A stretch of 64,000 bases of DNA from Pantoea phytobeneficialis. GTDB lineage: Bacteria; Pseudomonadota; Gammaproteobacteria; Enterobacterales; Enterobacteriaceae. A program made the translations under genes and the position numbers. The stretch spans positions 1,741,616 to 1,805,615 of the forward strand of contig NZ_CP024636.1 in assembly GCF_009728735.1 (NCBI RefSeq), given 5' to 3'. Under the pieces are notes generated by a model, which worked only from the letters and a program-made list of their open reading frames with translations, was not told the origin of the DNA and ran no database searches. This document shows, one piece after another, positions 1 to 64,000 of the stretch (positions within the stretch are counted from its first letter, which is position 1; the number at the start of each line of letters is the position of its first letter).

Positions 1-344
1 TGGCTGATGCGCTGGGCCAGGATGTTCAATGCCTGTTTGTTCCCGTGCAGTTTGCGCTCCAGTACCATCAGGCTCAGGGTGTAACGCGTTAATTCTGCAC
101 CGGCACCCTGGCGGCTGCTGCTGTTCAGCACCGCCATTAGCGTCTCCAGCCCGAGCCGCAGGTTGGCCTCATCATTGCCATACACCGCCAGCGTTGAGCC
201 GGGATTGAGATCAAGCAGGCTGCGCAGTGACACGCTCAGCGCGTCATTATTGCAGGTACCCTGATGCGCCAGCTGCTGCACCAGATGCGCAGCCTGGCAG
301 ACGCCCGCCAGTGCCAGCGTTATCTCATAATAGTTCTTAGCCAC
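1..344 (-). CDS. hflD: High frequency lysogenization protein HflD (partial, 3' end outside window)
   Basis: The N-terminal part of HflD, a peripheral inner-membrane protein that in E. coli interacts with phage lambda CII. The visible start reads [19 protein letters not shown], as in enterobacterial HflD. The start is GTG at 344 behind a good ribosome binding site (CAGGAG). The gene runs off the left edge, so only about 114 codons are seen. It lies 34 bp downstream of mnmA on the same strand, matching the E. coli mnmA-hflD-purB order, and is probably cotranscribed with mnmA. Confidence 0.93.
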
Positions 345-378
345 GGTTACTCCTGTATACGCGTCGGCAGCGCCGACC

Positions 379-1491
379 TTAGGCCGCTGTCCAGGGCAGA
401 CGCTGTTCAATAATGCCGCCACCCAGGCAAACGTCACCGAGGTAAAACACGGCAGACTGGCCCGGCGTGACAGCCGCAACCGGCTCATCAAAACGCACTT
501 CAATACGGTCATCGCCGTGCGGGATAATTTCGCACGGGATATCGGTCTGGCGGTAACGGGTTTTCACCGTGCAACGCAGCGGCGCGGTAATCGGTTGACG
601 ATCCACCCAATGCAACTGCTGGGCAATCAGCCCCACGGACATCAAACGCGGATGATCACCACCCTGCGCCACAATCAGACGGTTACGGGCGACGTCTTTA
701 TCGACCACGTACCAGGGATCGTCATTGCTTTCTTTACGACCACCAATGCCCAATCCTTTGCGCTGGCCCAGGGTGTGGTACATCAGGCCCTGATGCTCAC
801 CGACGATTTCGCCGTCAACGGTTTCAATCTCGCCCGGTTGAGCCGGGAGATAGCGACCAAGGAAATCGCGGAATTTGCGTTCGCCAATAAAGCAGATGCC
901 GGTGGAATCTTTTTTCTTCGCGGTGATCAGATCAAGCTGCTCGGCAATGCGACGCACTTCTGGTTTTTCCAGCTCACCCACCGGGAACAGGCTTTGCGCA
1001 ACCTGCTCATGGCTCAGGGTGTACAGGAAGTAACTCTGATCTTTATTGCCGTCGAGGCCGCGCAGCAGGCGGCTTTGGCCGTCAACATCCTGACGACGCA
1101 CATAGTGGCCGGTCGCGATAAAGTCAGCACCGAGATCTTCAGCGGCGAATTCGAGAAACGCTTTAAATTTGATCTCTTTGTTGCACAGAATATCGGGGTT
1201 CGGCGTACGGCCTGCTTTGTACTCTTCGAGGAAATGCTCAAAAACATTGTCCCAGTACTCGGCGGCAAAGTTAACTTTGTGCAATTTGATACCGAGTTTG
1301 TCACATACGGCCTGCGCATCAGCCAGGTCGTCAGCGGCAGTGCAATACTCCTCGCCGTCGTCTTCCTCCCAGTTCTTCATGAACAGGCCCTCGACCTGAT
1401 AACCCTGCTGTTGCAGTAACCAGGCGGAAACGGAAGAATCGACGCCGCCGGACATACCGACGATCACTTTTTTCTGGCTGTTGTCAGACAT
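379..1491 (-). CDS. mnmA: tRNA-specific 2-thiouridylase MnmA
   Basis: Cytoplasmic enzyme that thiolates U34 of tRNA(Lys/Glu/Gln) using ATP and sulfur from the IscS-Tus relay. The 370-residue protein (E. coli 368) has the PP-loop SGGVDSS near residues 14-20, and the two catalytic cysteines in NPDILCNKE (C103) and STGICFIGE (C200). The frame stays open upstream to 1620, but ATG 1491 gives the conserved [16 protein letters not shown] start and leaves a 38-bp gap from nudJ. It sits between nudJ and hflD as in E. coli. Confidence 0.97.
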
Positions 1492-1529
1492 GACGCACTC
1501 TTGATTACGATAAAAACAGGCGGCGTATT

Positions 1530-2006
1530 CTAGCACGCGGAAGCCGGGTGCGCACCCTCGTGAAACGGCCACTGGAACGGAGCAACCAGTTGCAGAGGAT
1601 AGCGTGCCCCCTGTTGCCACAGCCGCACACTTTCCGCCACCAGCGGCGAACGCAGCTTATCGGCGCTGATAATCTGCTCTGGCGTCAGCCACCAGCAGCA
1701 ATCGATGTCATCGTCATGTGGCGTAGTGGCGACCATTTCTGCCAGATCCAGGCCAAACAGGAACCGCACAAAAGGCGTATTATCCGGGGCGATCCACTGC
1801 TGCACACCGAGAAAATAGTCCGGCGTGGCGGTGATGCCGGTCTCTTCAAACAGCTCGCGTTGTACCGCTTCCAACAGGGTTTCATCCGCTTCCAGATGAC
1901 CGGCGGGCTGATTCCAGGTAGCGCGGCCATTGACCTGTTCTTCCACCACCAGCAACTGACCTTGCGCCTGCACCAGACACGCCACCGTGACATGAGGTTT
2001 AAACAT
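1530..2006 (-). CDS. nudJ: Nudix phosphatase NudJ
   Basis: A 158-residue Nudix hydrolase (E. coli NudJ 153). In E. coli NudJ dephosphorylates HMP-PP and nucleoside di- and triphosphates. The Nudix box is intact around residues 38-60 (G-HLEAD-E...REL-EETGI). ATG 2006 is preceded by GGGAGGAT. Transcription runs toward mnmA, and rluE lies 16 bp upstream on the same strand, so rluE-nudJ-mnmA-hflD can form one operon. Confidence 0.94.
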
Positions 2007-2022
2007 CGATCCTCCCGGATTG

Positions 2023-2676
2023 TTAACCTGAAGTTATTGAAAATTGTGCGCTGATATCACGCCATTCGCCTGGCGCCAGATTATCCAGCTGATGTTCCCC
2101 CAAGGCATAGCGAATCAGGCGCAGGGTAGGGAAACCTATGTGTGCCGTCATGCGTCGCACCTGACGGTTACGCCCTTCATATAAGGTGATCTTTAACCAA
2201 CTGGTGGGGATAGCTTTGCGTTCGCGAATCGGCGGCTGGCGTGGCCACAGCCATTCCGGCTCGGCGACGCACTCGACACCGGCAGGCAGGGTGGGGCCAT
2301 CATTCAGCGTCACGCCCGTGCGCAGGCGGGATAAATCTGATTCCTGCGGTTCGCCTTCCACCTGCACAAAATAGATTTTTCCGGTTCGCTTACCGGGCTG
2401 TGTTAACTGCGCCTGGAGTGCGCCATCATTGGTTAACACCATCAGCCCTTCGCTGTCGCGATCGAGGCGGCCTGCGGCGTAGACGTCGGTAACGGGCACG
2501 AAATCCTTGAGGGTGCGGCGTCCGGCCTCATCGCTAAATTGCGGTAAAACATCGAAAGGTTTGTTAAAGAGTATGACGCGTACCGGGCCTTTGGGCCGCG
2601 TATCACGGCGGACAGGCTTACGTGCCGGGCCGCTGAATCGTTTATCCTGGTGAATTCGTTGAGAAGTTTTTCGCAT
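2023..2676 (-). CDS. rluE: 23S rRNA pseudouridine(2457) synthase RluE
   Basis: Pseudouridine synthase of the RsuA/RluB/E/F family, which modifies U2457 of 23S rRNA. The catalytic Asp is in [13 protein letters not shown] (D72) and the family segment [11 protein letters not shown] is present near the C-terminus. Starting at ATG 2676 gives 217 residues, the E. coli length. An upstream in-frame TTG at 2697 abuts a TATAAT box (2705-2710) and would fall at the probable transcription start, so it was not chosen. The basic N-terminal tail is usual for RluE. Divergent from icd. Confidence 0.95.
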
Positions 2677-2704
2677 GGGCTTTGCAGTCGGTGACAATCA
2701 GCGC

Positions 2705-2710
2705 ATTATA
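2705..2710 (-). promoter_or_regulatory. -10 element (TATAAT) of the rluE-nudJ-mnmA-hflD promoter
   Basis: On the minus strand the sequence reads TTATAATGCG, a consensus -10 hexamer 29 bp upstream of the rluE ATG. No good -35 is seen at 17 bp. It helps decide the rluE start because the alternative TTG lies only 7 bp downstream of the box. Confidence 0.5.
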
Positions 2711-2807
2711 ACGCGAAACTGCGGTGATTGGCGCGGCGGAAATATTCAAGTAGTATTGACGCGCATCTTACAAATCATTAACAAAAAATCGCTCGAAGGA
2801 GAGGTTA

Positions 2808-4058
2808 ATGGAAAGCAAAGTAGTTGTTCCGGCGGAAGGTCAGAAAATCACCCTGGATCAGGGCAAACTGGTAGTACCTAATAACCCGATCATCCCCTAC
2901 ATTGAAGGTGACGGCATCGGTGTTGACGTTTCGCCTGTGATGCTGAAAGTGGTTGATGCCGCTGTGAAGAAAGCCTACAACGGCGAGCGAAAAATTTCCT
3001 GGATGGAAATTTACACCGGTGAGAAATCAGTAGAACTCTACGGCCAGGACGTCTGGCTGCCGCAGGAAACCCTCGATTTAATCAAAGAATATCGCGTTGC
3101 CATCAAAGGCCCGCTGACTACCCCGGTTGGTGGCGGTATTCGTTCTCTGAACGTTGCGCTGCGTCAGGAGCTGGACCTCTACGTATGTCTGCGTCCGGTA
3201 CGCTATTACAAAGGCACCCCGAGCCCGGTAAAACGTCCTGAAGATACCGACATGGTGATCTTCCGTGAAAACTCCGAAGATATCTATGCCGGTATCGAGT
3301 GGAAAGCCGGTACGCCGGAAGCGGACAAAGTGATCAAGTTCCTGCGTGAAGAGATGGGCGTGAAGAAAATTCGCTTCCCGCAGCAGTGTGGCATCGGCGT
3401 GAAGCCGTGTTCAGAAGAAGGCACCAAACGTCTGGTGCGTGCCGCAGTGGAATACACCATCACTAACGATCGTGACTCCCTGACCCTGGTGCACAAAGGC
3501 AACATCATGAAGTTCACCGAAGGTTCTTTCAAAGACTGGGGCTATCAGCTGGTGAAAGAAGAGTTCGGCGGCGAACTGATCGATGGCGGTCCGTGGATGA
3601 AGTTCAAAAACCCGAACACCGGCAAAGAGATCATCGTGAAAGACGTCATCGCTGACGCCTTCCTGCAACAGATCCTGCTGCGTCCGGCAGAGTACGACGT
3701 GATCGCCTGTATGAACCTGAACGGTGACTACATCTCTGACGCCCTGGCGGCGCAGGTTGGCGGTATCGGTATCGCACCGGGTGCCAACATCGGTGACGAA
3801 TGTGCGCTGTTCGAAGCGACCCACGGTACTGCACCGAAATATGCGGGTCAGGATAAAGTGAACCCAGGTTCCGTTATCCTCTCCGCTGAGATGATGCTGC
3901 GCCATCTGGAGTGGTTCGAAGCCGCAGACCTGATTGTTAAAGGCATGGAAGGCGCTATCGCCAACAAAACCGTGACCTATGACTTCGAACGTCTGATGGA
4001 AGGCGCTAAGCTGCTGAAATGTTCAGAGTTTGGTGACGCGATTATCGCGAATATGTAA
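2808..4058 (+). CDS. icd: NADP-dependent isocitrate dehydrogenase
   Basis: TCA-cycle enzyme that oxidatively decarboxylates isocitrate to 2-oxoglutarate with NADP+. The protein has 416 residues, the same as E. coli Icd, and is near-identical in recall over most of its length. The regulatory serine phosphorylated by AceK is in GGGIRSLNV (S113), and the active-site Tyr is Y160 ([12 protein letters not shown]). ATG 2808 follows GGAGAGG. The 3' end is intact ([12 protein letters not shown]). This end is the e14 prophage insertion site in E. coli, and accessory DNA follows here too, but no integrase or att duplication is visible. Confidence 0.98.
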
Positions 4059-4082
4059 TCTGCCTTAGCGGGTAGAGTGCAA

Positions 4083-4110
4083 AACGGGAGCCAATGGCTC
4101 CCGTTTTTGT
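4083..4110 (+). terminator. Rho-independent terminator after icd
   Basis: ACGGGAGCC-AAT-GGCTCCCGT followed by TTTTTG, 25 bp after the icd stop. The stem is preceded by AAA, so it may also act on the opposite strand. Confidence 0.9.
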
Positions 4111-4263
4111 TGGTGCGGCATGCATTTGTGAAGAAACTAAAGGTCACTGAGGGAATGGTCATGATAAAACTCATGTTGGCAGAAGGTATTGTGGAAGGCT
4201 GTCTGTTGATGTTTGATGTAAAACTGGAAATGGACAACTTGCTTTAGAATTAGTATGCCACAA

Positions 4264-4276
4264 CCCACTTAGTGGG
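4264..4276 (-). terminator. Small hairpin downstream of the 130-aa membrane protein
   Basis: CCCAC-TTA-GTGGG, a perfect short stem about 30 bp past the stop of the minus-strand membrane gene, with only a weak T-rich flank. The rest of 4111-4305 is AT-rich and holds only a 30-codon frame from 4159 without coding character. Confidence 0.35.
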
Positions 4277-4305
4277 CTGTTTGTCCCGACGATAAAGCAT
4301 GCAGA

Positions 4306-4698
4306 CTATGGGAATAATCTGTCCTTTGCCTCCAGAAAAACCGCAAGAAGCATGAGGAAGGAATAGCAAACCGTGCAAATTATTAATAAACCTTTGAAGA
4401 CCGGTAACCAGGACATTAATTTGATAGTGTCATTATCCGGAAAGGGGTATACATCGCTGGCTTTCTCAACAAACAGTATGTTCTTCCTGTTCTTTAGTCG
4501 AAGGAAAAAGTAAGCCATAAGTGGTGCGCCAAAAAAACCTACCATGCAGCTAAATGAGTACGGAGCAGGAAACGTATATTTTCTTTGGAAGCGATTCAAT
4601 AATTCGTAGTACTTGGGCCTGTTGATTGCATACCAGATGATTGAGGCGATAAAAGCCAGGCTGGCAACAATGATAATGGCGATTACAAAAATTTTCAT
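4306..4698 (-). CDS. Small inner-membrane protein, candidate immunity protein of an adjacent toxin remnant
   Basis: An unrecognised 130-residue protein with three likely membrane segments (about 3-25, 46-66 and 95-118) and a charged tail. ATG 4698 lies 46 bp downstream of the wrecked toxin-like gene on the same strand. Effector-then-membrane-protein order and membrane topology fit an immunity protein against a pore-forming toxin. That role is inferred from context, not homology. The frame is intact although the toxin is destroyed, which would be expected if immunity is still selected. AT-rich compared with icd. Confidence 0.5.
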   Translation of the reverse strand: MKIFVIAIIIVASLAFIASIIWYAINRPKYYELLNRFQRKYTFPAPYSFSCMVGFFGAPLMAYFFLRLKNRKNILFVEKASDVYPFPDNDTIKLMSWLPVFKGLLIICTVCYSFLMLLAVFLEAKDRLFP

Positions 4699-4744
4699 TT
4701 GCTGTCAGATGTCCAGGTGTTTGTATATTGAATCCATAATCAAG

Positions 4745-5442
4745 TCAGCTGCGGAACTTCCAGCCAAACGTTGACCACTCATGAACGATCGAGCGGCTTG
4801 AAAGGTTTAATGCTCTGCGCATATCTTCGTAAGGCCGAAGTTTAAGATCATAACGGTTTAGAGACTTGAGAAGGGGTTTATTTACCAGTTCTTTCAGTTG
4901 GTTCAATAGCTGATTGCGCTCCACAAAAATTGCTGACTTATAAGGGTGCCTTGTGTGCGGAAGTGATTTTGGTAGCTGCCCTCGATTTTCTACAGGGTCT
5001 GTTCTATAGAGGAATAGTATTTTTCGCCTGCATCTCCTACAGTACCGAAAATCTTGTCTCCGGCATTTGTCAGGCCCGCGATAACTCCGTAATACTTCTG
5101 CATGAAACTGGCTTCTTCTGTGCTGACTCCGTTCAAAGCCTGGTTTATTTTTGTTTTGGCTTGCCTGAGTGCTGACAGTGCCTGCAAAGTCATTGGTGCT
5201 GGTGTATCAGGATCGGCAACAATCAATATCTGCCCGGGCTTTAACCAGGGTGTATCAGTATTCATTCTCATGAACATCTGAGCAGCTGGAGTGCGGGTAT
5301 CTCTGAACAGTTCTCTGGCCTGATAATCAAGTGACCCAGGCCGCTCGACAATACAATAGCCCGGGGCCATATTACGTGCCATGCATCCATTCTCCGTCGG
5401 TTGTCGTATGTATGGCGGTGCCACGTTCAATGCCATACTCAA
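4745..5442 (-). pseudogene. Remnant of a LysM-like, toxin/effector-type gene (nonsense, frameshift and C-terminal truncation)
   Basis: The open part (4990-5442, 150 aa) begins MSMALNVAPPYIRQPTENG and carries a LysM-like segment WLKPGQILIVADP, then a helical region (ALRQAKTKINQAL...NAGDKIFGTVGDAGEKYYSS). It stops at TAG (4990-4992) where CAG would keep the frame. The same frame reads on for 28 codons, and after an apparent one-base loss in a T run (4925-4929) a second frame continues as FVERNQLLNQLKELVNKPLL...LNLSSRSIVHEWS before a stop at 4745. I recall this layout from enterobacterial candidate type VI effectors with a glycine-rich membrane-inserting C-terminus, which is missing here. The family assignment is from memory. 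Confidence 0.6.
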
Positions 5443-5679
5443 AAATTTCTAATTAATAGTAAATAATTCTCCTGCGTTAGGCAAAAACTGTTGTAGCCAG
5501 TTACAAGTGGTCACTTAGACATGCAGCTAAAACAGCGGAACCCTGCCAAATGGCGGGGTTATTTGCTATCGAGGTCCGCAATTTCGTTGTGAGTGTGATA
5601 TATATGGTTCCAACACTCTTTAATGGCCGAAATAGTTCCTGAACGGGTGTTTTAGTTTTGAATTAAATAATTTCGTGGC
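5443..5679. other. AT-rich intergenic stretch with one hairpin
   Basis: No coding potential seen. A hairpin AACCCTGCC-AAAT-GGCGGGGTT followed by ATTTG lies at 5539-5560 and may be a weak terminator. Confidence 0.4.
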
Positions 5680-5865
5680 TTAACTTTTTTGTGACCCATC
5701 ATAGTTCATTATTGCATCGGCAATGATTGTCCCTTGGGAAACACCCTTCTCCCGGGCCAGTAACTCTATCTTCTCGATGGCAGTCAAAGAGAGTTTATAG
5801 GTTTTAGGTTTAAATCCACGCTTCTCATCGCTGCGTTTCTGAATGCTACTTGCTGATTGAATCAT
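5680..5865 (-). CDS. Small ribbon-helix-helix-type protein (orphan, antitoxin- or plasmid-regulator-like)
   Basis: 61 residues. A basic N-terminus (SSIQKRSDEKRGFKPKTY) leads into KLSLTAIEKIELLAREKGVSQGTIIADAIMNY, which fits the beta-strand/helix/helix pattern of CopG/Arc DNA-binding proteins. ATG 5865 is preceded by AAGGG. No toxin partner lies next to it, so a toxin-antitoxin role is not supported. Probably a regulator left from mobile DNA. Confidence 0.5.
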   Translation of the reverse strand: MIQSASSIQKRSDEKRGFKPKTYKLSLTAIEKIELLAREKGVSQGTIIADAIMNYDGSQKS

Positions 5866-6515
5866 ATTATAACCCTTATGAGGTGGCGCGAAATCAGGCG
5901 GTAATCATTATCAATTAGATTGGCTTAAATCATCATGGCGATGCCTATATAAACCATCCCAAGTGAGACCTAACTATAGCTTTCAAATTTAGAATTGGCT
6001 TGGCTTTAATGAGGTTTTGTTGATGAGATTTATTGCTGTTAAAAATCTATTTTTTCAATAATGTGCGTGATTGTTCTCTTAATCACAATTTCTAAAAACA
6101 TCATTAATGTTGTAAGTGTTAAGGGCCAAAGGAAGAAGACTTAAGTTTTCTTCCGTAATTCATAAGCCCCTGTGGTTGACGAACCGAGAAATTAATTGCC
6201 GGTGCGCGTCGGGGTTTTCATTATCAGAGGGCGCATATGTGTGCTCTTGTTCATTTTTACCCTTTCAATAACTAAGCCAGTGTGAGTGATGTACATAAGC
6301 AACGCTGAGGTAACTATTCTTTGATACTACAGGCAGCACCGATCGTAACCACGGAGGTTAGAGGCCATGAAAATGTCAGCAACTGGCTGCTCCTGAGTCT
6401 GTCACTCAAACACACGATACTTTTGTTACAAAACGCCGTCACGGAATGCTGATCTTCAGGGTGCAGATGCGTTACCCTCTTGGCCCTCTTTGAGTTGTTG
6501 CGTAGGTATGCTGTT
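5866..6515. other. 650-bp AT-rich gap without a convincing gene
   Basis: Contains a palindrome GTGATT-N8-AATCAC (6067-6086), a segment at 6261-6310 that recurs in diverged form at 7281-7328, and a GGAGG-preceded ATG frame of 8 codons near 6367. Frames on either strand here look like noise. Confidence 0.4.
6067..6086. promoter_or_regulatory. Palindrome GTGATT-N8-AATCAC, possible operator
   Basis: A perfect 6+6 inverted repeat in AT-rich DNA between the ribbon-helix-helix gene and the lipoprotein gene. No known factor is assigned. Confidence 0.25.
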
Positions 6516-7145
6516 TTGAAACGTTGGGTTTTACTGATTTTTGCTTTTGTTTTATCAAGTTGCACCGGACACGGTTCAACGGAGACGGTACTGAAATCTA
6601 AACAGCCGTCAGGTCCCTTACTCAAGAACGATGATCCCTATGTGCCGCTGGAAAGCGCTGATTTGAGTAGGCTGCCGACCGAACTTGAGCCAGTTTCCCG
6701 AGAGATAATGACATTGAATCCCATGATCAAACTCTCAGCGAAAAGAAATCCGGCCGAGGCAAAAGTCATGACTCCCGCGGAGTTTCCGGTTTCACTCCTT
6801 TTCAGCTCAGTAGAAACAGACATTTCGAATTGCGAAAGGTACAGCCAGGGCAAAATACGTCTGCAATGCCGGAACCTTGCCTACACGGCTGTTCGTGATT
6901 TCGTGTCGATGATGCGCGACAGTCGAATAAACGCCTATCTCAAGCAGGCCGTGATAGATGACCTTAAAAGCGATCATTATCTGAACCTGTTTAACGCCTC
7001 CCGGTTAGCGTATGAAGTGGCGGAGAGCTGTAAGCAGAAGCACCAGGGCGGCTATGTGCGCCTTTACTGGCACGCCGTGCCGTGCAATGGTCAAGGCGAT
7101 AAACTGTCTTTCATGGATGCCCGTCGCAAAAAGTTGATTAATTAA
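6516..7145 (+). CDS. Hypothetical lipoprotein
   Basis: Unrecognised 209-residue protein. A TTG at 6516 gives a short basic N-terminus, a hydrophobic stretch and a lipobox (VLSSC, Cys16), so the mature protein would be lipidated in the envelope. The frame extends to TTG 6480, but that would bury the signal. The mature part has a central pair of cysteines (NCERYSQGKIRLQCRNL) and later ones (AESCKQKH, AVPCNGQ) that could form disulfides. No neighbour indicates a function. Confidence 0.55.
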   Translation: MKRWVLLIFAFVLSSCTGHGSTETVLKSKQPSGPLLKNDDPYVPLESADLSRLPTELEPVSREIMTLNPMIKLSAKRNPAEAKVMTPAEFPVSLLFSSVETDISNCERYSQGKIRLQCRNLAYTAVRDFVSMMRDSRINAYLKQAVIDDLKSDHYLNLFNASRLAYEVAESCKQKHQGGYVRLYWHAVPCNGQGDKLSFMDARRKKLIN

Positions 7146-7474
7146 TCCAGTCCCCATGTCATGGTGAGCCGCTGACAGAATGACCACACTTTTGAGTAAA
7201 GTGATAATTATTTAGCTAATAATAAGCATGGCAATAAAAGTTAAGTTTTTAGCGCGGATTTTTGAGATGATTCTTATGCCCCTTCAAGAGCTAAGCCATT
7301 GCGAGTGCCGGAGATAAGCGCCGGGTGGGGCATTACCTCTTCTCTGGCGAGGCGACAAATCGCGCCGCCACGATCCATCCGCAAAATTTTGAGCCAGTTA
7401 ACATACACAGACAACATTTCGTGTCATCTCGCGTACAAACCGCTATCGTCAGCGCTCATCTAAAGGAGGGTACG
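7146..7474. other. Intergenic stretch, about 330 bp, no gene seen
   Basis: AT-rich first half. The second half carries the diverged copy (7281-7328) of the 6261-6310 segment, about 150 bp upstream of the next small gene. Confidence 0.4.
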
Positions 7475-7672
7475 ATGCAGGGCGTGATGAAATTTGTTAA
7501 AGGCTGGCTGCTGTTTTCGCTGCTATGGGGCATTTTTATGTGGTTCGTCTCCTGGCAGAGTCAAGGCAAAGAACCTGGCATGGCGGTAGTCATGAGCCTG
7601 TATGCAGGCTTGATCTACCAGGCCTTGATAACCATGGTGGCGCGCTATAAGGCACGTAAATCACAGGCATAA
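7475..7672 (+). CDS. Small two-helix inner-membrane protein, unknown
   Basis: 65 residues beginning MQGVMKFVKGWLLFSLLWG. ATG 7475 follows a strong AAGGAGGG site at 7463-7470, which decides this start over the open frame reaching 7325. Two membrane segments (about 8-24 and 37-55) are followed by a basic cytoplasmic tail (RYKARKSQA). Not recognised. Confidence 0.6.
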   Translation: MQGVMKFVKGWLLFSLLWGIFMWFVSWQSQGKEPGMAVVMSLYAGLIYQALITMVARYKARKSQA

Positions 7673-7782
7673 TTGTTCGCATCTGCTCAATGCTGCCCAC
7701 GTAGCTTTGCGTGGCGCTGACATTAATTTGCATCGGTTCAGGCACGCTGGTCGCACTTTTGGATCATTGTGCAGGTGAGTTG

Positions 7783-7986
7783 ATGATGAGGAAGATGCCG
7801 CTGGCCGCGTGGTTTTTTCTGCTGTTGTCGTTTGGGTCATGCGCGCAACCGTTACCAGGGCCGCCACATATGCATGCATACAGTGGCCGCCACCTTGATG
7901 CCGGCAACAGTGGCATAGCGGATGTGGCGGAAACGCCGGATGAACACATCCAGGAGCGGCGGGATGAGGTGGGGTACCACCAATAA
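7783..7986 (+). CDS. Small secreted protein or lipoprotein, unknown
   Basis: 67 residues from ATG 7783 (MMRKMPLAAWFFLLLSFGSCAQP). A basic N-terminus and hydrophobic core end in GSC, a weak lipobox, so either lipidation or ordinary signal cleavage is possible. The mature part is short, polar and His-rich (PHMHAYSGRHLDAG). No family recognised. The stop is next to the chitinase terminator. Confidence 0.4.
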   Translation: MMRKMPLAAWFFLLLSFGSCAQPLPGPPHMHAYSGRHLDAGNSGIADVAETPDEHIQERRDEVGYHQ

Positions 7987-7988
7987 AA

Positions 7989-8016
7989 AAGCTGCGGTAG
8001 ACGCTACCGCAGCTTA
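7989..8016 (-). terminator. Terminator of the chitinase gene
   Basis: AGCTGCGGTAG-ACG-CTACCGCAGCT. On the minus strand it is followed by TTTTTTATTG, a good intrinsic terminator about 30 bp after the chitinase stop. Confidence 0.85.
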
Positions 8017-8044
8017 GGTCATGATTAAGCGAGTTGCTGCTTAA

Positions 8045-11000
8045 TTATTTGTGGTATTTCCACGCCTGAGTCCAGCTGATACCGACTTCTGGCTCATAAT
8101 GCAGCTGAGACCATTGTCCTGTCTGGCTACACCAGCCTGCTACCACGCACTCAAACACTTTGCCTTTGTGGGTCACCACATCACCGGCTTTGTAGTTGTT
8201 GCCATAAGCCCAGGCTGGATAACCTGCGGAACCCGATAACGCCGGAACCGTAAAGTTTTCCATCAACTGACGCGTCTCTTTACCTGCGGTGACGTCCACC
8301 TTCAGATTCATCAGCTGAGGACTGCTGGTTTTTTCCACTGAGAAGGTGAAATAAGACAGTCCGTTGGTGCTTTCCTGAGTACCACCCATTGGCGACCATG
8401 AGTAATTGGGTTTGCTGGTTGGTGTCTGAGAAGATGCTACTGTACCTGTAATGAAGTATCTGTTGCCTTCGTCTTTGAATTGCAGACCTAACTTCATGCC
8501 ATTGATAAATGCCTGATCGTTATTCTGCACTTCCTGAGTCACTTTCACCGCGTGTGTTTGAGTGGCAGAACGCGCACCTTTCACACTGCTGGCTGTCACC
8601 TCAGCAATATAATCTCCCGCAGCCAGACCCGCTTTGATCTGTCCGTTCTGATCGATACCATTGGCAACGACTTGTGCACCTTGCTTCAGCGTCCATGCAT
8701 AAGTCACCTGATCAAAGTTAGCTTCGGCTTCCAGTTTAACCGGATTTGCTGAGGCCATAGTGTTCGAACCACTAATGGAAACGGCAGGTTTTACAACATT
8801 CACGGTGACAAAAGCTTCGCCAGATTTTTTGTCGCCATTGGTTGCGGTTACACGGAATTTCGCAGAGACATCAAACAGATTTTTCGGTACGACGATTTCA
8901 GCTGACGCTTTATCGTAAGACTTCAGATAAATATCGCTGTTGCCCTCAATGCGTTCCCATTTCCAGGTCACAGAATCCTGGTTGCTGCCAGCAATTACCG
9001 GGTAGCCAAAGCCATAGTCACTGGTGCCCACCACATTGATGCTGGTTTTATCCAGTGTAACGGTAGGTGCCTGGCTTTCCGGAGTTTCCGGTACTTCTGG
9101 GGTGCTTGAGTTGCAATAGTTCTGACCGTTGAAGTTGTACGCGACGGGACCGGACATGCTCTCGTCCACTTTGGTCGGTACGCCATTCTGTGAATCAATG
9201 ACTTTGGTATCCACAACGCCGTTATAATCTTCGCTGAAGTTGTAGTAGCTGCCATTAGCCTGCTTGTTACATACTGCGGCGTTCATACTGTTCAGAATCA
9301 AACCATTGTCATTACTTGCCGCCCAGGCAAACATACCACCCAGTTTGTATTTCTTCACCAGGTCGCCTTTCGCAATCACGGAACGTTGGGAATCGAAGGT
9401 TTCAACCTGTGCGGTTGGGTTACCATTGACTTTAGCGATGGGTTTCCAGATATACGCGGCTTCAGCCTGTTTATCGTAGTAAACGTCCTGTTTCTTGCTG
9501 ATGATGTTATCGTACAGCTCACGATAATCGGTCACGCCATGCTCATAGGAACCGTTGCTACCAAGCCCCTTACGACTCACTTCTTCACCGTTGGCGATAC
9601 CATGCCAGAACAGTTTATCGTGTTCCTGTTTCACACTGACGCTATGCCAGCCACGGCTATAAGCCGCTGCACCCACCACCAGTTTCTCTGATGGGAAGTT
9701 CGGGTTGTTGTCCAGAATGGCTTTCACTGCGCCTTCGGTGCTGAATCCGCGCTGCGTTTGCTCTCCGGTCATATCGTTGCCCTGGCCATCAATGATGATG
9801 TTACCGGCTTCGTCTTTGACTTTATCCTGACCACCCTGCTGGTAATATGTCCCGGCGATCGGTTTGGCATAGACGGCAGCCTGGTGACCCGGGTTACGGG
9901 CGAAGGCACCGTACATGTCGTAGGTCATGATATTGATAAAATCAAAATCATCTTTCAGGCTGTTAAAGTCGATCGCAGCGAGTTTTGCCGGTGATGCACT
10001 GACGGCCGCACTTAACTGCTTACGCTGTGCACCGCTATATTTGGCATCCATCGCTTTACGCAGTTCTTTGACCAGCGCGGTATAGCGTTCTTTTTCTTTC
10101 TGATAACCATCGGTGGCCAGATTGCCCATCGCTGACGGTCCGGTAGAACCGACAAATTCCCAGTCAAGGTCAATACCATCCACGAACGGATTTTCGCTGA
10201 GGAAGTTCATCACTGAGTTAACGAAGATATCGCGACCTTCTTTGGTTTCCACCATCGCATGGAACGGCGCACTCATCGACCAGCCGCCGATGGAGACCAT
10301 CACGTTCAGCTGCGGATTCGCTTTCTTCATTCTTTCCAGCGCTTTCAGGCCATAATAAGACGCTTGCGGATCGTAGCGGGTGACATTGAAATCGCCCTGC
10401 TGTTTAGCCGGGGTATCGTTGCCTTGCCAGCTGGTATCGCCGCTTTCTGTCGGCAGGTTGCCCTGGCCGCACATGCCTTTGAGGATTTTCTGTCCGCGTT
10501 CGTTACCTTCTGCTACCAGTCCGGTGTTGCCGGTGCTGGGCAGGGTGACATTGCCGGGTCGTTGTGCACCAAAGTCACACAGGCCAAGGAAGCTCCAGAA
10601 AATGTGTGTCAGGTTTTTGGCCGGAACTAAATCAGCCGAGAACGAGCGTTCCCAGTAGGCCCACTCGTCATAATACATCCCAACAATCTTGTTGCTGTTC
10701 AGTTGGAAAGGGACGTTCTTTTCCAGATTGGCGGCAAAACCATTTTCGTTCTCTTTGAGAATCATTTCATTGCTGTTACCCGATGACGGATAAATGTCAC
10801 CTGGCTTCGCGTATTCAACTTTATAGACTTGATAGTTCTTCGGGCTATGCGGATGCAGCCCTTCCATATCATTACTCCAGGCTTTCCACTGGATTTTGGT
10901 TTTCAGTCGCTCACCACGATGGCGGCTGACTTCACCTGCGGAGCCATGAAGATCGGCACTGATTTTTCCGCTTTCTTCTGGTGTTACTTCAACTGCAAAT

Positions 11001-11059
11001 ACATTGCTGCCATAAATTGCAGATAGCGTCGCTATCGCAATAATTGATAACTTCTTCAC
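8045..11059 (-). CDS. Secreted multidomain GH18 chitinase
   Basis: Predicted secreted endochitinase of 1004 residues. Signal peptide 1-22 (VKKLSIIAIATLSAIYGSNVFA). The GH18 barrel spans about 120-640 with SIGG (256-259) and the catalytic motif DGIDLDWE (E301 as acid/base), then MTYDMYG. An acidic Pro/Glu linker (PEVPETPESQAP) leads to Ig/PKD-like repeats at about 690-930, and a carbohydrate-binding module of the CBM5/12 type closes the protein (YPAWAYGNNYKAGDVV...FECVVAGWC). GTG 11059 is chosen because it gives the signal peptide and follows TGGAGA. It stands alone with its own terminator. The barrel recalls Serratia ChiA and entomopathogen chitinases, but with long inserts. Likely role: fungal or insect chitin. 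Confidence 0.9.
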   Translation of the reverse strand: MKKLSIIAIATLSAIYGSNVFAVEVTPEESGKISADLHGSAGEVSRHRGERLKTKIQWKAWSNDMEGLHPHSPKNYQVYKVEYAKPGDIYPSSGNSNEMILKENENGFAANLEKNVPFQLNSNKIVGMYYDEWAYWERSFSADLVPAKNLTHIFWSFLGLCDFGAQRPGNVTLPSTGNTGLVAEGNERGQKILKGMCGQGNLPTESGDTSWQGNDTPAKQQGDFNVTRYDPQASYYGLKALERMKKANPQLNVMVSIGGWSMSAPFHAMVETKEGRDIFVNSVMNFLSENPFVDGIDLDWEFVGSTGPSAMGNLATDGYQKEKERYTALVKELRKAMDAKYSGAQRKQLSAAVSASPAKLAAIDFNSLKDDFDFINIMTYDMYGAFARNPGHQAAVYAKPIAGTYYQQGGQDKVKDEAGNIIIDGQGNDMTGEQTQRGFSTEGAVKAILDNNPNFPSEKLVVGAAAYSRGWHSVSVKQEHDKLFWHGIANGEEVSRKGLGSNGSYEHGVTDYRELYDNIISKKQDVYYDKQAEAAYIWKPIAKVNGNPTAQVETFDSQRSVIAKGDLVKKYKLGGMFAWAASNDNGLILNSMNAAVCNKQANGSYYNFSEDYNGVVDTKVIDSQNGVPTKVDESMSGPVAYNFNGQNYCNSSTPEVPETPESQAPTVTLDKTSINVVGTSDYGFGYPVIAGSNQDSVTWKWERIEGNSDIYLKSYDKASAEIVVPKNLFDVSAKFRVTATNGDKKSGEAFVTVNVVKPAVSISGSNTMASANPVKLEAEANFDQVTYAWTLKQGAQVVANGIDQNGQIKAGLAAGDYIAEVTASSVKGARSATQTHAVKVTQEVQNNDQAFINGMKLGLQFKDEGNRYFITGTVASSQTPTSKPNYSWSPMGGTQESTNGLSYFTFSVEKTSSPQLMNLKVDVTAGKETRQLMENFTVPALSGSAGYPAWAYGNNYKAGDVVTHKGKVFECVVAGWCSQTGQWSQLHYEPEVGISWTQAWKYHK

Positions 11060-11247
11060 TGAACATCTCCATTGTATAATTCGATGAAAATAATAAATAA
11101 AATGCTCAGGGAATAAGTTGAGAGGATTCTCTGTGAACAATAGAAATGAGGAGGGAATTAAAGAGAACTCAGGCAAAGTCGAATATTTTAAAACATAAAC
11201 TTACATTCACTGAATTAAGTTTGCGCCTCCATGCGCAAATCAAACGC

Positions 11248-11496
11248 TTACTTGCGCCCCAGTAAGAAACCGATCACCACACCGACACTGGCGGCGATGG
11301 CTATTCCGGTCACCGGATTTTCGCGCACGCTTTTAATCACACAATCGGCAGCATCCTGGGCGACATAGCTGGCCTGCGCCGGGTAGCGCCGTGCTGCACC
11401 TTTGAACCGACGTCGGCGTGATCCAGTGACTTCACCCACTTTTTCTTCCACCGCACCCGCGGCTTCATTCAATTTTGCTTCCGCTTTTCCAGTCAT
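11248..11496 (-). CDS. CsbD/ElaB-like stress protein with C-terminal membrane anchor
   Basis: 82 residues. The N-terminus MTGKAEAKLNEAAGAVEEKVGEVTG is CsbD-like. The C-terminus VRENPVTGIAIAASVGVVIGFLLGRK is the single-helix anchor typical of the ElaB/YqjD/DUF883 family, whose members associate with the inner membrane and in E. coli with ribosomes. ATG 11496 follows AGGGAG. The combination suggests a stationary-phase membrane-tethered protein. The exact family call is uncertain. Confidence 0.65.
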   Translation of the reverse strand: MTGKAEAKLNEAAGAVEEKVGEVTGSRRRRFKGAARRYPAQASYVAQDAADCVIKSVRENPVTGIAIAASVGVVIGFLLGRK

Positions 11497-11625
11497 AAAT
11501 GACTCCCTGATAATAGTGAATTGCCATTTCAGCGTAGTCAGGGAATACGTGAGCAGCAACCGGGGTTTGCAGGATAACGAAATCCTGACCAGGCTTGGTT
11601 AAGGTATTTGACGTCAGGAGGGGCG

Positions 11626-11835
11626 ATGAAACGTGACGTATTAAGTGAAGACGATTACGACGAAGTTTGCCGGGTAATTGGTGATGCGGTGATTGTGCTG
11701 GCGGAGTGCGGGCACGAAACCAAAAGGGAAGAGATCACCAGCCTGCTAAAGCGTACTCGCCAGCATCGCGCCCATGATGAACGCGATGAACAACGTATGC
11801 TGGAACATGCTATCCGGCTGGTAAAACCGTCCTGA
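11626..11835 (+). CDS. Small protein resembling the YmgB/AriR family
   Basis: 69 residues from ATG 11626, behind AGGAGGGG. A helical, charged protein (IGDAVIVLAECGHETKREEITSLLKR) that resembles the small biofilm/acid-resistance regulators YmgB/AriR in length and in the AVxxLxxxG...xxII/IxxLL pattern. Assignment is tentative. Divergent from the CsbD-like gene, convergent with the Ppx/GppA-like gene. Confidence 0.45.
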   Translation: MKRDVLSEDDYDEVCRVIGDAVIVLAECGHETKREEITSLLKRTRQHRAHDERDEQRMLEHAIRLVKPS

Positions 11836-11869
11836 GAGCCCGGGCGTCAGACCGACGCCCGGCTGTCTT

Positions 11870-12877
11870 TTATTCCAGTACGACGCCCTGAATCAGGCTG
11901 GCTTTAACGACAGTGACATCCTTAATGCCAAGGGCGCGCATATAGCCTTCCACCAACAGCAAATTGCTGACATCGGTAGCGCGGTAATCGCCCGTGAGTT
12001 CGCTGTCACCTTTCCATACCTGCTGTTTTGCTACCTGTTCCAGAGTCGCCAGGTCATAGCGATTATCTTTGATTTTCAGTTGATTCTTAATCGAGAAACC
12101 GTGTACGCCGCCGATCCCGATCACCCGGCGCGTAGCGAGATCTTGTTTAATCTGCGGCGGGACATCGTTGTGGGCGTAAAACTCGACAAAGCGCAGTACG
12201 GAAGGGCGCCAGGAGCCAATTGGATTGGGAGAGGTGGCAGATGGCTGGTTTTTTAATACATCGACGATAAAGTTCTTCAGCGTGACCGAGGCGAGTTTAC
12301 CTTGATAAACGTCGGAAACCGTCTTACCTGACTGGTCACGCCAGGCAGTCATCTGCATCGAGCCGCCGCCGATGTCCCATACCAGCAGGTCGTTATCGCG
12401 TAATGTCGGGTCATGCAGTGCCGCTTTAGCAGAACGGAACCCCAGTTCGGCTTCCTGCTGCTGGCTGATGATTTTGAGTTGTACACCCGCTTGCTGATTA
12501 AAACGGTCAATCACCGCCTGGCCGTTACTGGCAGAACGGAACACCGCAGTGGCGACACCGCTGATACGCTGCGGGTGATAGCGCCGAGCCTGGGTGACTA
12601 ACTGCTGCAAGGCAGTCAATCCCTGTTGTTGGATCGCTTCATCCAGTTGATTGTTGCCGGAACGTGCCAGCGCATCGTTGTAACCCACCGGGCGCTGATC
12701 TTCAAACAGCACTTTGCCCAATTGATGCTGGCAGATATTCACTTCAGTCACGGCAATTTTGGTGGTACCGGATCCCATATCGATTCCGGCGCGGGTTTGC
12801 CAGCAGTTATCAGCAAAGGCCAGTGAAGGCAGAAATACGGCAAAAAACAGCACTACAACGCGTACCACAAGTCGCAT
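11870..12877 (-). CDS. Periplasmic Ppx/GppA-family phosphatase
   Basis: 335 residues. An N-terminal signal peptide (MRLVVRVVVLFFAVFLPSLAFA) puts it in the periplasm, unlike cytoplasmic Ppx and GppA. ASKHA-type phosphate loops are present: AGIDMGSGTTKIAV near 30 and VWDIGGGSMQM near 165, plus RVIGIGGVHG near 250. It probably hydrolyses polyphosphate or another phosphoanhydride; the substrate is unknown. ATG 12877 follows CAGGAG. Confidence 0.75.
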   Translation of the reverse strand: MRLVVRVVVLFFAVFLPSLAFADNCWQTRAGIDMGSGTTKIAVTEVNICQHQLGKVLFEDQRPVGYNDALARSGNNQLDEAIQQQGLTALQQLVTQARRYHPQRISGVATAVFRSASNGQAVIDRFNQQAGVQLKIISQQQEAELGFRSAKAALHDPTLRDNDLLVWDIGGGSMQMTAWRDQSGKTVSDVYQGKLASVTLKNFIVDVLKNQPSATSPNPIGSWRPSVLRFVEFYAHNDVPPQIKQDLATRRVIGIGGVHGFSIKNQLKIKDNRYDLATLEQVAKQQVWKGDSELTGDYRATDVSNLLLVEGYMRALGIKDVTVVKASLIQGVVLE

Positions 12878-12914
12878 AGCGGCTCCTGTCAGAGGAAAAT
12901 AATGAAAGGGAAAA

Positions 12915-13499
12915 TTAACGTGTACCGCGATAAGCCGGATACCAGCTCACGAGGAAATGACGCAGATGATCAAAACACCATTCGGCATCTTCCGCCTGCT
13001 GGCAGTAGTAGCGTAGGGTGACTTTTTCATAGTGCAAATGGCGTTGATGCAGGGGTGACCAGCTCCAGTCAAGCACTGCGCGCGCATAATTAACCAATGC
13101 GCCACCGGCCATATTGTGTTGCTTCTCCTGGCGGGAGAGATAGATTTCAAAGGCCTGATCGAGAGCGAGAGCCTCGTCCTTGCTGCTGGCCGAGTAGAGG
13201 GGGCGGAAAGCCACATCAATAAAACCGCACACCCCATCGTCACGCTGCTGCCAGTCACAGGCCAGCGTCATAAACAGGCCGTCCTGTAAATTCACTTCTT
13301 CCAGCAAACGCCGGAGATTGGCGGAGTGCTGACACACCGCAATCTCTTCAATGCGGTCAGTCTCCAGGGTGAGATCAATGCCGCAGGGGTTGACTGAACC
13401 ATCCGCATTGGCGGTCGCGGGGAAGGGAAATTCGATATAGCCGTTATTATCCAGACTCTTTTCCATGACCCAGTCTCTCAGCTTGACGATTTCTGACAA
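12915..13499 (-). CDS. Conserved hypothetical protein
   Basis: 194 residues, soluble, no signal or membrane segment, no recognised domain. The TTG start at 13499 (MSEIVKLRDWVMEK) is 10 bp after the upstream lipoprotein stop and could be translationally coupled. ATG 13466 (MEKSLDNNGY) with a GAGAG site is an alternative. Trp and Tyr are rich in the C-terminal half (DWSWSPLHQRHLHYEKVTLRYY). Confidence 0.6.
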   Translation of the reverse strand: MSEIVKLRDWVMEKSLDNNGYIEFPFPATANADGSVNPCGIDLTLETDRIEEIAVCQHSANLRRLLEEVNLQDGLFMTLACDWQQRDDGVCGFIDVAFRPLYSASSKDEALALDQAFEIYLSRQEKQHNMAGGALVNYARAVLDWSWSPLHQRHLHYEKVTLRYYCQQAEDAEWCFDHLRHFLVSWYPAYRGTR

Positions 13500-13509
13500 T
13501 AAACACGGC

Positions 13510-13839
13510 TTACGGGCATGTCCAGGTGATCATGGTGTTTTGATACGGATTAATCAGGCGGAACTGTTTATCCGACAAACGCTGGGCGTAATAGCCCTCG
13601 CGGGTCACCGCCGAAGGGACGTACTGAAAGCGATCGTTTGAGTGGAGGGGGCCACTTTTTACCATGACGCCATCTTTGCTGACGGAGAAGGCGCTAACCA
13701 GGTCGAAAATACGTGCTTCGGTGTTGCCCATCGCCTGACCATAAATGGTAGCGACTTGTCCGGGACAATCTACCCCTTTTGGGGCAGAACTACAGCCTGC
13801 CAGTAACAATAAGGTGAGTACAACGGTAATTCGCAACAT
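13510..13839 (-). CDS. Hypothetical lipoprotein
   Basis: 109 residues from ATG 13839, which gives a textbook lipoprotein signal (MLRITVVLTLLLLAGCSS, Cys16) after CAGGAACAGG. The mature domain has a second Cys in VDCPGQ and one in the terminal WTCP. No function is recognised. Probably cotranscribed with the following hypothetical gene. Confidence 0.65.
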   Translation of the reverse strand: MLRITVVLTLLLLAGCSSAPKGVDCPGQVATIYGQAMGNTEARIFDLVSAFSVSKDGVMVKSGPLHSNDRFQYVPSAVTREGYYAQRLSDKQFRLINPYQNTMITWTCP

Positions 13840-14052
13840 GGTCCTGTTCCTGGTTCGATCCCTGGTTTGCCGTGGCACGAAAACTCTCTTGAATGACCAC
13901 GATATGCTGATCATAGCAGGTCTGGCGCCGCTTCCCATTTGCTATTTGCGTAATCGTTAAGCGATGAGAATGTTAAGGGGGTGACTTTGCTAGCAGATAA
14001 ACGTTATTCTTGCCACTCTTGCGCGATGGACCAGCCTAACCGGGGGGAATGA

Positions 14053-14235
14053 ATGAGAGAAGAACAAGCCAGTCTAATGATTCTTCAGCATGCGATTGAT
14101 AAGCTTGAAGCTGAACAAAAGCAGCAGGTGATGAACTGTGTCGCGGCAATTCGCGCAACCATGCAACAATTTAATCCTGATGATGCCGGTCTGGCGTTGA
14201 TGTTAGTGGCGGCTGAAGTGGCCGCCGAAGAGTAG
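14053..14235 (+). CDS. Small hypothetical protein
   Basis: 60 residues, acidic and helical (MREEQASLMILQHAIDKLEAEQKQQ...VAAEVAAEE). ATG 14053 follows a strong GGGGGGAA site. No domain recognised. It ends 3 bp before the convergent DUF4186 gene stop. Confidence 0.55.
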   Translation: MREEQASLMILQHAIDKLEAEQKQQVMNCVAAIRATMQQFNPDDAGLALMLVAAEVAAEE

Positions 14236-14238
14236 TCC

Positions 14239-14595
14239 TTAGCGATTCATTTCTCCTGACAACCAGCGGTGGATAATGCGTACGATGTATTGCTGCTGGT
14301 CTGTCGATAGCGGCTGATGTGCCGCAATACCATGCCATTTTGCCAAACACCCTCGACAGCAGGTTGCGGTCGCGTGTTGGGCGATAAACACCGGATGACC
14401 TCGCATTGGCGTCTGTTTCCCGTCGTTTTGTGGCTCAGCATCCGCCAGGCGACGCGCAATAAAATCCGCCGCATGCTGGCCGATTATCTCCGGCCCTTTA
14501 TCCAGGCAATACTGCCGCTCCTTTGGCCCCAGGTGAAAGCGACTGCGAAAGGTCGATTGTGCCAGGCGAGCAAAGAGCGCGTTTTCATCTCTCAT
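14239..14595 (-). CDS. DUF4186 family protein
   Basis: 118 residues with the features I associate with DUF4186: FRSRFHLGPKERQYC, the repeated-His segment GHPVFIAQHATATCCRGCLAKWHGI, and a C-terminal helix. The CCxxC and nearby His residues look like a metal site. ATG 14595 follows CAGGAGG. No function known. Confidence 0.75.
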   Translation of the reverse strand: MRDENALFARLAQSTFRSRFHLGPKERQYCLDKGPEIIGQHAADFIARRLADAEPQNDGKQTPMRGHPVFIAQHATATCCRGCLAKWHGIAAHQPLSTDQQQYIVRIIHRWLSGEMNR

Positions 14596-14694
14596 AACGT
14601 CCTCCTGGCGCGATCATAGCGCATTAGTCCTTATCCTGGTTCAGTTTCCTGTTACCTGTGCTAAACCTGACCCTGAGTCCAAAAGGAGGATGAG

Positions 14695-14919
14695 ATGAAA
14701 AAAACACTGTTTCTGATTGGTACTTTTAGTCTGGGCCTGCTGCTGGCCGGTTGCGCATCTGACCATGTGATGCACACCAATGATGGTCAAACCATTGTCA
14801 CCGAGGGTAAACCGGTGGTTGATAAAGATACTGGCATGATTACTTACAAAGATATCTACGGTAAGGAGCAGCAGATAAATCAAAGCCAGATCAAAGACAT
14901 GTCTTCAGTCGATAATTGA
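14695..14919 (+). CDS. YgdI/YgdR-family (DUF903) lipoprotein
   Basis: 74 residues. Lipoprotein signal MKKTLFLIGTFSLGLLLAGC (Cys20), then an SH3-like DUF903 domain with the family pattern TNDGQTIVTEGKPVVDKDTGMITYKD and GKEQQINQSQI. An outer- or inner-membrane small lipoprotein, paralogous to YgdI/YgdR. ATG 14695 follows AAAGGAGGA. Confidence 0.85.
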   Translation: MKKTLFLIGTFSLGLLLAGCASDHVMHTNDGQTIVTEGKPVVDKDTGMITYKDIYGKEQQINQSQIKDMSSVDN

Positions 14920-14940
14920 TTTTTCCTCGCCAGAACCTTG

Positions 14941-14962
14941 CGGCCCGCCTTTAGCGGGCCAT
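14941..14962 (+). terminator. Hairpin after the YgdI/YgdR-like gene
   Basis: GGCCCGC-CTTTA-GCGGGCC without a following T tract, about 20 bp after the stop. A weak or factor-assisted terminator. Confidence 0.45.
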
Positions 14963-15042
14963 CCTGCGCCGCACGCTTTTATTTTGTGATACCCTCTGCA
15001 AAACCCTAATGAAATCATTACCTAACCTCAGCGGAGAATCCA

Positions 15043-15426
15043 ATGAAGGCGATAGCTATTGTCGCAGGTTTGCTGGCGTGCCAGATTGCGCCCGCCTGGA
15101 GTGAAAGCGAATTCCAGATCGCCTGCCCGGGCCGCCCAACCATGACCGTCTCGCGCGCCGAGTATGGCCTCAGCATGCTAATGTGGCCGACACACCATTT
15201 CCAGATTGCTGCGGGTCAGCAACGTACCCATTTGCAGGACGGTGATCCGGTGGCGATTACCCGTTTCCGTAATGGTGACCAGTTAATGGTGAATAAAAAC
15301 AATGGTGATACCTTTTTCGTTTATGCTGACAGCGATAAGCTGGTGCCCTGCAATCGCACGGAAAAGCGCGATATTGATATCCTCTCGCTGGAGCGTTACG
15401 ACGATAACCAGCATCCGCCTTCATAA
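15043..15426 (+). CDS. Hypothetical exported protein
   Basis: 127 residues with a cleavable signal peptide (MKAIAIVAGLLACQIAPAWS). Mature cysteines C28 and C103 could form a disulfide, fitting a small periplasmic beta-rich domain. No family recognised. The GNAT gene begins 24 bp downstream. Confidence 0.55.
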   Translation: MKAIAIVAGLLACQIAPAWSESEFQIACPGRPTMTVSRAEYGLSMLMWPTHHFQIAAGQQRTHLQDGDPVAITRFRNGDQLMVNKNNGDTFFVYADSDKLVPCNRTEKRDIDILSLERYDDNQHPPS

Positions 15427-15450
15427 CATTGCTGCCACAAGGAGTCGACT

Positions 15451-15864
15451 ATGCAACTTAAGGTCACGGAAAGCGTCACTCATCAGGATCTCGATGAGGT
15501 TCGCCTCGGGCTGAATGCGTTTAACAGCCGCTTTATCAATGTCGATGAAATCAAATCGATTGGCGTGTTTGTTACCGATACCGACGGGAAAAAACTGGCG
15601 GGACTGACCGGATCCACCAGTGGCAACTGGTTGCGTATTGATATGCTATGGGTCAGTGACGCGCTGCGCGGGCAGGGAGTGGGCAGCAAACTGATAGGCG
15701 CTGCGGAAGAAGAGGCGCGCGCGCGCGGCTGCTGTTATGCTCAGGTGGATACGGCCAGCTTCCAGGCACGACCCTTCTACGAAAAGCTCGGTTACACCTT
15801 ACGCTTTAGCCTGGATAACTATCCACGGCATCATCAGCGCCACTATCTCAGCAAAACCCTCTGA
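15451..15864 (+). CDS. GNAT family N-acetyltransferase
   Basis: 137 residues with the acetyl-CoA-binding motif A signature (VSDALRGQGVGSKLIGAAEEEARARG, about 69-94), followed by the beta-5/alpha-4 region ARPFYEKLGY. ATG 15451 follows AAGGAG. The substrate cannot be told. The stop touches the convergent metallo-hydrolase gene. Confidence 0.85.
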   Translation: MQLKVTESVTHQDLDEVRLGLNAFNSRFINVDEIKSIGVFVTDTDGKKLAGLTGSTSGNWLRIDMLWVSDALRGQGVGSKLIGAAEEEARARGCCYAQVDTASFQARPFYEKLGYTLRFSLDNYPRHHQRHYLSKTL

Positions 15865-16527
15865 TTAACCAGGCGGCCGCTGGCGTAAATCCAGCGGTGC
15901 CTGTTCTGCTTCGTCGATCGCCGCTAACCAACTTTTCAGCGTCATTTTCTGCCATGACAGATGGCCGCGGGTGGTGCTCATCAGCACCACATCCGGGCGT
16001 AATGAACGGTAGAGATCGAGTGATTGTAATAATTCAGCCGGATTGCTTTCCGGTACCAGAACGCTAATCCAGCGATTATGTTCGCGCGTCAGCGTATCGC
16101 CAACAAACAGATAGGTGCGACCCAGCGGCGAATGATAAAGGTAGCTGCTGCTGCCTGGGGTATGTCCTGGGGTAGGAAGCAGATGGAAATCACCAAAGTG
16201 GACCTCCTGCTGGCTGAAGGTATCATCCGGCTCAATGATCAGGCTGACCGGACCGAGCGCCCGGTTGTGGCAATATAACGCGCTGTTAAAGCGCTGCTGA
16301 ATCATCAGCGCGCCGGGAGCAGCCTCATGCCAGTGGGTAAGATAATGACGAATCACGCCACCCACATCGGCCAGCACCTCATGATCGAGCTGGTTTTCGA
16401 CCCGACCAATCAACAGGTTGCCGCGCGGATGGCGCAACATAAACCCATGCATCATCAGGTCACTTTCCGCATTGTCTGCGGGAAATTCGGGTGTGGAGAT
16501 CCACAAGTCCTCGTAAAGCGGCTTCAA
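15865..16527 (-). CDS. Metallo-beta-lactamase-fold protein with degenerate metal motif
   Basis: 220 residues of MBL fold. The usual THxHxDH motif reads TH65-W-H67-E-A-A, so the Asp and third His are both Ala. The later ligands GH122TPGS and FVGD144T are kept. It may bind one metal or have lost hydrolase activity. TTG 16527 is used because GGAG lies 7 bp upstream and no nearby ATG preserves the N-terminus. Followed upstream by ldcA on the same strand, so possibly cotranscribed. Confidence 0.75.
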   Translation of the reverse strand: MKPLYEDLWISTPEFPADNAESDLMMHGFMLRHPRGNLLIGRVENQLDHEVLADVGGVIRHYLTHWHEAAPGALMIQQRFNSALYCHNRALGPVSLIIEPDDTFSQQEVHFGDFHLLPTPGHTPGSSSYLYHSPLGRTYLFVGDTLTREHNRWISVLVPESNPAELLQSLDLYRSLRPDVVLMSTTRGHLSWQKMTLKSWLAAIDEAEQAPLDLRQRPPG

Positions 16528-16551
16528 TGTCGGTCTCCTGCGGCAATGCCG

Positions 16552-17475
16552 TTAGCGCAATGTCGGGTGGCCGGTAAAGGCGAACTGGGCTTCTCCGTGC
16601 TGAATCTGCAAACTGGTGCTAGCGCCGAGGGGAAGCGTAACGGTGTCAGCGCCGTGACCAAAGGCCAAATCGCTGATCACCGGCAGTTGATACTCATCCC
16701 GCACGCGTTGCCAGACGCTCTCGAAATTGAAACCATTGTCGTAATCCGACAGGGTGGTACTGGTGAAGCTGCCGGTCACGATGGCTTTTTGCCGTGCCAG
16801 AATGCCGCTTTGATGCAGCTGAATCAGCATGCGTTCAATGCGGAACGGATGTTCGTTAACATCCTCGATCACCAGAATGCCGTCTTCAATCTGTGGCAGC
16901 CAGGGGGTGCCAATCAGCGAACAGATCATTGCCAGATTACCGCCCCACAAGGTGCCCTGCCAGCGGCCTTCATCCGGGCTGCTGCTGCGCCAGTGTAACT
17001 TGACTGTAGGTGAAGTCAGCGCTTGCCAAAAGTGCGAAACGGTAAAATCAGATAATGTCTCTGCGCCGAAATTACCAGCCAGCATCGGCCCACTGAAGGT
17101 GATCAACCCGGTTTGCGTCAGCAGTGCCAGTTGCAGCGCGGTAAAGTCACTGTGGCCGCACAAGGCGACCGGCTGATTCAGCAACTGGCGCTGTAGACCC
17201 ACATAATCGACATTATCCAGCAAACGCGATGCGCCATAGCCGCCACGTACCGCCAGCACGATGTCCGGCAAGGTGCTGAGTGAGGCCAGTTGATTGACGT
17301 CATCCAGCCGCTGCTGATCGCTTCCGGCAAAACGCTGAAAGCGACGGGCGATGGCGATTTGATTGTCGATATGGTGGCCTTCTGCCTGTAAACGTGTCAC
17401 GGCGCGTTGGGCAGCATCCTGATTGTGGCAATAACCGGAAGGGGCGATCAGACGTATCGAACGGGGGGCAACCAT
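16552..17475 (-). CDS. ldcA: Muramoyltetrapeptide (LD-)carboxypeptidase LdcA
   Basis: Cytoplasmic S66 peptidase that removes the terminal D-Ala from murein tetrapeptides during recycling. 307 residues (E. coli 304). The Ser-Glu-His set is visible: nucleophile S109 in GHSDFTAL, E208 in IEDVNEHPFRIERM, H274 in AFGHGADT. ATG 17475 follows CAGGATGAG. Divergent from emtA, another murein gene, as in E. coli. Confidence 0.95.
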   Translation of the reverse strand: MVAPRSIRLIAPSGYCHNQDAAQRAVTRLQAEGHHIDNQIAIARRFQRFAGSDQQRLDDVNQLASLSTLPDIVLAVRGGYGASRLLDNVDYVGLQRQLLNQPVALCGHSDFTALQLALLTQTGLITFSGPMLAGNFGAETLSDFTVSHFWQALTSPTVKLHWRSSSPDEGRWQGTLWGGNLAMICSLIGTPWLPQIEDGILVIEDVNEHPFRIERMLIQLHQSGILARQKAIVTGSFTSTTLSDYDNGFNFESVWQRVRDEYQLPVISDLAFGHGADTVTLPLGASTSLQIQHGEAQFAFTGHPTLR

Positions 17476-17637
17476 ATTCTCATCCTGTGTGGGTTGGCTT
17501 GCCGATGATGACGAAATGCGTTACGGAAGTCACGACCTGGCAAGTTTTTTTACGAATTTAGGACAAACGGTAATTTTACCCTGCGGCAAGCCAGGTATGA
17601 TAGGTTGCGCCGAATCTATTGCGGAATCCAACATTCA

Positions 17638-18267
17638 GTGAAAATCCGACTACTTATGCTCTCTGCGTTATTGCTGGCGGGCTGTGCCAGCGAACCGCAG
17701 ACCGTGGTAACACCAGAGAAGAATACACCTTTAACCCAGGCTCCACCGTCAAAACTCAATGACGCCTGGTCAATGTTTACTGAAGATGCCGCCAGTCATT
17801 ATGGCGTTGATGAAAAGCTTATCAGCGCCATTATTAGTGTCGAATCAGGGGGTAACCCCAGCGTGATCAGCCGATCAAATGCGGTCGGACTGATGCAGAT
17901 CAAAGCCTCAACGGCGGGCCGTGCGGTGTATCGCGCCCAGGGCCGTCGTGGTCAGCCCACTTCATCCGAGTTACGCGACCCGGCAAAAAACATCGATATT
18001 GGCGCGGCCTATATCCGTATTTTGCAGGAATCGGAATTGGCAGGTATTCGTGATCCACTGACTCTGCGTTACGCCACTATTGTTTCCTATGCTAACGGTG
18101 CCGGCGCGCTGCTGCGAACCTTCTCACGCGACCGCGATCGTGCCATTGCAATGATCAATGCGATGACGCCGGACGAGTTCTATCAGCACGTACAGAACAA
18201 ACATCCGGCAGCCCAGGCGCCGCGCTATTTGTGGAAAGTCACCACCGCGTATCGCACCATCAGTTAA
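17638..18267 (+). CDS. emtA: Endo-type membrane-bound lytic murein transglycosylase EmtA (MltE)
   Basis: Outer-membrane lipoprotein that cleaves glycan strands of murein internally to 1,6-anhydromuramyl products. 209 residues (E. coli 203). Lipobox LLAGC (Cys16), SLT fold from about 44, catalytic E69 in ISVESGGNPS, and family segments NAVGLMQIKAST and SYANGAGALLRTFSRDR. GTG 17638 gives the best lipoprotein signal. A TTG at 17605 would add 11 residues. Confidence 0.93.
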   Translation: MKIRLLMLSALLLAGCASEPQTVVTPEKNTPLTQAPPSKLNDAWSMFTEDAASHYGVDEKLISAIISVESGGNPSVISRSNAVGLMQIKASTAGRAVYRAQGRRGQPTSSELRDPAKNIDIGAAYIRILQESELAGIRDPLTLRYATIVSYANGAGALLRTFSRDRDRAIAMINAMTPDEFYQHVQNKHPAAQAPRYLWKVTTAYRTIS

Positions 18268-18269
18268 TC

Positions 18270-18301
18270 CCGTAGCGGCGTGATTTATCGCGCCGCTACG
18301 G
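18270..18301. repeat. Dispersed palindromic repeat (compact copy) between emtA and the SorC regulator
   Basis: CCGTAGCGGCG...CGCCGCTACGG, a near-perfect hairpin made of one copy of the window-wide repeat. It lies between two convergent genes and may act as a bidirectional terminator or mRNA 3'-end stabiliser. Confidence 0.8.
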
Positions 18302-18306
18302 TTGAC

Positions 18307-19257
18307 TTACCCCTCCACCAACAACCTTGCGGTGGGATAATCCACAATCAGCACCTTCACATAGCCCCCGCGCAACGCACCACGAATAGCCTGAGCTTTC
18401 TCCTTGCCACCCGCCAGTGCTACCACCTGCGGGCAATTTTTCACCTGTGCCAGCTCCATACCAATCACCGGATCTTCAGCGGTGTTCAGGACGGGCTGCC
18501 CATCAGCGTCAAAGTAATGCAGACAGATATCACCCACCGCGCCACGTTGGGCGAGGGTGCGTAACATCTCTTCATCGTAGTAGTTGCCGGAATTACGCAA
18601 CAGCGCGGAAGGCTCCAGATCGCCAATGCCGACAATCGCCAGATCCACCTGCTCGAATTTCTCCAGCACCACGGCAACATCGGGATTCACCGACAAGCGC
18701 TGACGGTCCTGCACCGAATGTTCAATCGATTGTGATGGCAGCAGCCATGCCGGGCAATTTAACAGCGCCGCGAGGTTCTGTGTCAGGATGGTAGCCTGAA
18801 CATTGCCGTTGGTGCCGACACCGCCGAGTAACTGAATCACCCCGCGACAGGGCGCGTTAAGCGGATGCAGTGCATCCACCATTGCCCGGATCGTCCCGCT
18901 CCAAGAGGAGATGCCGATCAACTCATCGGCACGTAAACGCGTTTCCAGATAGTGCGCAGCAGCCGAGCCAATCGCCTGTTTAATCTGTAAGGCGGAAGCC
19001 TGCTCCGGCACATCGACGACGATCGCCTGCGGAAGCTGGTAAGTCTGCTCGATGGCTTTCTCCAGCTCGGGAAACACATTCGCGGGCGGGACCACGCTAA
19101 TCTTTACTACGCCTTCCTTTACGCTGCGATTGAGAATGCGTGAAACAAAGGATTGCGACAATTTCAGTAGCTGTGCGATATCCGATTGCTTCAACCCTTC
19201 AACATAATAAAGGGTAGCAATCTTCACCATCAGCCGCTGTTCATCCTGTTTTGCCAT
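18307..19257 (-). CDS. SorC/DeoR-family sugar-responsive transcriptional regulator
   Basis: 316 residues. An N-terminal helix-turn-helix (GLKQSDIAQLLKLSQSFVSRILNRSVKEG, about 20-48) is followed by a SorC-type sugar-phosphate-binding domain (ELIGISSWSGT, IQLLGGVGTNGN, DLAIVGIGDLE). It is divergent from the sugar ABC operon and most likely binds the GAATATATATTC palindrome in front of that operon and the transketolase operon, with a pathway sugar phosphate as effector. The regulator is inferred from position and class. Confidence 0.88.
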   Translation of the reverse strand: MAKQDEQRLMVKIATLYYVEGLKQSDIAQLLKLSQSFVSRILNRSVKEGVVKISVVPPANVFPELEKAIEQTYQLPQAIVVDVPEQASALQIKQAIGSAAAHYLETRLRADELIGISSWSGTIRAMVDALHPLNAPCRGVIQLLGGVGTNGNVQATILTQNLAALLNCPAWLLPSQSIEHSVQDRQRLSVNPDVAVVLEKFEQVDLAIVGIGDLEPSALLRNSGNYYDEEMLRTLAQRGAVGDICLHYFDADGQPVLNTAEDPVIGMELAQVKNCPQVVALAGGKEKAQAIRGALRGGYVKVLIVDYPTARLLVEG

Positions 19258-19320
19258 GATTTATCCCTCTCCAAATCTGCCTGGTATTGTTAATCAGCCG
19301 GTCATAAATAACAACGCTGA

Positions 19321-20382
<1,062 letters not shown>

Positions 20383-20395
20383 GCGGGAGTACGGC

Positions 20396-21007
20396 ATGAA
20401 GGGCAGAGCGACAGGCGTAATCATCATGGCGGCACTGGCGTTGATGCTGACGGCGTGCACGGTGGTGGATCTCGACGCAAACGGCAATCCCATCATGCCG
20501 AAAGATCCCCACGCCAAACCCGGCTATACCAATCAGACGCCGCAGCAGATCGCCGAGGAGAGCTGGCAAAGTCGGGTGGCACAGCCCGCAGAAAAACAGG
20601 CGCTCAGCTGGGGCGATATGGAAACCAAAAGCCATACGCTGAAAGCGGGCACCAGCGAAAGCGTGTTTGTGCGCGCGGGCGGCACCGTGACGGCACTGGA
20701 TAGCAGTAACGATCGTGAGCGTGTGCTGACTGTCACCGTCAACGGCAAACCGGTCAAGGTGCTGATTGGCCCGGTGTTGCGTAGCAACGCCATCCGTGAT
20801 GCCGCCGGTTTCCGCTTTGAGGAGTTCACCAATCAGGTGCAGTACGCACAGCTGACCAAAGCGTTAAACCGTCATGCGGTGAAACAACTGCCCACGGTGG
20901 ACAGTAGCTGGCAAGGCAAACCGGTGCAGATGTTGCTGGCGGTGACGATGGGGCCGGGCACGGTCGATGAAGTGGTGGCGATCCAGCTGCAACAGGGGAA
21001 TGGATGA
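20396..21007 (+). CDS. DUF2291 family lipoprotein, transporter-associated
   Basis: 203 residues. Lipoprotein signal ending LMLTAC (Cys21), then DUF2291 (FEEFTNQVQYAQLTKALNRHA is characteristic). Members recur inside ribose-type ABC operons, but their role is unknown. Here the gene sits between the binding protein (13 bp gap) and the ATPase (4-bp overlap). Confidence 0.85.
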   Translation: MKGRATGVIIMAALALMLTACTVVDLDANGNPIMPKDPHAKPGYTNQTPQQIAEESWQSRVAQPAEKQALSWGDMETKSHTLKAGTSESVFVRAGGTVTALDSSNDRERVLTVTVNGKPVKVLIGPVLRSNAIRDAAGFRFEEFTNQVQYAQLTKALNRHAVKQLPTVDSSWQGKPVQMLLAVTMGPGTVDEVVAIQLQQGNG

Positions 21008-22524
21008 TGAGCGACGAAATTATCCTGCAAGCGAATCATATGTCGATGCTGTTTCCCGGTACCCTGGCGCTGGACCGCGTGGATTATCGCGTCTGGCGTG
21101 GCAAGGTCAACGTCATCATCGGCGAGAACGGCGCCGGTAAATCGACGCTGATGAAAATTCTCGCGGGCGTGCAGCAACCGACCAGCGGCGAAATGTTTCT
21201 TAATGGCCAGAAGGTGGTGTTCCACAGTACCCGCGATGCGGCCCGTCACGGTATCGGCATGGTGCATCAGGAGCTGAACCTGTTTGAAAACCTCAGCGTG
21301 GCTGAGAACATTTTTCTCGGCCGCGAGATTCAGCGGGGTATCCGTCCGATCAATGAGGCTGAACAGGCGCGACGCACCGCCGCGTTGATGCAGCGCCTCG
21401 ATCAACCCATCGCGCCACAGGAGAAAGTGGGCAATCTCAAGGTGGGTCAGCAGCAGTTGGTGGAGATCGCCAAAGCGCTGGCGGAAGATGCCGATATTTT
21501 GATCCTCGACGAACCGACCTCGGCGCTGAGTAAAACCGAGGTGGAAATCCTGTTCCGGGTGATTCGCGAACTGACGCGTCAGGGCGTCTCCATTATCTAT
21601 ATCTCGCATCGACTGGAGGAGTTAATGGCGATTGGTGATGTGATCACCATTCTGCGTGATGGACGCTTTCAGGCCGAAGCGCAGGTCAGCGATATCGATG
21701 TGCCGTGGATTGTGCGTGAAATGCTGGGTAGTGAACCGGTCAGCAATTTCCTCCCCGCACATCGGCAATTCGGTGCGGCAGTGCTGGAAGCGGAGCACAT
21801 CACCTGCGTCAGCCCGAACGGCAATACGCTGGTGGATGATGTCAGCTTCCAGGTGCGTGCCGGGGAAATTGTCGGCATTTATGGCCTGATGGGCGCCGGT
21901 CGCACCGAATTGTTTGAATGCCTGCTCGGCAGCCAGCGCAACTATCTCGGCAAATTGTGGCTCGACAGCAAACCGCTACCCACGCGATTGCCTACCGCTG
22001 AACGCATCCGCATGGGGATGAGTCTGGTGCCGGAAGATCGCAAACGCGCGGGCATCTTTCCCATCTCGTCGGTGGCGAGCAACCTGACCATCGCCAGCCT
22101 GTGGCGTCGTCTGTCACATCGCATGGTGATTGCGCAGCAGGCCGAGCGGGAAGCGGTAACCAGTACCGTCGGCAACCTGGCGATCAAGGTGTCGTCACCG
22201 GATGTCGCCATCAGCGCGCTGAGCGGGGGCAATCAGCAAAAAGTGGTGATTGGCCGTTCGTTGCTGACCAATCCGCGCCTGCTGCTGCTGGACGAGCCGA
22301 GTCGCGGCATTGATGTCGGGGCTAAAGCGGAGGTGTTCCGCATGATGGTACGGCTGTCGGAGCAGGGTATTGCGGTGCTGTTCTCCACCTCCGACCTGAA
22401 AGAGATCATGGCGGTGGCTGACCGTATTCTGGTGATGTCCGGCGGCAAACTTACGGCCGACCTTCCGCGTGCAGAAGCGGAAGAAGCGGCGCTGGTTAAA
22501 GCAAGTGCACAGGGGTTCTCGTGA
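21004..22524 (+). CDS. Sugar ABC transporter ATP-binding protein (RbsA/MglA type)
   Basis: 506 residues with two fused ATPase halves. First half: Walker A GENGAGKST and Walker B DILILDEPTSAL. Second half: degenerate Walker A GLMGAGRTE, signature LSGGNQQKV and Walker B LLLLDEPSRGID. Standard for the carbohydrate uptake CUT2 family. It overlaps the DUF2291 gene and the permease by 4 bp each, indicating coupled translation. Confidence 0.95.
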   Translation: MMSDEIILQANHMSMLFPGTLALDRVDYRVWRGKVNVIIGENGAGKSTLMKILAGVQQPTSGEMFLNGQKVVFHSTRDAARHGIGMVHQELNLFENLSVAENIFLGREIQRGIRPINEAEQARRTAALMQRLDQPIAPQEKVGNLKVGQQQLVEIAKALAEDADILILDEPTSALSKTEVEILFRVIRELTRQGVSIIYISHRLEELMAIGDVITILRDGRFQAEAQVSDIDVPWIVREMLGSEPVSNFLPAHRQFGAAVLEAEHITCVSPNGNTLVDDVSFQVRAGEIVGIYGLMGAGRTELFECLLGSQRNYLGKLWLDSKPLPTRLPTAERIRMGMSLVPEDRKRAGIFPISSVASNLTIASLWRRLSHRMVIAQQAEREAVTSTVGNLAIKVSSPDVAISALSGGNQQKVVIGRSLLTNPRLLLLDEPSRGIDVGAKAEVFRMMVRLSEQGIAVLFSTSDLKEIMAVADRILVMSGGKLTADLPRAEAEEAALVKASAQGFS

Positions 22525-23633
22525 TGAAAAGCAACAGTGCCGTGGCATTCGCCGCGCAACCCGCAAAAGCCGTTACCTCTCGTGAAGGCCTGATCCTGCT
22601 GTTGTTAAAACTGCGCACCTTTATCGCATTGTTTTTGATTGTCGGGTTCTTTTCGGCCACGGTGCCGGATTTTCTCTCGCTCGGCAGCATGGTGATTATG
22701 GTGAAGCATATCGCGATCAACGCCTTCCTGGCGCTGGGTATCACCTTTGTCATCATTACCGCCGGTATTGACCTCTCCATCGGTGCCACGCTGGGCCTGT
22801 GCGGCATGATCGCGGGCTGGTTGATCACCAAAGGGATTGTGTTGCCAATGTTCGGCATCGCCATTTTCCCCAGCGTGTGGGTGATTGTGCCGCTGGTGCT
22901 GCTGGTCGGCGCGTTAATCGGCGCGGCAAATGGCTGGATTATCACGCGTTACAACGTTGCGCCTTTTATCTGCACCCTCGGCACCATGTACATCCTGCGA
23001 GGCGCGGCGATGCTGACGTCCGGAGGTGAAACCTTCCCTGGGCTTCAAGGGAATCCACTGCTCGGCAACACCGGCTTTGACAAAATCGGTGCCGGTTATT
23101 TTCTCGGTTTGCCCTGGGCTATCTGGATGATGATCGTGCTGGCGTTGGTGATTGCTTACATTGCGCGACGGCTGCCCTTTGGCCGCCAGGTATATGCCAT
23201 TGGCGATAACGAACGTGCCGCAGAACTCTCCGGGGTGAAGGTCAGGCAGGTAAAAATCTGGGTGTATACCTTGTCCGGGTTCTGTGCAGCGATTGCCGGG
23301 ATTGTGGTGTCCTCGCAGTTGGTTGCCAGCCATCCGGCCAACGGTACCTCCTTTGAAATGAACGCCATCGCGGCGGTGGTGCTCGGCGGCACTTCACTGG
23401 CAGGAGGACGCGGTACCATCCTCGGCACGCTGGTGGGGGCCTTTGTCATCGGCTTTCTCGCCGACGGCTTAATCATGATGGGGGTCAGCGAGTTCTGGCA
23501 GATGGTGATCAAAGGTATCGTCATTATCGTCGCAGTAATCATCGACCAGATGCAGAGCCGGATGCAGCAAAAGGCCGCCGTGGTGGCCCAGAAAGCGCTG
23601 ATTGAAGAGGGAGGCAGCGGAACGAAGCTTTAA
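22521..23633 (+). CDS. Sugar ABC transporter permease (RbsC type)
   Basis: 370 residues, inner membrane, 8-10 predicted helices, with the CUT2 permease features TAGIDLSIGATLGLCGMIAG and ALGGNE-like GDNERAAELSGV, then AAVVLGGTSLAGGRGT. Last gene of the importer operon, followed by a terminator. Confidence 0.95.
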   Translation: MMKSNSAVAFAAQPAKAVTSREGLILLLLKLRTFIALFLIVGFFSATVPDFLSLGSMVIMVKHIAINAFLALGITFVIITAGIDLSIGATLGLCGMIAGWLITKGIVLPMFGIAIFPSVWVIVPLVLLVGALIGAANGWIITRYNVAPFICTLGTMYILRGAAMLTSGGETFPGLQGNPLLGNTGFDKIGAGYFLGLPWAIWMMIVLALVIAYIARRLPFGRQVYAIGDNERAAELSGVKVRQVKIWVYTLSGFCAAIAGIVVSSQLVASHPANGTSFEMNAIAAVVLGGTSLAGGRGTILGTLVGAFVIGFLADGLIMMGVSEFWQMVIKGIVIIVAVIIDQMQSRMQQKAAVVAQKALIEEGGSGTKL

Positions 23634-23639
23634 TCGGTT

Positions 23640-23677
23640 GGGGCGCAGACGGCATTTGTCTGTCCCCCTTTTTTTGC
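23640..23677 (+). terminator. Intrinsic terminator after the importer operon
   Basis: GGGGCGCAGAC...GTCTGTCCCC followed by TTTTTTT. It separates the importer operon from the transketolase-kinase operon, which has its own copy of the operator. Confidence 0.85.
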
Positions 23678-23684
23678 TATGCAG

Positions 23685-23696
23685 GAATATATATTC
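23685..23696. promoter_or_regulatory. Palindromic operator GAATATATATTC, site 2
   Basis: The identical 12-bp palindromic core of the 19411-19426 site, 28 bp upstream of the first transketolase gene. Two copies in the same relative position point to joint control by the SorC regulator. Confidence 0.7.
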
Positions 23697-23724
23697 AGTA
23701 ACGATTTAAAATTCAGAGGTAACC

Positions 23725-24555
23725 ATGAATCCTTTCAAATACTCTGTGGACGAGCTGACCGCCAAAGCGCGCGCGGTGCGTCGTCGCATCATCCAGCTCA
23801 ACGCTGGTAGCCCGGCGGGTGGACACACCGGGGCCGATTTGTCGCAGGTCGAAATCCTGACGGCGCTCTATTTTCGCATTCTCAACTGCGCGCCGGACCG
23901 CATCAACGATCCGCAACGCGATATGTATATCCAGTCAAAAGGCCATGCGGTGGGTGGCTATTACTGCGTGCTGGCTGAAGCCGGTTATTTCCCGACGGAC
24001 TGGCTCCCCAGCTATCAACATTCCGACTCCCATCTGCCGGGTCATCCGGTGCGACAAAAAACGCCGGGCGTGGAGCTGAATACCGGCGCACTCGGCCACG
24101 GATTGCCGGTGGCGGTGGGCATCGCGCTGGCCGCGAAAAAAGATGGCAGCAACAGAATGGTGTATGTGGTGACCGGCGATGGTGAGCTGGCAGAGGGCAG
24201 CAACTGGGAAGCGGCGCTGGTTGCGGCCCATTATGGCCTCGATAACCTGGTGATCATCAACGATAAGAACAAGTTACAGCTGGCAGGGCATACCCGCGAC
24301 ATTATGAATACCGATCCGCTCCCTGAGAAATGGCGCGCGTTTGGTTTAGAGGTCACGGAATGTAATGGCAACGATATGGCGGCAGTGGTGACAACGTTGG
24401 AAAACCTGCCGCGTAACGGCAAACCGCAGGTGGTGGTGGCCGATACCGAGAAAGGCTTTGGTATCTCGTTTATTCAAAGCAAAGCTGAGTGGCATCACCG
24501 GGTACCGAAGGGAGAAGAGATCGCTCAGGCGCTGGAGGAGTTGAAAGATGAGTAA
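23725..24555 (+). CDS. Transketolase, N-terminal subunit (split type)
   Basis: 276 residues, equal to the thiamine-diphosphate-binding half of transketolase: GGHTGADLSQVEILTALYF, GHGLPVAVGIALA, and the ThDP motif GDGELAEGSNWEAALVAAHYGLDNLVIINDKN. With the next gene (8-bp overlap) it forms the heterodimeric enzyme. Split transketolases of this kind process sugar phosphates such as apulose 4-phosphate in known pathways. The substrate here is inferred. Confidence 0.93.
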   Translation: MNPFKYSVDELTAKARAVRRRIIQLNAGSPAGGHTGADLSQVEILTALYFRILNCAPDRINDPQRDMYIQSKGHAVGGYYCVLAEAGYFPTDWLPSYQHSDSHLPGHPVRQKTPGVELNTGALGHGLPVAVGIALAAKKDGSNRMVYVVTGDGELAEGSNWEAALVAAHYGLDNLVIINDKNKLQLAGHTRDIMNTDPLPEKWRAFGLEVTECNGNDMAAVVTTLENLPRNGKPQVVVADTEKGFGISFIQSKAEWHHRVPKGEEIAQALEELKDE

Positions 24556-25492
24556 CGCACAACACCTGGCCAATGTCATGGTCAATGCTTTTATCGATGC
24601 GGTCAATCGCGGTATTGATCTGGTGCCGGTGGTGGCGGATTCGACCTCCACCGCCAAAATCGCCCCCTTTATCAAGGCGTTTCCGGATCGGCTGGTCAAC
24701 GTCGGCATCGCCGAACAGACGCTGGTTGGCACCGCGGCCGGGCTGGCGATTGGTGGCAAAGTAGCGGTGACCTGCAACGCCGCACCCTTCTTGATTTCAC
24801 GCGCCAATGAACAGGTGAAAGTCGATGTTTGTTACAACAACACCAACGTCAAATTGTTTGGTCTGAATGCCGGTACCAGCTACGGCCCGCTCGCCAGTAC
24901 CCACCACAGCATTGATGACATCGCGATTATGCGTGGTTTCGGCAACATCGAAATTTATGCGCCATCCTGCCCGCTGGAGTGTCGTCAGATAATCGACTAC
25001 GCGCTGGATCATGTTGGACCGGTGTACATCCGTCTGGACGGCAAGGACTTGCGCCAGCTGCACGATGACAGCTACCAGTTCCGTCCCGGCAATATCGATG
25101 TCTTGCGCAGCGGAAAAGAGATTGCGCTGGTGGCGATGGGGTCGACGGTGCATGAGATTGTCGATGCGGCTGAGCAACTGCAAAGCCAGGGAATCGACGC
25201 AGGTGTGATCGCCATTCCATCGATTCGCCCTTGTGATACCCAACAACTGCGCGAACTGTTAAATCACTATCCTGCGGTGATTACCGTTGAGGAGCACAAC
25301 GTCAATGGTGGCGTCGGTAGTCTGGTGGCTGAGGTGCTGGCGGAAGGGGGATGTGGCATTCCGTTATTGCGGCTCGGCATTCCCGATGGGCAATACGCGA
25401 TTGCGGGCGACCGTGCCTCAACCCGTGCGCGACATAGCATCGATGCGGCCAGCGTGGTGAAAAATGCGCTGCGTATCTGCACAGGAGAGTAA
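24548..25492 (+). CDS. Transketolase, C-terminal subunit (split type)
   Basis: 314 residues, the pyrimidine-binding plus C-terminal domains of transketolase. The catalytic Glu of the family lies in RLVNVGIAEQTLVGTAAGLA, and the C-terminal domain shows AMGSTVHEIVDAAEQL and TVEEHNVNGGVGS. Translationally coupled to the N-terminal subunit; the kinase follows after 2 bp. Confidence 0.93.
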   Translation: MSNAQHLANVMVNAFIDAVNRGIDLVPVVADSTSTAKIAPFIKAFPDRLVNVGIAEQTLVGTAAGLAIGGKVAVTCNAAPFLISRANEQVKVDVCYNNTNVKLFGLNAGTSYGPLASTHHSIDDIAIMRGFGNIEIYAPSCPLECRQIIDYALDHVGPVYIRLDGKDLRQLHDDSYQFRPGNIDVLRSGKEIALVAMGSTVHEIVDAAEQLQSQGIDAGVIAIPSIRPCDTQQLRELLNHYPAVITVEEHNVNGGVGSLVAEVLAEGGCGIPLLRLGIPDGQYAIAGDRASTRARHSIDAASVVKNALRICTGE

Positions 25493-25494
25493 AC

Positions 25495-26979
25495 ATGGCA
25501 GGTCCGTTAATTCTGGCGATCGATGAGGGCACCACCAACGCCAAGGCGATCGCCGTGGATCGCAGTGGCGCGGTGGTGGCGCGCGGCAGTCAGCCGCTGG
25601 CACTCAACCATCCTCAGCCTGGCCTGGCGGAGCAGGACCCTTTAGCCATCTGGCAGGCGGTGAAACAGGCGGTAAGCGACTGCCTTGCGCAGTGCCACGG
25701 CGAGCCTGTGGAGGCGGTGGCGATCAGCAACCAGCGTGAATCGGTGTTGATCTGGCAACGGCGCGATGGGCAACCCTTAACCCCGTTGGTGAGCTGGCAG
25801 GATCGCCGTTCCGAATCGTTCTGTCGTGACTTACGCCAGGCGGGAAAAGCACCGCGTATCACCGGCCTGACCGGGCTGGCGGTGGACCCGATGTTTCCCG
25901 CGGCCAAGCTGACCGGTATGCTGGCGACCTTGCCGGATGGTCTGGCGCGTGCGCAGGCGGGGGAGTTGTGTATTGGTACGGTCGACAGTTGGCTCAGTTG
26001 GCAGCTTACGGGCGGCAAATGTTTCGTCACCGATCATGCCAACGCCGCGCGCACCCAGTTGTATAGCCTGCACAGTGGCGACTGGGATGATGAATTGTTG
26101 GCGCTATTTCACATTCCCCGCGCGGCGCTGCCGGTCATCGTGCCGTCGGCCAGTGCGCAGGGGGAAGTGGCGATTGAGGATATCCCCGGTTTGCCACCCG
26201 GCACGCCGCTGCTGGCACGCATCGGTGATTCCCACGCCGCGCTTCAGGCACAGCGTAGCGGTAGCGAGGAAGTGGTGAAAGCCACCTACGGCACCGGCTC
26301 CTCGTTGATGATGTCGATGGCGACACCGTTACTGACCGAAAATGGCCTGAGCACCACGGTGGCGTGGCATGATGGCGCTTTACGCTTTGCCTTTGAGGGC
26401 AACATCACCCATACCGGCTCGGGGGCAGCCTGGCTGGGACGGATGATTGGCATCAGCGACCCGCGTGAGTTGACCAGACAGGCGCAAAGCACTGCGAGCA
26501 ACCAGGGTATCTATTTTGTCCCGGCGCTCTCCGGCCTCGGCGCGCCCTGGTGGGATCTGCAAGCGCGCGGCATGCTGTGCGGTTTGACCGATGCGGCAAC
26601 CCCGGCGGTGCTGGCACGCGTGGCGCTCGAATCCATTACCTTTCAGATTGCCGATGTGTTTTTTGCCATGCAGCAGGCGAGTGGCGTGCAGCTTCCGGCC
26701 CTGTGCGTTGACGGTAGCGCCACGGAAAATAGCTGGCTGATGCAGTTGCAGGCCGATGTGTTGCAACGCCCGTTGCGCCGCGTACCCACTCCCGAAGTCT
26801 CAGCGCTGGGAGCCGCGTTGCTGGCCGGACGCACGCTGGGCTGGTGGCAGCAGGGCAGTGACATGGCGGCGTTACAGGGGGGAAGCGTGATCTATCCACG
26901 ACAGGAGCAGGCGCAAAGCATGCAGGAAAATTATCAGGGATGGCTGGCAGCCGTGGCACGCTGTCGTTACCAGCCTTGA
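25495..26979 (+). CDS. FGGY-family carbohydrate kinase
   Basis: 494 residues, glycerol/xylulose-kinase fold. N-terminal phosphate loop AIDEGTTNAKAIAVD, substrate-side NQRESVLIW and WQDRRS, catalytic-region DHANAARTQLY, and C-terminal ATP segment VDGSATENSWLMQLQADVL. It likely phosphorylates a ketose that the neighbouring transketolase then cleaves. Apulose kinases (AplK) are FGGY proteins next to split transketolases, which makes apulose a candidate, but no isomerase is encoded nearby and other ketoses remain possible. Confidence 0.9.
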   Translation: MAGPLILAIDEGTTNAKAIAVDRSGAVVARGSQPLALNHPQPGLAEQDPLAIWQAVKQAVSDCLAQCHGEPVEAVAISNQRESVLIWQRRDGQPLTPLVSWQDRRSESFCRDLRQAGKAPRITGLTGLAVDPMFPAAKLTGMLATLPDGLARAQAGELCIGTVDSWLSWQLTGGKCFVTDHANAARTQLYSLHSGDWDDELLALFHIPRAALPVIVPSASAQGEVAIEDIPGLPPGTPLLARIGDSHAALQAQRSGSEEVVKATYGTGSSLMMSMATPLLTENGLSTTVAWHDGALRFAFEGNITHTGSGAAWLGRMIGISDPRELTRQAQSTASNQGIYFVPALSGLGAPWWDLQARGMLCGLTDAATPAVLARVALESITFQIADVFFAMQQASGVQLPALCVDGSATENSWLMQLQADVLQRPLRRVPTPEVSALGAALLAGRTLGWWQQGSDMAALQGGSVIYPRQEQAQSMQENYQGWLAAVARCRYQP

Positions 26980-26998
26980 CTGGAAGGTGCGGCCTGAG

Positions 26999-27168
26999 CC
27001 CTCACCCCAGCCCTCTCCCGCCAGCGGGAGAGGGAGACGTGCAATCTGCCCGAACTGTTCCCTTCTCCCGCTAACGGAAAATGTGCTCGATCAGTTCCCT
27101 CTCTCGCTTGTGGAAATTGTGCTCGATCAGTTCCCTCTCCCGCTGGCGGGAGAGGGTTAGGGTGAGGG
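26999..27168. repeat. Composite inverted repeat (REP/MITE-like) between the kinase and ycgR
   Basis: Two 36-bp arms, 26999-27034 and 27133-27168, are near-perfect inverted repeats. Each contains the palindrome CTCTCCCGCCAGCGGGAGAG or its variant. Between them are two direct copies of a 21-bp unit (27083-27103 and 27119-27139). It resembles proteobacterial CCCTCTCCC-type intergenic repeats. Confidence 0.8.
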
Positions 27169-27188
27169 GGAAAGCAGCCAATGCAATA

Positions 27189-27923
27189 CTACTGAAACCG
27201 ACTCGCCTTATCACGCGCCAGGCGCTCCAGCGCAAAAATCACCTGCTGTAGCTGGCGCTCCTGCACTGGCTCAATGGCGGTAAAACGGAAGCTTAGCCGG
27301 GGTGTCACGCGGGTTTCATTCTTACTGGTAATGGTGCTGCGCTCACCGATGTGCAGCAGTTGTGCCGTCACCTCAAACTGACCATATTCGCCCAGTTCGA
27401 CGCGCAGTTTCTTAAAGGTGTCGCCGCTGTTTAAATCTTCCGGCAGTTTTTCATCCACCAGCACCCCAATGCCACCCAGTGACAGATCCTGCAAGCGAAA
27501 GCGTGCTTTGTTACCATCCGGCCATTCACTGTGGCACCAGAAGACAGGCTCCATCGGCGCGTTAACACGGAAGAATTCACGGCGTTGAATTTGCCACACC
27601 AGCTCCGGCAGGGCAGCGGCAAAGGCAGGCAACCCCTCGTAGTCCACCTTCTGCAAACTGCTCAGACTGAACTCGACTTTTGCCCCCTGAGTCTCAGCGG
27701 CGATGTTGACTTCACCACTCCGCAAAGCCATCTCATTATCCTGGCTATGGCTACCCAGATCGAAGATCACCTGATCTTCATCGGCCGCCAGCATGCGGCT
27801 GATAAATTGTCCGCGCGAGAAGTTCACCATTAGCGGGGTCTGGAAACGTAACAGGTCCTTCATTACATTCAGAACGGCCAATGTACCTCGTTTAATATAT
27901 TGTTCTTTATCGGCTTCTCTCAC
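27189..27923 (-). CDS. ycgR: Flagellar brake protein YcgR (PilZ, c-di-GMP binding)
   Basis: Cytoplasmic c-di-GMP receptor that slows flagellar rotation. 244 residues, equal to E. coli. N-terminal YcgR domain, then PilZ with QRREFFRVN (RRxxxR) and DLSLGGIGVL (DxSxxG). GTG 27923 is preferred because GGAGCAGGA precedes it and the length matches. A GTG at 27935 would add four residues. A sigma-28 promoter lies upstream. Confidence 0.93.
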   Translation of the reverse strand: MREADKEQYIKRGTLAVLNVMKDLLRFQTPLMVNFSRGQFISRMLAADEDQVIFDLGSHSQDNEMALRSGEVNIAAETQGAKVEFSLSSLQKVDYEGLPAFAAALPELVWQIQRREFFRVNAPMEPVFWCHSEWPDGNKARFRLQDLSLGGIGVLVDEKLPEDLNSGDTFKKLRVELGEYGQFEVTAQLLHIGERSTITSKNETRVTPRLSFRFTAIEPVQERQLQQVIFALERLARDKASRFQ

Positions 27924-27976
27924 GTCCTGCTCCACTATCCGATCGTTACTATCACGCGTGCGCGGCTTTCCGTCAG

Positions 27977-28003
27977 TTATCGGTACATGATAAAAAAGCT
28001 TTA
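27977..28003 (-). promoter_or_regulatory. FliA (sigma-28) promoter of ycgR
   Basis: On the minus strand TAAAGCTT, an 11-bp spacer, then ACCGATAA, against the consensus TAAAGTTT-N11-GCCGATAA (14 of 16). It lies about 50 bp upstream of the ycgR start, as expected for a late flagellar gene. Confidence 0.8.
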
Positions 28004-28106
28004 GCCTGCTAACTATTATTTCCCGTTGCGTTTGTGCAGCAGCTCAAAATATTCCGTCTATACTTAGCGCTGTGAACACCTTGATTAATAAAGTAAGGAG
28101 CAACAA

Positions 28107-28355
28107 ATGGGTATTCTTTCATGGATTATTTTTGGTCTGATCGCCGGGATTGTCGCTAAATGGATTATGCCGGGTAAAGACGGTGGCGGATTCATTATGA
28201 CCGTGGTTCTCGGCGTAGTGGGTGCGGTGGTTGGTGGCTGGATCAGTACCCTGTTTGGCTTTGGTAAGGTGGACGGATTCAACTTCGGCAGCTTCGTGGT
28301 GGCGGTGATTGGTGCCATTGTGGTGCTGTGGATTTATCGTAAAGTGCGCAGTTAA
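28107..28355 (+). CDS. GlsB/YeaQ/YmgE-family stress-response membrane protein
   Basis: 82 residues, three hydrophobic helices rich in Gly (WIIFGLIAGIVAKWIMPGKDGGG, VLGVVGAVVGGWISTLFGFG, VVAVIGAIVVLWIYRK). A small inner-membrane protein of the transglycosylase-associated family, often induced in stationary phase. ATG 28107 follows AAGGAG. It has its own terminator. Confidence 0.9.
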   Translation: MGILSWIIFGLIAGIVAKWIMPGKDGGGFIMTVVLGVVGAVVGGWISTLFGFGKVDGFNFGSFVVAVIGAIVVLWIYRKVRS

Positions 28356-28372
28356 CCCATCCGGTTTCCCTG

Positions 28373-28407
28373 AAACCCGTCATCTGGCAGCAGATGGCGG
28401 GTTTTTT
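28373..28407 (+). terminator. Intrinsic terminator after the YmgE-like gene
   Basis: AACCCGTCATCTG-GCAG-CAGATGGCGGGTT followed by TTTT. Confidence 0.9.
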
Positions 28408-28425
28408 ACATTCCACGCATGTTGC

Positions 28426-28462
28426 TGGCGCACTTGGCAGGTAAGTTGGCGTATTTTGCCAG
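28426..28462 (+). promoter_or_regulatory. Tandem AraC-type operator upstream of the AraC-family gene
   Basis: Direct repeats TGGCGCACTTGGCAG (from 28426) and TGGCGTATTTTGCCAG (from 28447), exactly 21 bp apart, i.e. two helical turns. The second overlaps the -35 region of a promoter whose -10 is TATACT at 28484-28489. The same layout recurs at 29500-29536. Confidence 0.65.
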
Positions 28463-28495
28463 CCAGCGTCTCTCTGGCAGCGTTATACTGAAAAA

Positions 28496-29491
28496 ATGAA
28501 ACGTAACCAAACTTTTGCGCTGGATATCGGGTGGCAACCGCTGCTCAGGGACATGGGGATTTCCGCTCACCATGTGCTGCGCCGTGCGGGACTGCCGGAA
28601 GACAGGTTTTCCCATCAGGATCGCGGGCTGACGTCCGATGAATATTTTCGCTTCTGGCGTGCGATGGCGGCGGAAGCTGGTGACGAGCTGTTTCCACTGC
28701 GCATAGTGGCTGCGGTATCCGCCGAATCTTTCAACCCGCCGCTGTTTGCGGCCCTGTGTAGCGCCAATCTGATGCAGGCGGTTCAGCGCCTCGCAAAATA
28801 TAAGCAGCTGGTAGCACCAATGAGCCTGACGGTGGAGGTCGGTCAGCAGGGTGAGTTGACGGTAGCGCCACGTTGGCTTGAGTTACCCGCTGAGGTCCCG
28901 GACTCACTGCAAGTGGCTGAGATCGCCTTTTTCCTGAGATTAGTTCGGCTGGCGACGCGTGAACCGGTCCGGGCGTTGCGGGTGGTCCTCCCGTCAGGCC
29001 ATAACATCCGCGGTTTCGAGCACTTCTTTGGCACTGCGGTGCAGCAGGGCAAACACCCCACCATTGCCTTTGCTGCGGAAGATGCGTTACGTCCTTTTCT
29101 GACCGTCAATGACGGCATGTGGCGGGTATTCGAGCCGGATTTGCGCCGTCGATTGAGTGAGCTCGATATGACGGCCACGGCGACCGAGCGAGTGCGCGCT
29201 GTGCTGCTGGAACTGTTACCTGGCAATACGGCCACCATTGATAATGTCGCTGCGCGTCTGTGTATCAGTGCGCGGACCTTGCAGCGCCGCCTTGAGACAG
29301 AAGGCGAGAGTTTTCGTGCGCTGGTGAATATGACCCGCGAAAGCCTCGCTCGTCATTATCTCAGCAACACCACCCTCTCCAGTGAAGAGATCGCTTTTCT
29401 ACTCGGCTTTGAAGATCCCAACTCTTTTTACCGTGCATTCCACGGCTGGACCGGGCAGACGCCTGATGGTGTCCGTAGTGCGATGCGTTGA
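28496..29491 (+). CDS. AraC-family transcriptional regulator
   Basis: 331 residues. N-terminal effector-binding domain of the Arabinose_bd type (GWQPLLRDMGISAHHVLRRAGLPEDRF...), C-terminal double helix-turn-helix (TIDNVAARLCISARTLQRRLETEG and SSEEIAFLLGFEDPNSFYRAFHGWTG). ATG 28496 has no ribosome binding site and falls at the expected +1 of the TATACT promoter, so the mRNA may be leaderless. It likely controls itself and the adjacent SDR gene. Confidence 0.9.
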   Translation: MKRNQTFALDIGWQPLLRDMGISAHHVLRRAGLPEDRFSHQDRGLTSDEYFRFWRAMAAEAGDELFPLRIVAAVSAESFNPPLFAALCSANLMQAVQRLAKYKQLVAPMSLTVEVGQQGELTVAPRWLELPAEVPDSLQVAEIAFFLRLVRLATREPVRALRVVLPSGHNIRGFEHFFGTAVQQGKHPTIAFAAEDALRPFLTVNDGMWRVFEPDLRRRLSELDMTATATERVRAVLLELLPGNTATIDNVAARLCISARTLQRRLETEGESFRALVNMTRESLARHYLSNTTLSSEEIAFLLGFEDPNSFYRAFHGWTGQTPDGVRSAMR

Positions 29492-29499
29492 GTAAAGCC

Positions 29500-29536
29500 T
29501 GGCGCTTTTTGCAAGCAATCTGGCGCTTTTCGCCAG
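29500..29536 (+). promoter_or_regulatory. Tandem AraC-type operator upstream of the SDR gene
   Basis: TGGCGCTTTTTGC (29500) and TGGCGCTTTTCGCCAG (29521), again 21 bp apart. A -10-like TACACT at 29559-29564 stands 38 bp after the second repeat, against 37 bp in the regulator promoter. This supports control of the SDR by the AraC protein. Confidence 0.65.
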
Positions 29537-29630
29537 AGAAATGCCTTCACCCATTACCTACACTCTCCCGCTAACAAAGTGGCTAATCCTGGCCGCTTGG
29601 CTCTTGCGTTTTCGTTTAAGGAAATCTGTT

Positions 29631-30461
29631 ATGACCACCAAAGTTGCTCTCGTCACAGGCGCTTCTTCCGGTATTGGTGCAGCGACCGCGCATCGTCTCA
29701 AAGCCCTGGGTTTCACGGTATATGCTGCCGCGCGCCGTGTTGAACGGATGCAAAATCTGGCCGATAGCGGTGTTCATGTCCTGGCAATGGATGTGACCGA
29801 TGATGCATCGATGCAGGCGGGTATCGCCCGGATCATCGCCAGGTCAGGACGTATTGACGTGTTGGTGAATAATGCCGGTTATGGCTCGTACGGCGCGGTG
29901 GAAGATGTGCCGTTGGACGAGGCGCGCGTGCAATTTGAGGTCAATGTGTTCGGTGCCGCGCGCTTATGTCAGTTGGTGCTGCCGTACATGCGGGCGCAGC
30001 GATCGGGCACCATCGTGAATATCAGTTCTATGGGGGGCAAACTCCATACGCCACTCGGTGCCTGGTATCATGGCACCAAGTTCGCACTGGAGGCCATCAG
30101 CGACTGTCTGCGCATGGAAGTGCAACCTTTCGGCATCGACGTAGTGGTGGTTGAACCGGGGGGAATTCGCACTGAGTGGGCCGATATTGCCGCCGACAAG
30201 TTGCGCGAGGTTTCTGGCCAGGGAGCTTATGCCGGGCAGGCGAAGTCGATGGCCGAATCGATGGGTGGGGAGGCGGGCCGTAAACGTCTGTCTCCGCCAA
30301 CGCTGATCGCCGACACCATTGCCAGAGCGGTAAAGGCACGCCGCCCCAAAACGCGCTACGCCGTCGGTTTCGGTGCCAGACCGTTGCTCTTCCTGCGTCG
30401 CTGGTTATCTGACCGTGCGTTTGACCGCTTAATGCGTCTGGCAACCGGGGTATCGCGCTGA
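29631..30461 (+). CDS. Short-chain dehydrogenase/reductase
   Basis: 276 residues, classical SDR: NAD(P) motif TGASSGIG, NNAG, active site S...Y-H-G-T-K (YHGTK). The R residues after the first strand (YAAARRVERM) suggest NADP(H). ATG 29631 follows AAGGAAA. Directly downstream of the AraC gene with matching operators. The substrate is unknown. Confidence 0.88.
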   Translation: MTTKVALVTGASSGIGAATAHRLKALGFTVYAAARRVERMQNLADSGVHVLAMDVTDDASMQAGIARIIARSGRIDVLVNNAGYGSYGAVEDVPLDEARVQFEVNVFGAARLCQLVLPYMRAQRSGTIVNISSMGGKLHTPLGAWYHGTKFALEAISDCLRMEVQPFGIDVVVVEPGGIRTEWADIAADKLREVSGQGAYAGQAKSMAESMGGEAGRKRLSPPTLIADTIARAVKARRPKTRYAVGFGARPLLFLRRWLSDRAFDRLMRLATGVSR

Positions 30462-30465
30462 TTCA

Positions 30466-30497
30466 GACCGCATCTGATGATTTCAGCAGATGCGGTC
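30466..30497. terminator. Hairpin between convergent SDR and TonB-receptor genes
   Basis: GACCGCATCTG...CAGATGCGGTC, an 11-bp perfect stem without T tract. Confidence 0.5.
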
Positions 30498-30503
30498 GGG
30501 GCA

Positions 30504-32603
30504 TCAGAAATCGTACCCGATGGTCGCTGTCACGGTGCGTTCCGCGCCGCGGTAGCAATAACCGGTGCCATAGCAGGCGGCGAGATATTTACGATCGGTC
30601 AGGTTATTACCACTGACCTGCAACCATGCACCTTTCAGGCTGCTGTTCCACGCGGCCAAATCGGCACGTAATGACGCATCAAACAAGGTCACCGAAGGCA
30701 AACGCGTGGTGTTTTCGTTATCCGCCCACTGCTTACCAATGTACCGCACGCCAGCTCCGGCACTCAGACCGTAGTCGAACTGATAATGACCCCAGAATGA
30801 CGCCATGCTGTTGGGGGTGACATACGGAGTATGGCCGTCGTTGCCATCAACAGAATCTTTAAAGCGCAGATGGTTCAGCGTATACCCGGCGATGGTGCTG
30901 AAGCGTGGCGTAATCTGGTTACGTGCTTCCAGCTCGATACCCTGTGAATGGACCTTGCCCGATGGCGTATAGGTGCCGGAAATCACATCACGGTTGGCAA
31001 CATCATTCTGCGTCAGGTCGTACACCGCAATCGAATACATATCGCGTGTGCCAACCGGCTGATACTTCACGCCGGCCTCGTATTGTTCAGAGGTCGTCGG
31101 TTTTAGCTGGTTGCCGTAGGGGTCGGTCAGAGAAGCAGGGGTGATGGCCTGGCTCCAGCTGACATACGGGGAGAGTCCATTATCGAAGGCGTACAGCAGG
31201 GCGGCACGGCCACTAACGTGATCATCCTGGCGGCGGCTGGTGCCATTTTCTGAAACGATGCGGTCATAGCGGCCAGACAGATCAAGGTGCCAGCGGTCCA
31301 GTTGCAGTTCATCCTGCAAATACAAACCGGTTTGATAGTAACGACGCGTCTCAGCTGTCCAGTCGTAGTCCGGCATGCTGCCCACTGCGACGCCGGTCCA
31401 CGGATTGAGTGAGCTGGCGTAGCCGCTGGCGCTGAGAATATCGTTCTTATAACGATGATATTCCGCCCCGAGAGTGACGCGGTGTTGTACCGCACCGGTG
31501 GTGAAATCCGCCTGCAACTGATTATCGGTTGCCCAGGCTGACAGCGACGAACGCTCGCCAGAATAATAGCGCGTCAGCAGGTCCGGGTTAGTTGCATCCC
31601 AGCCAATCTGGTAGACCTGATCCAGATCGACATTCGAGTGGCTGTAGCTGCCGGTGGAGTGCACTGACCACACTTCATTGAAACGATGGGAAAAGTCGTA
31701 GCTGTAGATCTGCTGATGACGTTTGAACTGATCAAGCGCGCTATCGCCTTCATAAAAACTGTCGCTCAGTTTGCGGCCATTGTGACTGTAGAGCGTACCT
31801 TCGGCAGGCACCGAACCATGATAGCCGCCTGACGGATCTTTTTGCAGATAAGCGCGCAGGATCAGGCTGGTATCGTCATTGGGTTGCCACATCAGCTGCG
31901 GCGAAATGGCGTATTTCTCTTCGCGAGTATGGTCGTATTGCGTGTCGCTGTTGCGGGTAATGCCGGTCAGGCGAAATGCCCACTGATCGTTAATCGCGTT
32001 GGTGTAATCAAAGGCCGCGCTGTTGGTCGCGTTGGTACCGGTCGACAGGCGGAAATGTCCCTCTTCAGCGAATTGCGGTCGTTTACTCACCATATTCACC
32101 AGGCCGCCGGGCACCGTCTGGCCATATAACGCCGACGAGGGGCCTTTAATAATATCAATGCGATCCAGGAACCAGGGATCCACTTGCAGGATATTAAAGC
32201 TGCCGCCATCGCTCATGACGCGCAGGCCATCAAGGAAGGTGTTATCGACATCACCGCCGTGGAAGCCACGCAGCGAGATGGTGTCGTAACGGGTTGCTGC
32301 GCCGCCAAAGTTGGTAAACACGCCAGGGGTGTAATTCAGCGCCTGGTTAAGATCGGTCGCGCCCTGATCTTCCATCTGCTGGCGCGTCACCACCGAAATG
32401 GACTGCGGCGTGGTGATCAGCGGCTGGTCGGTTTTACTTGCGCCGCTACTGCGTGTCGCCAGATAGCCTTGCGTGGGGGAGGTGGCGCTCTCCTGCGGTT
32501 GTGCGGTGACCACCAGCGTATCTTCAGCAAAACTGATGCCGGGTAACGCCAGGGCCAGTGCGCACAGCACGCGGCAACGATTGAGGGTAAACAGGCAGGT
32601 CAT
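30504..32603 (-). CDS. TonB-dependent siderophore receptor
   Basis: Outer-membrane gated channel for ferric siderophores. 699 residues: signal peptide ending GISFA, TonB box EDTLVVTAQ, plug domain (PQSISVVTRQQMEDQGATDLNQAL...), 22-strand barrel and the terminal aromatic TATIGYDF. Closest in recall to FhuA/FoxA/FcuA-type hydroxamate receptors. ATG 32603 follows GAAGGA. A Fur box lies upstream, so iron starvation should induce it. No siderophore genes are nearby. Confidence 0.9.
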   Translation of the reverse strand: MTCLFTLNRCRVLCALALALPGISFAEDTLVVTAQPQESATSPTQGYLATRSSGASKTDQPLITTPQSISVVTRQQMEDQGATDLNQALNYTPGVFTNFGGAATRYDTISLRGFHGGDVDNTFLDGLRVMSDGGSFNILQVDPWFLDRIDIIKGPSSALYGQTVPGGLVNMVSKRPQFAEEGHFRLSTGTNATNSAAFDYTNAINDQWAFRLTGITRNSDTQYDHTREEKYAISPQLMWQPNDDTSLILRAYLQKDPSGGYHGSVPAEGTLYSHNGRKLSDSFYEGDSALDQFKRHQQIYSYDFSHRFNEVWSVHSTGSYSHSNVDLDQVYQIGWDATNPDLLTRYYSGERSSLSAWATDNQLQADFTTGAVQHRVTLGAEYHRYKNDILSASGYASSLNPWTGVAVGSMPDYDWTAETRRYYQTGLYLQDELQLDRWHLDLSGRYDRIVSENGTSRRQDDHVSGRAALLYAFDNGLSPYVSWSQAITPASLTDPYGNQLKPTTSEQYEAGVKYQPVGTRDMYSIAVYDLTQNDVANRDVISGTYTPSGKVHSQGIELEARNQITPRFSTIAGYTLNHLRFKDSVDGNDGHTPYVTPNSMASFWGHYQFDYGLSAGAGVRYIGKQWADNENTTRLPSVTLFDASLRADLAAWNSSLKGAWLQVSGNNLTDRKYLAACYGTGYCYRGAERTVTATIGYDF

Positions 32604-32646
32604 CTTAGTTCCTTCGAAAGAAATGAGATAATAGAAATCGTTATAA

Positions 32647-32665
32647 GAGTGAGAATTATTATCTT
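32647..32665 (-). promoter_or_regulatory. Fur box upstream of the siderophore receptor
   Basis: Minus strand AGATAATAATTCTCACTCT, matching GATAAT-N-ATTCTC against the 6-1-6 Fur pattern GATAAT-N-ATTATC in all but one position. About 45 bp upstream of the start. Confidence 0.7.
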
Positions 32666-32718
32666 TTCGATAAAGGCGTTTCAAGATGTAAATGAGGGTT
32701 TGATTAACCGGGCATTGC

Positions 32719-32790
32719 GTAGCGGCGCGATTTATCGCGCGGTTTTTACCGACATCGAACGCGGAAATGCGTGATAAATCGCGCCGCTAC
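32719..32790. repeat. Dispersed palindromic repeat, inverted pair
   Basis: GTAGCGGCGCGATTTATCGC at the left end and its inverse at the right (GATAAATCGCGCCGCTAC), about 30 bp apart, between the TonB receptor and treA. Confidence 0.8.
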
Positions 32791-32835
32791 GATGGATAAA
32801 TAGCCGGATCGAATGACCCGGCCAGGAGAGAAGGA

Positions 32836-34518
32836 TTACGGTTGTGTCGCGGTCAGCGTGGGCATATTCGGAATGTCGTGCGCGCTGTCGCAGGTTTTCT
32901 CTTTTGGACAATATTTGTCGAGCAGCATCAGGGTTACGCCGTTGGTCCAGCCAAAGCCATCCTGTAACGGATACTCGCCCCCGCCGCCACCGCCGAGTTT
33001 CGCCCCTTCCACCACGTATTTCTCAACCAGCTTATGCTCCTTGTCATAGGTCATCTGTACGTTCTGTAAAAAGCGCTGACCAATCTGCTGGGCCAGTTGC
33101 GGCTGCTTATAATGTTCCAGTCCGGTCACCGCGACCCACTGCAACGGAGCCCAGCCGTTAGGGGCATCCCACTGCTGGCCGTTATTGATGGTAGTGGTCA
33201 CCAGCCCGCCGGGTTTCAGCAACTGTTTTTCCACGGCAGTAGCGGTGCGATCCGCCTGTTTATCGCTGGCGAGTTGCAGATATAACGGGAACAACGCCGC
33301 CGCCGTGAGTTGTGGATGAACCTGCTTACTTTGCCAGTTGTAGTCGGCGTACCAGCCATGCTGCTCATCCCACAGATAACGATTGATCGCCGCCTGGCGG
33401 GTTTCCGCTTTGCTGGCAAACTGCTGCGCCCGATCATTGTGATGCGCCAGCTTCTCGGCTTTAGATAACGTCTGTTCCAGATGGAACAGCAGGCTGTTGA
33501 GATCGACCGGGGCCAGTTGGCTGGTACGAATGGTCGCCAGATTGTGCGCATCGGTAAACCAGCGTGAGCTGAAGTCCCAACCGGATGCTGCGCCGGCGCG
33601 CAAATCGCGATACACCTGCGCCTTATCACGCTGCGTCGCTTTCTTCGCGGTATTCACGTCATCCAGCCAGGATTCGGTACGCGGCACATCGCGATCGTCC
33701 CAGTAACGGTTGAGTAGAGTACCGTCGCTCAGTTTAATCACCCGCTTACTGGCCTGACCGGCAGCCAGCGTGTCACTGCCCGCCATCCAGTAGTCATACT
33801 CTTTCTGTAACTGCGGCAAATAGTGGGTGTAGACGCTGTCACCGTCGTGGGACGCCAGCAGGTCGATCATCAGGCTAAAAAACGGTGGTTGCGAGCGGCT
33901 CAGATAGTAGCTGCGGTTGCCATTGGGGATATGGCCGTAACGATCCAGTTCCGAGGCAAAGTTATCCACCATATCCTGCACCCGATCCCAGTGGCCGCTT
34001 TCCGCCAGGCCGAGCATGGTGAAGTAGCTATCCCAGTAATACACCTCACGGAAACGACCACCGGGCACCACATAGGGTTTGGGCAACGGCAGCAGAGAAT
34101 CGTACTGGCTGGTCTGCGGTGTGGATCGTGTCAGTACCGGCCACAGGCCATCTATGTGGGCACGCAGGCTCTGACCGGCGGGAGGCACGTATTTATCCTG
34201 CTCTTTGGGCAGCGTGAAATTGGCATCAACGAAATGTTTCAGGTCGAAGTTGCGCTGACTTTTCTGCATCTGCCAGTCGGCGAGAATCGATGAGGGGTTA
34301 TATTTCGGCACCGCATCGGCAAAGGTTTTCTGGTCCGGATAAAATTTTGCCTGTTGCACCGCATTAAAAAGAGGACCGAGACGGATATCGGGTGGCTGAG
34401 GCTGGTTGTTAAGCATACGGCCATTATCTTCGGCATGAGCCACGGCACTTCCCATCAGCAGAGCGGTACTGAGCAACAGGCGCAGATGCCCTGATGTAAA
34501 TACGACATTTTTTATCAT
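32836..34518 (-). CDS. treA: Periplasmic trehalase TreA
   Basis: GH37 enzyme that splits trehalose to two glucose in the periplasm. 560 residues (E. coli 565). Signal peptide MIKNVV...SAVAHA. Trehalase signature 1 [14 protein letters not shown] (152-165), signature 2 [13 protein letters not shown], and the Gly-rich loop [19 protein letters not shown] 34518 follows GGAGAAAAA. Confidence 0.96.
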
Positions 34519-34724
34519 CGGTTTTTCTCCTTGTCCGAAAAGGTGGTGCGCTAACGCATTGACCACCCAAACAACTTTAGTCGCTATCACCGGGCTTAGC
34601 CGCTTATGGCACAGGAAATGTGAAGCACCTGGAATTAATCACGGAAGAAATTGCATTCGCGCTAAGTTTTTGCTTGCCCTGCGACGCTATTTCCCTGAGG
34701 CTGAAAGAAAAAAAGGAGAGCAGT

Positions 34725-35663
34725 ATGGAGATTATCTGGTATCACCCGTCGATGGACCCCGAGAGCTGGCTCAGTGGGTTACGTCAGCGTTTACCGCAGG
34801 CTAAGGTCCGTCGCTGGCAGCCAGACGATAATGCACCGGCGGATTATGCGGTGGTCCGTTCACCACCGGTGGAAATGCTGCGTGGACGTGCGTTAAAAGG
34901 CGTGTTTGCGATGGGCGCAGGCGTGGACGAAATTTTACAGCAACTGCGTCAGCACCCGGAAATGCTGGCAGCAGAGGTGCCGCTGTTCCGGCTGGAAGAT
35001 ACCGGCATGGCACGACAGATGCAGGAATACGCGACATGGTGCGTACTCGGCTGGTTCCGCCGCTTTGCCGATTATCAGCGCCAGCAACAACAGGCACACT
35101 GGCAGCAGCTCAAACCGTACACGCGTGAAAACTTCACCATTGGTATTCTCGGGGCTGGCGTGCTGGGCAGTAGCGTGGCGCAGAGCCTGCGTCAGTGGGG
35201 CTTCCCGGTACGTTGCTGGAGCCGTTCAGCGAAAACGCTTGAGGGGGTGACCACGTTCCATGACCGTGATCAGTTGCCCGCGTTTCTCGATGGCACTCAG
35301 GTGTTGATTGACCTGCTGCCAACCACGCCTGAAACCACCAACCTGATTGATCGCCAGTTGCTTAGTGGTTTGCCACAAGGGGCGTATTTTCTCAACATCG
35401 CACGAGGTGCGCATGTGGTGGAAGACGATTTGCTGGCGGCACTCAACAGCGGCCAACTGGCGGCGGCAGCTCTGGACGTCTTCCAGACCGAGCCGCTACC
35501 GGCGCACCATCCGCTCTGGTCACATCCGCATGTCACAATCACGCCCCATAATGCGGCCATTACCTTACCGCATGAGGCGATGGATTATATTGCCGGTGCC
35601 ATACTTGAGCTGGAGCAGGGACAGCAGCCCACCGGACGGGTGGATCGTCAGCGCGGTTATTAA
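34725..35663 (+). CDS. ghrA: Glyoxylate/hydroxypyruvate reductase A
   Basis: NAD(P)H-dependent D-2-hydroxyacid dehydrogenase that reduces glyoxylate and hydroxypyruvate. 312 residues, as in E. coli. NADP-binding [16 protein letters not shown] with SRSAK following, and catalytic Arg/Glu/His in [28 protein letters not shown] 34725 ([15 protein letters not shown]) follows AAGGAGA. ycdX and ycdY follow, the E. coli order. Confidence 0.95.
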
Positions 35664-35710
35664 TTTACTTTGCTGCCTGCGCGTGGCAGGCGGTCTGTCA
35701 GGAGAATCCG

Positions 35711-36448
35711 ATGTATCCCGTTGATTTACATATGCACACCGTGGCCAGCACCCATGCCTACAGCACCCTGCATGACTATGTCGTGCAGGCGAAACAGAAC
35801 GGTCTGAAGTTATTCGCGATTACCGACCACGGCCCGGATATGGCCGATGCGCCGCATTACTGGCACTTCGTTAACATGCGTATCTGGCCGCGCGTGATTG
35901 ACGGTGTGGGCGTGCTGCGCGGTATTGAAGCCAATATCAAAAACCAGCAGGGCGAGATTGATTGCAGTGGCCCGATGCTGGATGCGCTGGATCTGATCGT
36001 CGCCGGGTTCCATGAACCGGTGTATGCCCCGCGCGACAAAGCGCATCATACCGAAGCGATGATCGCCACGATGGCGAGCGGCCTGGTGCATATCATCAGC
36101 CATCCGGGCAACCCGAAATTCCCGGTGGATATCCGCGCGATTGCGGAAGCGGCGGCGCATTATGATGTGGCGCTGGAGCTGAACAACTCATCGTTCACCC
36201 ATTCTCGTCCGGGCAGTGAACCTAACTGCCGTGCTATCGCCGAAGCGGTACGCGATGCCGGTGGGCGTCTGGCATTTGGTTCCGACTCCCATACCGCCTT
36301 TACCCTCGGAAATTTCGAACATTGCCTGCGTATCGCGCGTGAAGTGGATTTTCCGGAAGATCGCGTGTTAAATGTCACGCCGCGCCGCCTGCTCGATTTT
36401 CTCGAACAGCGTACCGGCAAGCATATTGCCGAACTGGCGGATTTTTAA
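35711..36448 (+). CDS. ycdX: PHP-domain phosphatase YcdX
   Basis: Zinc-dependent phosphatase of the PHP fold, 245 residues as in E. coli, where it affects swarming. Metal ligands are visible in [32 protein letters not shown] and GSDSH. Second gene of the ghrA-ycdX-ycdY group. Confidence 0.93.
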
Positions 36449-36475
36449 CTTTTTTGCCTCAAGGAATTCTGTTGC

Positions 36476-37036
36476 ATGAATGAGTTTTCCATTCTCTGCC
36501 GTGTCATCGGCTCGTTGTTCAATCGTCAGCCGCAGGACCCGCTGCTGGTGCCCCTGTTCACCTTACTGCGTGAGGGGAAATTACAGGCGCAGTGGCCGCT
36601 GGAGCAGGATGAGCTGCTGACCCGGTTGCAGCAGAATAGCGACCCACAGGCGCTGGCCGCCGACTATAACGCGTTATTTGTCGGCAGCGACTGTAGCGTG
36701 CCGCCCTATGCCTCACAGTGGCCGAATGGTGCGACCGAAGCGGAGGTGCGCGCGTTTCTCAGCTCTCGCGGCATGCCACTGAGCGACGCGCCTGCCGATC
36801 ATTTCGGCGTACTGCTGCTGGCGGCATCCTGGCTGGAAGATCAGTCGGCGGAAGATGAATCTGCCGCGCAAACGGCGTTGTTTGATGACTACCTGCTGCC
36901 GTGGTGCGGCACCTTCCTTGGCAAGGTGGAGGCGCACGCCAGCACCGCGTTTTATCGCACCCTGGCGATGCTGAGCCGCGAAGCGATTCAGGCGATGCGT
37001 GACGAGCTGGCGGAAGAAGCCGGCGACGCGGAATAA
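36476..37036 (+). CDS. ycdY: TorD-family chaperone YcdY
   Basis: 186 residues (E. coli 184), all-helical TorD/DmsD fold. In E. coli YcdY activates YcdX. Segments LFVGSDCSVPPYASQWPNG and LLPWCGTFLGKVEAHASTAFY fit the family. Its stop is 1 bp from the convergent CoA-transferase gene. Confidence 0.92.
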   Translation: MNEFSILCRVIGSLFNRQPQDPLLVPLFTLLREGKLQAQWPLEQDELLTRLQQNSDPQALAADYNALFVGSDCSVPPYASQWPNGATEAEVRAFLSSRGMPLSDAPADHFGVLLLAASWLEDQSAEDESAAQTALFDDYLLPWCGTFLGKVEAHASTAFYRTLAMLSREAIQAMRDELAEEAGDAE

Positions 37037-37037
37037 G

Positions 37038-38402
37038 TTACCAGCGAGCGGCGCTGCTGCCGAGCGGGACGCCCGGCGTAGCGCACAGCTGCGGCGTGCC
37101 GGGCAGGTATGACGCCGCACGCAGCCGCTCACCGATCCCCCAATGGGTGATTTCCAGCGTTGGCAGCACATCATCAGGCTGCGGCGTGATGCCGTTCTGC
37201 GTTCCGCTGGGGGCAAAGCCGTGTTGCTGCAACAGCAGAGCGGTGCGCGCCAGCGACAGACGTGCCTGCCAGCCCGTGCCATTCAGGCGGCGCTGACGTA
37301 ATCCCTCCAGCACGGCGGCTGCCAGCATATAACCGGTGGCGTGATCCAGCGCCTGCACCGGCAAAGGTGTGGGTTTGGTGCTGCCGCTCCACTGCATCCC
37401 CTGATGTGCAATGCCGCAAGCCATCTGCACCAGACTGTCGAAACCGCGTCGGTTACGCCACGGGCCGCGCCAGCCCCAGGCATTCAGGCTGACATCAACC
37501 AGTGCCGGCGCGAGTTGCTGGCGAGTGGCGGCATCCAGTCCGAGATTTTCCAGCGCATCGGCGCGATAGCCGTGCACCAGTACATCAGCCTGACTGAGCA
37601 GCGTGCGCAACTGATCCAGTCCGACCACACTTTTCAAATCAAGCCGCGCACAGCGTTTGCCGCTGGTGATCTCCTCTTCCAGCGAGGGTTCCTGCCAGTC
37701 GGGAGGATCGATGCGCAGCACCTCGGCACCCAGGCTGGCGAGAAAACGTGTGGCGACCGGGCCAGCGATGATGCGCGTCAGATCCAGCACGCGGATGCCC
37801 CGTAACGGACGTGCTGCGCTGAGCGGCCAGTCGGGAATCTCTCCGCTCGCGGTGGCTTGTTGCGCGAACAACGGCTCCTGACCTACGGCAATGCCCTGCG
37901 CATGCTGCTGCCACTGCTCGACGCTGCGCATCTGTGCAGCGCAACCGCCGGCATCCACCACCGCCTGTTCCAGGGCTGCTGCCGACCAGTTCAGCACTTC
38001 AGTTGCCAGTGCCGTGCGATCGCGATGCACACCAAGCACCTTCTCCATCGCCTGGCGGTGATGACTGGCGTTGGTATGCAGGCGGATCCAACCATCACGC
38101 GTGGCGTAATCCCCGGCGAACGGATCCCACAATGCCGCCGGTGGGCGGTTAAGCGGTATAAAACTGTGCTGGAACCAGCGCGAGGCCAGACGCACATTGA
38201 CACTCACCGGAGCCGAACGTCCCAGCAGATCGCTCACCGCCTGGGTCGCCAGTCCAATGCTGGTGGCCGCCAGTTCGCTGACGGCATAGGCCGAAGGGAA
38301 GGTGTCGGCCTGAGAAAAGGTGAGGGGCGGCGGGGTATCAGCTGTGCCTCGTAATCCTTGCCACATGTGCTGCCAGAGTGCGGCAGCGAGTTGGTAATCC
38401 AT
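37038..38402 (-). CDS. CaiB/BaiF family CoA-transferase
   Basis: 454 residues, family III CoA-transferase with the core GIRVLDLTRIIAGPVATRFLASLGAEVLRIDPP in the middle and a family-like segment (DPFAGDYATRDGWIRLH) in the N-terminal half, so it looks like a duplicated or permuted form. ATG 38402 follows CCGGAGG. The EamA transporter gene is 31 bp upstream on the same strand and is probably cotranscribed. Acyl substrate unknown. Confidence 0.82.
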   Translation of the reverse strand: MDYQLAAALWQHMWQGLRGTADTPPPLTFSQADTFPSAYAVSELAATSIGLATQAVSDLLGRSAPVSVNVRLASRWFQHSFIPLNRPPAALWDPFAGDYATRDGWIRLHTNASHHRQAMEKVLGVHRDRTALATEVLNWSAAALEQAVVDAGGCAAQMRSVEQWQQHAQGIAVGQEPLFAQQATASGEIPDWPLSAARPLRGIRVLDLTRIIAGPVATRFLASLGAEVLRIDPPDWQEPSLEEEITSGKRCARLDLKSVVGLDQLRTLLSQADVLVHGYRADALENLGLDAATRQQLAPALVDVSLNAWGWRGPWRNRRGFDSLVQMACGIAHQGMQWSGSTKPTPLPVQALDHATGYMLAAAVLEGLRQRRLNGTGWQARLSLARTALLLQQHGFAPSGTQNGITPQPDDVLPTLEITHWGIGERLRAASYLPGTPQLCATPGVPLGSSAARW

Positions 38403-38433
38403 GCGAAGCCTCCGGGTCAATCAGAGCGGGATC

Positions 38434-39318
38434 TTAGCGACGGCGCAGGCGCGGAAAGCGCGCGTGCATCCGCAGATTGCGCAGGTTAATCACCGCAATT
38501 GCCGTGCCCAACACCACCAGCGATGCGCCGAGGATCTTAAAACTGTTCAGGCTATCGCCCAGAACCACCACGCCCATCAGCACGGCCAGCACCGGGGTGA
38601 GTAGCGAGTAGGGCATTATCAGGTTGACGTTGTACTTTTTCAGCAACGTGTACCACAGGGTATAGGCAATGATAGATGAGGCGAGGGCGCTGTAAAGAAT
38701 CGCAAACCAGCCACGCCAGCCCGCGTGCCCGAGGGCGTAAAATTGTTGCGACTCGGTAAGCCAGGAGGCGACACCCACGATCGGCACGGCCAGAAATGAA
38801 ATCCAGCCGGTCAGGGTCAAGGGTTTAATCGGCGGCGATTTCTTCACAATCATATTGCTCACCGCCCAGCCGGTGGCGCTGCACAGCAGGATACACAATA
38901 CCCACCAGGCGGGAATGGTGGGGCTACCGGAGAGCACCACCACGCCGCTTAATGAAATCGCGATGCCAAGTAATTGCACCAGGCGTAGCTTCTCTTTCAG
39001 TACCACCATCGCCAGCAGCATGGCTATCGGCGTGCCGAGTTGGACCACAATGGCACCGGTGCCGGCGTCGGTGTAGCGCATGCCGACAAACAGCAGCGAG
39101 AAGTGCAGAAAACCAAAGGTGAAGGCCAGCAGCAACAGCCACGGCAACTGCTCACGGGTGATGCGGCAGAAGGGGATCAACATGATCGCCACCACCACAA
39201 AACGCATCCAGGTCAAAAACAGTGGCGGAAGTTCCAGCAATCCCCACTTTATCGCCACGTTGTTGAAGGCCCAGATGGATACCACCAGCAGGACCAGAAA
39301 AAAATGCCGCACAGCCAC
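38434..39318 (-). CDS. EamA/DMT-family transporter
   Basis: 294 residues with ten predicted helices and two EamA repeats (WAFNNVAIKWGLLELPPLFLTWMRF... and YSLLTPVLAVLMGVVVLGDSLN). An inner-membrane metabolite exporter or importer; substrate unknown. GTG 39318 is chosen for AAGGATGAC just upstream. The paired CoA-transferase gene follows. Confidence 0.85.
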   Translation of the reverse strand: MAVRHFFLVLLVVSIWAFNNVAIKWGLLELPPLFLTWMRFVVVAIMLIPFCRITREQLPWLLLLAFTFGFLHFSLLFVGMRYTDAGTGAIVVQLGTPIAMLLAMVVLKEKLRLVQLLGIAISLSGVVVLSGSPTIPAWWVLCILLCSATGWAVSNMIVKKSPPIKPLTLTGWISFLAVPIVGVASWLTESQQFYALGHAGWRGWFAILYSALASSIIAYTLWYTLLKKYNVNLIMPYSLLTPVLAVLMGVVVLGDSLNSFKILGASLVVLGTAIAVINLRNLRMHARFPRLRRR

Positions 39319-39500
39319 AATGTCATCCTTCACGGAAATTCTGTTGTCACCGGCTAATGATGGCATGAAGCGGTGTGGTTGGTGCAGCGCAGGCAAAAAT
39401 ATTTTCTCTCGATGCTTTCCCGCAAAAAATCTACACATTGCAGGCAATTACTGTCAGACTGGTTTTCCGAAACGTGACCTTGCAGAGGACAGTCTTCGGA

Positions 39501-40226
39501 ATGACACAGACCCGCGCTTTACCCCTTGCCCTGATTCAACTTGAAGTACCGCCACCGGCCGTTGTGGCGCAAATCGGTGAACAACCCGTCTGGTTTATTG
39601 ATGCGCTGGCGCTTCAGCCCGGCGACTATGTGATCGTGCGACCGCACCTCGGTGATGAGTTGCCCGCTTTTGATCGCGTCAGCGGCGCGATCCTCAGTGG
39701 CTCCTGGGCGATGGTGACCGACCATGCGGAATGGAGTGAACGCACCGCAGCCTGGATTCGGGCGGCGCTGGAGGCGGAGCTGCCACTGCTGGGGGTTTGC
39801 TATGGACATCAACTGATGGCCTATGCGCTGGGTGGTAAAGTTGCGGATAACCCCAATGGCTGGGAACGTGGCCTGAAACCCCTGACCCGCCATGCGCAGG
39901 CGGCACAAGATCCCTGGCTGGCAACCCTGCCGGACGATTTTCATGCCTGGCTGTCACATCGTCAGTCGGTGATCACACCACCGGCCCAGGCGCGGGTCCT
40001 GGCTTCCTCCGAACTGGATGGCTGCCAGATTCTGCGTTATTCCGCGCAGGCATTATCGGTACAGTTTCACCCTGAATTTACCCGCGGCATCATGACCGCC
40101 TGTTTACCGGCAGGCGTGGCGGATGAGGGGAGTGAGCTGACGGGTGAAGACTGGGCGCGGGAACTGCTGCATCGCTTCTGGCAGCAAACGCGGCCACAGC
40201 CGCGCGTGCAGGCTCAGGGCGCGTAA
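39501..40226 (+). CDS. Class I glutamine amidotransferase-like protein
   Basis: 241 residues. The GATase triad is visible: Cys in LLGVCYGHQLMAYALGG, and His-x-Glu in SVQFHPEFTRG. Resembles stand-alone GuaA-like amidotransferases of unknown role. ATG 39501 is chosen for length. It overlaps the convergent methyltransferase gene by 13 bp. Confidence 0.85.
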   Translation: MTQTRALPLALIQLEVPPPAVVAQIGEQPVWFIDALALQPGDYVIVRPHLGDELPAFDRVSGAILSGSWAMVTDHAEWSERTAAWIRAALEAELPLLGVCYGHQLMAYALGGKVADNPNGWERGLKPLTRHAQAAQDPWLATLPDDFHAWLSHRQSVITPPAQARVLASSELDGCQILRYSAQALSVQFHPEFTRGIMTACLPAGVADEGSELTGEDWARELLHRFWQQTRPQPRVQAQGA

Positions 40227-40777
40227 TGACGGGTGCAGCGATAAACCCAGGCGGGTGGCACGTTTTTTAGCACCCGCTGGCGCTGCCAGGTGAAATAACG
40301 GGACAAGCTGGGTTGCGTGAGCGAAGTGTACTGAAATTGTACGAAGACGCCGCGCGGTCCCAGCGCATCATGCACGGCTTGCAGGATGGCGTCTCGGGTC
40401 GCTACCGGCAGTGACAGCAGCGGCAGGCCGGAAAAAATCGCATCATATTCACCGGACAGATATTCCGCCGAACAGGCGCGTACCTGCATACGATCATCCG
40501 GTAAAGCACGTAACGTCTTCACCAACTCCGGGCTGATTTCAAACACATCCAGTTGGGCCTGTGGCGACATGCGTTGCAGAATCTGTCGCGTCAGCACCCC
40601 ATCGCCCGCACCCAATTCAGCAATACGCAGGCTACGATCCCAGTTAACCGCATCGGTCATGGTTCGACATAATGCCGCGGAGGAGGGCGTGATGCTGCCC
40701 ATTTTGCGGGGGTTGCGAATGAACTGATGAACAAAATTTGCTTTGGCGCGCATTAACGTCAGGGCTGAAGCCAACAT
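40214..40777 (-). CDS. SAM-dependent methyltransferase (PmtA / rRNA-dimethylase-like)
   Basis: 187 residues. SAM motif I RIAELGAGDGVLTRQIL and motif IV-like AIFSGLPLLSL. The N-terminus FVHQFIRNPRKMGSITPSSAAL is typical of phospholipid N-methyltransferase-type proteins. ATG 40777 follows CAGGAGA, which decides it over upstream starts. Substrate not certain. Confidence 0.8.
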   Translation of the reverse strand: MLASALTLMRAKANFVHQFIRNPRKMGSITPSSAALCRTMTDAVNWDRSLRIAELGAGDGVLTRQILQRMSPQAQLDVFEISPELVKTLRALPDDRMQVRACSAEYLSGEYDAIFSGLPLLSLPVATRDAILQAVHDALGPRGVFVQFQYTSLTQPSLSRYFTWQRQRVLKNVPPAWVYRCTRHYAP

Positions 40778-40883
40778 CTCTTTCTCCTGGTTAGTGTCCT
40801 GCTTCATATTGACCCTATTTATCGGACATGTTCCGCTTTTTACTGCATAACCGGCAAAAGTCGGAATTTTCCAGGCAGCAAAC

Positions 40884-40903
40884 CGGCGCGATTTATCGCG
40901 CGG
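40884..40903. repeat. Dispersed palindromic repeat, single degenerate arm
   Basis: CGGCGCGATTTATCGCGCGG without a matching inverted partner, between the methyltransferase and aldehyde dehydrogenase genes. Confidence 0.6.
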
Positions 40904-41012
40904 TGTCACAGTTTCCCACCGGCAGATCTGACAGCGTGCTATTGATCGATCAATGTTAATAATAAGTTTCGCAGTTGTTACACAAAACCTCTGTCCCGCA
41001 AGGAGAAACATC

Positions 41013-42533
41013 ATGCGTTACGCTGCACCTGGAGAACAAGGTTCTCTGATTAGACTCCAAAAACGCTATGGCAACTTTATCAACGGTGAGTTTGTGGCAC
41101 CGGTGAACGGTAACTACTTCGTCAACACCTCGCCGATTAATGCCTCGTCGATTGGCGAGTTTCCGCGCTCCGACCGTGAGGATATTGATAATGCTGTCGC
41201 TGCCGCCCATGCCGCCGCAGAGGCCTGGGGCAAAACCTCCCCGCAGGCACGTTCCCTGGTACTGTTGAAGATCGCCGATCGGCTGGAGGAAAACCTCGAA
41301 TATCTGGCGGTGAATGAAACCTGGGATAACGGTAAACCGGTGCGTGAAACCCTCGCTGCCGATATGCCGCTGGCGGTGGACCATTTCCGCTATTTCGCCG
41401 GTTGTGTGCGCGCACAGGAAGGCACCGCTTCGGAGATTGATGAGTTCACGGCGTCTTACCACTTCCACGAGCCGCTGGGCGTGGTAGGGCAGATTATCCC
41501 GTGGAATTTCCCGTTGCTGATGGCTGCGTGGAAACTGGCTCCGGCACTTGGGGCGGGAAACTGCGTGGTGCTGAAACCGGCAGAACAGACGCCGCTATCC
41601 ATCACCCTGTTCCTTGATTTGATCAAAGACCTGGTCCCGCCGGGAGTGATCAATGTGGTGCATGGCTACGGTAAAGAAGCCGGTGAAGCGCTGGCATCGC
41701 ACCCGGGTATCGCCAAAATCGCCTTTACCGGTTCAACCGCCACCGGTGGCCATATTCTTGAACTGGCGGCGAAAAGCCTGATCCCGTCCACCGTCGAACT
41801 GGGCGGTAAATCACCCAATATCTTCTTCGAAGATATTATGCAGGCCGAGGAGAGCTTTATTGAGAAAGCGGCGGAAGGGGTGGTGCTGGGCTTCCTTAAT
41901 CAGGGCGAAGTCTGTACCTGCCCGTCACGCGCGCTGGTACAGGAATCGATTTTCGAACCCTTTATGGCGGCGGTGATGAAACGCATCAAAACCATTAAAC
42001 GTGGCAACCCGCTCGACACCGAAACCATGATCGGTGCACAGGCGTCACAGCAGCAGTTCGACAAAATCCTCTCCTATCTGGAAATTGCCCAACGTGAGGG
42101 GGCTGAGGTGCTGCACGGCGGTGGCATCGAGAGTGTCGGAGAAGAGTTCGCCAGCGGTTACTATATTCAGCCGACGCTGCTGAAAGGCAGCAACAGCATG
42201 CGGGTGTTTCAGGAAGAAATCTTTGGCCCGGTGGTCGGCATCCTGACCTTTAAAGATGAAGCCGAAGCTATCGCCTTAGCCAATGATTCCATGTATGGCC
42301 TGGGTGCGGGCGTCTGGACACGCGATATCAACCGGGCTTACCGGATGGGACGCGCGATTAAAGCCGGCCGCGTCTGGACCAACTGTTATCATCTCTACCC
42401 GGCACATGCGGCGTTTGGCGGCTACAAAAAATCGGGAATTGGCCGTGAAACCCACAAAATGATGCTCGATCATTATCAGCAAACCAAAAACCTGCTGGTG
42501 AGTTACAGCACCCAACCACTCGGTTTCTTCTGA
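41013..42533 (+). CDS. NAD(P)-dependent aldehyde dehydrogenase (AldB/ExaC type)
   Basis: 506 residues (E. coli AldB 512), strongly AldB-like. Catalytic Cys in [10 protein letters not shown], Glu in [11 protein letters not shown] motif FTGSTATGG, and the C-terminal [17 protein letters not shown]. Oxidises acetaldehyde or similar aldehydes. ATG 41013 follows AAGGAG. Flanked by repeats on both sides, so it is probably a single-gene unit. Confidence 0.9.
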
Positions 42534-42578
42534 TGAAGCTGGCAGCGGGGTTACCCGCTGCCATTTCCCCACGCTCCC

Positions 42579-42834
42579 GTAGCGGCGCGATTTATCGCGC
42601 GTTTTGTCCCCCACACTGCACACCAAATTGCACGATAAATCGTGCCGCTACAAATATGTGCAATGTACCGTAGCGGCGCGATTTATCGCGCGTTTTGTCC
42701 CCCACACTGCACACCAAATTGCACGATAAATCGTGCCGCTACAAATATGTGCAATGTACCGTAGCGGCGCGATTTATCGCGCGTTTTGTCCCCCCACACT
42801 GCACACCAAATTGCACGATAAATCGTGCCGCTAC
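42579..42834. repeat. Tandem array of the dispersed repeat (three units, 91-bp period)
   Basis: Units start at 42579, 42670 and 42761. Each has GTAGCGGCGCGATTTATCGC, a spacer (TTTTGTCCCCCACACTGCAC...), the inverse arm ending GTGCCGCTAC and a linker. Units 1 and 2 are essentially identical; unit 3 has one extra C. The identity indicates recent amplification. Confidence 0.9.
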
Positions 42835-42987
42835 AATTTATCCCCCCTGGCGGCGCTGATCGCGCCGCGGTGTTTTTTTGCACCATCAGCTCACTTTATG
42901 CACTCCGTTGGTGATTCTCTGTTCAACGTGCCAGGCCGCACCCGCTGCCGTCTCACGCCTCATCCCTTGTGCTCTCTGCTCTCATGA

Positions 42988-43007
42988 TTAATTAATCAGT
43001 TATTTAA
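42988..43007. promoter_or_regulatory. TetR-type operator A
   Basis: TTAATTAATCAGTTATTTAA, 19 of 20 identical to the consensus seen at 47190. About 107 bp upstream of the binding-protein gene. Confidence 0.7.
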
Positions 43008-43113
43008 AAACTGGCATAACGCTTGCAATTCTTCCTGCGCACCGTCTTCCTTTTTTGCTTTTTTAAATCATCAGGGTCTTCAGGCATCGCGCCTTTCTAC
43101 TGGAGTTAAAAGC

Positions 43114-44001
43114 ATGAGAATGAAAAGTCTGGTTGTTGCTGCATCGCTGTTGGTTTCTGCACTGACGCAATTTTCCACGCAGGCCGCCGATGCGCCACTC
43201 AAAATGCATGCCTCCCTGCATGCGCAGTTACCCGAAAAAATCCGTAGCAGCAAAACCCTCAATCTGGTCACTGATGCTCACTACCCGCCGTGCGAATCCT
43301 TCGCGGAAGACAATAAAACCATGGTCGGCTTTGAGCCGGACCTGTGGGACGCGATCGGCCAGGTGCTGGGTATCAAAGTCAAACCGGTTTCGATCGATTT
43401 CGCCGGGCTGATACCGGGCGTAAAAAGCGGTCGTTATGACGTGGCAATGGAGTGTATCTCCGACAGCGCCGAACGTGAAAAGCAGGTGTCGTTTGTTAAC
43501 TACGCCTACGCCACCAGCGAGGTGTATACGCTGGCGACCGAAAAATCCATCACCAACGATCCGCTGACCCTGTGCGGCCTGAAAGTGGGCGTGCAAACCG
43601 GTACCGATTTCGAAAAAGCCATCAGCGAGATCTACACCCCGAACTGCACCAAAAACGGCAAACCGGCGATCGAACAGGTGACGCTGCCGTCGGCTGATGC
43701 GGTCCTGCTCGGTCTCTATTCGGGCCGGGTGGATTTTGTGTTGAACGATGCCGCCTCGGTGGATGACATCAAGCAAAAAGCCCCGCATCCCATTCGCACC
43801 GTGCAGATGCCACTGATGCCGAAATACTACCTCGGTATTGTGGTGGCGAAAGAGAACACCCAACTGGCGGAGGTGCTGCTGAAGGCGCTTAACGTGCTGC
43901 ATGAAACCGGCACCTACGACAAGATCATGGAGAAGTGGGATCTGGAGGCGATGAAGCTGGATAAACCCGGCATCAACCTCACCAGCACACAGCCATTATG
44001 A
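43114..44001 (+). CDS. Amino-acid-type ABC transporter substrate-binding protein
   Basis: 295 residues, family 3 solute-binding protein. Signal peptide 1-24 (ending FSTQAA). Mature region LNLVTDAHYPPCESFAEDNKTMVGFEPDLWDAIGQVLG shows the family pattern, with DVAMECISDSAEREKQVSF and a pair of Cys in LCGLKVG...NCTKNG. First gene of the cluster, overlapping the FAD oxidoreductase by 4 bp. Ligand probably a polar amino-acid derivative. Confidence 0.9.
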   Translation: MRMKSLVVAASLLVSALTQFSTQAADAPLKMHASLHAQLPEKIRSSKTLNLVTDAHYPPCESFAEDNKTMVGFEPDLWDAIGQVLGIKVKPVSIDFAGLIPGVKSGRYDVAMECISDSAEREKQVSFVNYAYATSEVYTLATEKSITNDPLTLCGLKVGVQTGTDFEKAISEIYTPNCTKNGKPAIEQVTLPSADAVLLGLYSGRVDFVLNDAASVDDIKQKAPHPIRTVQMPLMPKYYLGIVVAKENTQLAEVLLKALNVLHETGTYDKIMEKWDLEAMKLDKPGINLTSTQPL

Positions 44002-45632
44002 GTGGGGGTCGCCAGTGTGATGTGCTGGTGATCGGTTCCGGTGGTGCGGCGCTAAGCGCCGCACTGCGGGCGGCGGTGGGCGGTTTGTCGGTACTGGTGC
44101 TGGAAAAAAGCGCCTGGTTGGGCGGCACCACAGCGATGTCTGGCGGGGCCACCTGGGTGCCAGCCAACCATCACGCCCTGGCCGCCGGCCTGGCCGATTC
44201 ATCACAAGAGGCGCTCGATTATCTGCGTGCCAGTGCGCCTGAAGGTTGGCAGGCGAGCGAGGACACGCTCTGGCAGGCGCTGGCGCAGCAAGCTCCGTTG
44301 ATGCTGGCGTTTGTCGAGCAGCACAGCGCATTGCGTTTCGCCCTGACGCCAGAGGGCGATCCACTGTGGCCGCTGCCGGGAGCCAAACAGCAGGGGCGGA
44401 TGCTGGCACCCATGCCGTTGCAACCGCAACGTCCGTGGCGCTTACGTCCCACGCCGTTACCGCGCCTGTTTTCCTACCACGAACTGCTGACGAGTGACCT
44501 CTGGCATCAGCCGATACGGACGTATCTGCGCGCGTTGCCGCGTCTGCTCCGGCGACAGTGGCGTGGGGAACTGACCAAAGGCGCGGCGCTGGTGGCCGGG
44601 TTGCTTGATGGCTGTCAGGCGGCGGGCTGCGAGTTTATCACTGAGGCAGCGGTGCAGGGCTTACTGATGCGCGGTAGCCATCAGGTCACGGGCGTGCGTT
44701 ACCGGCATCAGGGCGAGGAACGGGAGATTGAGGCGCGTTGTGGCGTAGTGATCGCCAGCGGCGGTTTCGAGTGGGATGCGCAGCAACGGCAGCAGCATTT
44801 CCCAGGTCCGTATGATTTTATCGCCAGCCCCCGCGATAACAGCGGCGATGGGCAGCGTATGGCGGAAAGCGCAGGTGCGCAGTTGGCGCATATGGATCAG
44901 GCCAATATCGGGGGCGGTATACCCGCCGCGCCAGGCCAGCCGTGGAGCGGGTTGTCTGTTTTCTTCCATTACGAACCCAACGCCATTCTGGTCGATCGCC
45001 ACGGTCAGCGTTTCACCAATGAATTTGTTTTTAACCTCGGTGCGGCGCTGGATGCGCGTGATGCGCAGGGGTTGCCGCGCCATCTGCCGGTCTGGCTGAT
45101 CAGCGACGCTCGTTTGCTACGCCGGGCACCGCTGCTGCGTTACTACCGCTGGCGTACACCGGGTTGGCTGCGGCAGGCCGCGACGCTGACGCAACTGGCG
45201 CAACAACTGGCGTTGCCTGCGGGTGCACTGGAGGCCAGCGTGGCGCGGTTTAACCACAGTTGCGCCCGGGGCATTGATGAAGATTTTTCCCGTCATCTGA
45301 GTGCTGCGCATGGCAAAGCTGACCGGCGCTTGCAGGGGGGATTAGCGGCGATCTGCCATGCCCCGTTTATCGCCATACCGTTCAACCGCACCTTCCTTGC
45401 CACCAAAGGCGGGCCGCGTACCGATGCCAGCGGTAATGTGCTGCATCGCGATGGTCGGCCACTGGCGGGCTTGTATTGTGCCGGGGCGGCGATGGCTAAT
45501 CCGATCGGCAGCAAAGCGGTCAGCGCAGGCACCACGCTCGGGCCCAACCTGACCTGGGGCTATATCTGCGGTTCGTCGCTGCTGGCACGCCGTCAGGCAT
45601 TAACCGAGGAGGCAAGATTATGCACAGCGTAA
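43998..45632 (+). CDS. FAD-dependent oxidoreductase (fumarate reductase / ketosteroid dehydrogenase-like)
   Basis: 544 residues, FAD_binding_2 family: dinucleotide motif CDVLVIGSGGAALSAALRAAVGGLSVLVLEK, GGTTAMSGGATWVP, and C-terminal KGGPRTDASGNVLHRDGRPLAGLYCAGAAMANPIG. It has the layout of 3-ketosteroid delta-1-dehydrogenase-type flavoproteins; the real substrate is unknown. Coupled to the binding-protein gene and overlapping the next SDR gene by 13 bp. Confidence 0.85.
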   Translation: MSGGRQCDVLVIGSGGAALSAALRAAVGGLSVLVLEKSAWLGGTTAMSGGATWVPANHHALAAGLADSSQEALDYLRASAPEGWQASEDTLWQALAQQAPLMLAFVEQHSALRFALTPEGDPLWPLPGAKQQGRMLAPMPLQPQRPWRLRPTPLPRLFSYHELLTSDLWHQPIRTYLRALPRLLRRQWRGELTKGAALVAGLLDGCQAAGCEFITEAAVQGLLMRGSHQVTGVRYRHQGEEREIEARCGVVIASGGFEWDAQQRQQHFPGPYDFIASPRDNSGDGQRMAESAGAQLAHMDQANIGGGIPAAPGQPWSGLSVFFHYEPNAILVDRHGQRFTNEFVFNLGAALDARDAQGLPRHLPVWLISDARLLRRAPLLRYYRWRTPGWLRQAATLTQLAQQLALPAGALEASVARFNHSCARGIDEDFSRHLSAAHGKADRRLQGGLAAICHAPFIAIPFNRTFLATKGGPRTDASGNVLHRDGRPLAGLYCAGAAMANPIGSKAVSAGTTLGPNLTWGYICGSSLLARRQALTEEARLCTA

Positions 45633-46381
45633 AAACCGCGCTGATTACCGGCGGTTCACGCGGTGTCGGCCTGTGTATTGCCCGCGAACTGGCGCGGCAG
45701 GGCTATGCCATCGCGCTGCTGGTGCGCAGCGATGTCGAGGCGGCGCAACACGCGGTGGACAAACTGACGGCGCAGGGCGCGCGGGCGGCTTTCTGGCGGG
45801 TCGATATCACCGATCGCCCGGCGGTGCAGCAGGTTCTCGACGAGGTGGTCAACGTGCTTGGCGCACCGAGTCTGCTGGTCAATAACGCCGGATCAACTGC
45901 GGCGGCTCCGTTGCTGGAACTGCGCGATGAACAGTGGCAGCAGGTGCTGAATACCCAGCTAACCGGCACCTTTGTGATGAGTGTCGAAACGGTGCGGCGC
46001 ATGGCACCCGGTGGAGTGATTATCAATATCGCCGGTGCGTCTGCCCATCGTTGCTACCCCAATGCGGGTGCCTTTGGTCCGTCGAAGGCGGGCGTGGTGA
46101 ATCTGACGGCGCAAATGTCGATTGAATGGGCACCTCGCGGTATCCGCGTGTGCGGCATCAGTCCGGGACCGATTCGTGACCCGGATAGTCACTGGGCTAC
46201 CCAGGAGCCACTGCTGGCGCAGGAGGTGGCGCGCTTGCCGCTGCAACGTCCGGTCAGCAGTGATGAGGTGGCGCGCAGCGTGGCATTTCTGGCCACCACG
46301 GCCTCTTTCACCGGCCAGATGCTGATCCTCGACAGCGGTGGCCTGAATACCTGGTACATGACCGAACAGGAGGCGAGATGA
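45620..46381 (+). CDS. SDR-family protein lacking the catalytic tyrosine
   Basis: 253 residues, SDR fold with TGGSRGVG (10-17), NNAG (88-91) and S141. The YxxxK motif reads F152-GPS-K156, so the proton-donating Tyr is Phe (codon ttt at 46073). Catalysis may be altered or lost, or a nearby Tyr (Y146) may substitute. It overlaps the ATPase gene by 4 bp. Confidence 0.85.
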
Positions 46382-47160
46382 GCAAAACGCTGATGGTGGA
46401 TGCGCAGCAGGTCACCAAATCGTTTCACGGCGTGGAGATCCTCAAAGGGGTGGATCTCAGCGTTGAACAAGGCGAGGTGGTGTGTCTGATTGGCCCCTCC
46501 GGCTCGGGAAAATCCACCTTCCTGCGCTGTATCAATCACCTGGAAAAGATTGACGGCGGTGAGCTGTGGGTCAATGGCGGTATGGTCGGCTACCGATTGC
46601 AGGGGGAAAAGTTGTACGAACTGAAGGAGGCTGAGGTGGCGCGTAACCGCGTCAATATTGGCATGGTGTTTCAGCGCTTTAATCTGTTCGGCCATATGAC
46701 GGCGCTGGAAAACGTGATGGAAGCGCCGATGACGGTAAAAAAAGTGCCGCGCGCCCAGGCGATGGCGGAGGCCAAAGCGCTGCTGGATCGCGTCGGGCTC
46801 AGCCATCGTTACCATTCGCGTCCGGCGGCGCTGTCGGGTGGTCAGCAGCAGCGGGTGGCGATTGCACGGGCGATGGCGATGAAGCCGTCGCTGATGCTGT
46901 TTGATGAACCCACCAGCGCGCTCGATCCTGAGCTGGTGGGGGAAGTGCTGGCGGTGATGCGCGATCTGGCGCGTGACGGTATGACGATGGTGATTGTCAC
47001 CCATGAGATGGGTTTTGCGCGTGATGTCGCCAATCGTGTCGCGTTTATGGACAACGGCGCAATCATTGAAGTGGCGGAATCTAAACACTTTTTTTCCGCA
47101 CCACGCCATCCCCGTACCCGAGATTTTCTCGCCCGAGTGCAGGCAGTGAGCACCGAATGA
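46378..47160 (+). CDS. Amino-acid-type ABC transporter ATP-binding protein
   Basis: 260 residues, GlnQ/HisP family. Walker [11 protein letters not shown]-loop VFQRFNLF, signature LSGGQQQRV, Walker [16 protein letters not shown]-loop VTHEM. With the binding protein (43114) and permease (47228) it completes one importer whose genes are interleaved with enzymes. Confidence 0.95.
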
Positions 47161-47189
47161 TTGACAGATGCGCAGGCAGACTGTAGATC

Positions 47190-47209
47190 TTAATTAATCA
47201 GTTAATTAA
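47190..47209. promoter_or_regulatory. TetR-type operator B (best copy)
   Basis: TTAATTAATCAGTTAATTAA, 18 bp upstream of the permease start. Inverted halves TTAATTAA around TCAG. An internal operator suggests a second promoter for the downstream enzymes. Confidence 0.75.
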
Positions 47210-47227
47210 ATTTGTCCGGTTAAAACG

Positions 47228-48118
47228 ATGAAGAGAACGCTGATGACGGATAAAACCCTGACTTCCCCGCTGAATGCCACGCGCACACCAGCGGATCATG
47301 GCCGCCATGTGGTGGCACAGCGCTATCCCGGTCGCTGGATCTCCGCACTGGTGCTGGCGGTGCTGCTGGCGCTGGTAGCGCATTCGATGATCACCAACCC
47401 TAATTTCGCCTGGGCGACGGTGGGTAAATACCTGTTCTCACCCACCATCCTGCTCGGTCTGTGGACCACCTTCTGGCTGACGCTGGTGATCATGGTGCTG
47501 GCGATTGTACTCAGCGTGCTGCTGGCGGTGATGCGCCTCTCCAGTAACCCGCTGCTGGTGGGTTTCAGCCGCGGCTGGATTTGGTTCTTTCGCGGCACGC
47601 CGGTGCTGGTGCAGCTGATTTTCTGGTACAACCTCGCGGCGCTCTATCCGCAGGTCAGCCTGGGGATCCCCGGCCTGTTTACCCTGTGGAGCGGGAGCAC
47701 CAACGATTTGATCACTCCGCTGGCCGCAGCGATTCTCGGCCTTGGACTGAATGAGTCGGCCTATATGGCGGAGATCATCCGTGCCGGGATCTCCTCGGTG
47801 GATGATGGCCAGCAGGAGGCCGCCCGGGCGCTGGGTATGACACGCGGCCAGTATCTGAAGCGGGTGATCCTGCCGCAGGCCATCCCGTTCATCATACCAC
47901 CCACCGGCAACCAGGTGATTGGCATGTTGAAAACCACCTCGTTGGTGAGCGTGATTTCGCTCTCGGATTTGCTCTACTCGGCGCAGGCGATCTACTCACG
48001 CACATACGAAAACATCCCGCTGCTGATTGTTGCCTGTATCTGGTATCTCGCCGCCACCACCGTGCTCAGTCTGGTGCAGGCGCGTGTGGAACATCACTAT
48101 CGCTGGACAAGGGGTTAA
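47228..48118 (+). CDS. Amino-acid-type ABC transporter permease
   Basis: 296 residues. A hydrophilic N-terminal tail of about 35 residues is followed by HisM/GlnP-type helices and the EAA loop LNESAYMAEIIRAGISSVDDGQQEAARALG. The only permease in the cluster, so it probably forms a homodimer. ATG 47228 is used; ATG 47243 is possible. The stop overlaps the monooxygenase start. Confidence 0.92.
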   Translation: MKRTLMTDKTLTSPLNATRTPADHGRHVVAQRYPGRWISALVLAVLLALVAHSMITNPNFAWATVGKYLFSPTILLGLWTTFWLTLVIMVLAIVLSVLLAVMRLSSNPLLVGFSRGWIWFFRGTPVLVQLIFWYNLAALYPQVSLGIPGLFTLWSGSTNDLITPLAAAILGLGLNESAYMAEIIRAGISSVDDGQQEAARALGMTRGQYLKRVILPQAIPFIIPPTGNQVIGMLKTTSLVSVISLSDLLYSAQAIYSRTYENIPLLIVACIWYLAATTVLSLVQARVEHHYRWTRG

Positions 48119-49188
48119 TGATGCAACTCGGTCTGTTCAACCTGATGTCGTATAAAGACAACCCGCGCGGTGTACAGGGGGTGATTGAGGATATGCGCAG
48201 CATGGTGCTGCTGGCGGAGGAGATCGGCTTCGATACCGCGTGGTTTGCCGAGCATCACTTCACCAACTACTCGCTCAGCGTATCGCCGCTGATGCTGGTG
48301 GCACATATGGCCGGTTATGCGCGGCGTATCCGCTTGGGTACGGCGGTGGTGGTATTGCCGTTGTACCAGCCGATGCGTATTGCGCAGGAGATTGCGCTGG
48401 TCGATCGCCTGACGGAAGGGCGGCTGGTGCTGGGTATAGGCAGCGGTTATCAGGCGTGGGAATTTGACCGCTATGGACTGGATGTAGAAACCCGTGGTCA
48501 GCAACTACTGGCGCACTGGCAGTTTATCAGCGATGCCCTGACCCAGGGCTATACCCACTCGCCAGACCGTTTTGGTCAGCCGCTGCGTACCGATTTTCTG
48601 CTCGACACGTTGCAGAAACCCTTACCGCCGCTGTACCTCACCTCATCCAATCCGCAACTGATTGCGCAGTTTCAGCGCTGGCAGGCGACGCCGTTTTTTA
48701 CTGCGGGTTATCGCGGCACTCACAAATTGCAGCAGATGGTGGCCGATGCGCGTCTCGGCTGGCAGCAGGCGGGCCTCGACGCGGCGATGCCGGTGGCGGT
48801 GCAGCAATATATCCACGTTTGTGACAACCGCCAGCAGGCCCATGCCGCAGCGGAACGCGCGCTGTTTGTCGCGCGCATGATCGCGGCGTTGCGCGAGAAC
48901 ACCAGCGTCAGCGAGCAGGCGTTTATCCACGCGCCAGCGTTAGCAGATGAACCTTCGCTGGAGACGGTGAGCAATAACCTGATGATTGGCGATGCGGAAA
49001 CCGTCGCTGAGCGCATGCTGGCGGAGATCCGCACCCTCCGTCCCAGCCACTACAACTGTTTCTTCCAGTTTGGCGATATGCCGATTGCTGATGCGCGTCG
49101 TTCGCTGACGCTGTTTGGCGAGCGGGTCGTGCCGCTGCTGGAAAAAGAGCTTGGTCCATTGACCTTTCGTACCGCCAGAGGAGAGTGA
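48118..49188 (+). CDS. Luciferase-like (LLM class) flavin-dependent monooxygenase
   Basis: 356 residues, TIM-barrel bacterial-luciferase family: MQLGLFNLMSY..., DTAWFAEHHFTNYSLSVSPLMLVAHMAG, TAVVVLPLYQPMRIAQEIALVDRLTEGRLVLGIGSGYQ. Such enzymes use FMNH2 and O2; the flavin reductase must be elsewhere. Translationally coupled to the permease. Substrate unknown. Confidence 0.9.
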   Translation: MMQLGLFNLMSYKDNPRGVQGVIEDMRSMVLLAEEIGFDTAWFAEHHFTNYSLSVSPLMLVAHMAGYARRIRLGTAVVVLPLYQPMRIAQEIALVDRLTEGRLVLGIGSGYQAWEFDRYGLDVETRGQQLLAHWQFISDALTQGYTHSPDRFGQPLRTDFLLDTLQKPLPPLYLTSSNPQLIAQFQRWQATPFFTAGYRGTHKLQQMVADARLGWQQAGLDAAMPVAVQQYIHVCDNRQQAHAAAERALFVARMIAALRENTSVSEQAFIHAPALADEPSLETVSNNLMIGDAETVAERMLAEIRTLRPSHYNCFFQFGDMPIADARRSLTLFGERVVPLLEKELGPLTFRTARGE

Positions 49189-49189
49189 A

Positions 49190-50353
49190 ATGTATCGCGA
49201 GAAGATTGATGTGGTGTTTGATGACGGTGACAGCATTCTGCAACGGATGCTGGAGCAGCAACGCCATGATGCCAGCCGTGCAGAAACCCTGCCGCCAGAA
49301 GCCTATAACAGCGACAGTTTTTTCCGTCTCGAAGAAGACAAAGTGTTCCGCCAGGACTGGTTATTTGTCGGCCATGAGTCGCAAATTGCTAACCTGAATG
49401 ATTTCTTCACGCTGGATGTGGTGGGCGAGCCGTTACTGATTTTGCGGAACGACGCTGGCATTGCGGTGTTCTCCAACGTTTGTCTGCATCGCTGGGCGCC
49501 GATTGCGCACGGCAGCGGCAACAGCCGTTCATTTATCTGTCCATTCCACAACTGGACCTACAACACCCACGGCAAGCTGAGTGGCGCGCCATCCATGAAT
49601 CAGGCGCAGGACTTTGACCGTCAGCAGTGCAGCCTGCCGAAGATCCGCCATGAGGTGGTGTTCGGCATGATCTTTGTCACCTTCAACGCCGATGCCCAGC
49701 CGCTGGCACCCCGGCTGGCACCGCTCACCGAACGTTTTCAACGCTACCACGTCGCCGATCTGGTAACCGCTTACACGCTGGATTACGACTGTCCGTACAA
49801 CTGGAAAATGGCGATCGAAACGTTTATGGAGTGCTACCACCATGCGGCGGTGCATCGCACCACGCTGGAGGATAGCTTTCCCGGTCGACTCAGTTCGATC
49901 ATTGATGAAGGCCCGGGCTGGACCATCTGTCATCAGCCGCTGCGGAAAAACGGTGAACTGAGCGAGATCCTGACCGCCGGTCTGGAACCGTTCAGTGGCC
50001 TGAGCGACGAGCAGATGCGCTTCAGTGAATTGCTGCTGCTGTTTCCCAACTGCCTGATCTCACTGAATCCGGATCGTCTCTCCATCAGTGCCATTCTGCC
50101 GGTGTCGCCACATGCTACTCGCTGGCACCGCGTGGTGCTGGTATCGCAGGCGTCTGCGGCGCGGGAGGATTTTCCTCAGACCGCCGCGACGATGAAGCAG
50201 GGCAGCCTGGCGATTATCGATGAAGACCAGTGGATCAACGCCGAGCAGCAGCGCGGTAGCCGTTCCCGTCTCGCACGTCCGGGACGCCTGAGCCACCTCG
50301 AAACCACCGTCTGGCATCTGGCCAATTACCTGAAAATCCGCATGGCGGAGTGA
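49190..50353 (+). CDS. Rieske-type oxygenase, large (alpha) subunit
   Basis: 387 residues. Rieske [2Fe-2S] ligands C98-x-H100 and C117-xx-H120 (VCLHRW...FICPFHNWTY). Mononuclear iron region WKMAIETFMECYHHAAVH with H217 and H222. The ECYH pattern recalls N-demethylating or ammonium-cleaving oxygenases (GbcA, CntA, stachydrine demethylase) more than aromatic dioxygenases. No ferredoxin/reductase partner is in the cluster. It starts 1 bp after the monooxygenase stop. Confidence 0.88.
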   Translation: MYREKIDVVFDDGDSILQRMLEQQRHDASRAETLPPEAYNSDSFFRLEEDKVFRQDWLFVGHESQIANLNDFFTLDVVGEPLLILRNDAGIAVFSNVCLHRWAPIAHGSGNSRSFICPFHNWTYNTHGKLSGAPSMNQAQDFDRQQCSLPKIRHEVVFGMIFVTFNADAQPLAPRLAPLTERFQRYHVADLVTAYTLDYDCPYNWKMAIETFMECYHHAAVHRTTLEDSFPGRLSSIIDEGPGWTICHQPLRKNGELSEILTAGLEPFSGLSDEQMRFSELLLLFPNCLISLNPDRLSISAILPVSPHATRWHRVVLVSQASAAREDFPQTAATMKQGSLAIIDEDQWINAEQQRGSRSRLARPGRLSHLETTVWHLANYLKIRMAE

Positions 50354-50363
50354 GGAGCAGGCA

Positions 50364-51350
50364 ATGCGTTATCTGAAGCTGGGACACTCCGGCCTGGATG
50401 TCTCTGCGCTCTGTCTGGGGACGGTGACCTATGCGCCACCGGCGCGCAGTGGCCGGAGCTGGACGCTGGATGAAGCCGCCAGCCGCGAACTGATCCGTGC
50501 CGCGCTGGAGCAGGGCATCAACTTTTTCGACAGCGCCAATATCTATGCCAAAGGGGCGAGTGAAGAGATCCTTGGTCGTGCGCTGCGTGATTTCGCCTCC
50601 CGCGATGAAGTGGTGATCACCAGCAAACTGTATAACCCAATGCGCAGTGGACCAAACAGCAAGGGGTTGTCGCGTAAGGCGATTATGCAGGAGTGCGATC
50701 ACAGCCTGCGCCGACTCGGCACCGATTACATCGACTTGTATGAAATCCACCGCTGGGATAATGACACGCCGATTGAAGAGACGCTGGAGGCGCTCAACGA
50801 CCTGGTGAAGGCTGGCAAGGTGCGTTACCTCGGAGCGTCGTCCATGTTCGCATGGCAGTTCAGCAAGGCGCTGCAAATCCAGAAGTACGAACGCTGGAGC
50901 CGTTTTATCGCCATGCAGAACCACCTCAACCTGATCTATCGCGAAGAAGAACGCGAAATGCTGGCGCTGTGTCAGGCGGAAGGGGTCGCGGTGACGCCCT
51001 GGAGCCCACTGGCGCGCGGACGGCTGGCCCGCCCGGTGGAGGCGGCGAAGTCGAGTACGCGTGGTGCCGACGACAGCTATACCGATTTTCTCTATGCCGC
51101 GACTGAGCACGCCGATAGCGCGGTGATCCGCGCGGTGGAGCAGGTAGCGCAGGCGCGTGGCGTGCCGATGGCACAGGTGGCGCTGGCATGGATCTACAGC
51201 CGTCCGGCGGTGGTGGCGGCCGTGATTGGAGCCACCCGTCCCCTGCATTTGAGCGACGCACTGGCGGCGCTGGATCTGACGTTAAGCGCTGACGAAATCG
51301 CCGCGCTCGACGCCCCATATATTCCCCATTCTATTGTTGAACATGACTAA
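50364..51350 (+). CDS. Aldo/keto reductase
   Basis: 328 residues, AKR fold. Tetrad residues in FFDSANIYAKGASEE (D, Y), VVITSKLYNP (K) and LYEIHRWD (H). Resembles YajO-type reductases. Probably reduces an aldehyde or ketone intermediate of the pathway. Confidence 0.9.
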   Translation: MRYLKLGHSGLDVSALCLGTVTYAPPARSGRSWTLDEAASRELIRAALEQGINFFDSANIYAKGASEEILGRALRDFASRDEVVITSKLYNPMRSGPNSKGLSRKAIMQECDHSLRRLGTDYIDLYEIHRWDNDTPIEETLEALNDLVKAGKVRYLGASSMFAWQFSKALQIQKYERWSRFIAMQNHLNLIYREEEREMLALCQAEGVAVTPWSPLARGRLARPVEAAKSSTRGADDSYTDFLYAATEHADSAVIRAVEQVAQARGVPMAQVALAWIYSRPAVVAAVIGATRPLHLSDALAALDLTLSADEIAALDAPYIPHSIVEHD

Positions 51351-51362
51351 GGCAGGGCACCA

Positions 51363-52730
51363 ATGAAAAGCGCAGCACAGATCGCCGAGATCAAACAGGC
51401 CCTGATGGCTAAAGGGGTGGAGTACTGCATGGGCGCGTACGTGGACATTCACGGTGTCCCCAAGGGTAAAGTGGTGCCGATTGGTCATCTGGATCAGATG
51501 GCACAGGGTTCCGAACGTTACACCGGCTATGCGCTGGACGGTCTGGGTCAGTCGCCGCACGAAGATGAACTGACCTCGGTGCCGGATCTCGACCACATCA
51601 TCCAGTTACCCTGGGAACCGAAGATTGCGTGGATGCCCGCCGATAACCACTTTCAGGGCGAACCCTATGCGCTCAGCACGCGGGTGGCGTTGCAGAACGT
51701 GATTAAACAGGCTAACGCCCTGGGTTTTGGGTTTAACCTCGGCATCGAGTGCGAAATTTATTTGTTGAAGCGGGAACAGGATGGTCGGCTGGTGGTGCCG
51801 GAACCGGATAACAAACTCAACAAGCCCTGCTACGACTTGCAGGGCTTCGTGGACCAGTTTGGCTGGCTGGATGAGGTTTCCTCCACCATCAACGCGCTGG
51901 GCTGGGATCTCTATTCGCTTGACCACGAAGATGGCAACTCGCAATACGAGTTCGACTTCAACTACGCCGATGCGCTGACCACCTGCGATCGTTTTATCTT
52001 CTTCCGCTTTATGGCGAAGCATTACGCCAAACAGCGCGGGCTGATCGCCACCACCATGCCGAAGCCGTTCGCCGATAAAACCGGCACCGGCGCGCACTTC
52101 AATATGTCGCTGTATGACATCAATACCGGTGCCAACGTGTTTAAACGCGACGCCAGCAGCGCGGATGATCCCTGGGGCCTGGGCCTGAGTGATACCGGTT
52201 ATCACTTTATCGGCGGGCTGTTGAAGCATGGCCGTGCGCTGTGCGCTGCCTTTGCCCCGACGGTCAACAGCTACAAACGTCTGGTACGCCAGGGGGCGAT
52301 GAGCTACTTCTCGTGGGCACCGGTGTTTAACTCCTGGGGTTCCAATAACCGCACCAACGCGGTACGCGTCCCGGCCGGTGGTGGCCGTTGTGAATCGCGT
52401 AATGCCGATGGCGCGGTCAATCCCTATCTGGCGGCCACGCTGGCGTTAGCTGCCGGGCTGGAAGGTATTCGCGAGAAGATCGATCCGCGTCAGCCGAATG
52501 AAGACAATCTGTATGCCATCAGCGAAGCGGAGCGCCGCGCGCGTGGCATCGATTTTCTGCCGCAAAACTTGCTGGAAGCGGTGGAAGCCTTTGATGCCGA
52601 CCCGTTTGTCGCTGCGACGCTGGGTGAAGCGCTGAAAAAAGAGTTTATTCACTACAAGTTGCAGGAGTGGAACAGCTATCACCTGCATGTCAGCCAGTGG
52701 GAAATTGATCGCTACAGCACCATTTTTTAA
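51363..52730 (+). CDS. Glutamine-synthetase-like ligase (GlnT / gamma-glutamylamide synthetase type)
   Basis: 455 residues. The N-terminus [26 protein letters not shown] and catalytic domain [46 protein letters not shown] and [10 protein letters not shown] are closer to gamma-glutamylmethylamide synthetase / GlnT than to GlnA. Such enzymes ligate glutamate to an amine, so the pathway may release a small amine. Last gene of the forward cluster. Confidence 0.85.
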
Positions 52731-52757
52731 TGGTTTATCGGTAACCCGCACGACATT

Positions 52758-52817
52758 GCGCGATGAATCGCGCCGCTACACATCATGAACATCCCGTAGC
52801 GGCGCGATTTATCGCGC
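52758..52817. repeat. Dispersed palindromic repeat, inverted pair
   Basis: Arm CGCGCCGCTAC (52758-52779) and arm GTAGCGGCGCGATTTATCGC (52796-52817) between the ligase and TetR genes. The arms point outward, unlike the pair at 32719. Confidence 0.8.
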
Positions 52818-52833
52818 GGATTTAACCGGCAAC

Positions 52834-53454
52834 TCAGGCATCGAGCTTTTCAAACACAAAATTGCGCATCACGTTGATGGCCTGTTTGTATTTGAAATTG
52901 GGGAACATCACATTACGGAACAGCACGCCATCAAGGTAGGTGGAGATCAGCATCGCCATATCTCCCGGGTTCACCTCACGGAACAACCCGCTGGCGATCC
53001 CCTCTTTGATGGTGTTCTTCAGAATCACCGATTCCTTTTCGTAGAACTTTTTAATCGCTTTATCAATGCTGGCGATGCGGCCATTGGTGCTGGAGTAATC
53101 CAGACTGATTTTGGCCAGTTTTTGCAACAGATGGAACTGGAGGATGTGGATCTCAATCCACAGAAAAATCAGGTCGCGCGGCCCGTTGGCGCTGGCTTTG
53201 ATGTCGTCAAACTGCACAAAGGCACGCTCCACCGCGGACTCAATCACCTTGATAAACAGGTCTTCTTTTGAGCCGAAGTAGTAATAAATCAGCGCCGAGT
53301 TCAGCCCGGTAGCGGTGGCGATATCTTTAATTCGTACCGACGAATAGTTCTGGGTGGCGAACAAATCAAAGGCTGAGGATTGCAACAACTCGGCGACGTC
53401 GCGCTGGGTTTTACGCAGTTTCTTGCCAGGTTCAGCGGCTGGAGTTTCCTTCAT
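52834..53454 (-). CDS. TetR-family transcriptional regulator
   Basis: 206 residues. N-terminal HTH in SSVRIKDIATATGLNSALIYYYFGSKEDLF (about 39-68), then a helical ligand-binding domain. ATG 53454 follows AAGGATG. Divergent from the hydrolase gene with operator C between them, so it probably regulates itself and the whole cluster through the TTAATTAATCAGTTAATTAA sites. Confidence 0.9.
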   Translation of the reverse strand: MKETPAAEPGKKLRKTQRDVAELLQSSAFDLFATQNYSSVRIKDIATATGLNSALIYYYFGSKEDLFIKVIESAVERAFVQFDDIKASANGPRDLIFLWIEIHILQFHLLQKLAKISLDYSSTNGRIASIDKAIKKFYEKESVILKNTIKEGIASGLFREVNPGDMAMLISTYLDGVLFRNVMFPNFKYKQAINVMRNFVFEKLDA

Positions 53455-53468
53455 GGCGACATCCTTAT

Positions 53469-53488
53469 GAAATTAACTAATTAATTAA
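53469..53488. promoter_or_regulatory. TetR-type operator C
   Basis: GAAATTAACTAATTAATTAA, 17 of 20 identical to the consensus read in reverse. It lies between the divergent TetR (14 bp) and hydrolase (28 bp) starts. Confidence 0.65.
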
Positions 53489-53516
53489 CTTTACCATATT
53501 GAGTCAGGAGAACGGC

Positions 53517-54518
53517 ATGGGTTTATGCGCTTTTTATACGCCCGGCGATCTGCCGCTGGCAAGCGGAGAAACGTTGCGTGAGACGGCCATTGGTTATCAG
53601 ACCTTTGGTCAGCTTAACGCTGCACGCGACAATGCAGTGGTGATCTTTAGCTACTACAGCGGCACCCATGAACGTTATTTACCGTTGATTGGCGCAGGAA
53701 AAACGCTCGACCCGACGCACTGGTTTATTGTGTTGGTGAATAAACTCGGTAATGGCGTATCCAGCTCGCCTTCTAACTCACGTTTGCAGCCGGGAGCGGC
53801 TTTTCCATCGGTGACGCTGGTCGATAACCTGCGGGCGCAGGAGCGGCTGCTGTTTGACCATCTCGCCATTAACCGCATCGCGCTGGCGTATGGCTGGTCG
53901 ATGGGGGCGATGCAGGCCTGGCATCTGGCGGTGGCGCGACCACAACAGGTGCGGGCGCTGCTGGCGGTGTGCGGTTCGGCGCGCTGTTGGCCGAATAATC
54001 AGGTGTTTCTTGAGGGGGTTCGGGCCGCGCTGCGTTGCGATGCGCAGTTTTCCGACGGCCACTATGTCGAGCCTCCGTTACGCGGGCTGGCGGTATTTGG
54101 TCGCGTCTATGCCGGCTGGGCCTATTCTGCTGCGTTTTTTCGTGAAGCGCGTTGGCGCGATCTCGGCTTCGACTCGCTGGAGGCGCTGCTGGTGGACTGG
54201 GAGCGGGATCATCAGGCGCTGGATGCCAATGATCTGTTGTGCGCCCTGCACAGTTGGTATCACGCCGATGTTGGTGTGCTGGCAAACGGAGACTGGCGTG
54301 CGGCGCTGGCGCGTATCCGCGCGCGTTGCATCGTGATGCCGTGCGACAGCGATCGTTATTTTACGGTGGAAGAGGCGGCACTGGAGGTAGCGGAATTAGG
54401 TCAGGGTGAGTTACGCACTCTCGTTTCACCTTACGGACATTGTGCCGGCGCGCCCGCGCGCTTTGCGGCCGCGTCGGCACAGATTGACAGCGCCATGCAG
54501 GCGTTGCTCAACCCTTAA
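53517..54518 (+). CDS. Alpha/beta-fold hydrolase, homoserine O-acetyltransferase (MetX)-like
   Basis: 333 residues. Nucleophile elbow GWSMGAMQ, an Asp in MPCDSDRYF and a His in SPYGHCAG complete the triad. The N-terminus LRETAIGYQTFGQLNAARDNAVVIF is MetX-like, but the elbow differs from the GGSMGGMQ of true MetX. ATG 53517 follows AGGAG. Overlaps the convergent DUF3830 gene by 4 bp. Confidence 0.82.
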   Translation: MGLCAFYTPGDLPLASGETLRETAIGYQTFGQLNAARDNAVVIFSYYSGTHERYLPLIGAGKTLDPTHWFIVLVNKLGNGVSSSPSNSRLQPGAAFPSVTLVDNLRAQERLLFDHLAINRIALAYGWSMGAMQAWHLAVARPQQVRALLAVCGSARCWPNNQVFLEGVRAALRCDAQFSDGHYVEPPLRGLAVFGRVYAGWAYSAAFFREARWRDLGFDSLEALLVDWERDHQALDANDLLCALHSWYHADVGVLANGDWRAALARIRARCIVMPCDSDRYFTVEEAALEVAELGQGELRTLVSPYGHCAGAPARFAAASAQIDSAMQALLNP

Positions 54519-54940
54519 TCAATGATGCTCAGCTCGACAGTACGTCCCTGATCAAACCAGGTTTCCAGGCCGGTGACGCGCAGTTCGAGTTTGCCTTCAA
54601 TCACCTGACCGATATAGGAAATCGGCAGCGGCTCGTCAGCGGTATCGTCGCCGTACACCACACACATCTGCTGGCGCGGGCTGTAGTAACATACCGCGCC
54701 GGTCACTTCGCCGTACTGTTCACGGCGCAGTTTGCCAACATCCTGCGTCAGATATTTGTTTTCCCACGGGGCGACGATCGGCAGGGTGAAAAACACCATG
54801 TCGCCAATCAACTTGCCGTGTTGCAGCACGCTTTTCAGCGGCAGCTTTTCACGCAACACTTTCGCCAGGTTGGGGACTTTGTCTTCCCACACCTCAATCA
54901 CACAAATCTTCTTATCGGCAACATGCATAGCCAGTTTCAT
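54515..54940 (-). CDS. DUF3830 cyclophilin-like protein (possible opine-synthase-type domain)
   Basis: 141 residues. The pattern LPLKSVLQHGKLIGDMVFFTLP..APWENKYL, YGEVTGAVCYYSPRQQMCVVYGD and YIGQVIEGKLEL fits the DUF3830 cyclophilin-like family, related by fold to the N-terminal domain of cucumopine/mikimopine synthase. ATG 54940 follows GGGAGAGA. Cotranscribed with the upstream helical protein, 17 bp away. Function is inferred only. Confidence 0.7.
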   Translation of the reverse strand: MKLAMHVADKKICVIEVWEDKVPNLAKVLREKLPLKSVLQHGKLIGDMVFFTLPIVAPWENKYLTQDVGKLRREQYGEVTGAVCYYSPRQQMCVVYGDDTADEPLPISYIGQVIEGKLELRVTGLETWFDQGRTVELSIID

Positions 54941-54957
54941 GATCTTCTCTCTCCCAA

Positions 54958-55434
54958 TCAGGCGTTGACGCGACGAAAACCGTCCCCGAGACCCCAGGGA
55001 AGAATGAAATCGACCCACATATGCAGGCGGTTGGCCCAGGAGAGGGCGCTGTGCGACAGACGAACCAGGTCGCTCAGGGTTTCACATTCACCCGCCACCT
55101 CGACATAAGTGTGCAGCATTCGGGCCGCATCCGGCAGGCTGACGAAATCAAAGAAGTTAGCTTTGTAACCCATGATCTCTTTGATCAGCAGTTGCAGGGT
55201 TTTTAGATCGGCCTCCGGGTTGTCCTCGCCGACGCGAATCAGCCCCCACAACATCTCATCGGCTAGCGTACGGGTTTCCCCTTCGGCGAAGATGATGGTG
55301 CTGAGGTACTGACCACGGGAACCGGTACCGCGTGGTACTTCACCCTTACCGAGTGCGGCAATTTCTGCCGGTTGTTCAAACCAGATCTTTTCGCGCTGCG
55401 CGTCAAACAGCGCTATCGCTTCATCGACCGTCAT
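54958..55434 (-). CDS. Helical-bundle protein related to the cucumopine synthase C-terminal domain (tentative)
   Basis: 158 residues, all-helical (LADEMLWGLIRV, ADLKTLQLLIKEIMGYKANFFDFVSLPDAARMLHTYVEVA, HSALSWANRLHMWVDFILPWGLGDGF). From memory this matches proteins named cucumopine-synthase-related, the helical bundle that follows the cyclophilin-like domain in that enzyme. Here the two parts are separate genes. ATG 55434 follows CAGGAGA, and two operators lie upstream. Confidence 0.5.
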   Translation of the reverse strand: MTVDEAIALFDAQREKIWFEQPAEIAALGKGEVPRGTGSRGQYLSTIIFAEGETRTLADEMLWGLIRVGEDNPEADLKTLQLLIKEIMGYKANFFDFVSLPDAARMLHTYVEVAGECETLSDLVRLSHSALSWANRLHMWVDFILPWGLGDGFRRVNA

Positions 55435-55478
55435 AACGTTCTCCTGGTGTTGGCGTGAATGTGGCGGTTGCCACGAAT

Positions 55479-55498
55479 TTAATTAATCAGATAATTAA
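55479..55498. promoter_or_regulatory. TetR-type operator D
   Basis: TTAATTAATCAGATAATTAA, 19 of 20 to the consensus, 44 bp upstream of the helical-protein start. Confidence 0.7.
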
Positions 55499-55530
55499 AA
55501 GTGAGCAATTATTGTGCCATGCGGGGAATA

Positions 55531-55550
55531 AAAATTAATCAGTTAATTAA
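55531..55550. promoter_or_regulatory. TetR-type operator E
   Basis: AAAATTAATCAGTTAATTAA, 18 of 20 to the consensus, with its start 52 bp (five helical turns) from operator D, so two regulator dimers could bind on one face. Confidence 0.65.
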
Positions 55551-55633
55551 TAGTGGGTTAGGTAAAAAACCGCGCAGGGAGAGGTTTCAGGCGACGTGAG
55601 GCTGTTGTATCGCAGTGCAGATTGCACCATTTC

Positions 55634-55729
55634 GTAGCGGCGCGATTTATCGCGCAATATTTGTGGCTCGTTGCCAACACGCACGATATGACGAGTTTGC
55701 ATAAGTTGTAGCGGTGCGATTTATCGCGC
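55634..55729. repeat. Dispersed palindromic repeat, two direct arms
   Basis: GTAGCGGCGCGATTTATCGC at 55634 and GTAGCGGTGCGATTTATCGC at 55708, same orientation, between the cluster and the fumarase gene. Confidence 0.75.
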
Positions 55730-55786
55730 CATTCGGCGGGGTTTATTCAGGGGGAAAGGGCGCGCATCACTGCGCACCCCATAAGG

Positions 55787-57430
55787 TTACTTCACGCAGG
55801 CCGCACACTGGTTATGGATCTGCTGGAAGAAGTCGTTACCTTTGTCATCCACCAGGATAAACGCCGGGAAGTTTTCCACTTCAATCTTCCAGATCGCTTC
55901 CATACCCAGTTCTGCGTACTCCACGCATTCGAGGCTCTTGATACTCTGCTGCGCCAGTACCGCTGCCGGGCCACCGATACTGCCGAGATAGAAGCCGCCG
56001 TGTTTATGGCAGGCATCTGTCACCTGCTGGCTGCGGTTGCCTTTCGCCAGCATCACCATGCTGCCGCCGTTGGCCTGCAACAGGTCAACGTAGGAATCCA
56101 TACGGCCTGCGGTGGTTGGGCCGAGTGAACCTGACGCATAACCTTCTGGCGTCTTGGCCGGTCCTGCGTAATACACCGGATGGTCTTTGATGTACTGCGG
56201 CAGACCTTCACCGTTATCAATACGTTCTTTCAACTTGGCGTGGGCAATGTCACGCGCCACGATAATGGTGCCGTTCAGCGACAGGCGGGTCGATACCGGG
56301 TAGGAAGAAAGTTGCGCCAGAATCTCGGTCATCGGACGGTTGAGGTCCACGTTGACCACTTCGCCTTCACCCTGCTGACGCAGTTCTTCCGGGATAAAGC
56401 GGCCTGGATTATGCTCCAGTTGCTCGATCCAGATGCCTTCACGGTTAATCTTCGCCTTGATATTGCGGTCAGCCGAGCAGGAAACCCCCATACCCACCGG
56501 GCAGGACGCGCCATGACGTGGCAGACGCACCACACGGATATCGTGCGCGAAGTATTTACCGCCAAACTGCGCACCGAGGCCCAGTTTCTGCGACGCTTCC
56601 AGCAACTCCTGCTCCAACTGCACATCACGGAACGCCTGACCGTGCTCATTACCTTCAGTCGGCAGCGAATCGTAGTAGTGGGTGGAGGCCAGTTTCACGG
56701 TTTTCAGCGTGCTTTCCGCCGAGGTGCCACCGATAACAAACGCGATATGGTAAGGCGGGCAGGCGGCGGTGCCGAGCGACATCATTTTATCGATCAGGTA
56801 GTTCTTCAGTTTCGCCGGAGTGATCAGCGCTTTGGTTTCCTGATAGAGATAGGTTTTGTTGGCGGAGCCGCCCCCTTTGGCGATACACAGGAATTTGTAC
56901 TCGTCACCGTCAACGCTGTAAAGGTCAATCTGTGCCGGCAGGTTAGTACCGGTATTCACCTCTTTGTACATATCCAGCGCGGCGTTCTGTGAGTAGCGCA
57001 GGTTATCTTCGATAAAGGTGTTGTACACCCCCTGGGACAACGCCGCTTCGTCGCCGCCACCGGTCCACACACGCTGGCCTTTCTTACCCATGATGATGGC
57101 GGTGCCGGTGTCCTGACAGGTCGGCAGCACGCCTTTGGCTGCGATTTCGGAGTTACGCAGGAACTGCAAGGCGACATATTTGTCGTTCTGGCTGGCTTCA
57201 TCATCGGCCAGAATCGCGGCCACCTGTTGCTGATGGGCAGCGCGCAGCATAAATGAGGCATCGTGGAACGCCTGCTGCGCCAGCAGGGTCAGCGCTTGCG
57301 GATCAACTTTTAACACTTCTTCGCCTGCGAATTTCTCCACGGAGACGTAATCGCGGCTGAGCAGGTAGTACTCAGTATCATCTTTGGCGAGAGGAAAGGG
57401 ATCTTGATAGTAGAAGGGTTTGTTCGACAT
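55787..57430 (-). CDS. Class I fumarate hydratase (FumA/FumB type)
   Basis: 547 residues (E. coli FumA/FumB 548), iron-sulfur fumarase interconverting malate and fumarate. Near-identical in recall to FumA, with cluster cysteines in LPTCQDTG and [15 protein letters not shown], and [16 protein letters not shown]. It lies downstream of the dicarboxylate carrier and next to fumarate reductase, which favours the anaerobic (FumB-like) role. FumA and FumB cannot be told apart from sequence alone. Confidence 0.93.
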
Positions 57431-57512
57431 GTTGGCTCACTCAGTTATGTGTCGCTCGTCTGGTACAGAGAAGACAGGCGACATCATTAGCGATTCGTTA
57501 TAGGTTTTTTCT

Positions 57513-57544
57513 CTCGCCAGCCCAGCTCAGGGCTGACTGGCGAG
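57513..57544. promoter_or_regulatory. Nested hairpin between carrier and fumarase genes
   Basis: CTCGCCAG...CTGGCGAG enclosing CAGCCC...GGGCTG, without a T tract on either strand. A likely RNA-processing or stability structure in the 172-bp gap of the carrier-fumarase operon. Confidence 0.5.
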
Positions 57545-57602
57545 TATCATAGCATTTTAACATTCTTTCGCGGCTGCGATTTTTAACATCGAAGCAACAT
57601 CA

Positions 57603-59114
57603 TCAGAACATCAGCACCATCCACGGATAGGCAATCAGCATCAGCAGCACCAGGAACAGCGCACCGAAGATGGTGCCCAGACGCCAGTAGTCTTTGGTTG
57701 GCAGATAGCCGCTACCGTAATAAATCGGGCTGGGGCCAGTACCGTACGGGGTGATGATACCCATCACACCCAGTGAGGTCGCCAGCATCAGACAGAACAC
57801 CGGCATATTGATGCCTGGGATAGCAGCCGCAATGGTCAGCATGGCTGGCAGCAGGGCAGTGGTGTGTGCGGTGGTGCTGGCAAACAGGTAGTGCAGTACA
57901 TAGAAAGCCACCAGTAAGACCACGGCAGAGACTTGTGGATCATACCCTTGCAGCAGTTGCCCGCCTTCTTTACCCAACCAGGCAATGAAGCCGACTTTCG
58001 CCAGACCATCGGCGAGGGCAACCAGGGTGGCGAACCAGGCGAAGGTGTTCCACGCAGCTTTGTTGCTGGTGATATCGTTCCAGTTCAGTACGCCGGTCCA
58101 CAGCATCAGCACAATCACCAGCAGCGCGGCCATTGCCGGTTCAATCCAGGCTGTGGCAAAGATCCACATCAGCAGCGCAGAAATCACGAACACCAGCAGC
58201 AGGATTTCATTGCGCGACAGTTTGCCCAGTTTTGCCAGCTCGGCTGTTGCCCAGCGCGGCACTTCATCGTTCAGTTTCACTTCCGGTGGATAGAGCCAGT
58301 AGGCCAGCAGCGGCATGGTGAGAATCAACAGCACACCCAGCGGCAGGAAGGCAAGGAACCACATGCCCCAGGAGATATCAAAACCTACCACGCTTTTTAT
58401 CAGCGCCAGCGCCAGCAAGTTGGGAGCCAGTGCAGACAGGAACATAGAACTGGTGATACAGGTGGCGGTGATGGCAACCCACATCAGATAAGAACCAATT
58501 TTGCGCGCACTCGGGTCGTTAGGTTTTGAACCGTACAGCGGCGGCAGGTTGGCGATAATCGGATAGATGGTGCCGCCACTGCGTGCGGTGTTGGACGGTG
58601 TGAACGGTGCCAGCAACAGGTCTGCGAAGGTGATGGCGTAACCCAGCGTCAGGCTGCGACGGCCGAGATATTTCACCAGAATCAGCGCCAGGCGGCGACC
58701 GAACTGGGTTTTATCGTAACCGGCGGCAAACATAAAGGCACCGAAGATCAGCCACACGGTGGAGTTACCGAAGCCGCTGACCGCCCATTTGAAGGACTGG
58801 CCTGCCATTTTAAACTTCGGATCCGCCAGCTCGGCCGGGCTAAACAGCAGGTACTGACTGAACAGCGCGATCACCACCACGCCGGTCAGGCCGATCACCG
58901 CGCCAGGCAGAGGTTCGAAGATCAGGCCGACAATCACGCCAACAAAGATTGCGAAGAAGTGCCACGCATAAGGTTCGAGTCCTTCCGGTGTGGGCACCAG
59001 TAACAACAGCACAGCAACAACCACCGGCAGGCACAGCATCAGCAGCCGGTTTTTATTCCCCGGCGCGGCAGGCGGCGCTTTTAGGGGTTCATTCTGGATA
59101 GTTTGTGTTTTCAT
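57603..59114 (-). CDS. DASS-family dicarboxylate/tartrate/citrate carrier (TtdT/CitT type)
   Basis: 503 residues, about 12 membrane segments, with DASS features AFTPSNTARSGGTIYPI and STTAHTTALLPAML, and the C-terminal GVMGIITPYGTGPSPIYYGSGY seen in TtdT and CitT. These antiport C4-dicarboxylates, tartrate or citrate against succinate. ATG 59114 is chosen; a TTG at 59129 adds five residues. First gene of an operon with fumarase. Confidence 0.9.
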   Translation of the reverse strand: MKTQTIQNEPLKAPPAAPGNKNRLLMLCLPVVVAVLLLLVPTPEGLEPYAWHFFAIFVGVIVGLIFEPLPGAVIGLTGVVVIALFSQYLLFSPAELADPKFKMAGQSFKWAVSGFGNSTVWLIFGAFMFAAGYDKTQFGRRLALILVKYLGRRSLTLGYAITFADLLLAPFTPSNTARSGGTIYPIIANLPPLYGSKPNDPSARKIGSYLMWVAITATCITSSMFLSALAPNLLALALIKSVVGFDISWGMWFLAFLPLGVLLILTMPLLAYWLYPPEVKLNDEVPRWATAELAKLGKLSRNEILLLVFVISALLMWIFATAWIEPAMAALLVIVLMLWTGVLNWNDITSNKAAWNTFAWFATLVALADGLAKVGFIAWLGKEGGQLLQGYDPQVSAVVLLVAFYVLHYLFASTTAHTTALLPAMLTIAAAIPGINMPVFCLMLATSLGVMGIITPYGTGPSPIYYGSGYLPTKDYWRLGTIFGALFLVLLMLIAYPWMVLMF

Positions 59115-59295
59115 AGTTTTGGTCTGCAAGTTATGGAGAATGCGATTAACGTTCCGGGAAAACAGGTGTTACTTTGCTCTACTCAGATGATACTTTTTTA
59201 ATCTGCCGTTACGTCTTTAATGCTTCTTTAATTGCAATGTTGAAGAGAGAGGATTGCGTAATGTAAATATGATGCGATTTATTAAAAACTCCATT

Positions 59296-59309
59296 TTGAT
59301 CTGGATCAA
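59296..59309. promoter_or_regulatory. FNR box TTGAT-CTGG-ATCAA
   Basis: Perfect 5+5 match to the FNR consensus. Toward the carrier gene, a CATATT -10-like element at 59266-59271 would put the start near 59261 and the box near -41.5, the class II activator position. Confidence 0.8.
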
Positions 59310-59382
59310 AAAATCGATTCAGTATTAAATCCTTTTTGTATTTGACATATATTCTTACCCTTACTTAATTCTTTTCTGCTGG

Positions 59383-59422
59383 TGACAAGACGCCATAAAG
59401 CTCAAGGCGGAAGGCGTTGTCA
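59383..59422. promoter_or_regulatory. Bulged hairpin in the control region
   Basis: TGACAA-(GA)-CGCC ... GGCG-TTGTCA, ten paired bases with a two-base bulge and an 18-bp loop. Confidence 0.4.
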
Positions 59423-59700
59423 TCTGGGGTGTGTCTGATAACGTCATGATTTATCATAAATTAATTTCTATGTAAATGAAAAAATTGATTTTTGACAACG
59501 TTTCGCTAACATTTTAAGTGGCGAATATTCAGTCTTAGTGTTTATTTCCAGAATAATTTAAAAGTTAAAAAACTAAATTTATTAATTATGTAACTAAAGA
59601 AATTGGTATATTGTTTACATGAAATCGGACCTCTTAAATAAATTTGAAATAACTGCGTCTGCGACAGAATTCGAAACTTTTAAATTTTGGAGTTGTTATC

Positions 59701-62478
59701 ATGAATACGCTCACCCCGATTCTTAATCCACTGACACTGCCGAAAGGCGCGGTATTGAAAAATCGCCTGGTCATGGCCCCAATGACCACCTGTACCGGTT
59801 ATTTTGACGGCGGCGTGACCAGCGACCTGGTGGACTATTATCGTGTACGTGCGGGCAGCATTGGCACGGTGATTGTCGAATGCTGTTTTATCGATAACCG
59901 TGGCCCGGCCTTCCCCGGCGCCATCGCCATCGATAGCGACAACAAAATCCCCGGCCTGGCCAGGATTGCTGATGCGATCAAATCTCAGGGTTCCAAAGCC
60001 ATTTTGCAGATCTACCACGGTGGCCGTATGGTGGATCCCGCGTTGATCGGCGGTAAAACGCCAGTCGCGCCCAGCGCGCTTGCCGCACCGCGTGAAGGTG
60101 CGCCGACTCCCCAGGCGCTGACGGCGGAAGAAGTCGATGTCATGATCACTAAATTTGGTGATGCGGTGAACCGTGCCATCAAGGCCGGTTTCGATGGCGT
60201 TGAGATCCACGGCGCTAACACTTACCTGATTCAGCAGTTCTACTCACCAAACTCCAACCAGCGCGATGACAAGTGGGGTGGTAGCCGCGACAACCGTGCT
60301 CGCTTCCCGATGGAAGTGCTGGAAATCACCCATAAAATGGCGGACCGCTTTGCGGCAGCCGACTTTATCATCGGCTATCGCTTCTCGCCGGAAGAGCTGG
60401 AAGTGCCGGGTATTCGTTTTGACGACACCCTGTATCTGCTGGAGAAACTGGCGGCGCGTGGTCTGGATTATGTGCACTTCTCCGTCGGCCAACTGCTGCG
60501 TCCGTCGATTGTTGATACCCAAGACCCGACACCGTTGATCACCAAATACCTGGCGCTGCGCTCACCGACGCTGGCTAAAGTTCCGGTGATTGGTGTTGGC
60601 GGCGTGGTAAATAAAGAAGATGCGGAAAATGCGCTGGAGCACGGTTTCGATCTGGTGGCGATTGGTAAAGCCTGTATCGCCTACCCGGACTGGGCCGACC
60701 GGATTATCCGCAACGAGCATATGGAGCTGTTTATCGACAGCACCAAACGCGAGGAGCTGGTGATCCCTGAGCCGCTGTGGCGCTTCTCGCTGGTGGACGC
60801 GATGATCCGCGACACGAGCGATACTGGCCGTAAATATAAAGCGGGCGTGTTCCAGGAGAAAGTGGAAGCCGAAGCGCTGAAGCTGAAAATCAACGTCACT
60901 CTGGACACCGACCGTATCACCGACATCTCGCTGGTGCCGGACGCCACGCTGGACGTCGACTTTACCAGCACTTTTGAGAGCCTGCGTTCGCGCATTCTGG
61001 TGGCAAACAGCCCCCACGTTGATGCCGTGACCGGTGCCACCACCCAGAGTGAGGCGCTGAAAAAAGCCGTATCCCGTGCGCTGGCCACCTCCAGCAAAGA
61101 GCATGTCATTGAAGAGGGTGGCAACCCGAATGCACCGGTCAGCTACGATGTGGTGGTGGTTGGCAGTGGCGGTGCCGGTCTGGCAGCGGCAATTCAGGCG
61201 CATGATGATGGCGCGCGCGTGGTGATCATCGAGAAGATGCCGACCATCGGTGGTAACACCATCAAAGCCTCGGTCGGGATGAACGCAGCGGAAACCCGCT
61301 ACCAGCGTCTGAAAGGCATCGAGGACAGCAAAGAGTTGTTCTATGAAGAGACGCTGAAAGGCGGCAAATTCAAAAACAATCCAGTGCTGTTGCGTGAGTT
61401 TGTTGAACAGGCACCGGGTGCGATTGACTGGCTGACAGATAAAGGTATCGAACTGTGCGACATCACCATCACCGGTGGGATGAGCATTGACCGTACGCAC
61501 CGCCCGGAAGACCGTTCGGCGGTGGGGGGCTTCCTGATCAGCGGCCTGGTGAAAAACGTTAACCAGCGCAATATCGAAGTGCTGCTGGAAACCTCGGTGG
61601 CGGAAATCCTGTTCGAAAACGGCGCGGTCAGCGGCGTGAAAGTGGTGGATGAGTACAACGACAGCCGCATTCTCAACGCGAAAAGCGTGATTGTCGCCAC
61701 TGGCGGTTTCAGTGCTAACCGTGAGATGGTGGTGAAATATCGTCCTGAGCTGGATGGCTTCGTTACCACCAACCACAAAGGGGCGACCGGTAGCGGGATC
61801 GCCATGTTGCAGAAAATTGGTGCGGATACCGTGGATATGGGCGAGATCCAGATTCACCCGACAGTGGAGCAAACCACCTCTTATCTGATTTCTGAAGCGA
61901 TTCGTGGCGGCGGTGCCATCCTGGTGAGCCAGGCGGGCAAGCGCTTCTTCAATGAGATGGAGACGCGCGACAAAGTCTCGGCGGAAATTATCGCACTGCC
62001 GGAGAAAAGCGCGTGGATCATGTTCGATGAGCAGGTTCGTCTGAACAACAAAGCGGCGGATGAGTACATCGCCAAAGGGTTCGTCATCAGCGCGCCAACG
62101 CCACACGAACTGGCGGTGAAACTGAATATGGATCAGGAGACGTTGCAGACCACCCTGAACCGTTACAATCAGTTTGTTGAGCAGCAGAACGACGAAGATT
62201 TTGGCCGTAAAACTGCGCTGCGTCATCCGCTCAACCACGGTCCTTACTACGCCATCCGTATCGCCCCTGGGGTGCATCACACTATGGGCGGCGTGACCAT
62301 CAATACTGACACAGCGGTACTGGATGCACAGAAACAGGTGATCCCGGGTGCCTGGGCAGCGGGTGAAGTGGTTGGCGGTATTCACGGTGCCAACCGTATC
62401 GGCGGCAACGCGGTTGCTGATATCATCATCTTTGGTATCAAAGCCGGACGTAACGCCGCGGCACTGGCGTTAGGCTAA
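59701..62478 (+). CDS. Soluble NADH:fumarate reductase (OYE-like / FMN_bind / FAD_binding_2 fusion)
   Basis: 925 residues, cytoplasmic, no signal. An OYE-like NADH-oxidising domain (1-370: LVMAPMTTCTGYF, GVEIHGANTYLIQQFYSP), an FMN_bind domain with flavinylation motif DAVTGATT (441-448, acceptor probably T447), and a fumarate-reductase flavoprotein domain from about 480 (DVVVVGSGGAGLAAAIQA, HHTMGGVTINTD, GGIHGANRIGGNA). Same layout as the Klebsiella NADH:fumarate oxidoreductase. apbE follows to attach FMN. Near-certain role: anaerobic NADH re-oxidation. Confidence 0.93.
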   Translation: MNTLTPILNPLTLPKGAVLKNRLVMAPMTTCTGYFDGGVTSDLVDYYRVRAGSIGTVIVECCFIDNRGPAFPGAIAIDSDNKIPGLARIADAIKSQGSKAILQIYHGGRMVDPALIGGKTPVAPSALAAPREGAPTPQALTAEEVDVMITKFGDAVNRAIKAGFDGVEIHGANTYLIQQFYSPNSNQRDDKWGGSRDNRARFPMEVLEITHKMADRFAAADFIIGYRFSPEELEVPGIRFDDTLYLLEKLAARGLDYVHFSVGQLLRPSIVDTQDPTPLITKYLALRSPTLAKVPVIGVGGVVNKEDAENALEHGFDLVAIGKACIAYPDWADRIIRNEHMELFIDSTKREELVIPEPLWRFSLVDAMIRDTSDTGRKYKAGVFQEKVEAEALKLKINVTLDTDRITDISLVPDATLDVDFTSTFESLRSRILVANSPHVDAVTGATTQSEALKKAVSRALATSSKEHVIEEGGNPNAPVSYDVVVVGSGGAGLAAAIQAHDDGARVVIIEKMPTIGGNTIKASVGMNAAETRYQRLKGIEDSKELFYEETLKGGKFKNNPVLLREFVEQAPGAIDWLTDKGIELCDITITGGMSIDRTHRPEDRSAVGGFLISGLVKNVNQRNIEVLLETSVAEILFENGAVSGVKVVDEYNDSRILNAKSVIVATGGFSANREMVVKYRPELDGFVTTNHKGATGSGIAMLQKIGADTVDMGEIQIHPTVEQTTSYLISEAIRGGGAILVSQAGKRFFNEMETRDKVSAEIIALPEKSAWIMFDEQVRLNNKAADEYIAKGFVISAPTPHELAVKLNMDQETLQTTLNRYNQFVEQQNDEDFGRKTALRHPLNHGPYYAIRIAPGVHHTMGGVTINTDTAVLDAQKQVIPGAWAAGEVVGGIHGANRIGGNAVADIIIFGIKAGRNAAALALG

Positions 62479-62490
62479 ATCACACCATCC

Positions 62491-62547
62491 GTAGCGGCGC
62501 GATTTATCGCGCTCTTTTAAGAACCGCGCGATAAATCGTGCCGCTAC
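62491..62547. repeat. Dispersed palindromic repeat, inverted pair
   Basis: GTAGCGGCGCGATTTATCGC and its inverse ending GTGCCGCTAC form a hairpin between the reductase and apbE. It could lower apbE expression relative to the reductase. Confidence 0.8.
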
Positions 62548-62564
62548 AACTGTAAGAGGCGATA

Positions 62565-63530
62565 ATGACTCCAGACGCAGGCGTCTATGCCTATTCCGCC
62601 GTTCTGATGGGTTCGCCCATTCTGCTTAAACTCTTCGAAGACAATCAACCTCTCGCGGCGCAGGTATTCCGGCTGATCAAACAGCAGGAAAATCTGTTTA
62701 CCGTCAATCGTGCTGACTCTGAAGTGATGGCGATCAACCACGCCGCGGGCCGCCATCCGGTGGTGGTCAGTGAACCGGTGTTTGCCTTGATCAGCGTGGC
62801 GCATGCGGTGAGTTTGTTGCCGAACAGCGCCTTTAACTTCACCATCGGGCCGGTAGTGAAACGCTGGAAAATTGGCTTTCAGGGTCATGAGGTGCCACCG
62901 GCTGCTGACATCGCGGCGCGGCTGCGGCTGACCGATCCGCATCAGGTGATATTGAATGAGGCTGAACGCTCGGTGTTCCTGCAACAGCCGGGGATGGAGA
63001 TTGATCTCGGTGCCATCGCCAAAGGCTATATTGCCGATCGCGTGCAGGGCTTTTTACGCCAACAGGGTGTGCAGCAGGCGTTGATTAACCTCGGTGGCAA
63101 CGTGCAGACGTTGGGGTGTCCCCCCCATGATGCGGCGGGGTGGGGGATTGGCCTGAAAAAACCCTTTGGCCGCGAGGATGAACTGCTCGGCGTGTTGCGC
63201 GTGCAGGGTAAGTCGGTGGTGACCTCCGGCATCTACGAACGCTACTTCGAACGGGATGGCCGCTGCTGGCACCATATCTTCGATCCGCGCACCGGCTATC
63301 CGCTCGACAACGAATTACTCAGCATCACGGTGATTTCCGATCGTTCCATTGATGGCGATATCTATACCACACTGCTGTATGGCATGGGGGTGGAACAGGG
63401 GCTGGCGTATCTTGCTGACCAGCCCGAACTGGACGCGGTCTTTGTGACGCGCGACCGGCAGATAATCTGCTCCTCCGCGCGCCATTTCAGCTTTAATCCG
63501 CTGGATGCGGCGTGGCAACTGCGTTACTGA
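62565..63530 (+). CDS. apbE: FAD:protein FMN transferase ApbE (cytoplasmic form)
   Basis: 321 residues. Transfers FMN from FAD to Thr/Ser of target flavoproteins. Motifs EIDLGAIAKGYIADRV, NLGGNVQTLG and HHIFDPRTGYPLD. No signal peptide, unlike periplasmic ApbE, which fits its neighbour, the cytoplasmic fumarate reductase. ATG 62565 lies just after AGAGGCGATA. It overlaps the convergent regulator gene by 7 bp. Confidence 0.93.
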   Translation: MTPDAGVYAYSAVLMGSPILLKLFEDNQPLAAQVFRLIKQQENLFTVNRADSEVMAINHAAGRHPVVVSEPVFALISVAHAVSLLPNSAFNFTIGPVVKRWKIGFQGHEVPPAADIAARLRLTDPHQVILNEAERSVFLQQPGMEIDLGAIAKGYIADRVQGFLRQQGVQQALINLGGNVQTLGCPPHDAAGWGIGLKKPFGREDELLGVLRVQGKSVVTSGIYERYFERDGRCWHHIFDPRTGYPLDNELLSITVISDRSIDGDIYTTLLYGMGVEQGLAYLADQPELDAVFVTRDRQIICSSARHFSFNPLDAAWQLRY

Positions 63531-64000
63531 CAATATTGTTGCAGCAGCGAATGGTATTCCGGTTGCAGGCGATAGCGGTACACCGGACGGCCTGTGGCAC
63601 CGTAATGGATGCTGGTGAACAGGATATTAATCTGCGCCAGCCAGATCAGATACTTACGGCAGGAAACCCGGGAGATATTCACCTCGGCCGCCAGTTCATC
63701 GGTGGAGAACTCGGTGCCCGGATGGGCATCGATCCACTGACACAGGGTGCGTAGCGTCTGCGGCGTCAGCCCTTTTGGCAGGCGTTTGCTGTCGTGCTGG
63801 GTCGCCGGGCTGCCGTGAATCAGTAGGTCGACATCCGATTGCTGATAATAATGCTGGTTATCCATCAGCGATTTTTTCTGCCGCCATTGGGTCAGCGCTT
63901 CTTCAAAACGCGGGAACTGGAAGGGCTTGATCAGGTAATCCACTACGCCGTAGTGCAACGAGGTTTTGATGGTTGCGGCATCGGCGGCGGAGGAGATGAT
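63524..64000 (-). CDS. CitB/DcuR-family response regulator (partial, 5' end outside window)
   Basis: The last 158 residues visible. The end of a receiver domain (IISSAADAATIKTSLHYGVVDYLIKPF with the conserved Lys), then a linker and a C-terminal HTH (TEFSTDELAAEVNISRVSCRKYLIWL). This form is typical of DcuR/CitB/MalR regulators that pair with dicarboxylate-sensing kinases. It probably controls the fumarate-reductase and carrier operons. The frame continues beyond 64000. Confidence 0.88.
   Translation of the reverse strand: MISSAADAATIKTSLHYGVVDYLIKPFQFPRFEEALTQWRQKKSLMDNQHYYQQSDVDLLIHGSPATQHDSKRLPKGLTPQTLRTLCQWIDAHPGTEFSTDELAAEVNISRVSCRKYLIWLAQINILFTSIHYGATGRPVYRYRLQPEYHSLLQQYCQ

Follow-up and report, generated by a model that had tools for sequence, protein, structure and literature searches.

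Genes and operator-like sites at the locus

The window analysed here is a stretch of 64,000 nucleotides from the plant-associated bacterium Pantoea phytobeneficialis (contig NZ_CP024636.1), and it contains a cluster of genes for an ABC importer, a TetR-family regulator, and a series of enzymes (Table 1). Two further genes, referred to as HEL and CYC, lie side by side at 54515..55434, as a sequence-only reading of the window had stated; both are on the minus strand, with HEL first and a gap of 17 bases between them, and the end of CYC abuts the MetX-like gene of the opposite strand. This spacing and shared strand suggest that HEL and CYC are cotranscribed. The scan found no promoter-like site on the minus strand before HEL; there are four terminator-like sites in all, versus 1.5 in shuffles, two of which, on the minus strand, are located towards the 3' end of HEL and ahead of CYC.

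Table 1. Coordinates in the window of the genes and operator-like sites, with the basis of each assignment.
Feature	Position	Strand	Basis
Operator-like site upstream of SBP gene	42988..43007	+	Pattern search, 1 mismatch
ABC importer substrate-binding protein (SBP)	43114..44001	+	PF00497, 108 bits
FAD-dependent dehydrogenase, 3-oxosteroid-dehydrogenase-like	43998..45632	+	PF00890, 208.7 bits; NCBIfam matches sub-cut-off
Short-chain dehydrogenase (SDR)	45620..46381	+	PF13561, 162.7 bits
ABC importer ATPase, polar amino-acid type	46378..47160	+	PF00005, 119 bits
Operator-like site upstream of importer permease gene	47190..47209	+	Pattern search, 0 mismatches
ABC importer permease	47228..48118	+	PF00528, 85.8 bits
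Luciferase-like flavin monooxygenase	48118..49188	+	PF00296, 160.1 bits
Rieske oxygenase	49190..50353	+	PF00848, 108.4 bits, and PF00355, 64.3 bits; best NCBIfam model GbcA, sub-cut-off
Aldo/keto reductase (AKR)	50364..51350	+	PF00248, 249.5 bits
Type III glutamate-ammonia ligase (glutamine-synthetase-like)	51363..52730	+	TIGR03105, 630.7 bits, cut-off 469.6
TetR-family regulator	52834..53454	-	PF00440, 47.3 bits
Operator-like site between divergent TetR and MetX-like genes	53469..53488	-	Pattern search, 3 mismatches
MetX-like alpha/beta hydrolase	53499..54518	+	NCBIfam PRK07581, 361.9 bits, cut-off 332
CYC, cyclophilin-like subunit, 141 aa	54515..54940	-	DUF3830-related
HEL, helical-bundle subunit, 158 aa	54958..55434	-	PF18631 Cucumopine_C
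Operator-like site upstream of HEL, copy 1	55479..55498	+	Pattern search, 0 mismatches
Operator-like site upstream of HEL, copy 2	55531..55550	+	Pattern search, 2 mismatches

Using the pattern TTAATTAATCAGWTAATTAA with up to three mismatches, five operator-like sites were identified in the window, compared with a mean of 0.00 in 100 shuffles. Six sites occur genome-wide, and five of these are the window's; the same pattern read backwards, as a control, has three sites in the genome, so weaker operator matches are not rare by themselves. In sequence terms the pair was rightly described as being under the cluster's operators, with two of the five sites upstream of it. The TetR-family regulator probably binds all five, a view based in part on its location. 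The importer appears to share the pair's putative regulon, operator-like sites being present before the SBP, permease, and HEL genes; the best NCBIfam models for its ATPase are TcyN and GlnQ, both under cut-off.

Repeated palindromic REP-like elements around GTAGCGGCGCGATTTATCGCGC are present in intergenic DNA at 52760-52815 and 55630-55735. The cluster's neighbour, at 55787-63530, consists of a fumarase-like gene, a DASS-type transporter gene, a gene for a 925-aa multidomain flavoprotein, and an ApbE-like gene; named by reading, this set is apparently for the reduction of fumarate or another acceptor.

Families, folds, and conserved residues of HEL and CYC

HEL matches the PF18631 Cucumopine_C profile with 157 bits (curated cut-off 27), while CYC scores 23.8 bits with PF12903 DUF3830, below its curated cut-off of 26, and matches two other cyclophilin-like families likewise below threshold. 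Several CYC relatives are labelled 'DUF3830 family protein' in public records, and neither HEL nor CYC has an NCBIfam match at E 1. The AlphaFold model of CYC (pLDDT 92.7) has a clear cyclophilin-like fold, and the models of HEL and CYC, each predicted alone, match the two domains of KslB and McbB (Foldseek, VIA). As modelled, the two proteins together belong to the bacterial Pictet-Spenglerase fold of a cyclophilin-like domain and a helical bundle. The suggestion that the helical protein is related to cucumopine synthase is thus borne out by both profile and structure, and the view of the pair as two synthase halves agrees with the correspondence of CYC to the half other than HEL. The designation of CYC as a DUF3830 cyclophilin-like protein holds for the fold, whereas the DUF3830 profile stays sub-threshold.

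An alignment made in two steps places E103 of CYC at the position of McbB Glu97, and this residue is kept in 44 of 44 pairs and in 59 of 60 alignment rows. McbB His87 is not kept in CYC, where Q91 is read off the alignment instead. McbB numbering is given with an offset of 21, derived from the structure entry range; roles are also ascribed to McbB R72 and H87. Residue H138 of HEL (window positions 55021-55023) is a His common to a probable mikimopine synthase and the aligned split pairs; at this position His is absent from McbB, KslB, and the fused hut-linked proteins.

Distribution of the pair

HEL is present in five of 99 relatives, all five falling among the 60 genomes of the window's genus, and CYC is beside it in every one. 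Relatives of the Rieske protein with at least 92% identity are found in six of these 60 genomes, namely the same five and one more of the same species that lay outside the HEL search. When 394 genomes of the order were searched, the window's genome alone had the Rieske protein (at E 1e-60) and a HEL of full length; two others gave partial HEL matches at E 4e-4. A census of PF18631 in 398 sampled Pseudomonadota identified the window's genome as the sole carrier, and its single PF18631 gene is HEL.

One scan of named genomes with the HEL alignment yielded 36 loci, one of which (L006) is nearly the same as the window; gene starts and locus types were taken from a simple purpose-made gene caller. 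CYC adjoins HEL in all 36 loci, which were found through HEL, and this adjacency exceeds chance by far. The loci hold 41 pairs, five actinobacterial loci having two in tandem, and the gene order is HEL-CYC in 40 of the 41. ABC importer genes are present in 35 loci. Twenty loci are of the window type, 11 are hut-linked, and the other five have neither hut genes nor a complete oxidative set. Members of the clade are found in Enterobacterales, Pseudomonas, Rhodobacterales, Hyphomicrobiales, and Actinobacteria.

Linkage to hut genes

In 11 of the 36 loci, genes of the hut pathway, which would break down the released amino acid, are found no more than 10 kb from the pair, compared with about 0.2 of 36 expected by chance (our own estimate, from ~29 kb of 5 Mb each); the 20 window-type loci, and the window's own cluster, have none. 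The hut assignment was confirmed in all 11, for L027 and, by a single protein per locus, for the ten others, at scores above the NCBIfam cut-offs (hutI, hutU, or hutH). Five loci have a hutH that starts 86-112 bases past the pair on the same strand, and in the remaining six a distance of 0.8 to 6.5 kb separates the pair from the closest of hutH, hutU, hutI, and hutF.

In a joint tree the hut-linked loci are nested within window-type groups: Consotaella (L027) groups with Rhodobacterales loci (support 0.95), and a clade of 11 (support 0.97) takes in Devosia, Kaistia, and a Hyphomicrobiales MAG. The single-gene HEL and CYC trees also contain mixed clades, but their details differ and some support is low. 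The Bauldia locus (L031) has a window-type FAD gene together with hutH, hutI, and hutF.

Presence in the whole genome was tried as a second line of evidence for the link and was dropped. A hutU gene is found in 36 of 37 pair-bearing genomes, in one of which (G123) the copy is broken into two matches; the exception is the MAG of L017, whose locus has hutI and hutF. The window's genome has hutU elsewhere, outside the cluster. Genome-wide hutU is nevertheless weak evidence, because within the genus 35 of 36 genomes sampled have it above cut-off and just five of 60 have the pair. The link to hut is thus drawn solely from gene neighbourhood, since hutU is common regardless of the pair.

Plasmid relatives and known systems

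A protein search of a plasmid collection gave 16 records, of which nine were inspected; eight are annotated (two being the same plasmid) and that of Nonomuraea is without annotation. On pRi1724, the mikimopine Ri plasmid, a split pair in the order CYC-HEL lies near an ABC importer; close by is a 308-aa PF18631 protein that is a probable mikimopine synthase. Passages of PMC4242671 describe riorf22 and riorf23 as split mis homologues in the non-T-DNA part of the mikimopine Ri plasmid, and mention that the fungus Eutypa lata has a mis homologue; we take riorf22 and riorf23 to be the pRi1724 pair. Like the window pair, these are adjacent cyclophilin-like and helical genes of the same two families with an amino-acid ABC importer nearby. 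They differ in gene order and in sequence, HEL sharing 25% identity with its pRi1724 counterpart and 21% with the probable mis, and in their setting near rol genes and the probable mikimopine synthase, with oxoprolinase genes replacing the oxidative set.

In Sodalis praecaptivus a split pair is accompanied by hutH, an RpiR regulator, and genes for an importer and oxoprolinases; the split pair of Sinorhizobium medicae lies in a stretch without hut genes, and Paraburkholderia has a fused gene with hutH, hutU, hutD, and hutI. The Agrobacterium plasmids pAvCG412, pTiAg57, and pTiLBA1190 carry synthase-like genes with hutC and hutF, and two of the three also hutH and hutI; for pTiAg57 the synthase-like gene is annotated as two pieces and hutH is not listed. 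These regions resemble the window in combining a synthase-like gene with ABC importer genes, and have hut genes as do the hut-linked pairs, but their synthase-like proteins are fused and Rieske or luciferase-like genes are not annotated in the stretches shown. They are probably the cucumopine-catabolic region; such a region of pAtAg67 is referred to in a passage of PMC10745273. The A. vitis plasmid pAvCG412 (L046:6179-8492) has two fused synthase-like genes that diverge from each other and have opposite domain orders, flanked by importer and hut genes, and the cyclophilin-like part of the protein with HEL-CYC order matches KslB at E 3e-53.

The cucumopine and mikimopine synthases (Cus/Mis) share with the window pair both domains and the conserved His and Glu positions; cucumopine, a compound of plant tumours, is formed by this fold from an amino acid and a keto acid. 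They are expressed in plant cells, and each is one fused chain, whereas the window pair is two genes in a bacterial import regulon. KslB and McbB have the fold of both domains and a Glu at the McbB Glu97 position; unlike the window pair they are fused, L-Trp-using, and biosynthetic. By analogy, the existence of fused relatives in both domain orders suggests that the two domains act as one unit.

Proposed function and alternatives

The sequence-only reading had proposed that the pair makes or undoes a Pictet-Spengler-like adduct. This is still the best reading, and the genomic context favours undoing. On balance we incline, with modest confidence, to the view that HEL and CYC are a two-subunit, split enzyme of Pictet-Spenglerase fold that acts catabolically, undoing an imported histidine-derived adduct and releasing histidine. 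The observations behind it are homology, predicted fold, conserved residues, adjacency, operator-like sites, and linkage to importer and hut genes. Cleavage of an imported histidine adduct is the best single explanation because the importer is in the regulon, hut genes occur at several places in the tree, and the opine-plasmid homologues lie beside importer and hut genes.

The compound taken up by the ABC importer would be a Pictet-Spengler adduct derived from histidine, namely a tetrahydro-imidazopyridine carboxylate of cucumopine, mikimopine, or spinacine type. The two proteins, presumably in a physical complex, would open its ring at the former carbonyl carbon by means of CYC E103 to give histidine and an oxo compound, and the histidine would enter the hut pathway, encoded elsewhere in the window's genome and beside the pair in some other bacteria. 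We infer this substrate, this reaction, and its direction; that Pictet-Spengler ring closure is usually regarded as favourable speaks against an enzymatic reversal. Several observations also weigh against this view: the 20 window-type loci are free of hut genes within 10 kb, and five more loci lack both these and the complete oxidative set; HEL has low identity to the pRi1724 subunit and to the probable mis; CYC has Q91 in place of McbB His87; H138 of HEL is missing from the fused hut-linked forms; pTiAg57 has its synthase-like gene in two pieces and no listed hutH; the S. medicae stretch has no hut genes; the HEL and CYC trees disagree in detail; and terminator-like sites lie ahead of CYC. 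When substrate is present, derepression of the gene set would fall to the TetR protein, by way of its presumed contact with the operators. Seven further enzymes (Rieske, luciferase-like, FAD, SDR, AKR, type III GS, and MetX-like) are unaccounted for by histidine release alone; they may trim decorated forms of the substrate or use its non-histidine half.

These enzymes bear on an alternative in which an imported compound is likewise degraded, but the amine in window-type loci is not histidine, or another ring is opened, and the type III GS captures the amine as a gamma-glutamyl amide. The window-type cluster lacks hut genes and combines a Rieske oxygenase with a type III glutamate-ammonia ligase, as is known from amine-degradation pathways. 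Sodalis sp. dw_96, in keeping with this alternative, has the oxidative cluster and the pair on different contigs, with importer genes at each and no pair within the stretches read around the oxidative cluster, so the oxidative module and the pair are separable. Division of one system between two loci in the hut-linked genomes was considered and ruled out: the Rieske protein has no close relative in them (at most 33% identity), so the modules are not merely spread over two loci. For the FAD protein a single close relative is present there, at the Bauldia locus (55%). Against a non-histidine amine, the hut-linked HEL and CYC proteins are 49-75% and 60-78% identical to the window's, their importers fall in the family of the window's importer (identity of 41-57% for the SBP, 53-61% for the permease, and 51-67% for the ATPase), and hut-linked and window-type loci are interleaved in the tree. 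We consider this alternative unlikely.

A lower probability still is given to a Pictet-Spenglerase working forwards, which would make an adduct of histidine or another amino acid (for example for metal binding or signalling) that is re-imported and tailored by the products of the oxidative genes. Where a relative of solved structure has a named activity, it is a synthase, the KslB product being an adduct of L-Trp and 2-oxoglutarate according to structure entry titles and passages of PMC12513458. Rieske, luciferase-like, and FAD enzymes are generally known from biosynthetic clusters too. Synthesis is however poorly matched by a cluster that, as read, has an importer and no exporter, by the histidine-destroying hut genes near the pair in 11 of the 36 loci, and by plasmid relatives that adjoin importer or hut genes. 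That the pair is no enzyme at all, with the cyclophilin-like subunit a folding helper or the two proteins a ligand sensor, we judge very improbable.

Novelty and implications

The two families, the fused enzymes, and the Ri plasmid split pair are already known. New, within the literature searched, are the distinct and strongly conserved split-pair clade, its linkage to importer and hut genes, and the oxidative regulon of the window. Among the open-access papers listed by the searches, none was seen to report the enzymatic undoing of a histidine Pictet-Spengler adduct, and a search on DUF3830 gave no paper; a fungal retro-Pictet-Spengler step on manzamines is proposed in a passage of PMC7024544.

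Building on the preferred view that the pair cleaves an imported histidine adduct, we tentatively raise a broader possibility, itself somewhat doubtful. The pair and its importer may constitute a widespread but rare bacterial retro-Pictet-Spenglerase system, a two-subunit lyase feeding on an unrecognised natural histidine alkaloid. The catabolic split pair would be ancestral, and its fusion would have led to the T-DNA synthase that runs the chemistry forwards, making the Agrobacterium opine trick a derived one. If the preferred view is right, it would offer an origin for cucumopine-type opine synthases and a test system for enzymatic retro-Pictet-Spengler chemistry. It would also hint at a hidden pool of histidine alkaloids that bacteria encounter on plants, in wood, with bark beetles, and in mangroves, habitats judged from species names and isolation sources. 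At least 36 genomes encode this pair of proteins, mostly unnamed, and a function for them is suggested.

Additional features of the pair-bearing loci and genomes

The tandem pairs of the five actinobacterial loci (L036-L040) sit just before hutH. HEL position 136 is Lys instead of Arg in all five second pairs, and position 142 is Gln in four of the five first pairs; the two pairs of a locus may therefore handle different isomers.

A dihydroxyacetone-kinase-like gene adjoins a HutC-like regulator, divergent from the importer and pair, in L014, L017, and L018. It was considered as a clue to a triose carbonyl half and, being present in three of 36 loci (the L014 protein was scanned), is a lead. 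Aldolase and kinase genes upstream of HEL in Rouxiella and Serratia (L010-L012) were set aside as probably independent, lying ~230 bases away in L010.

The window's genome has a second urocanate-hydratase-like gene (contig C4:143384-144985, 693 bits), also found in one other of the 36 sampled genomes of the genus, which may act in thiourocanate (ergothioneine) breakdown.
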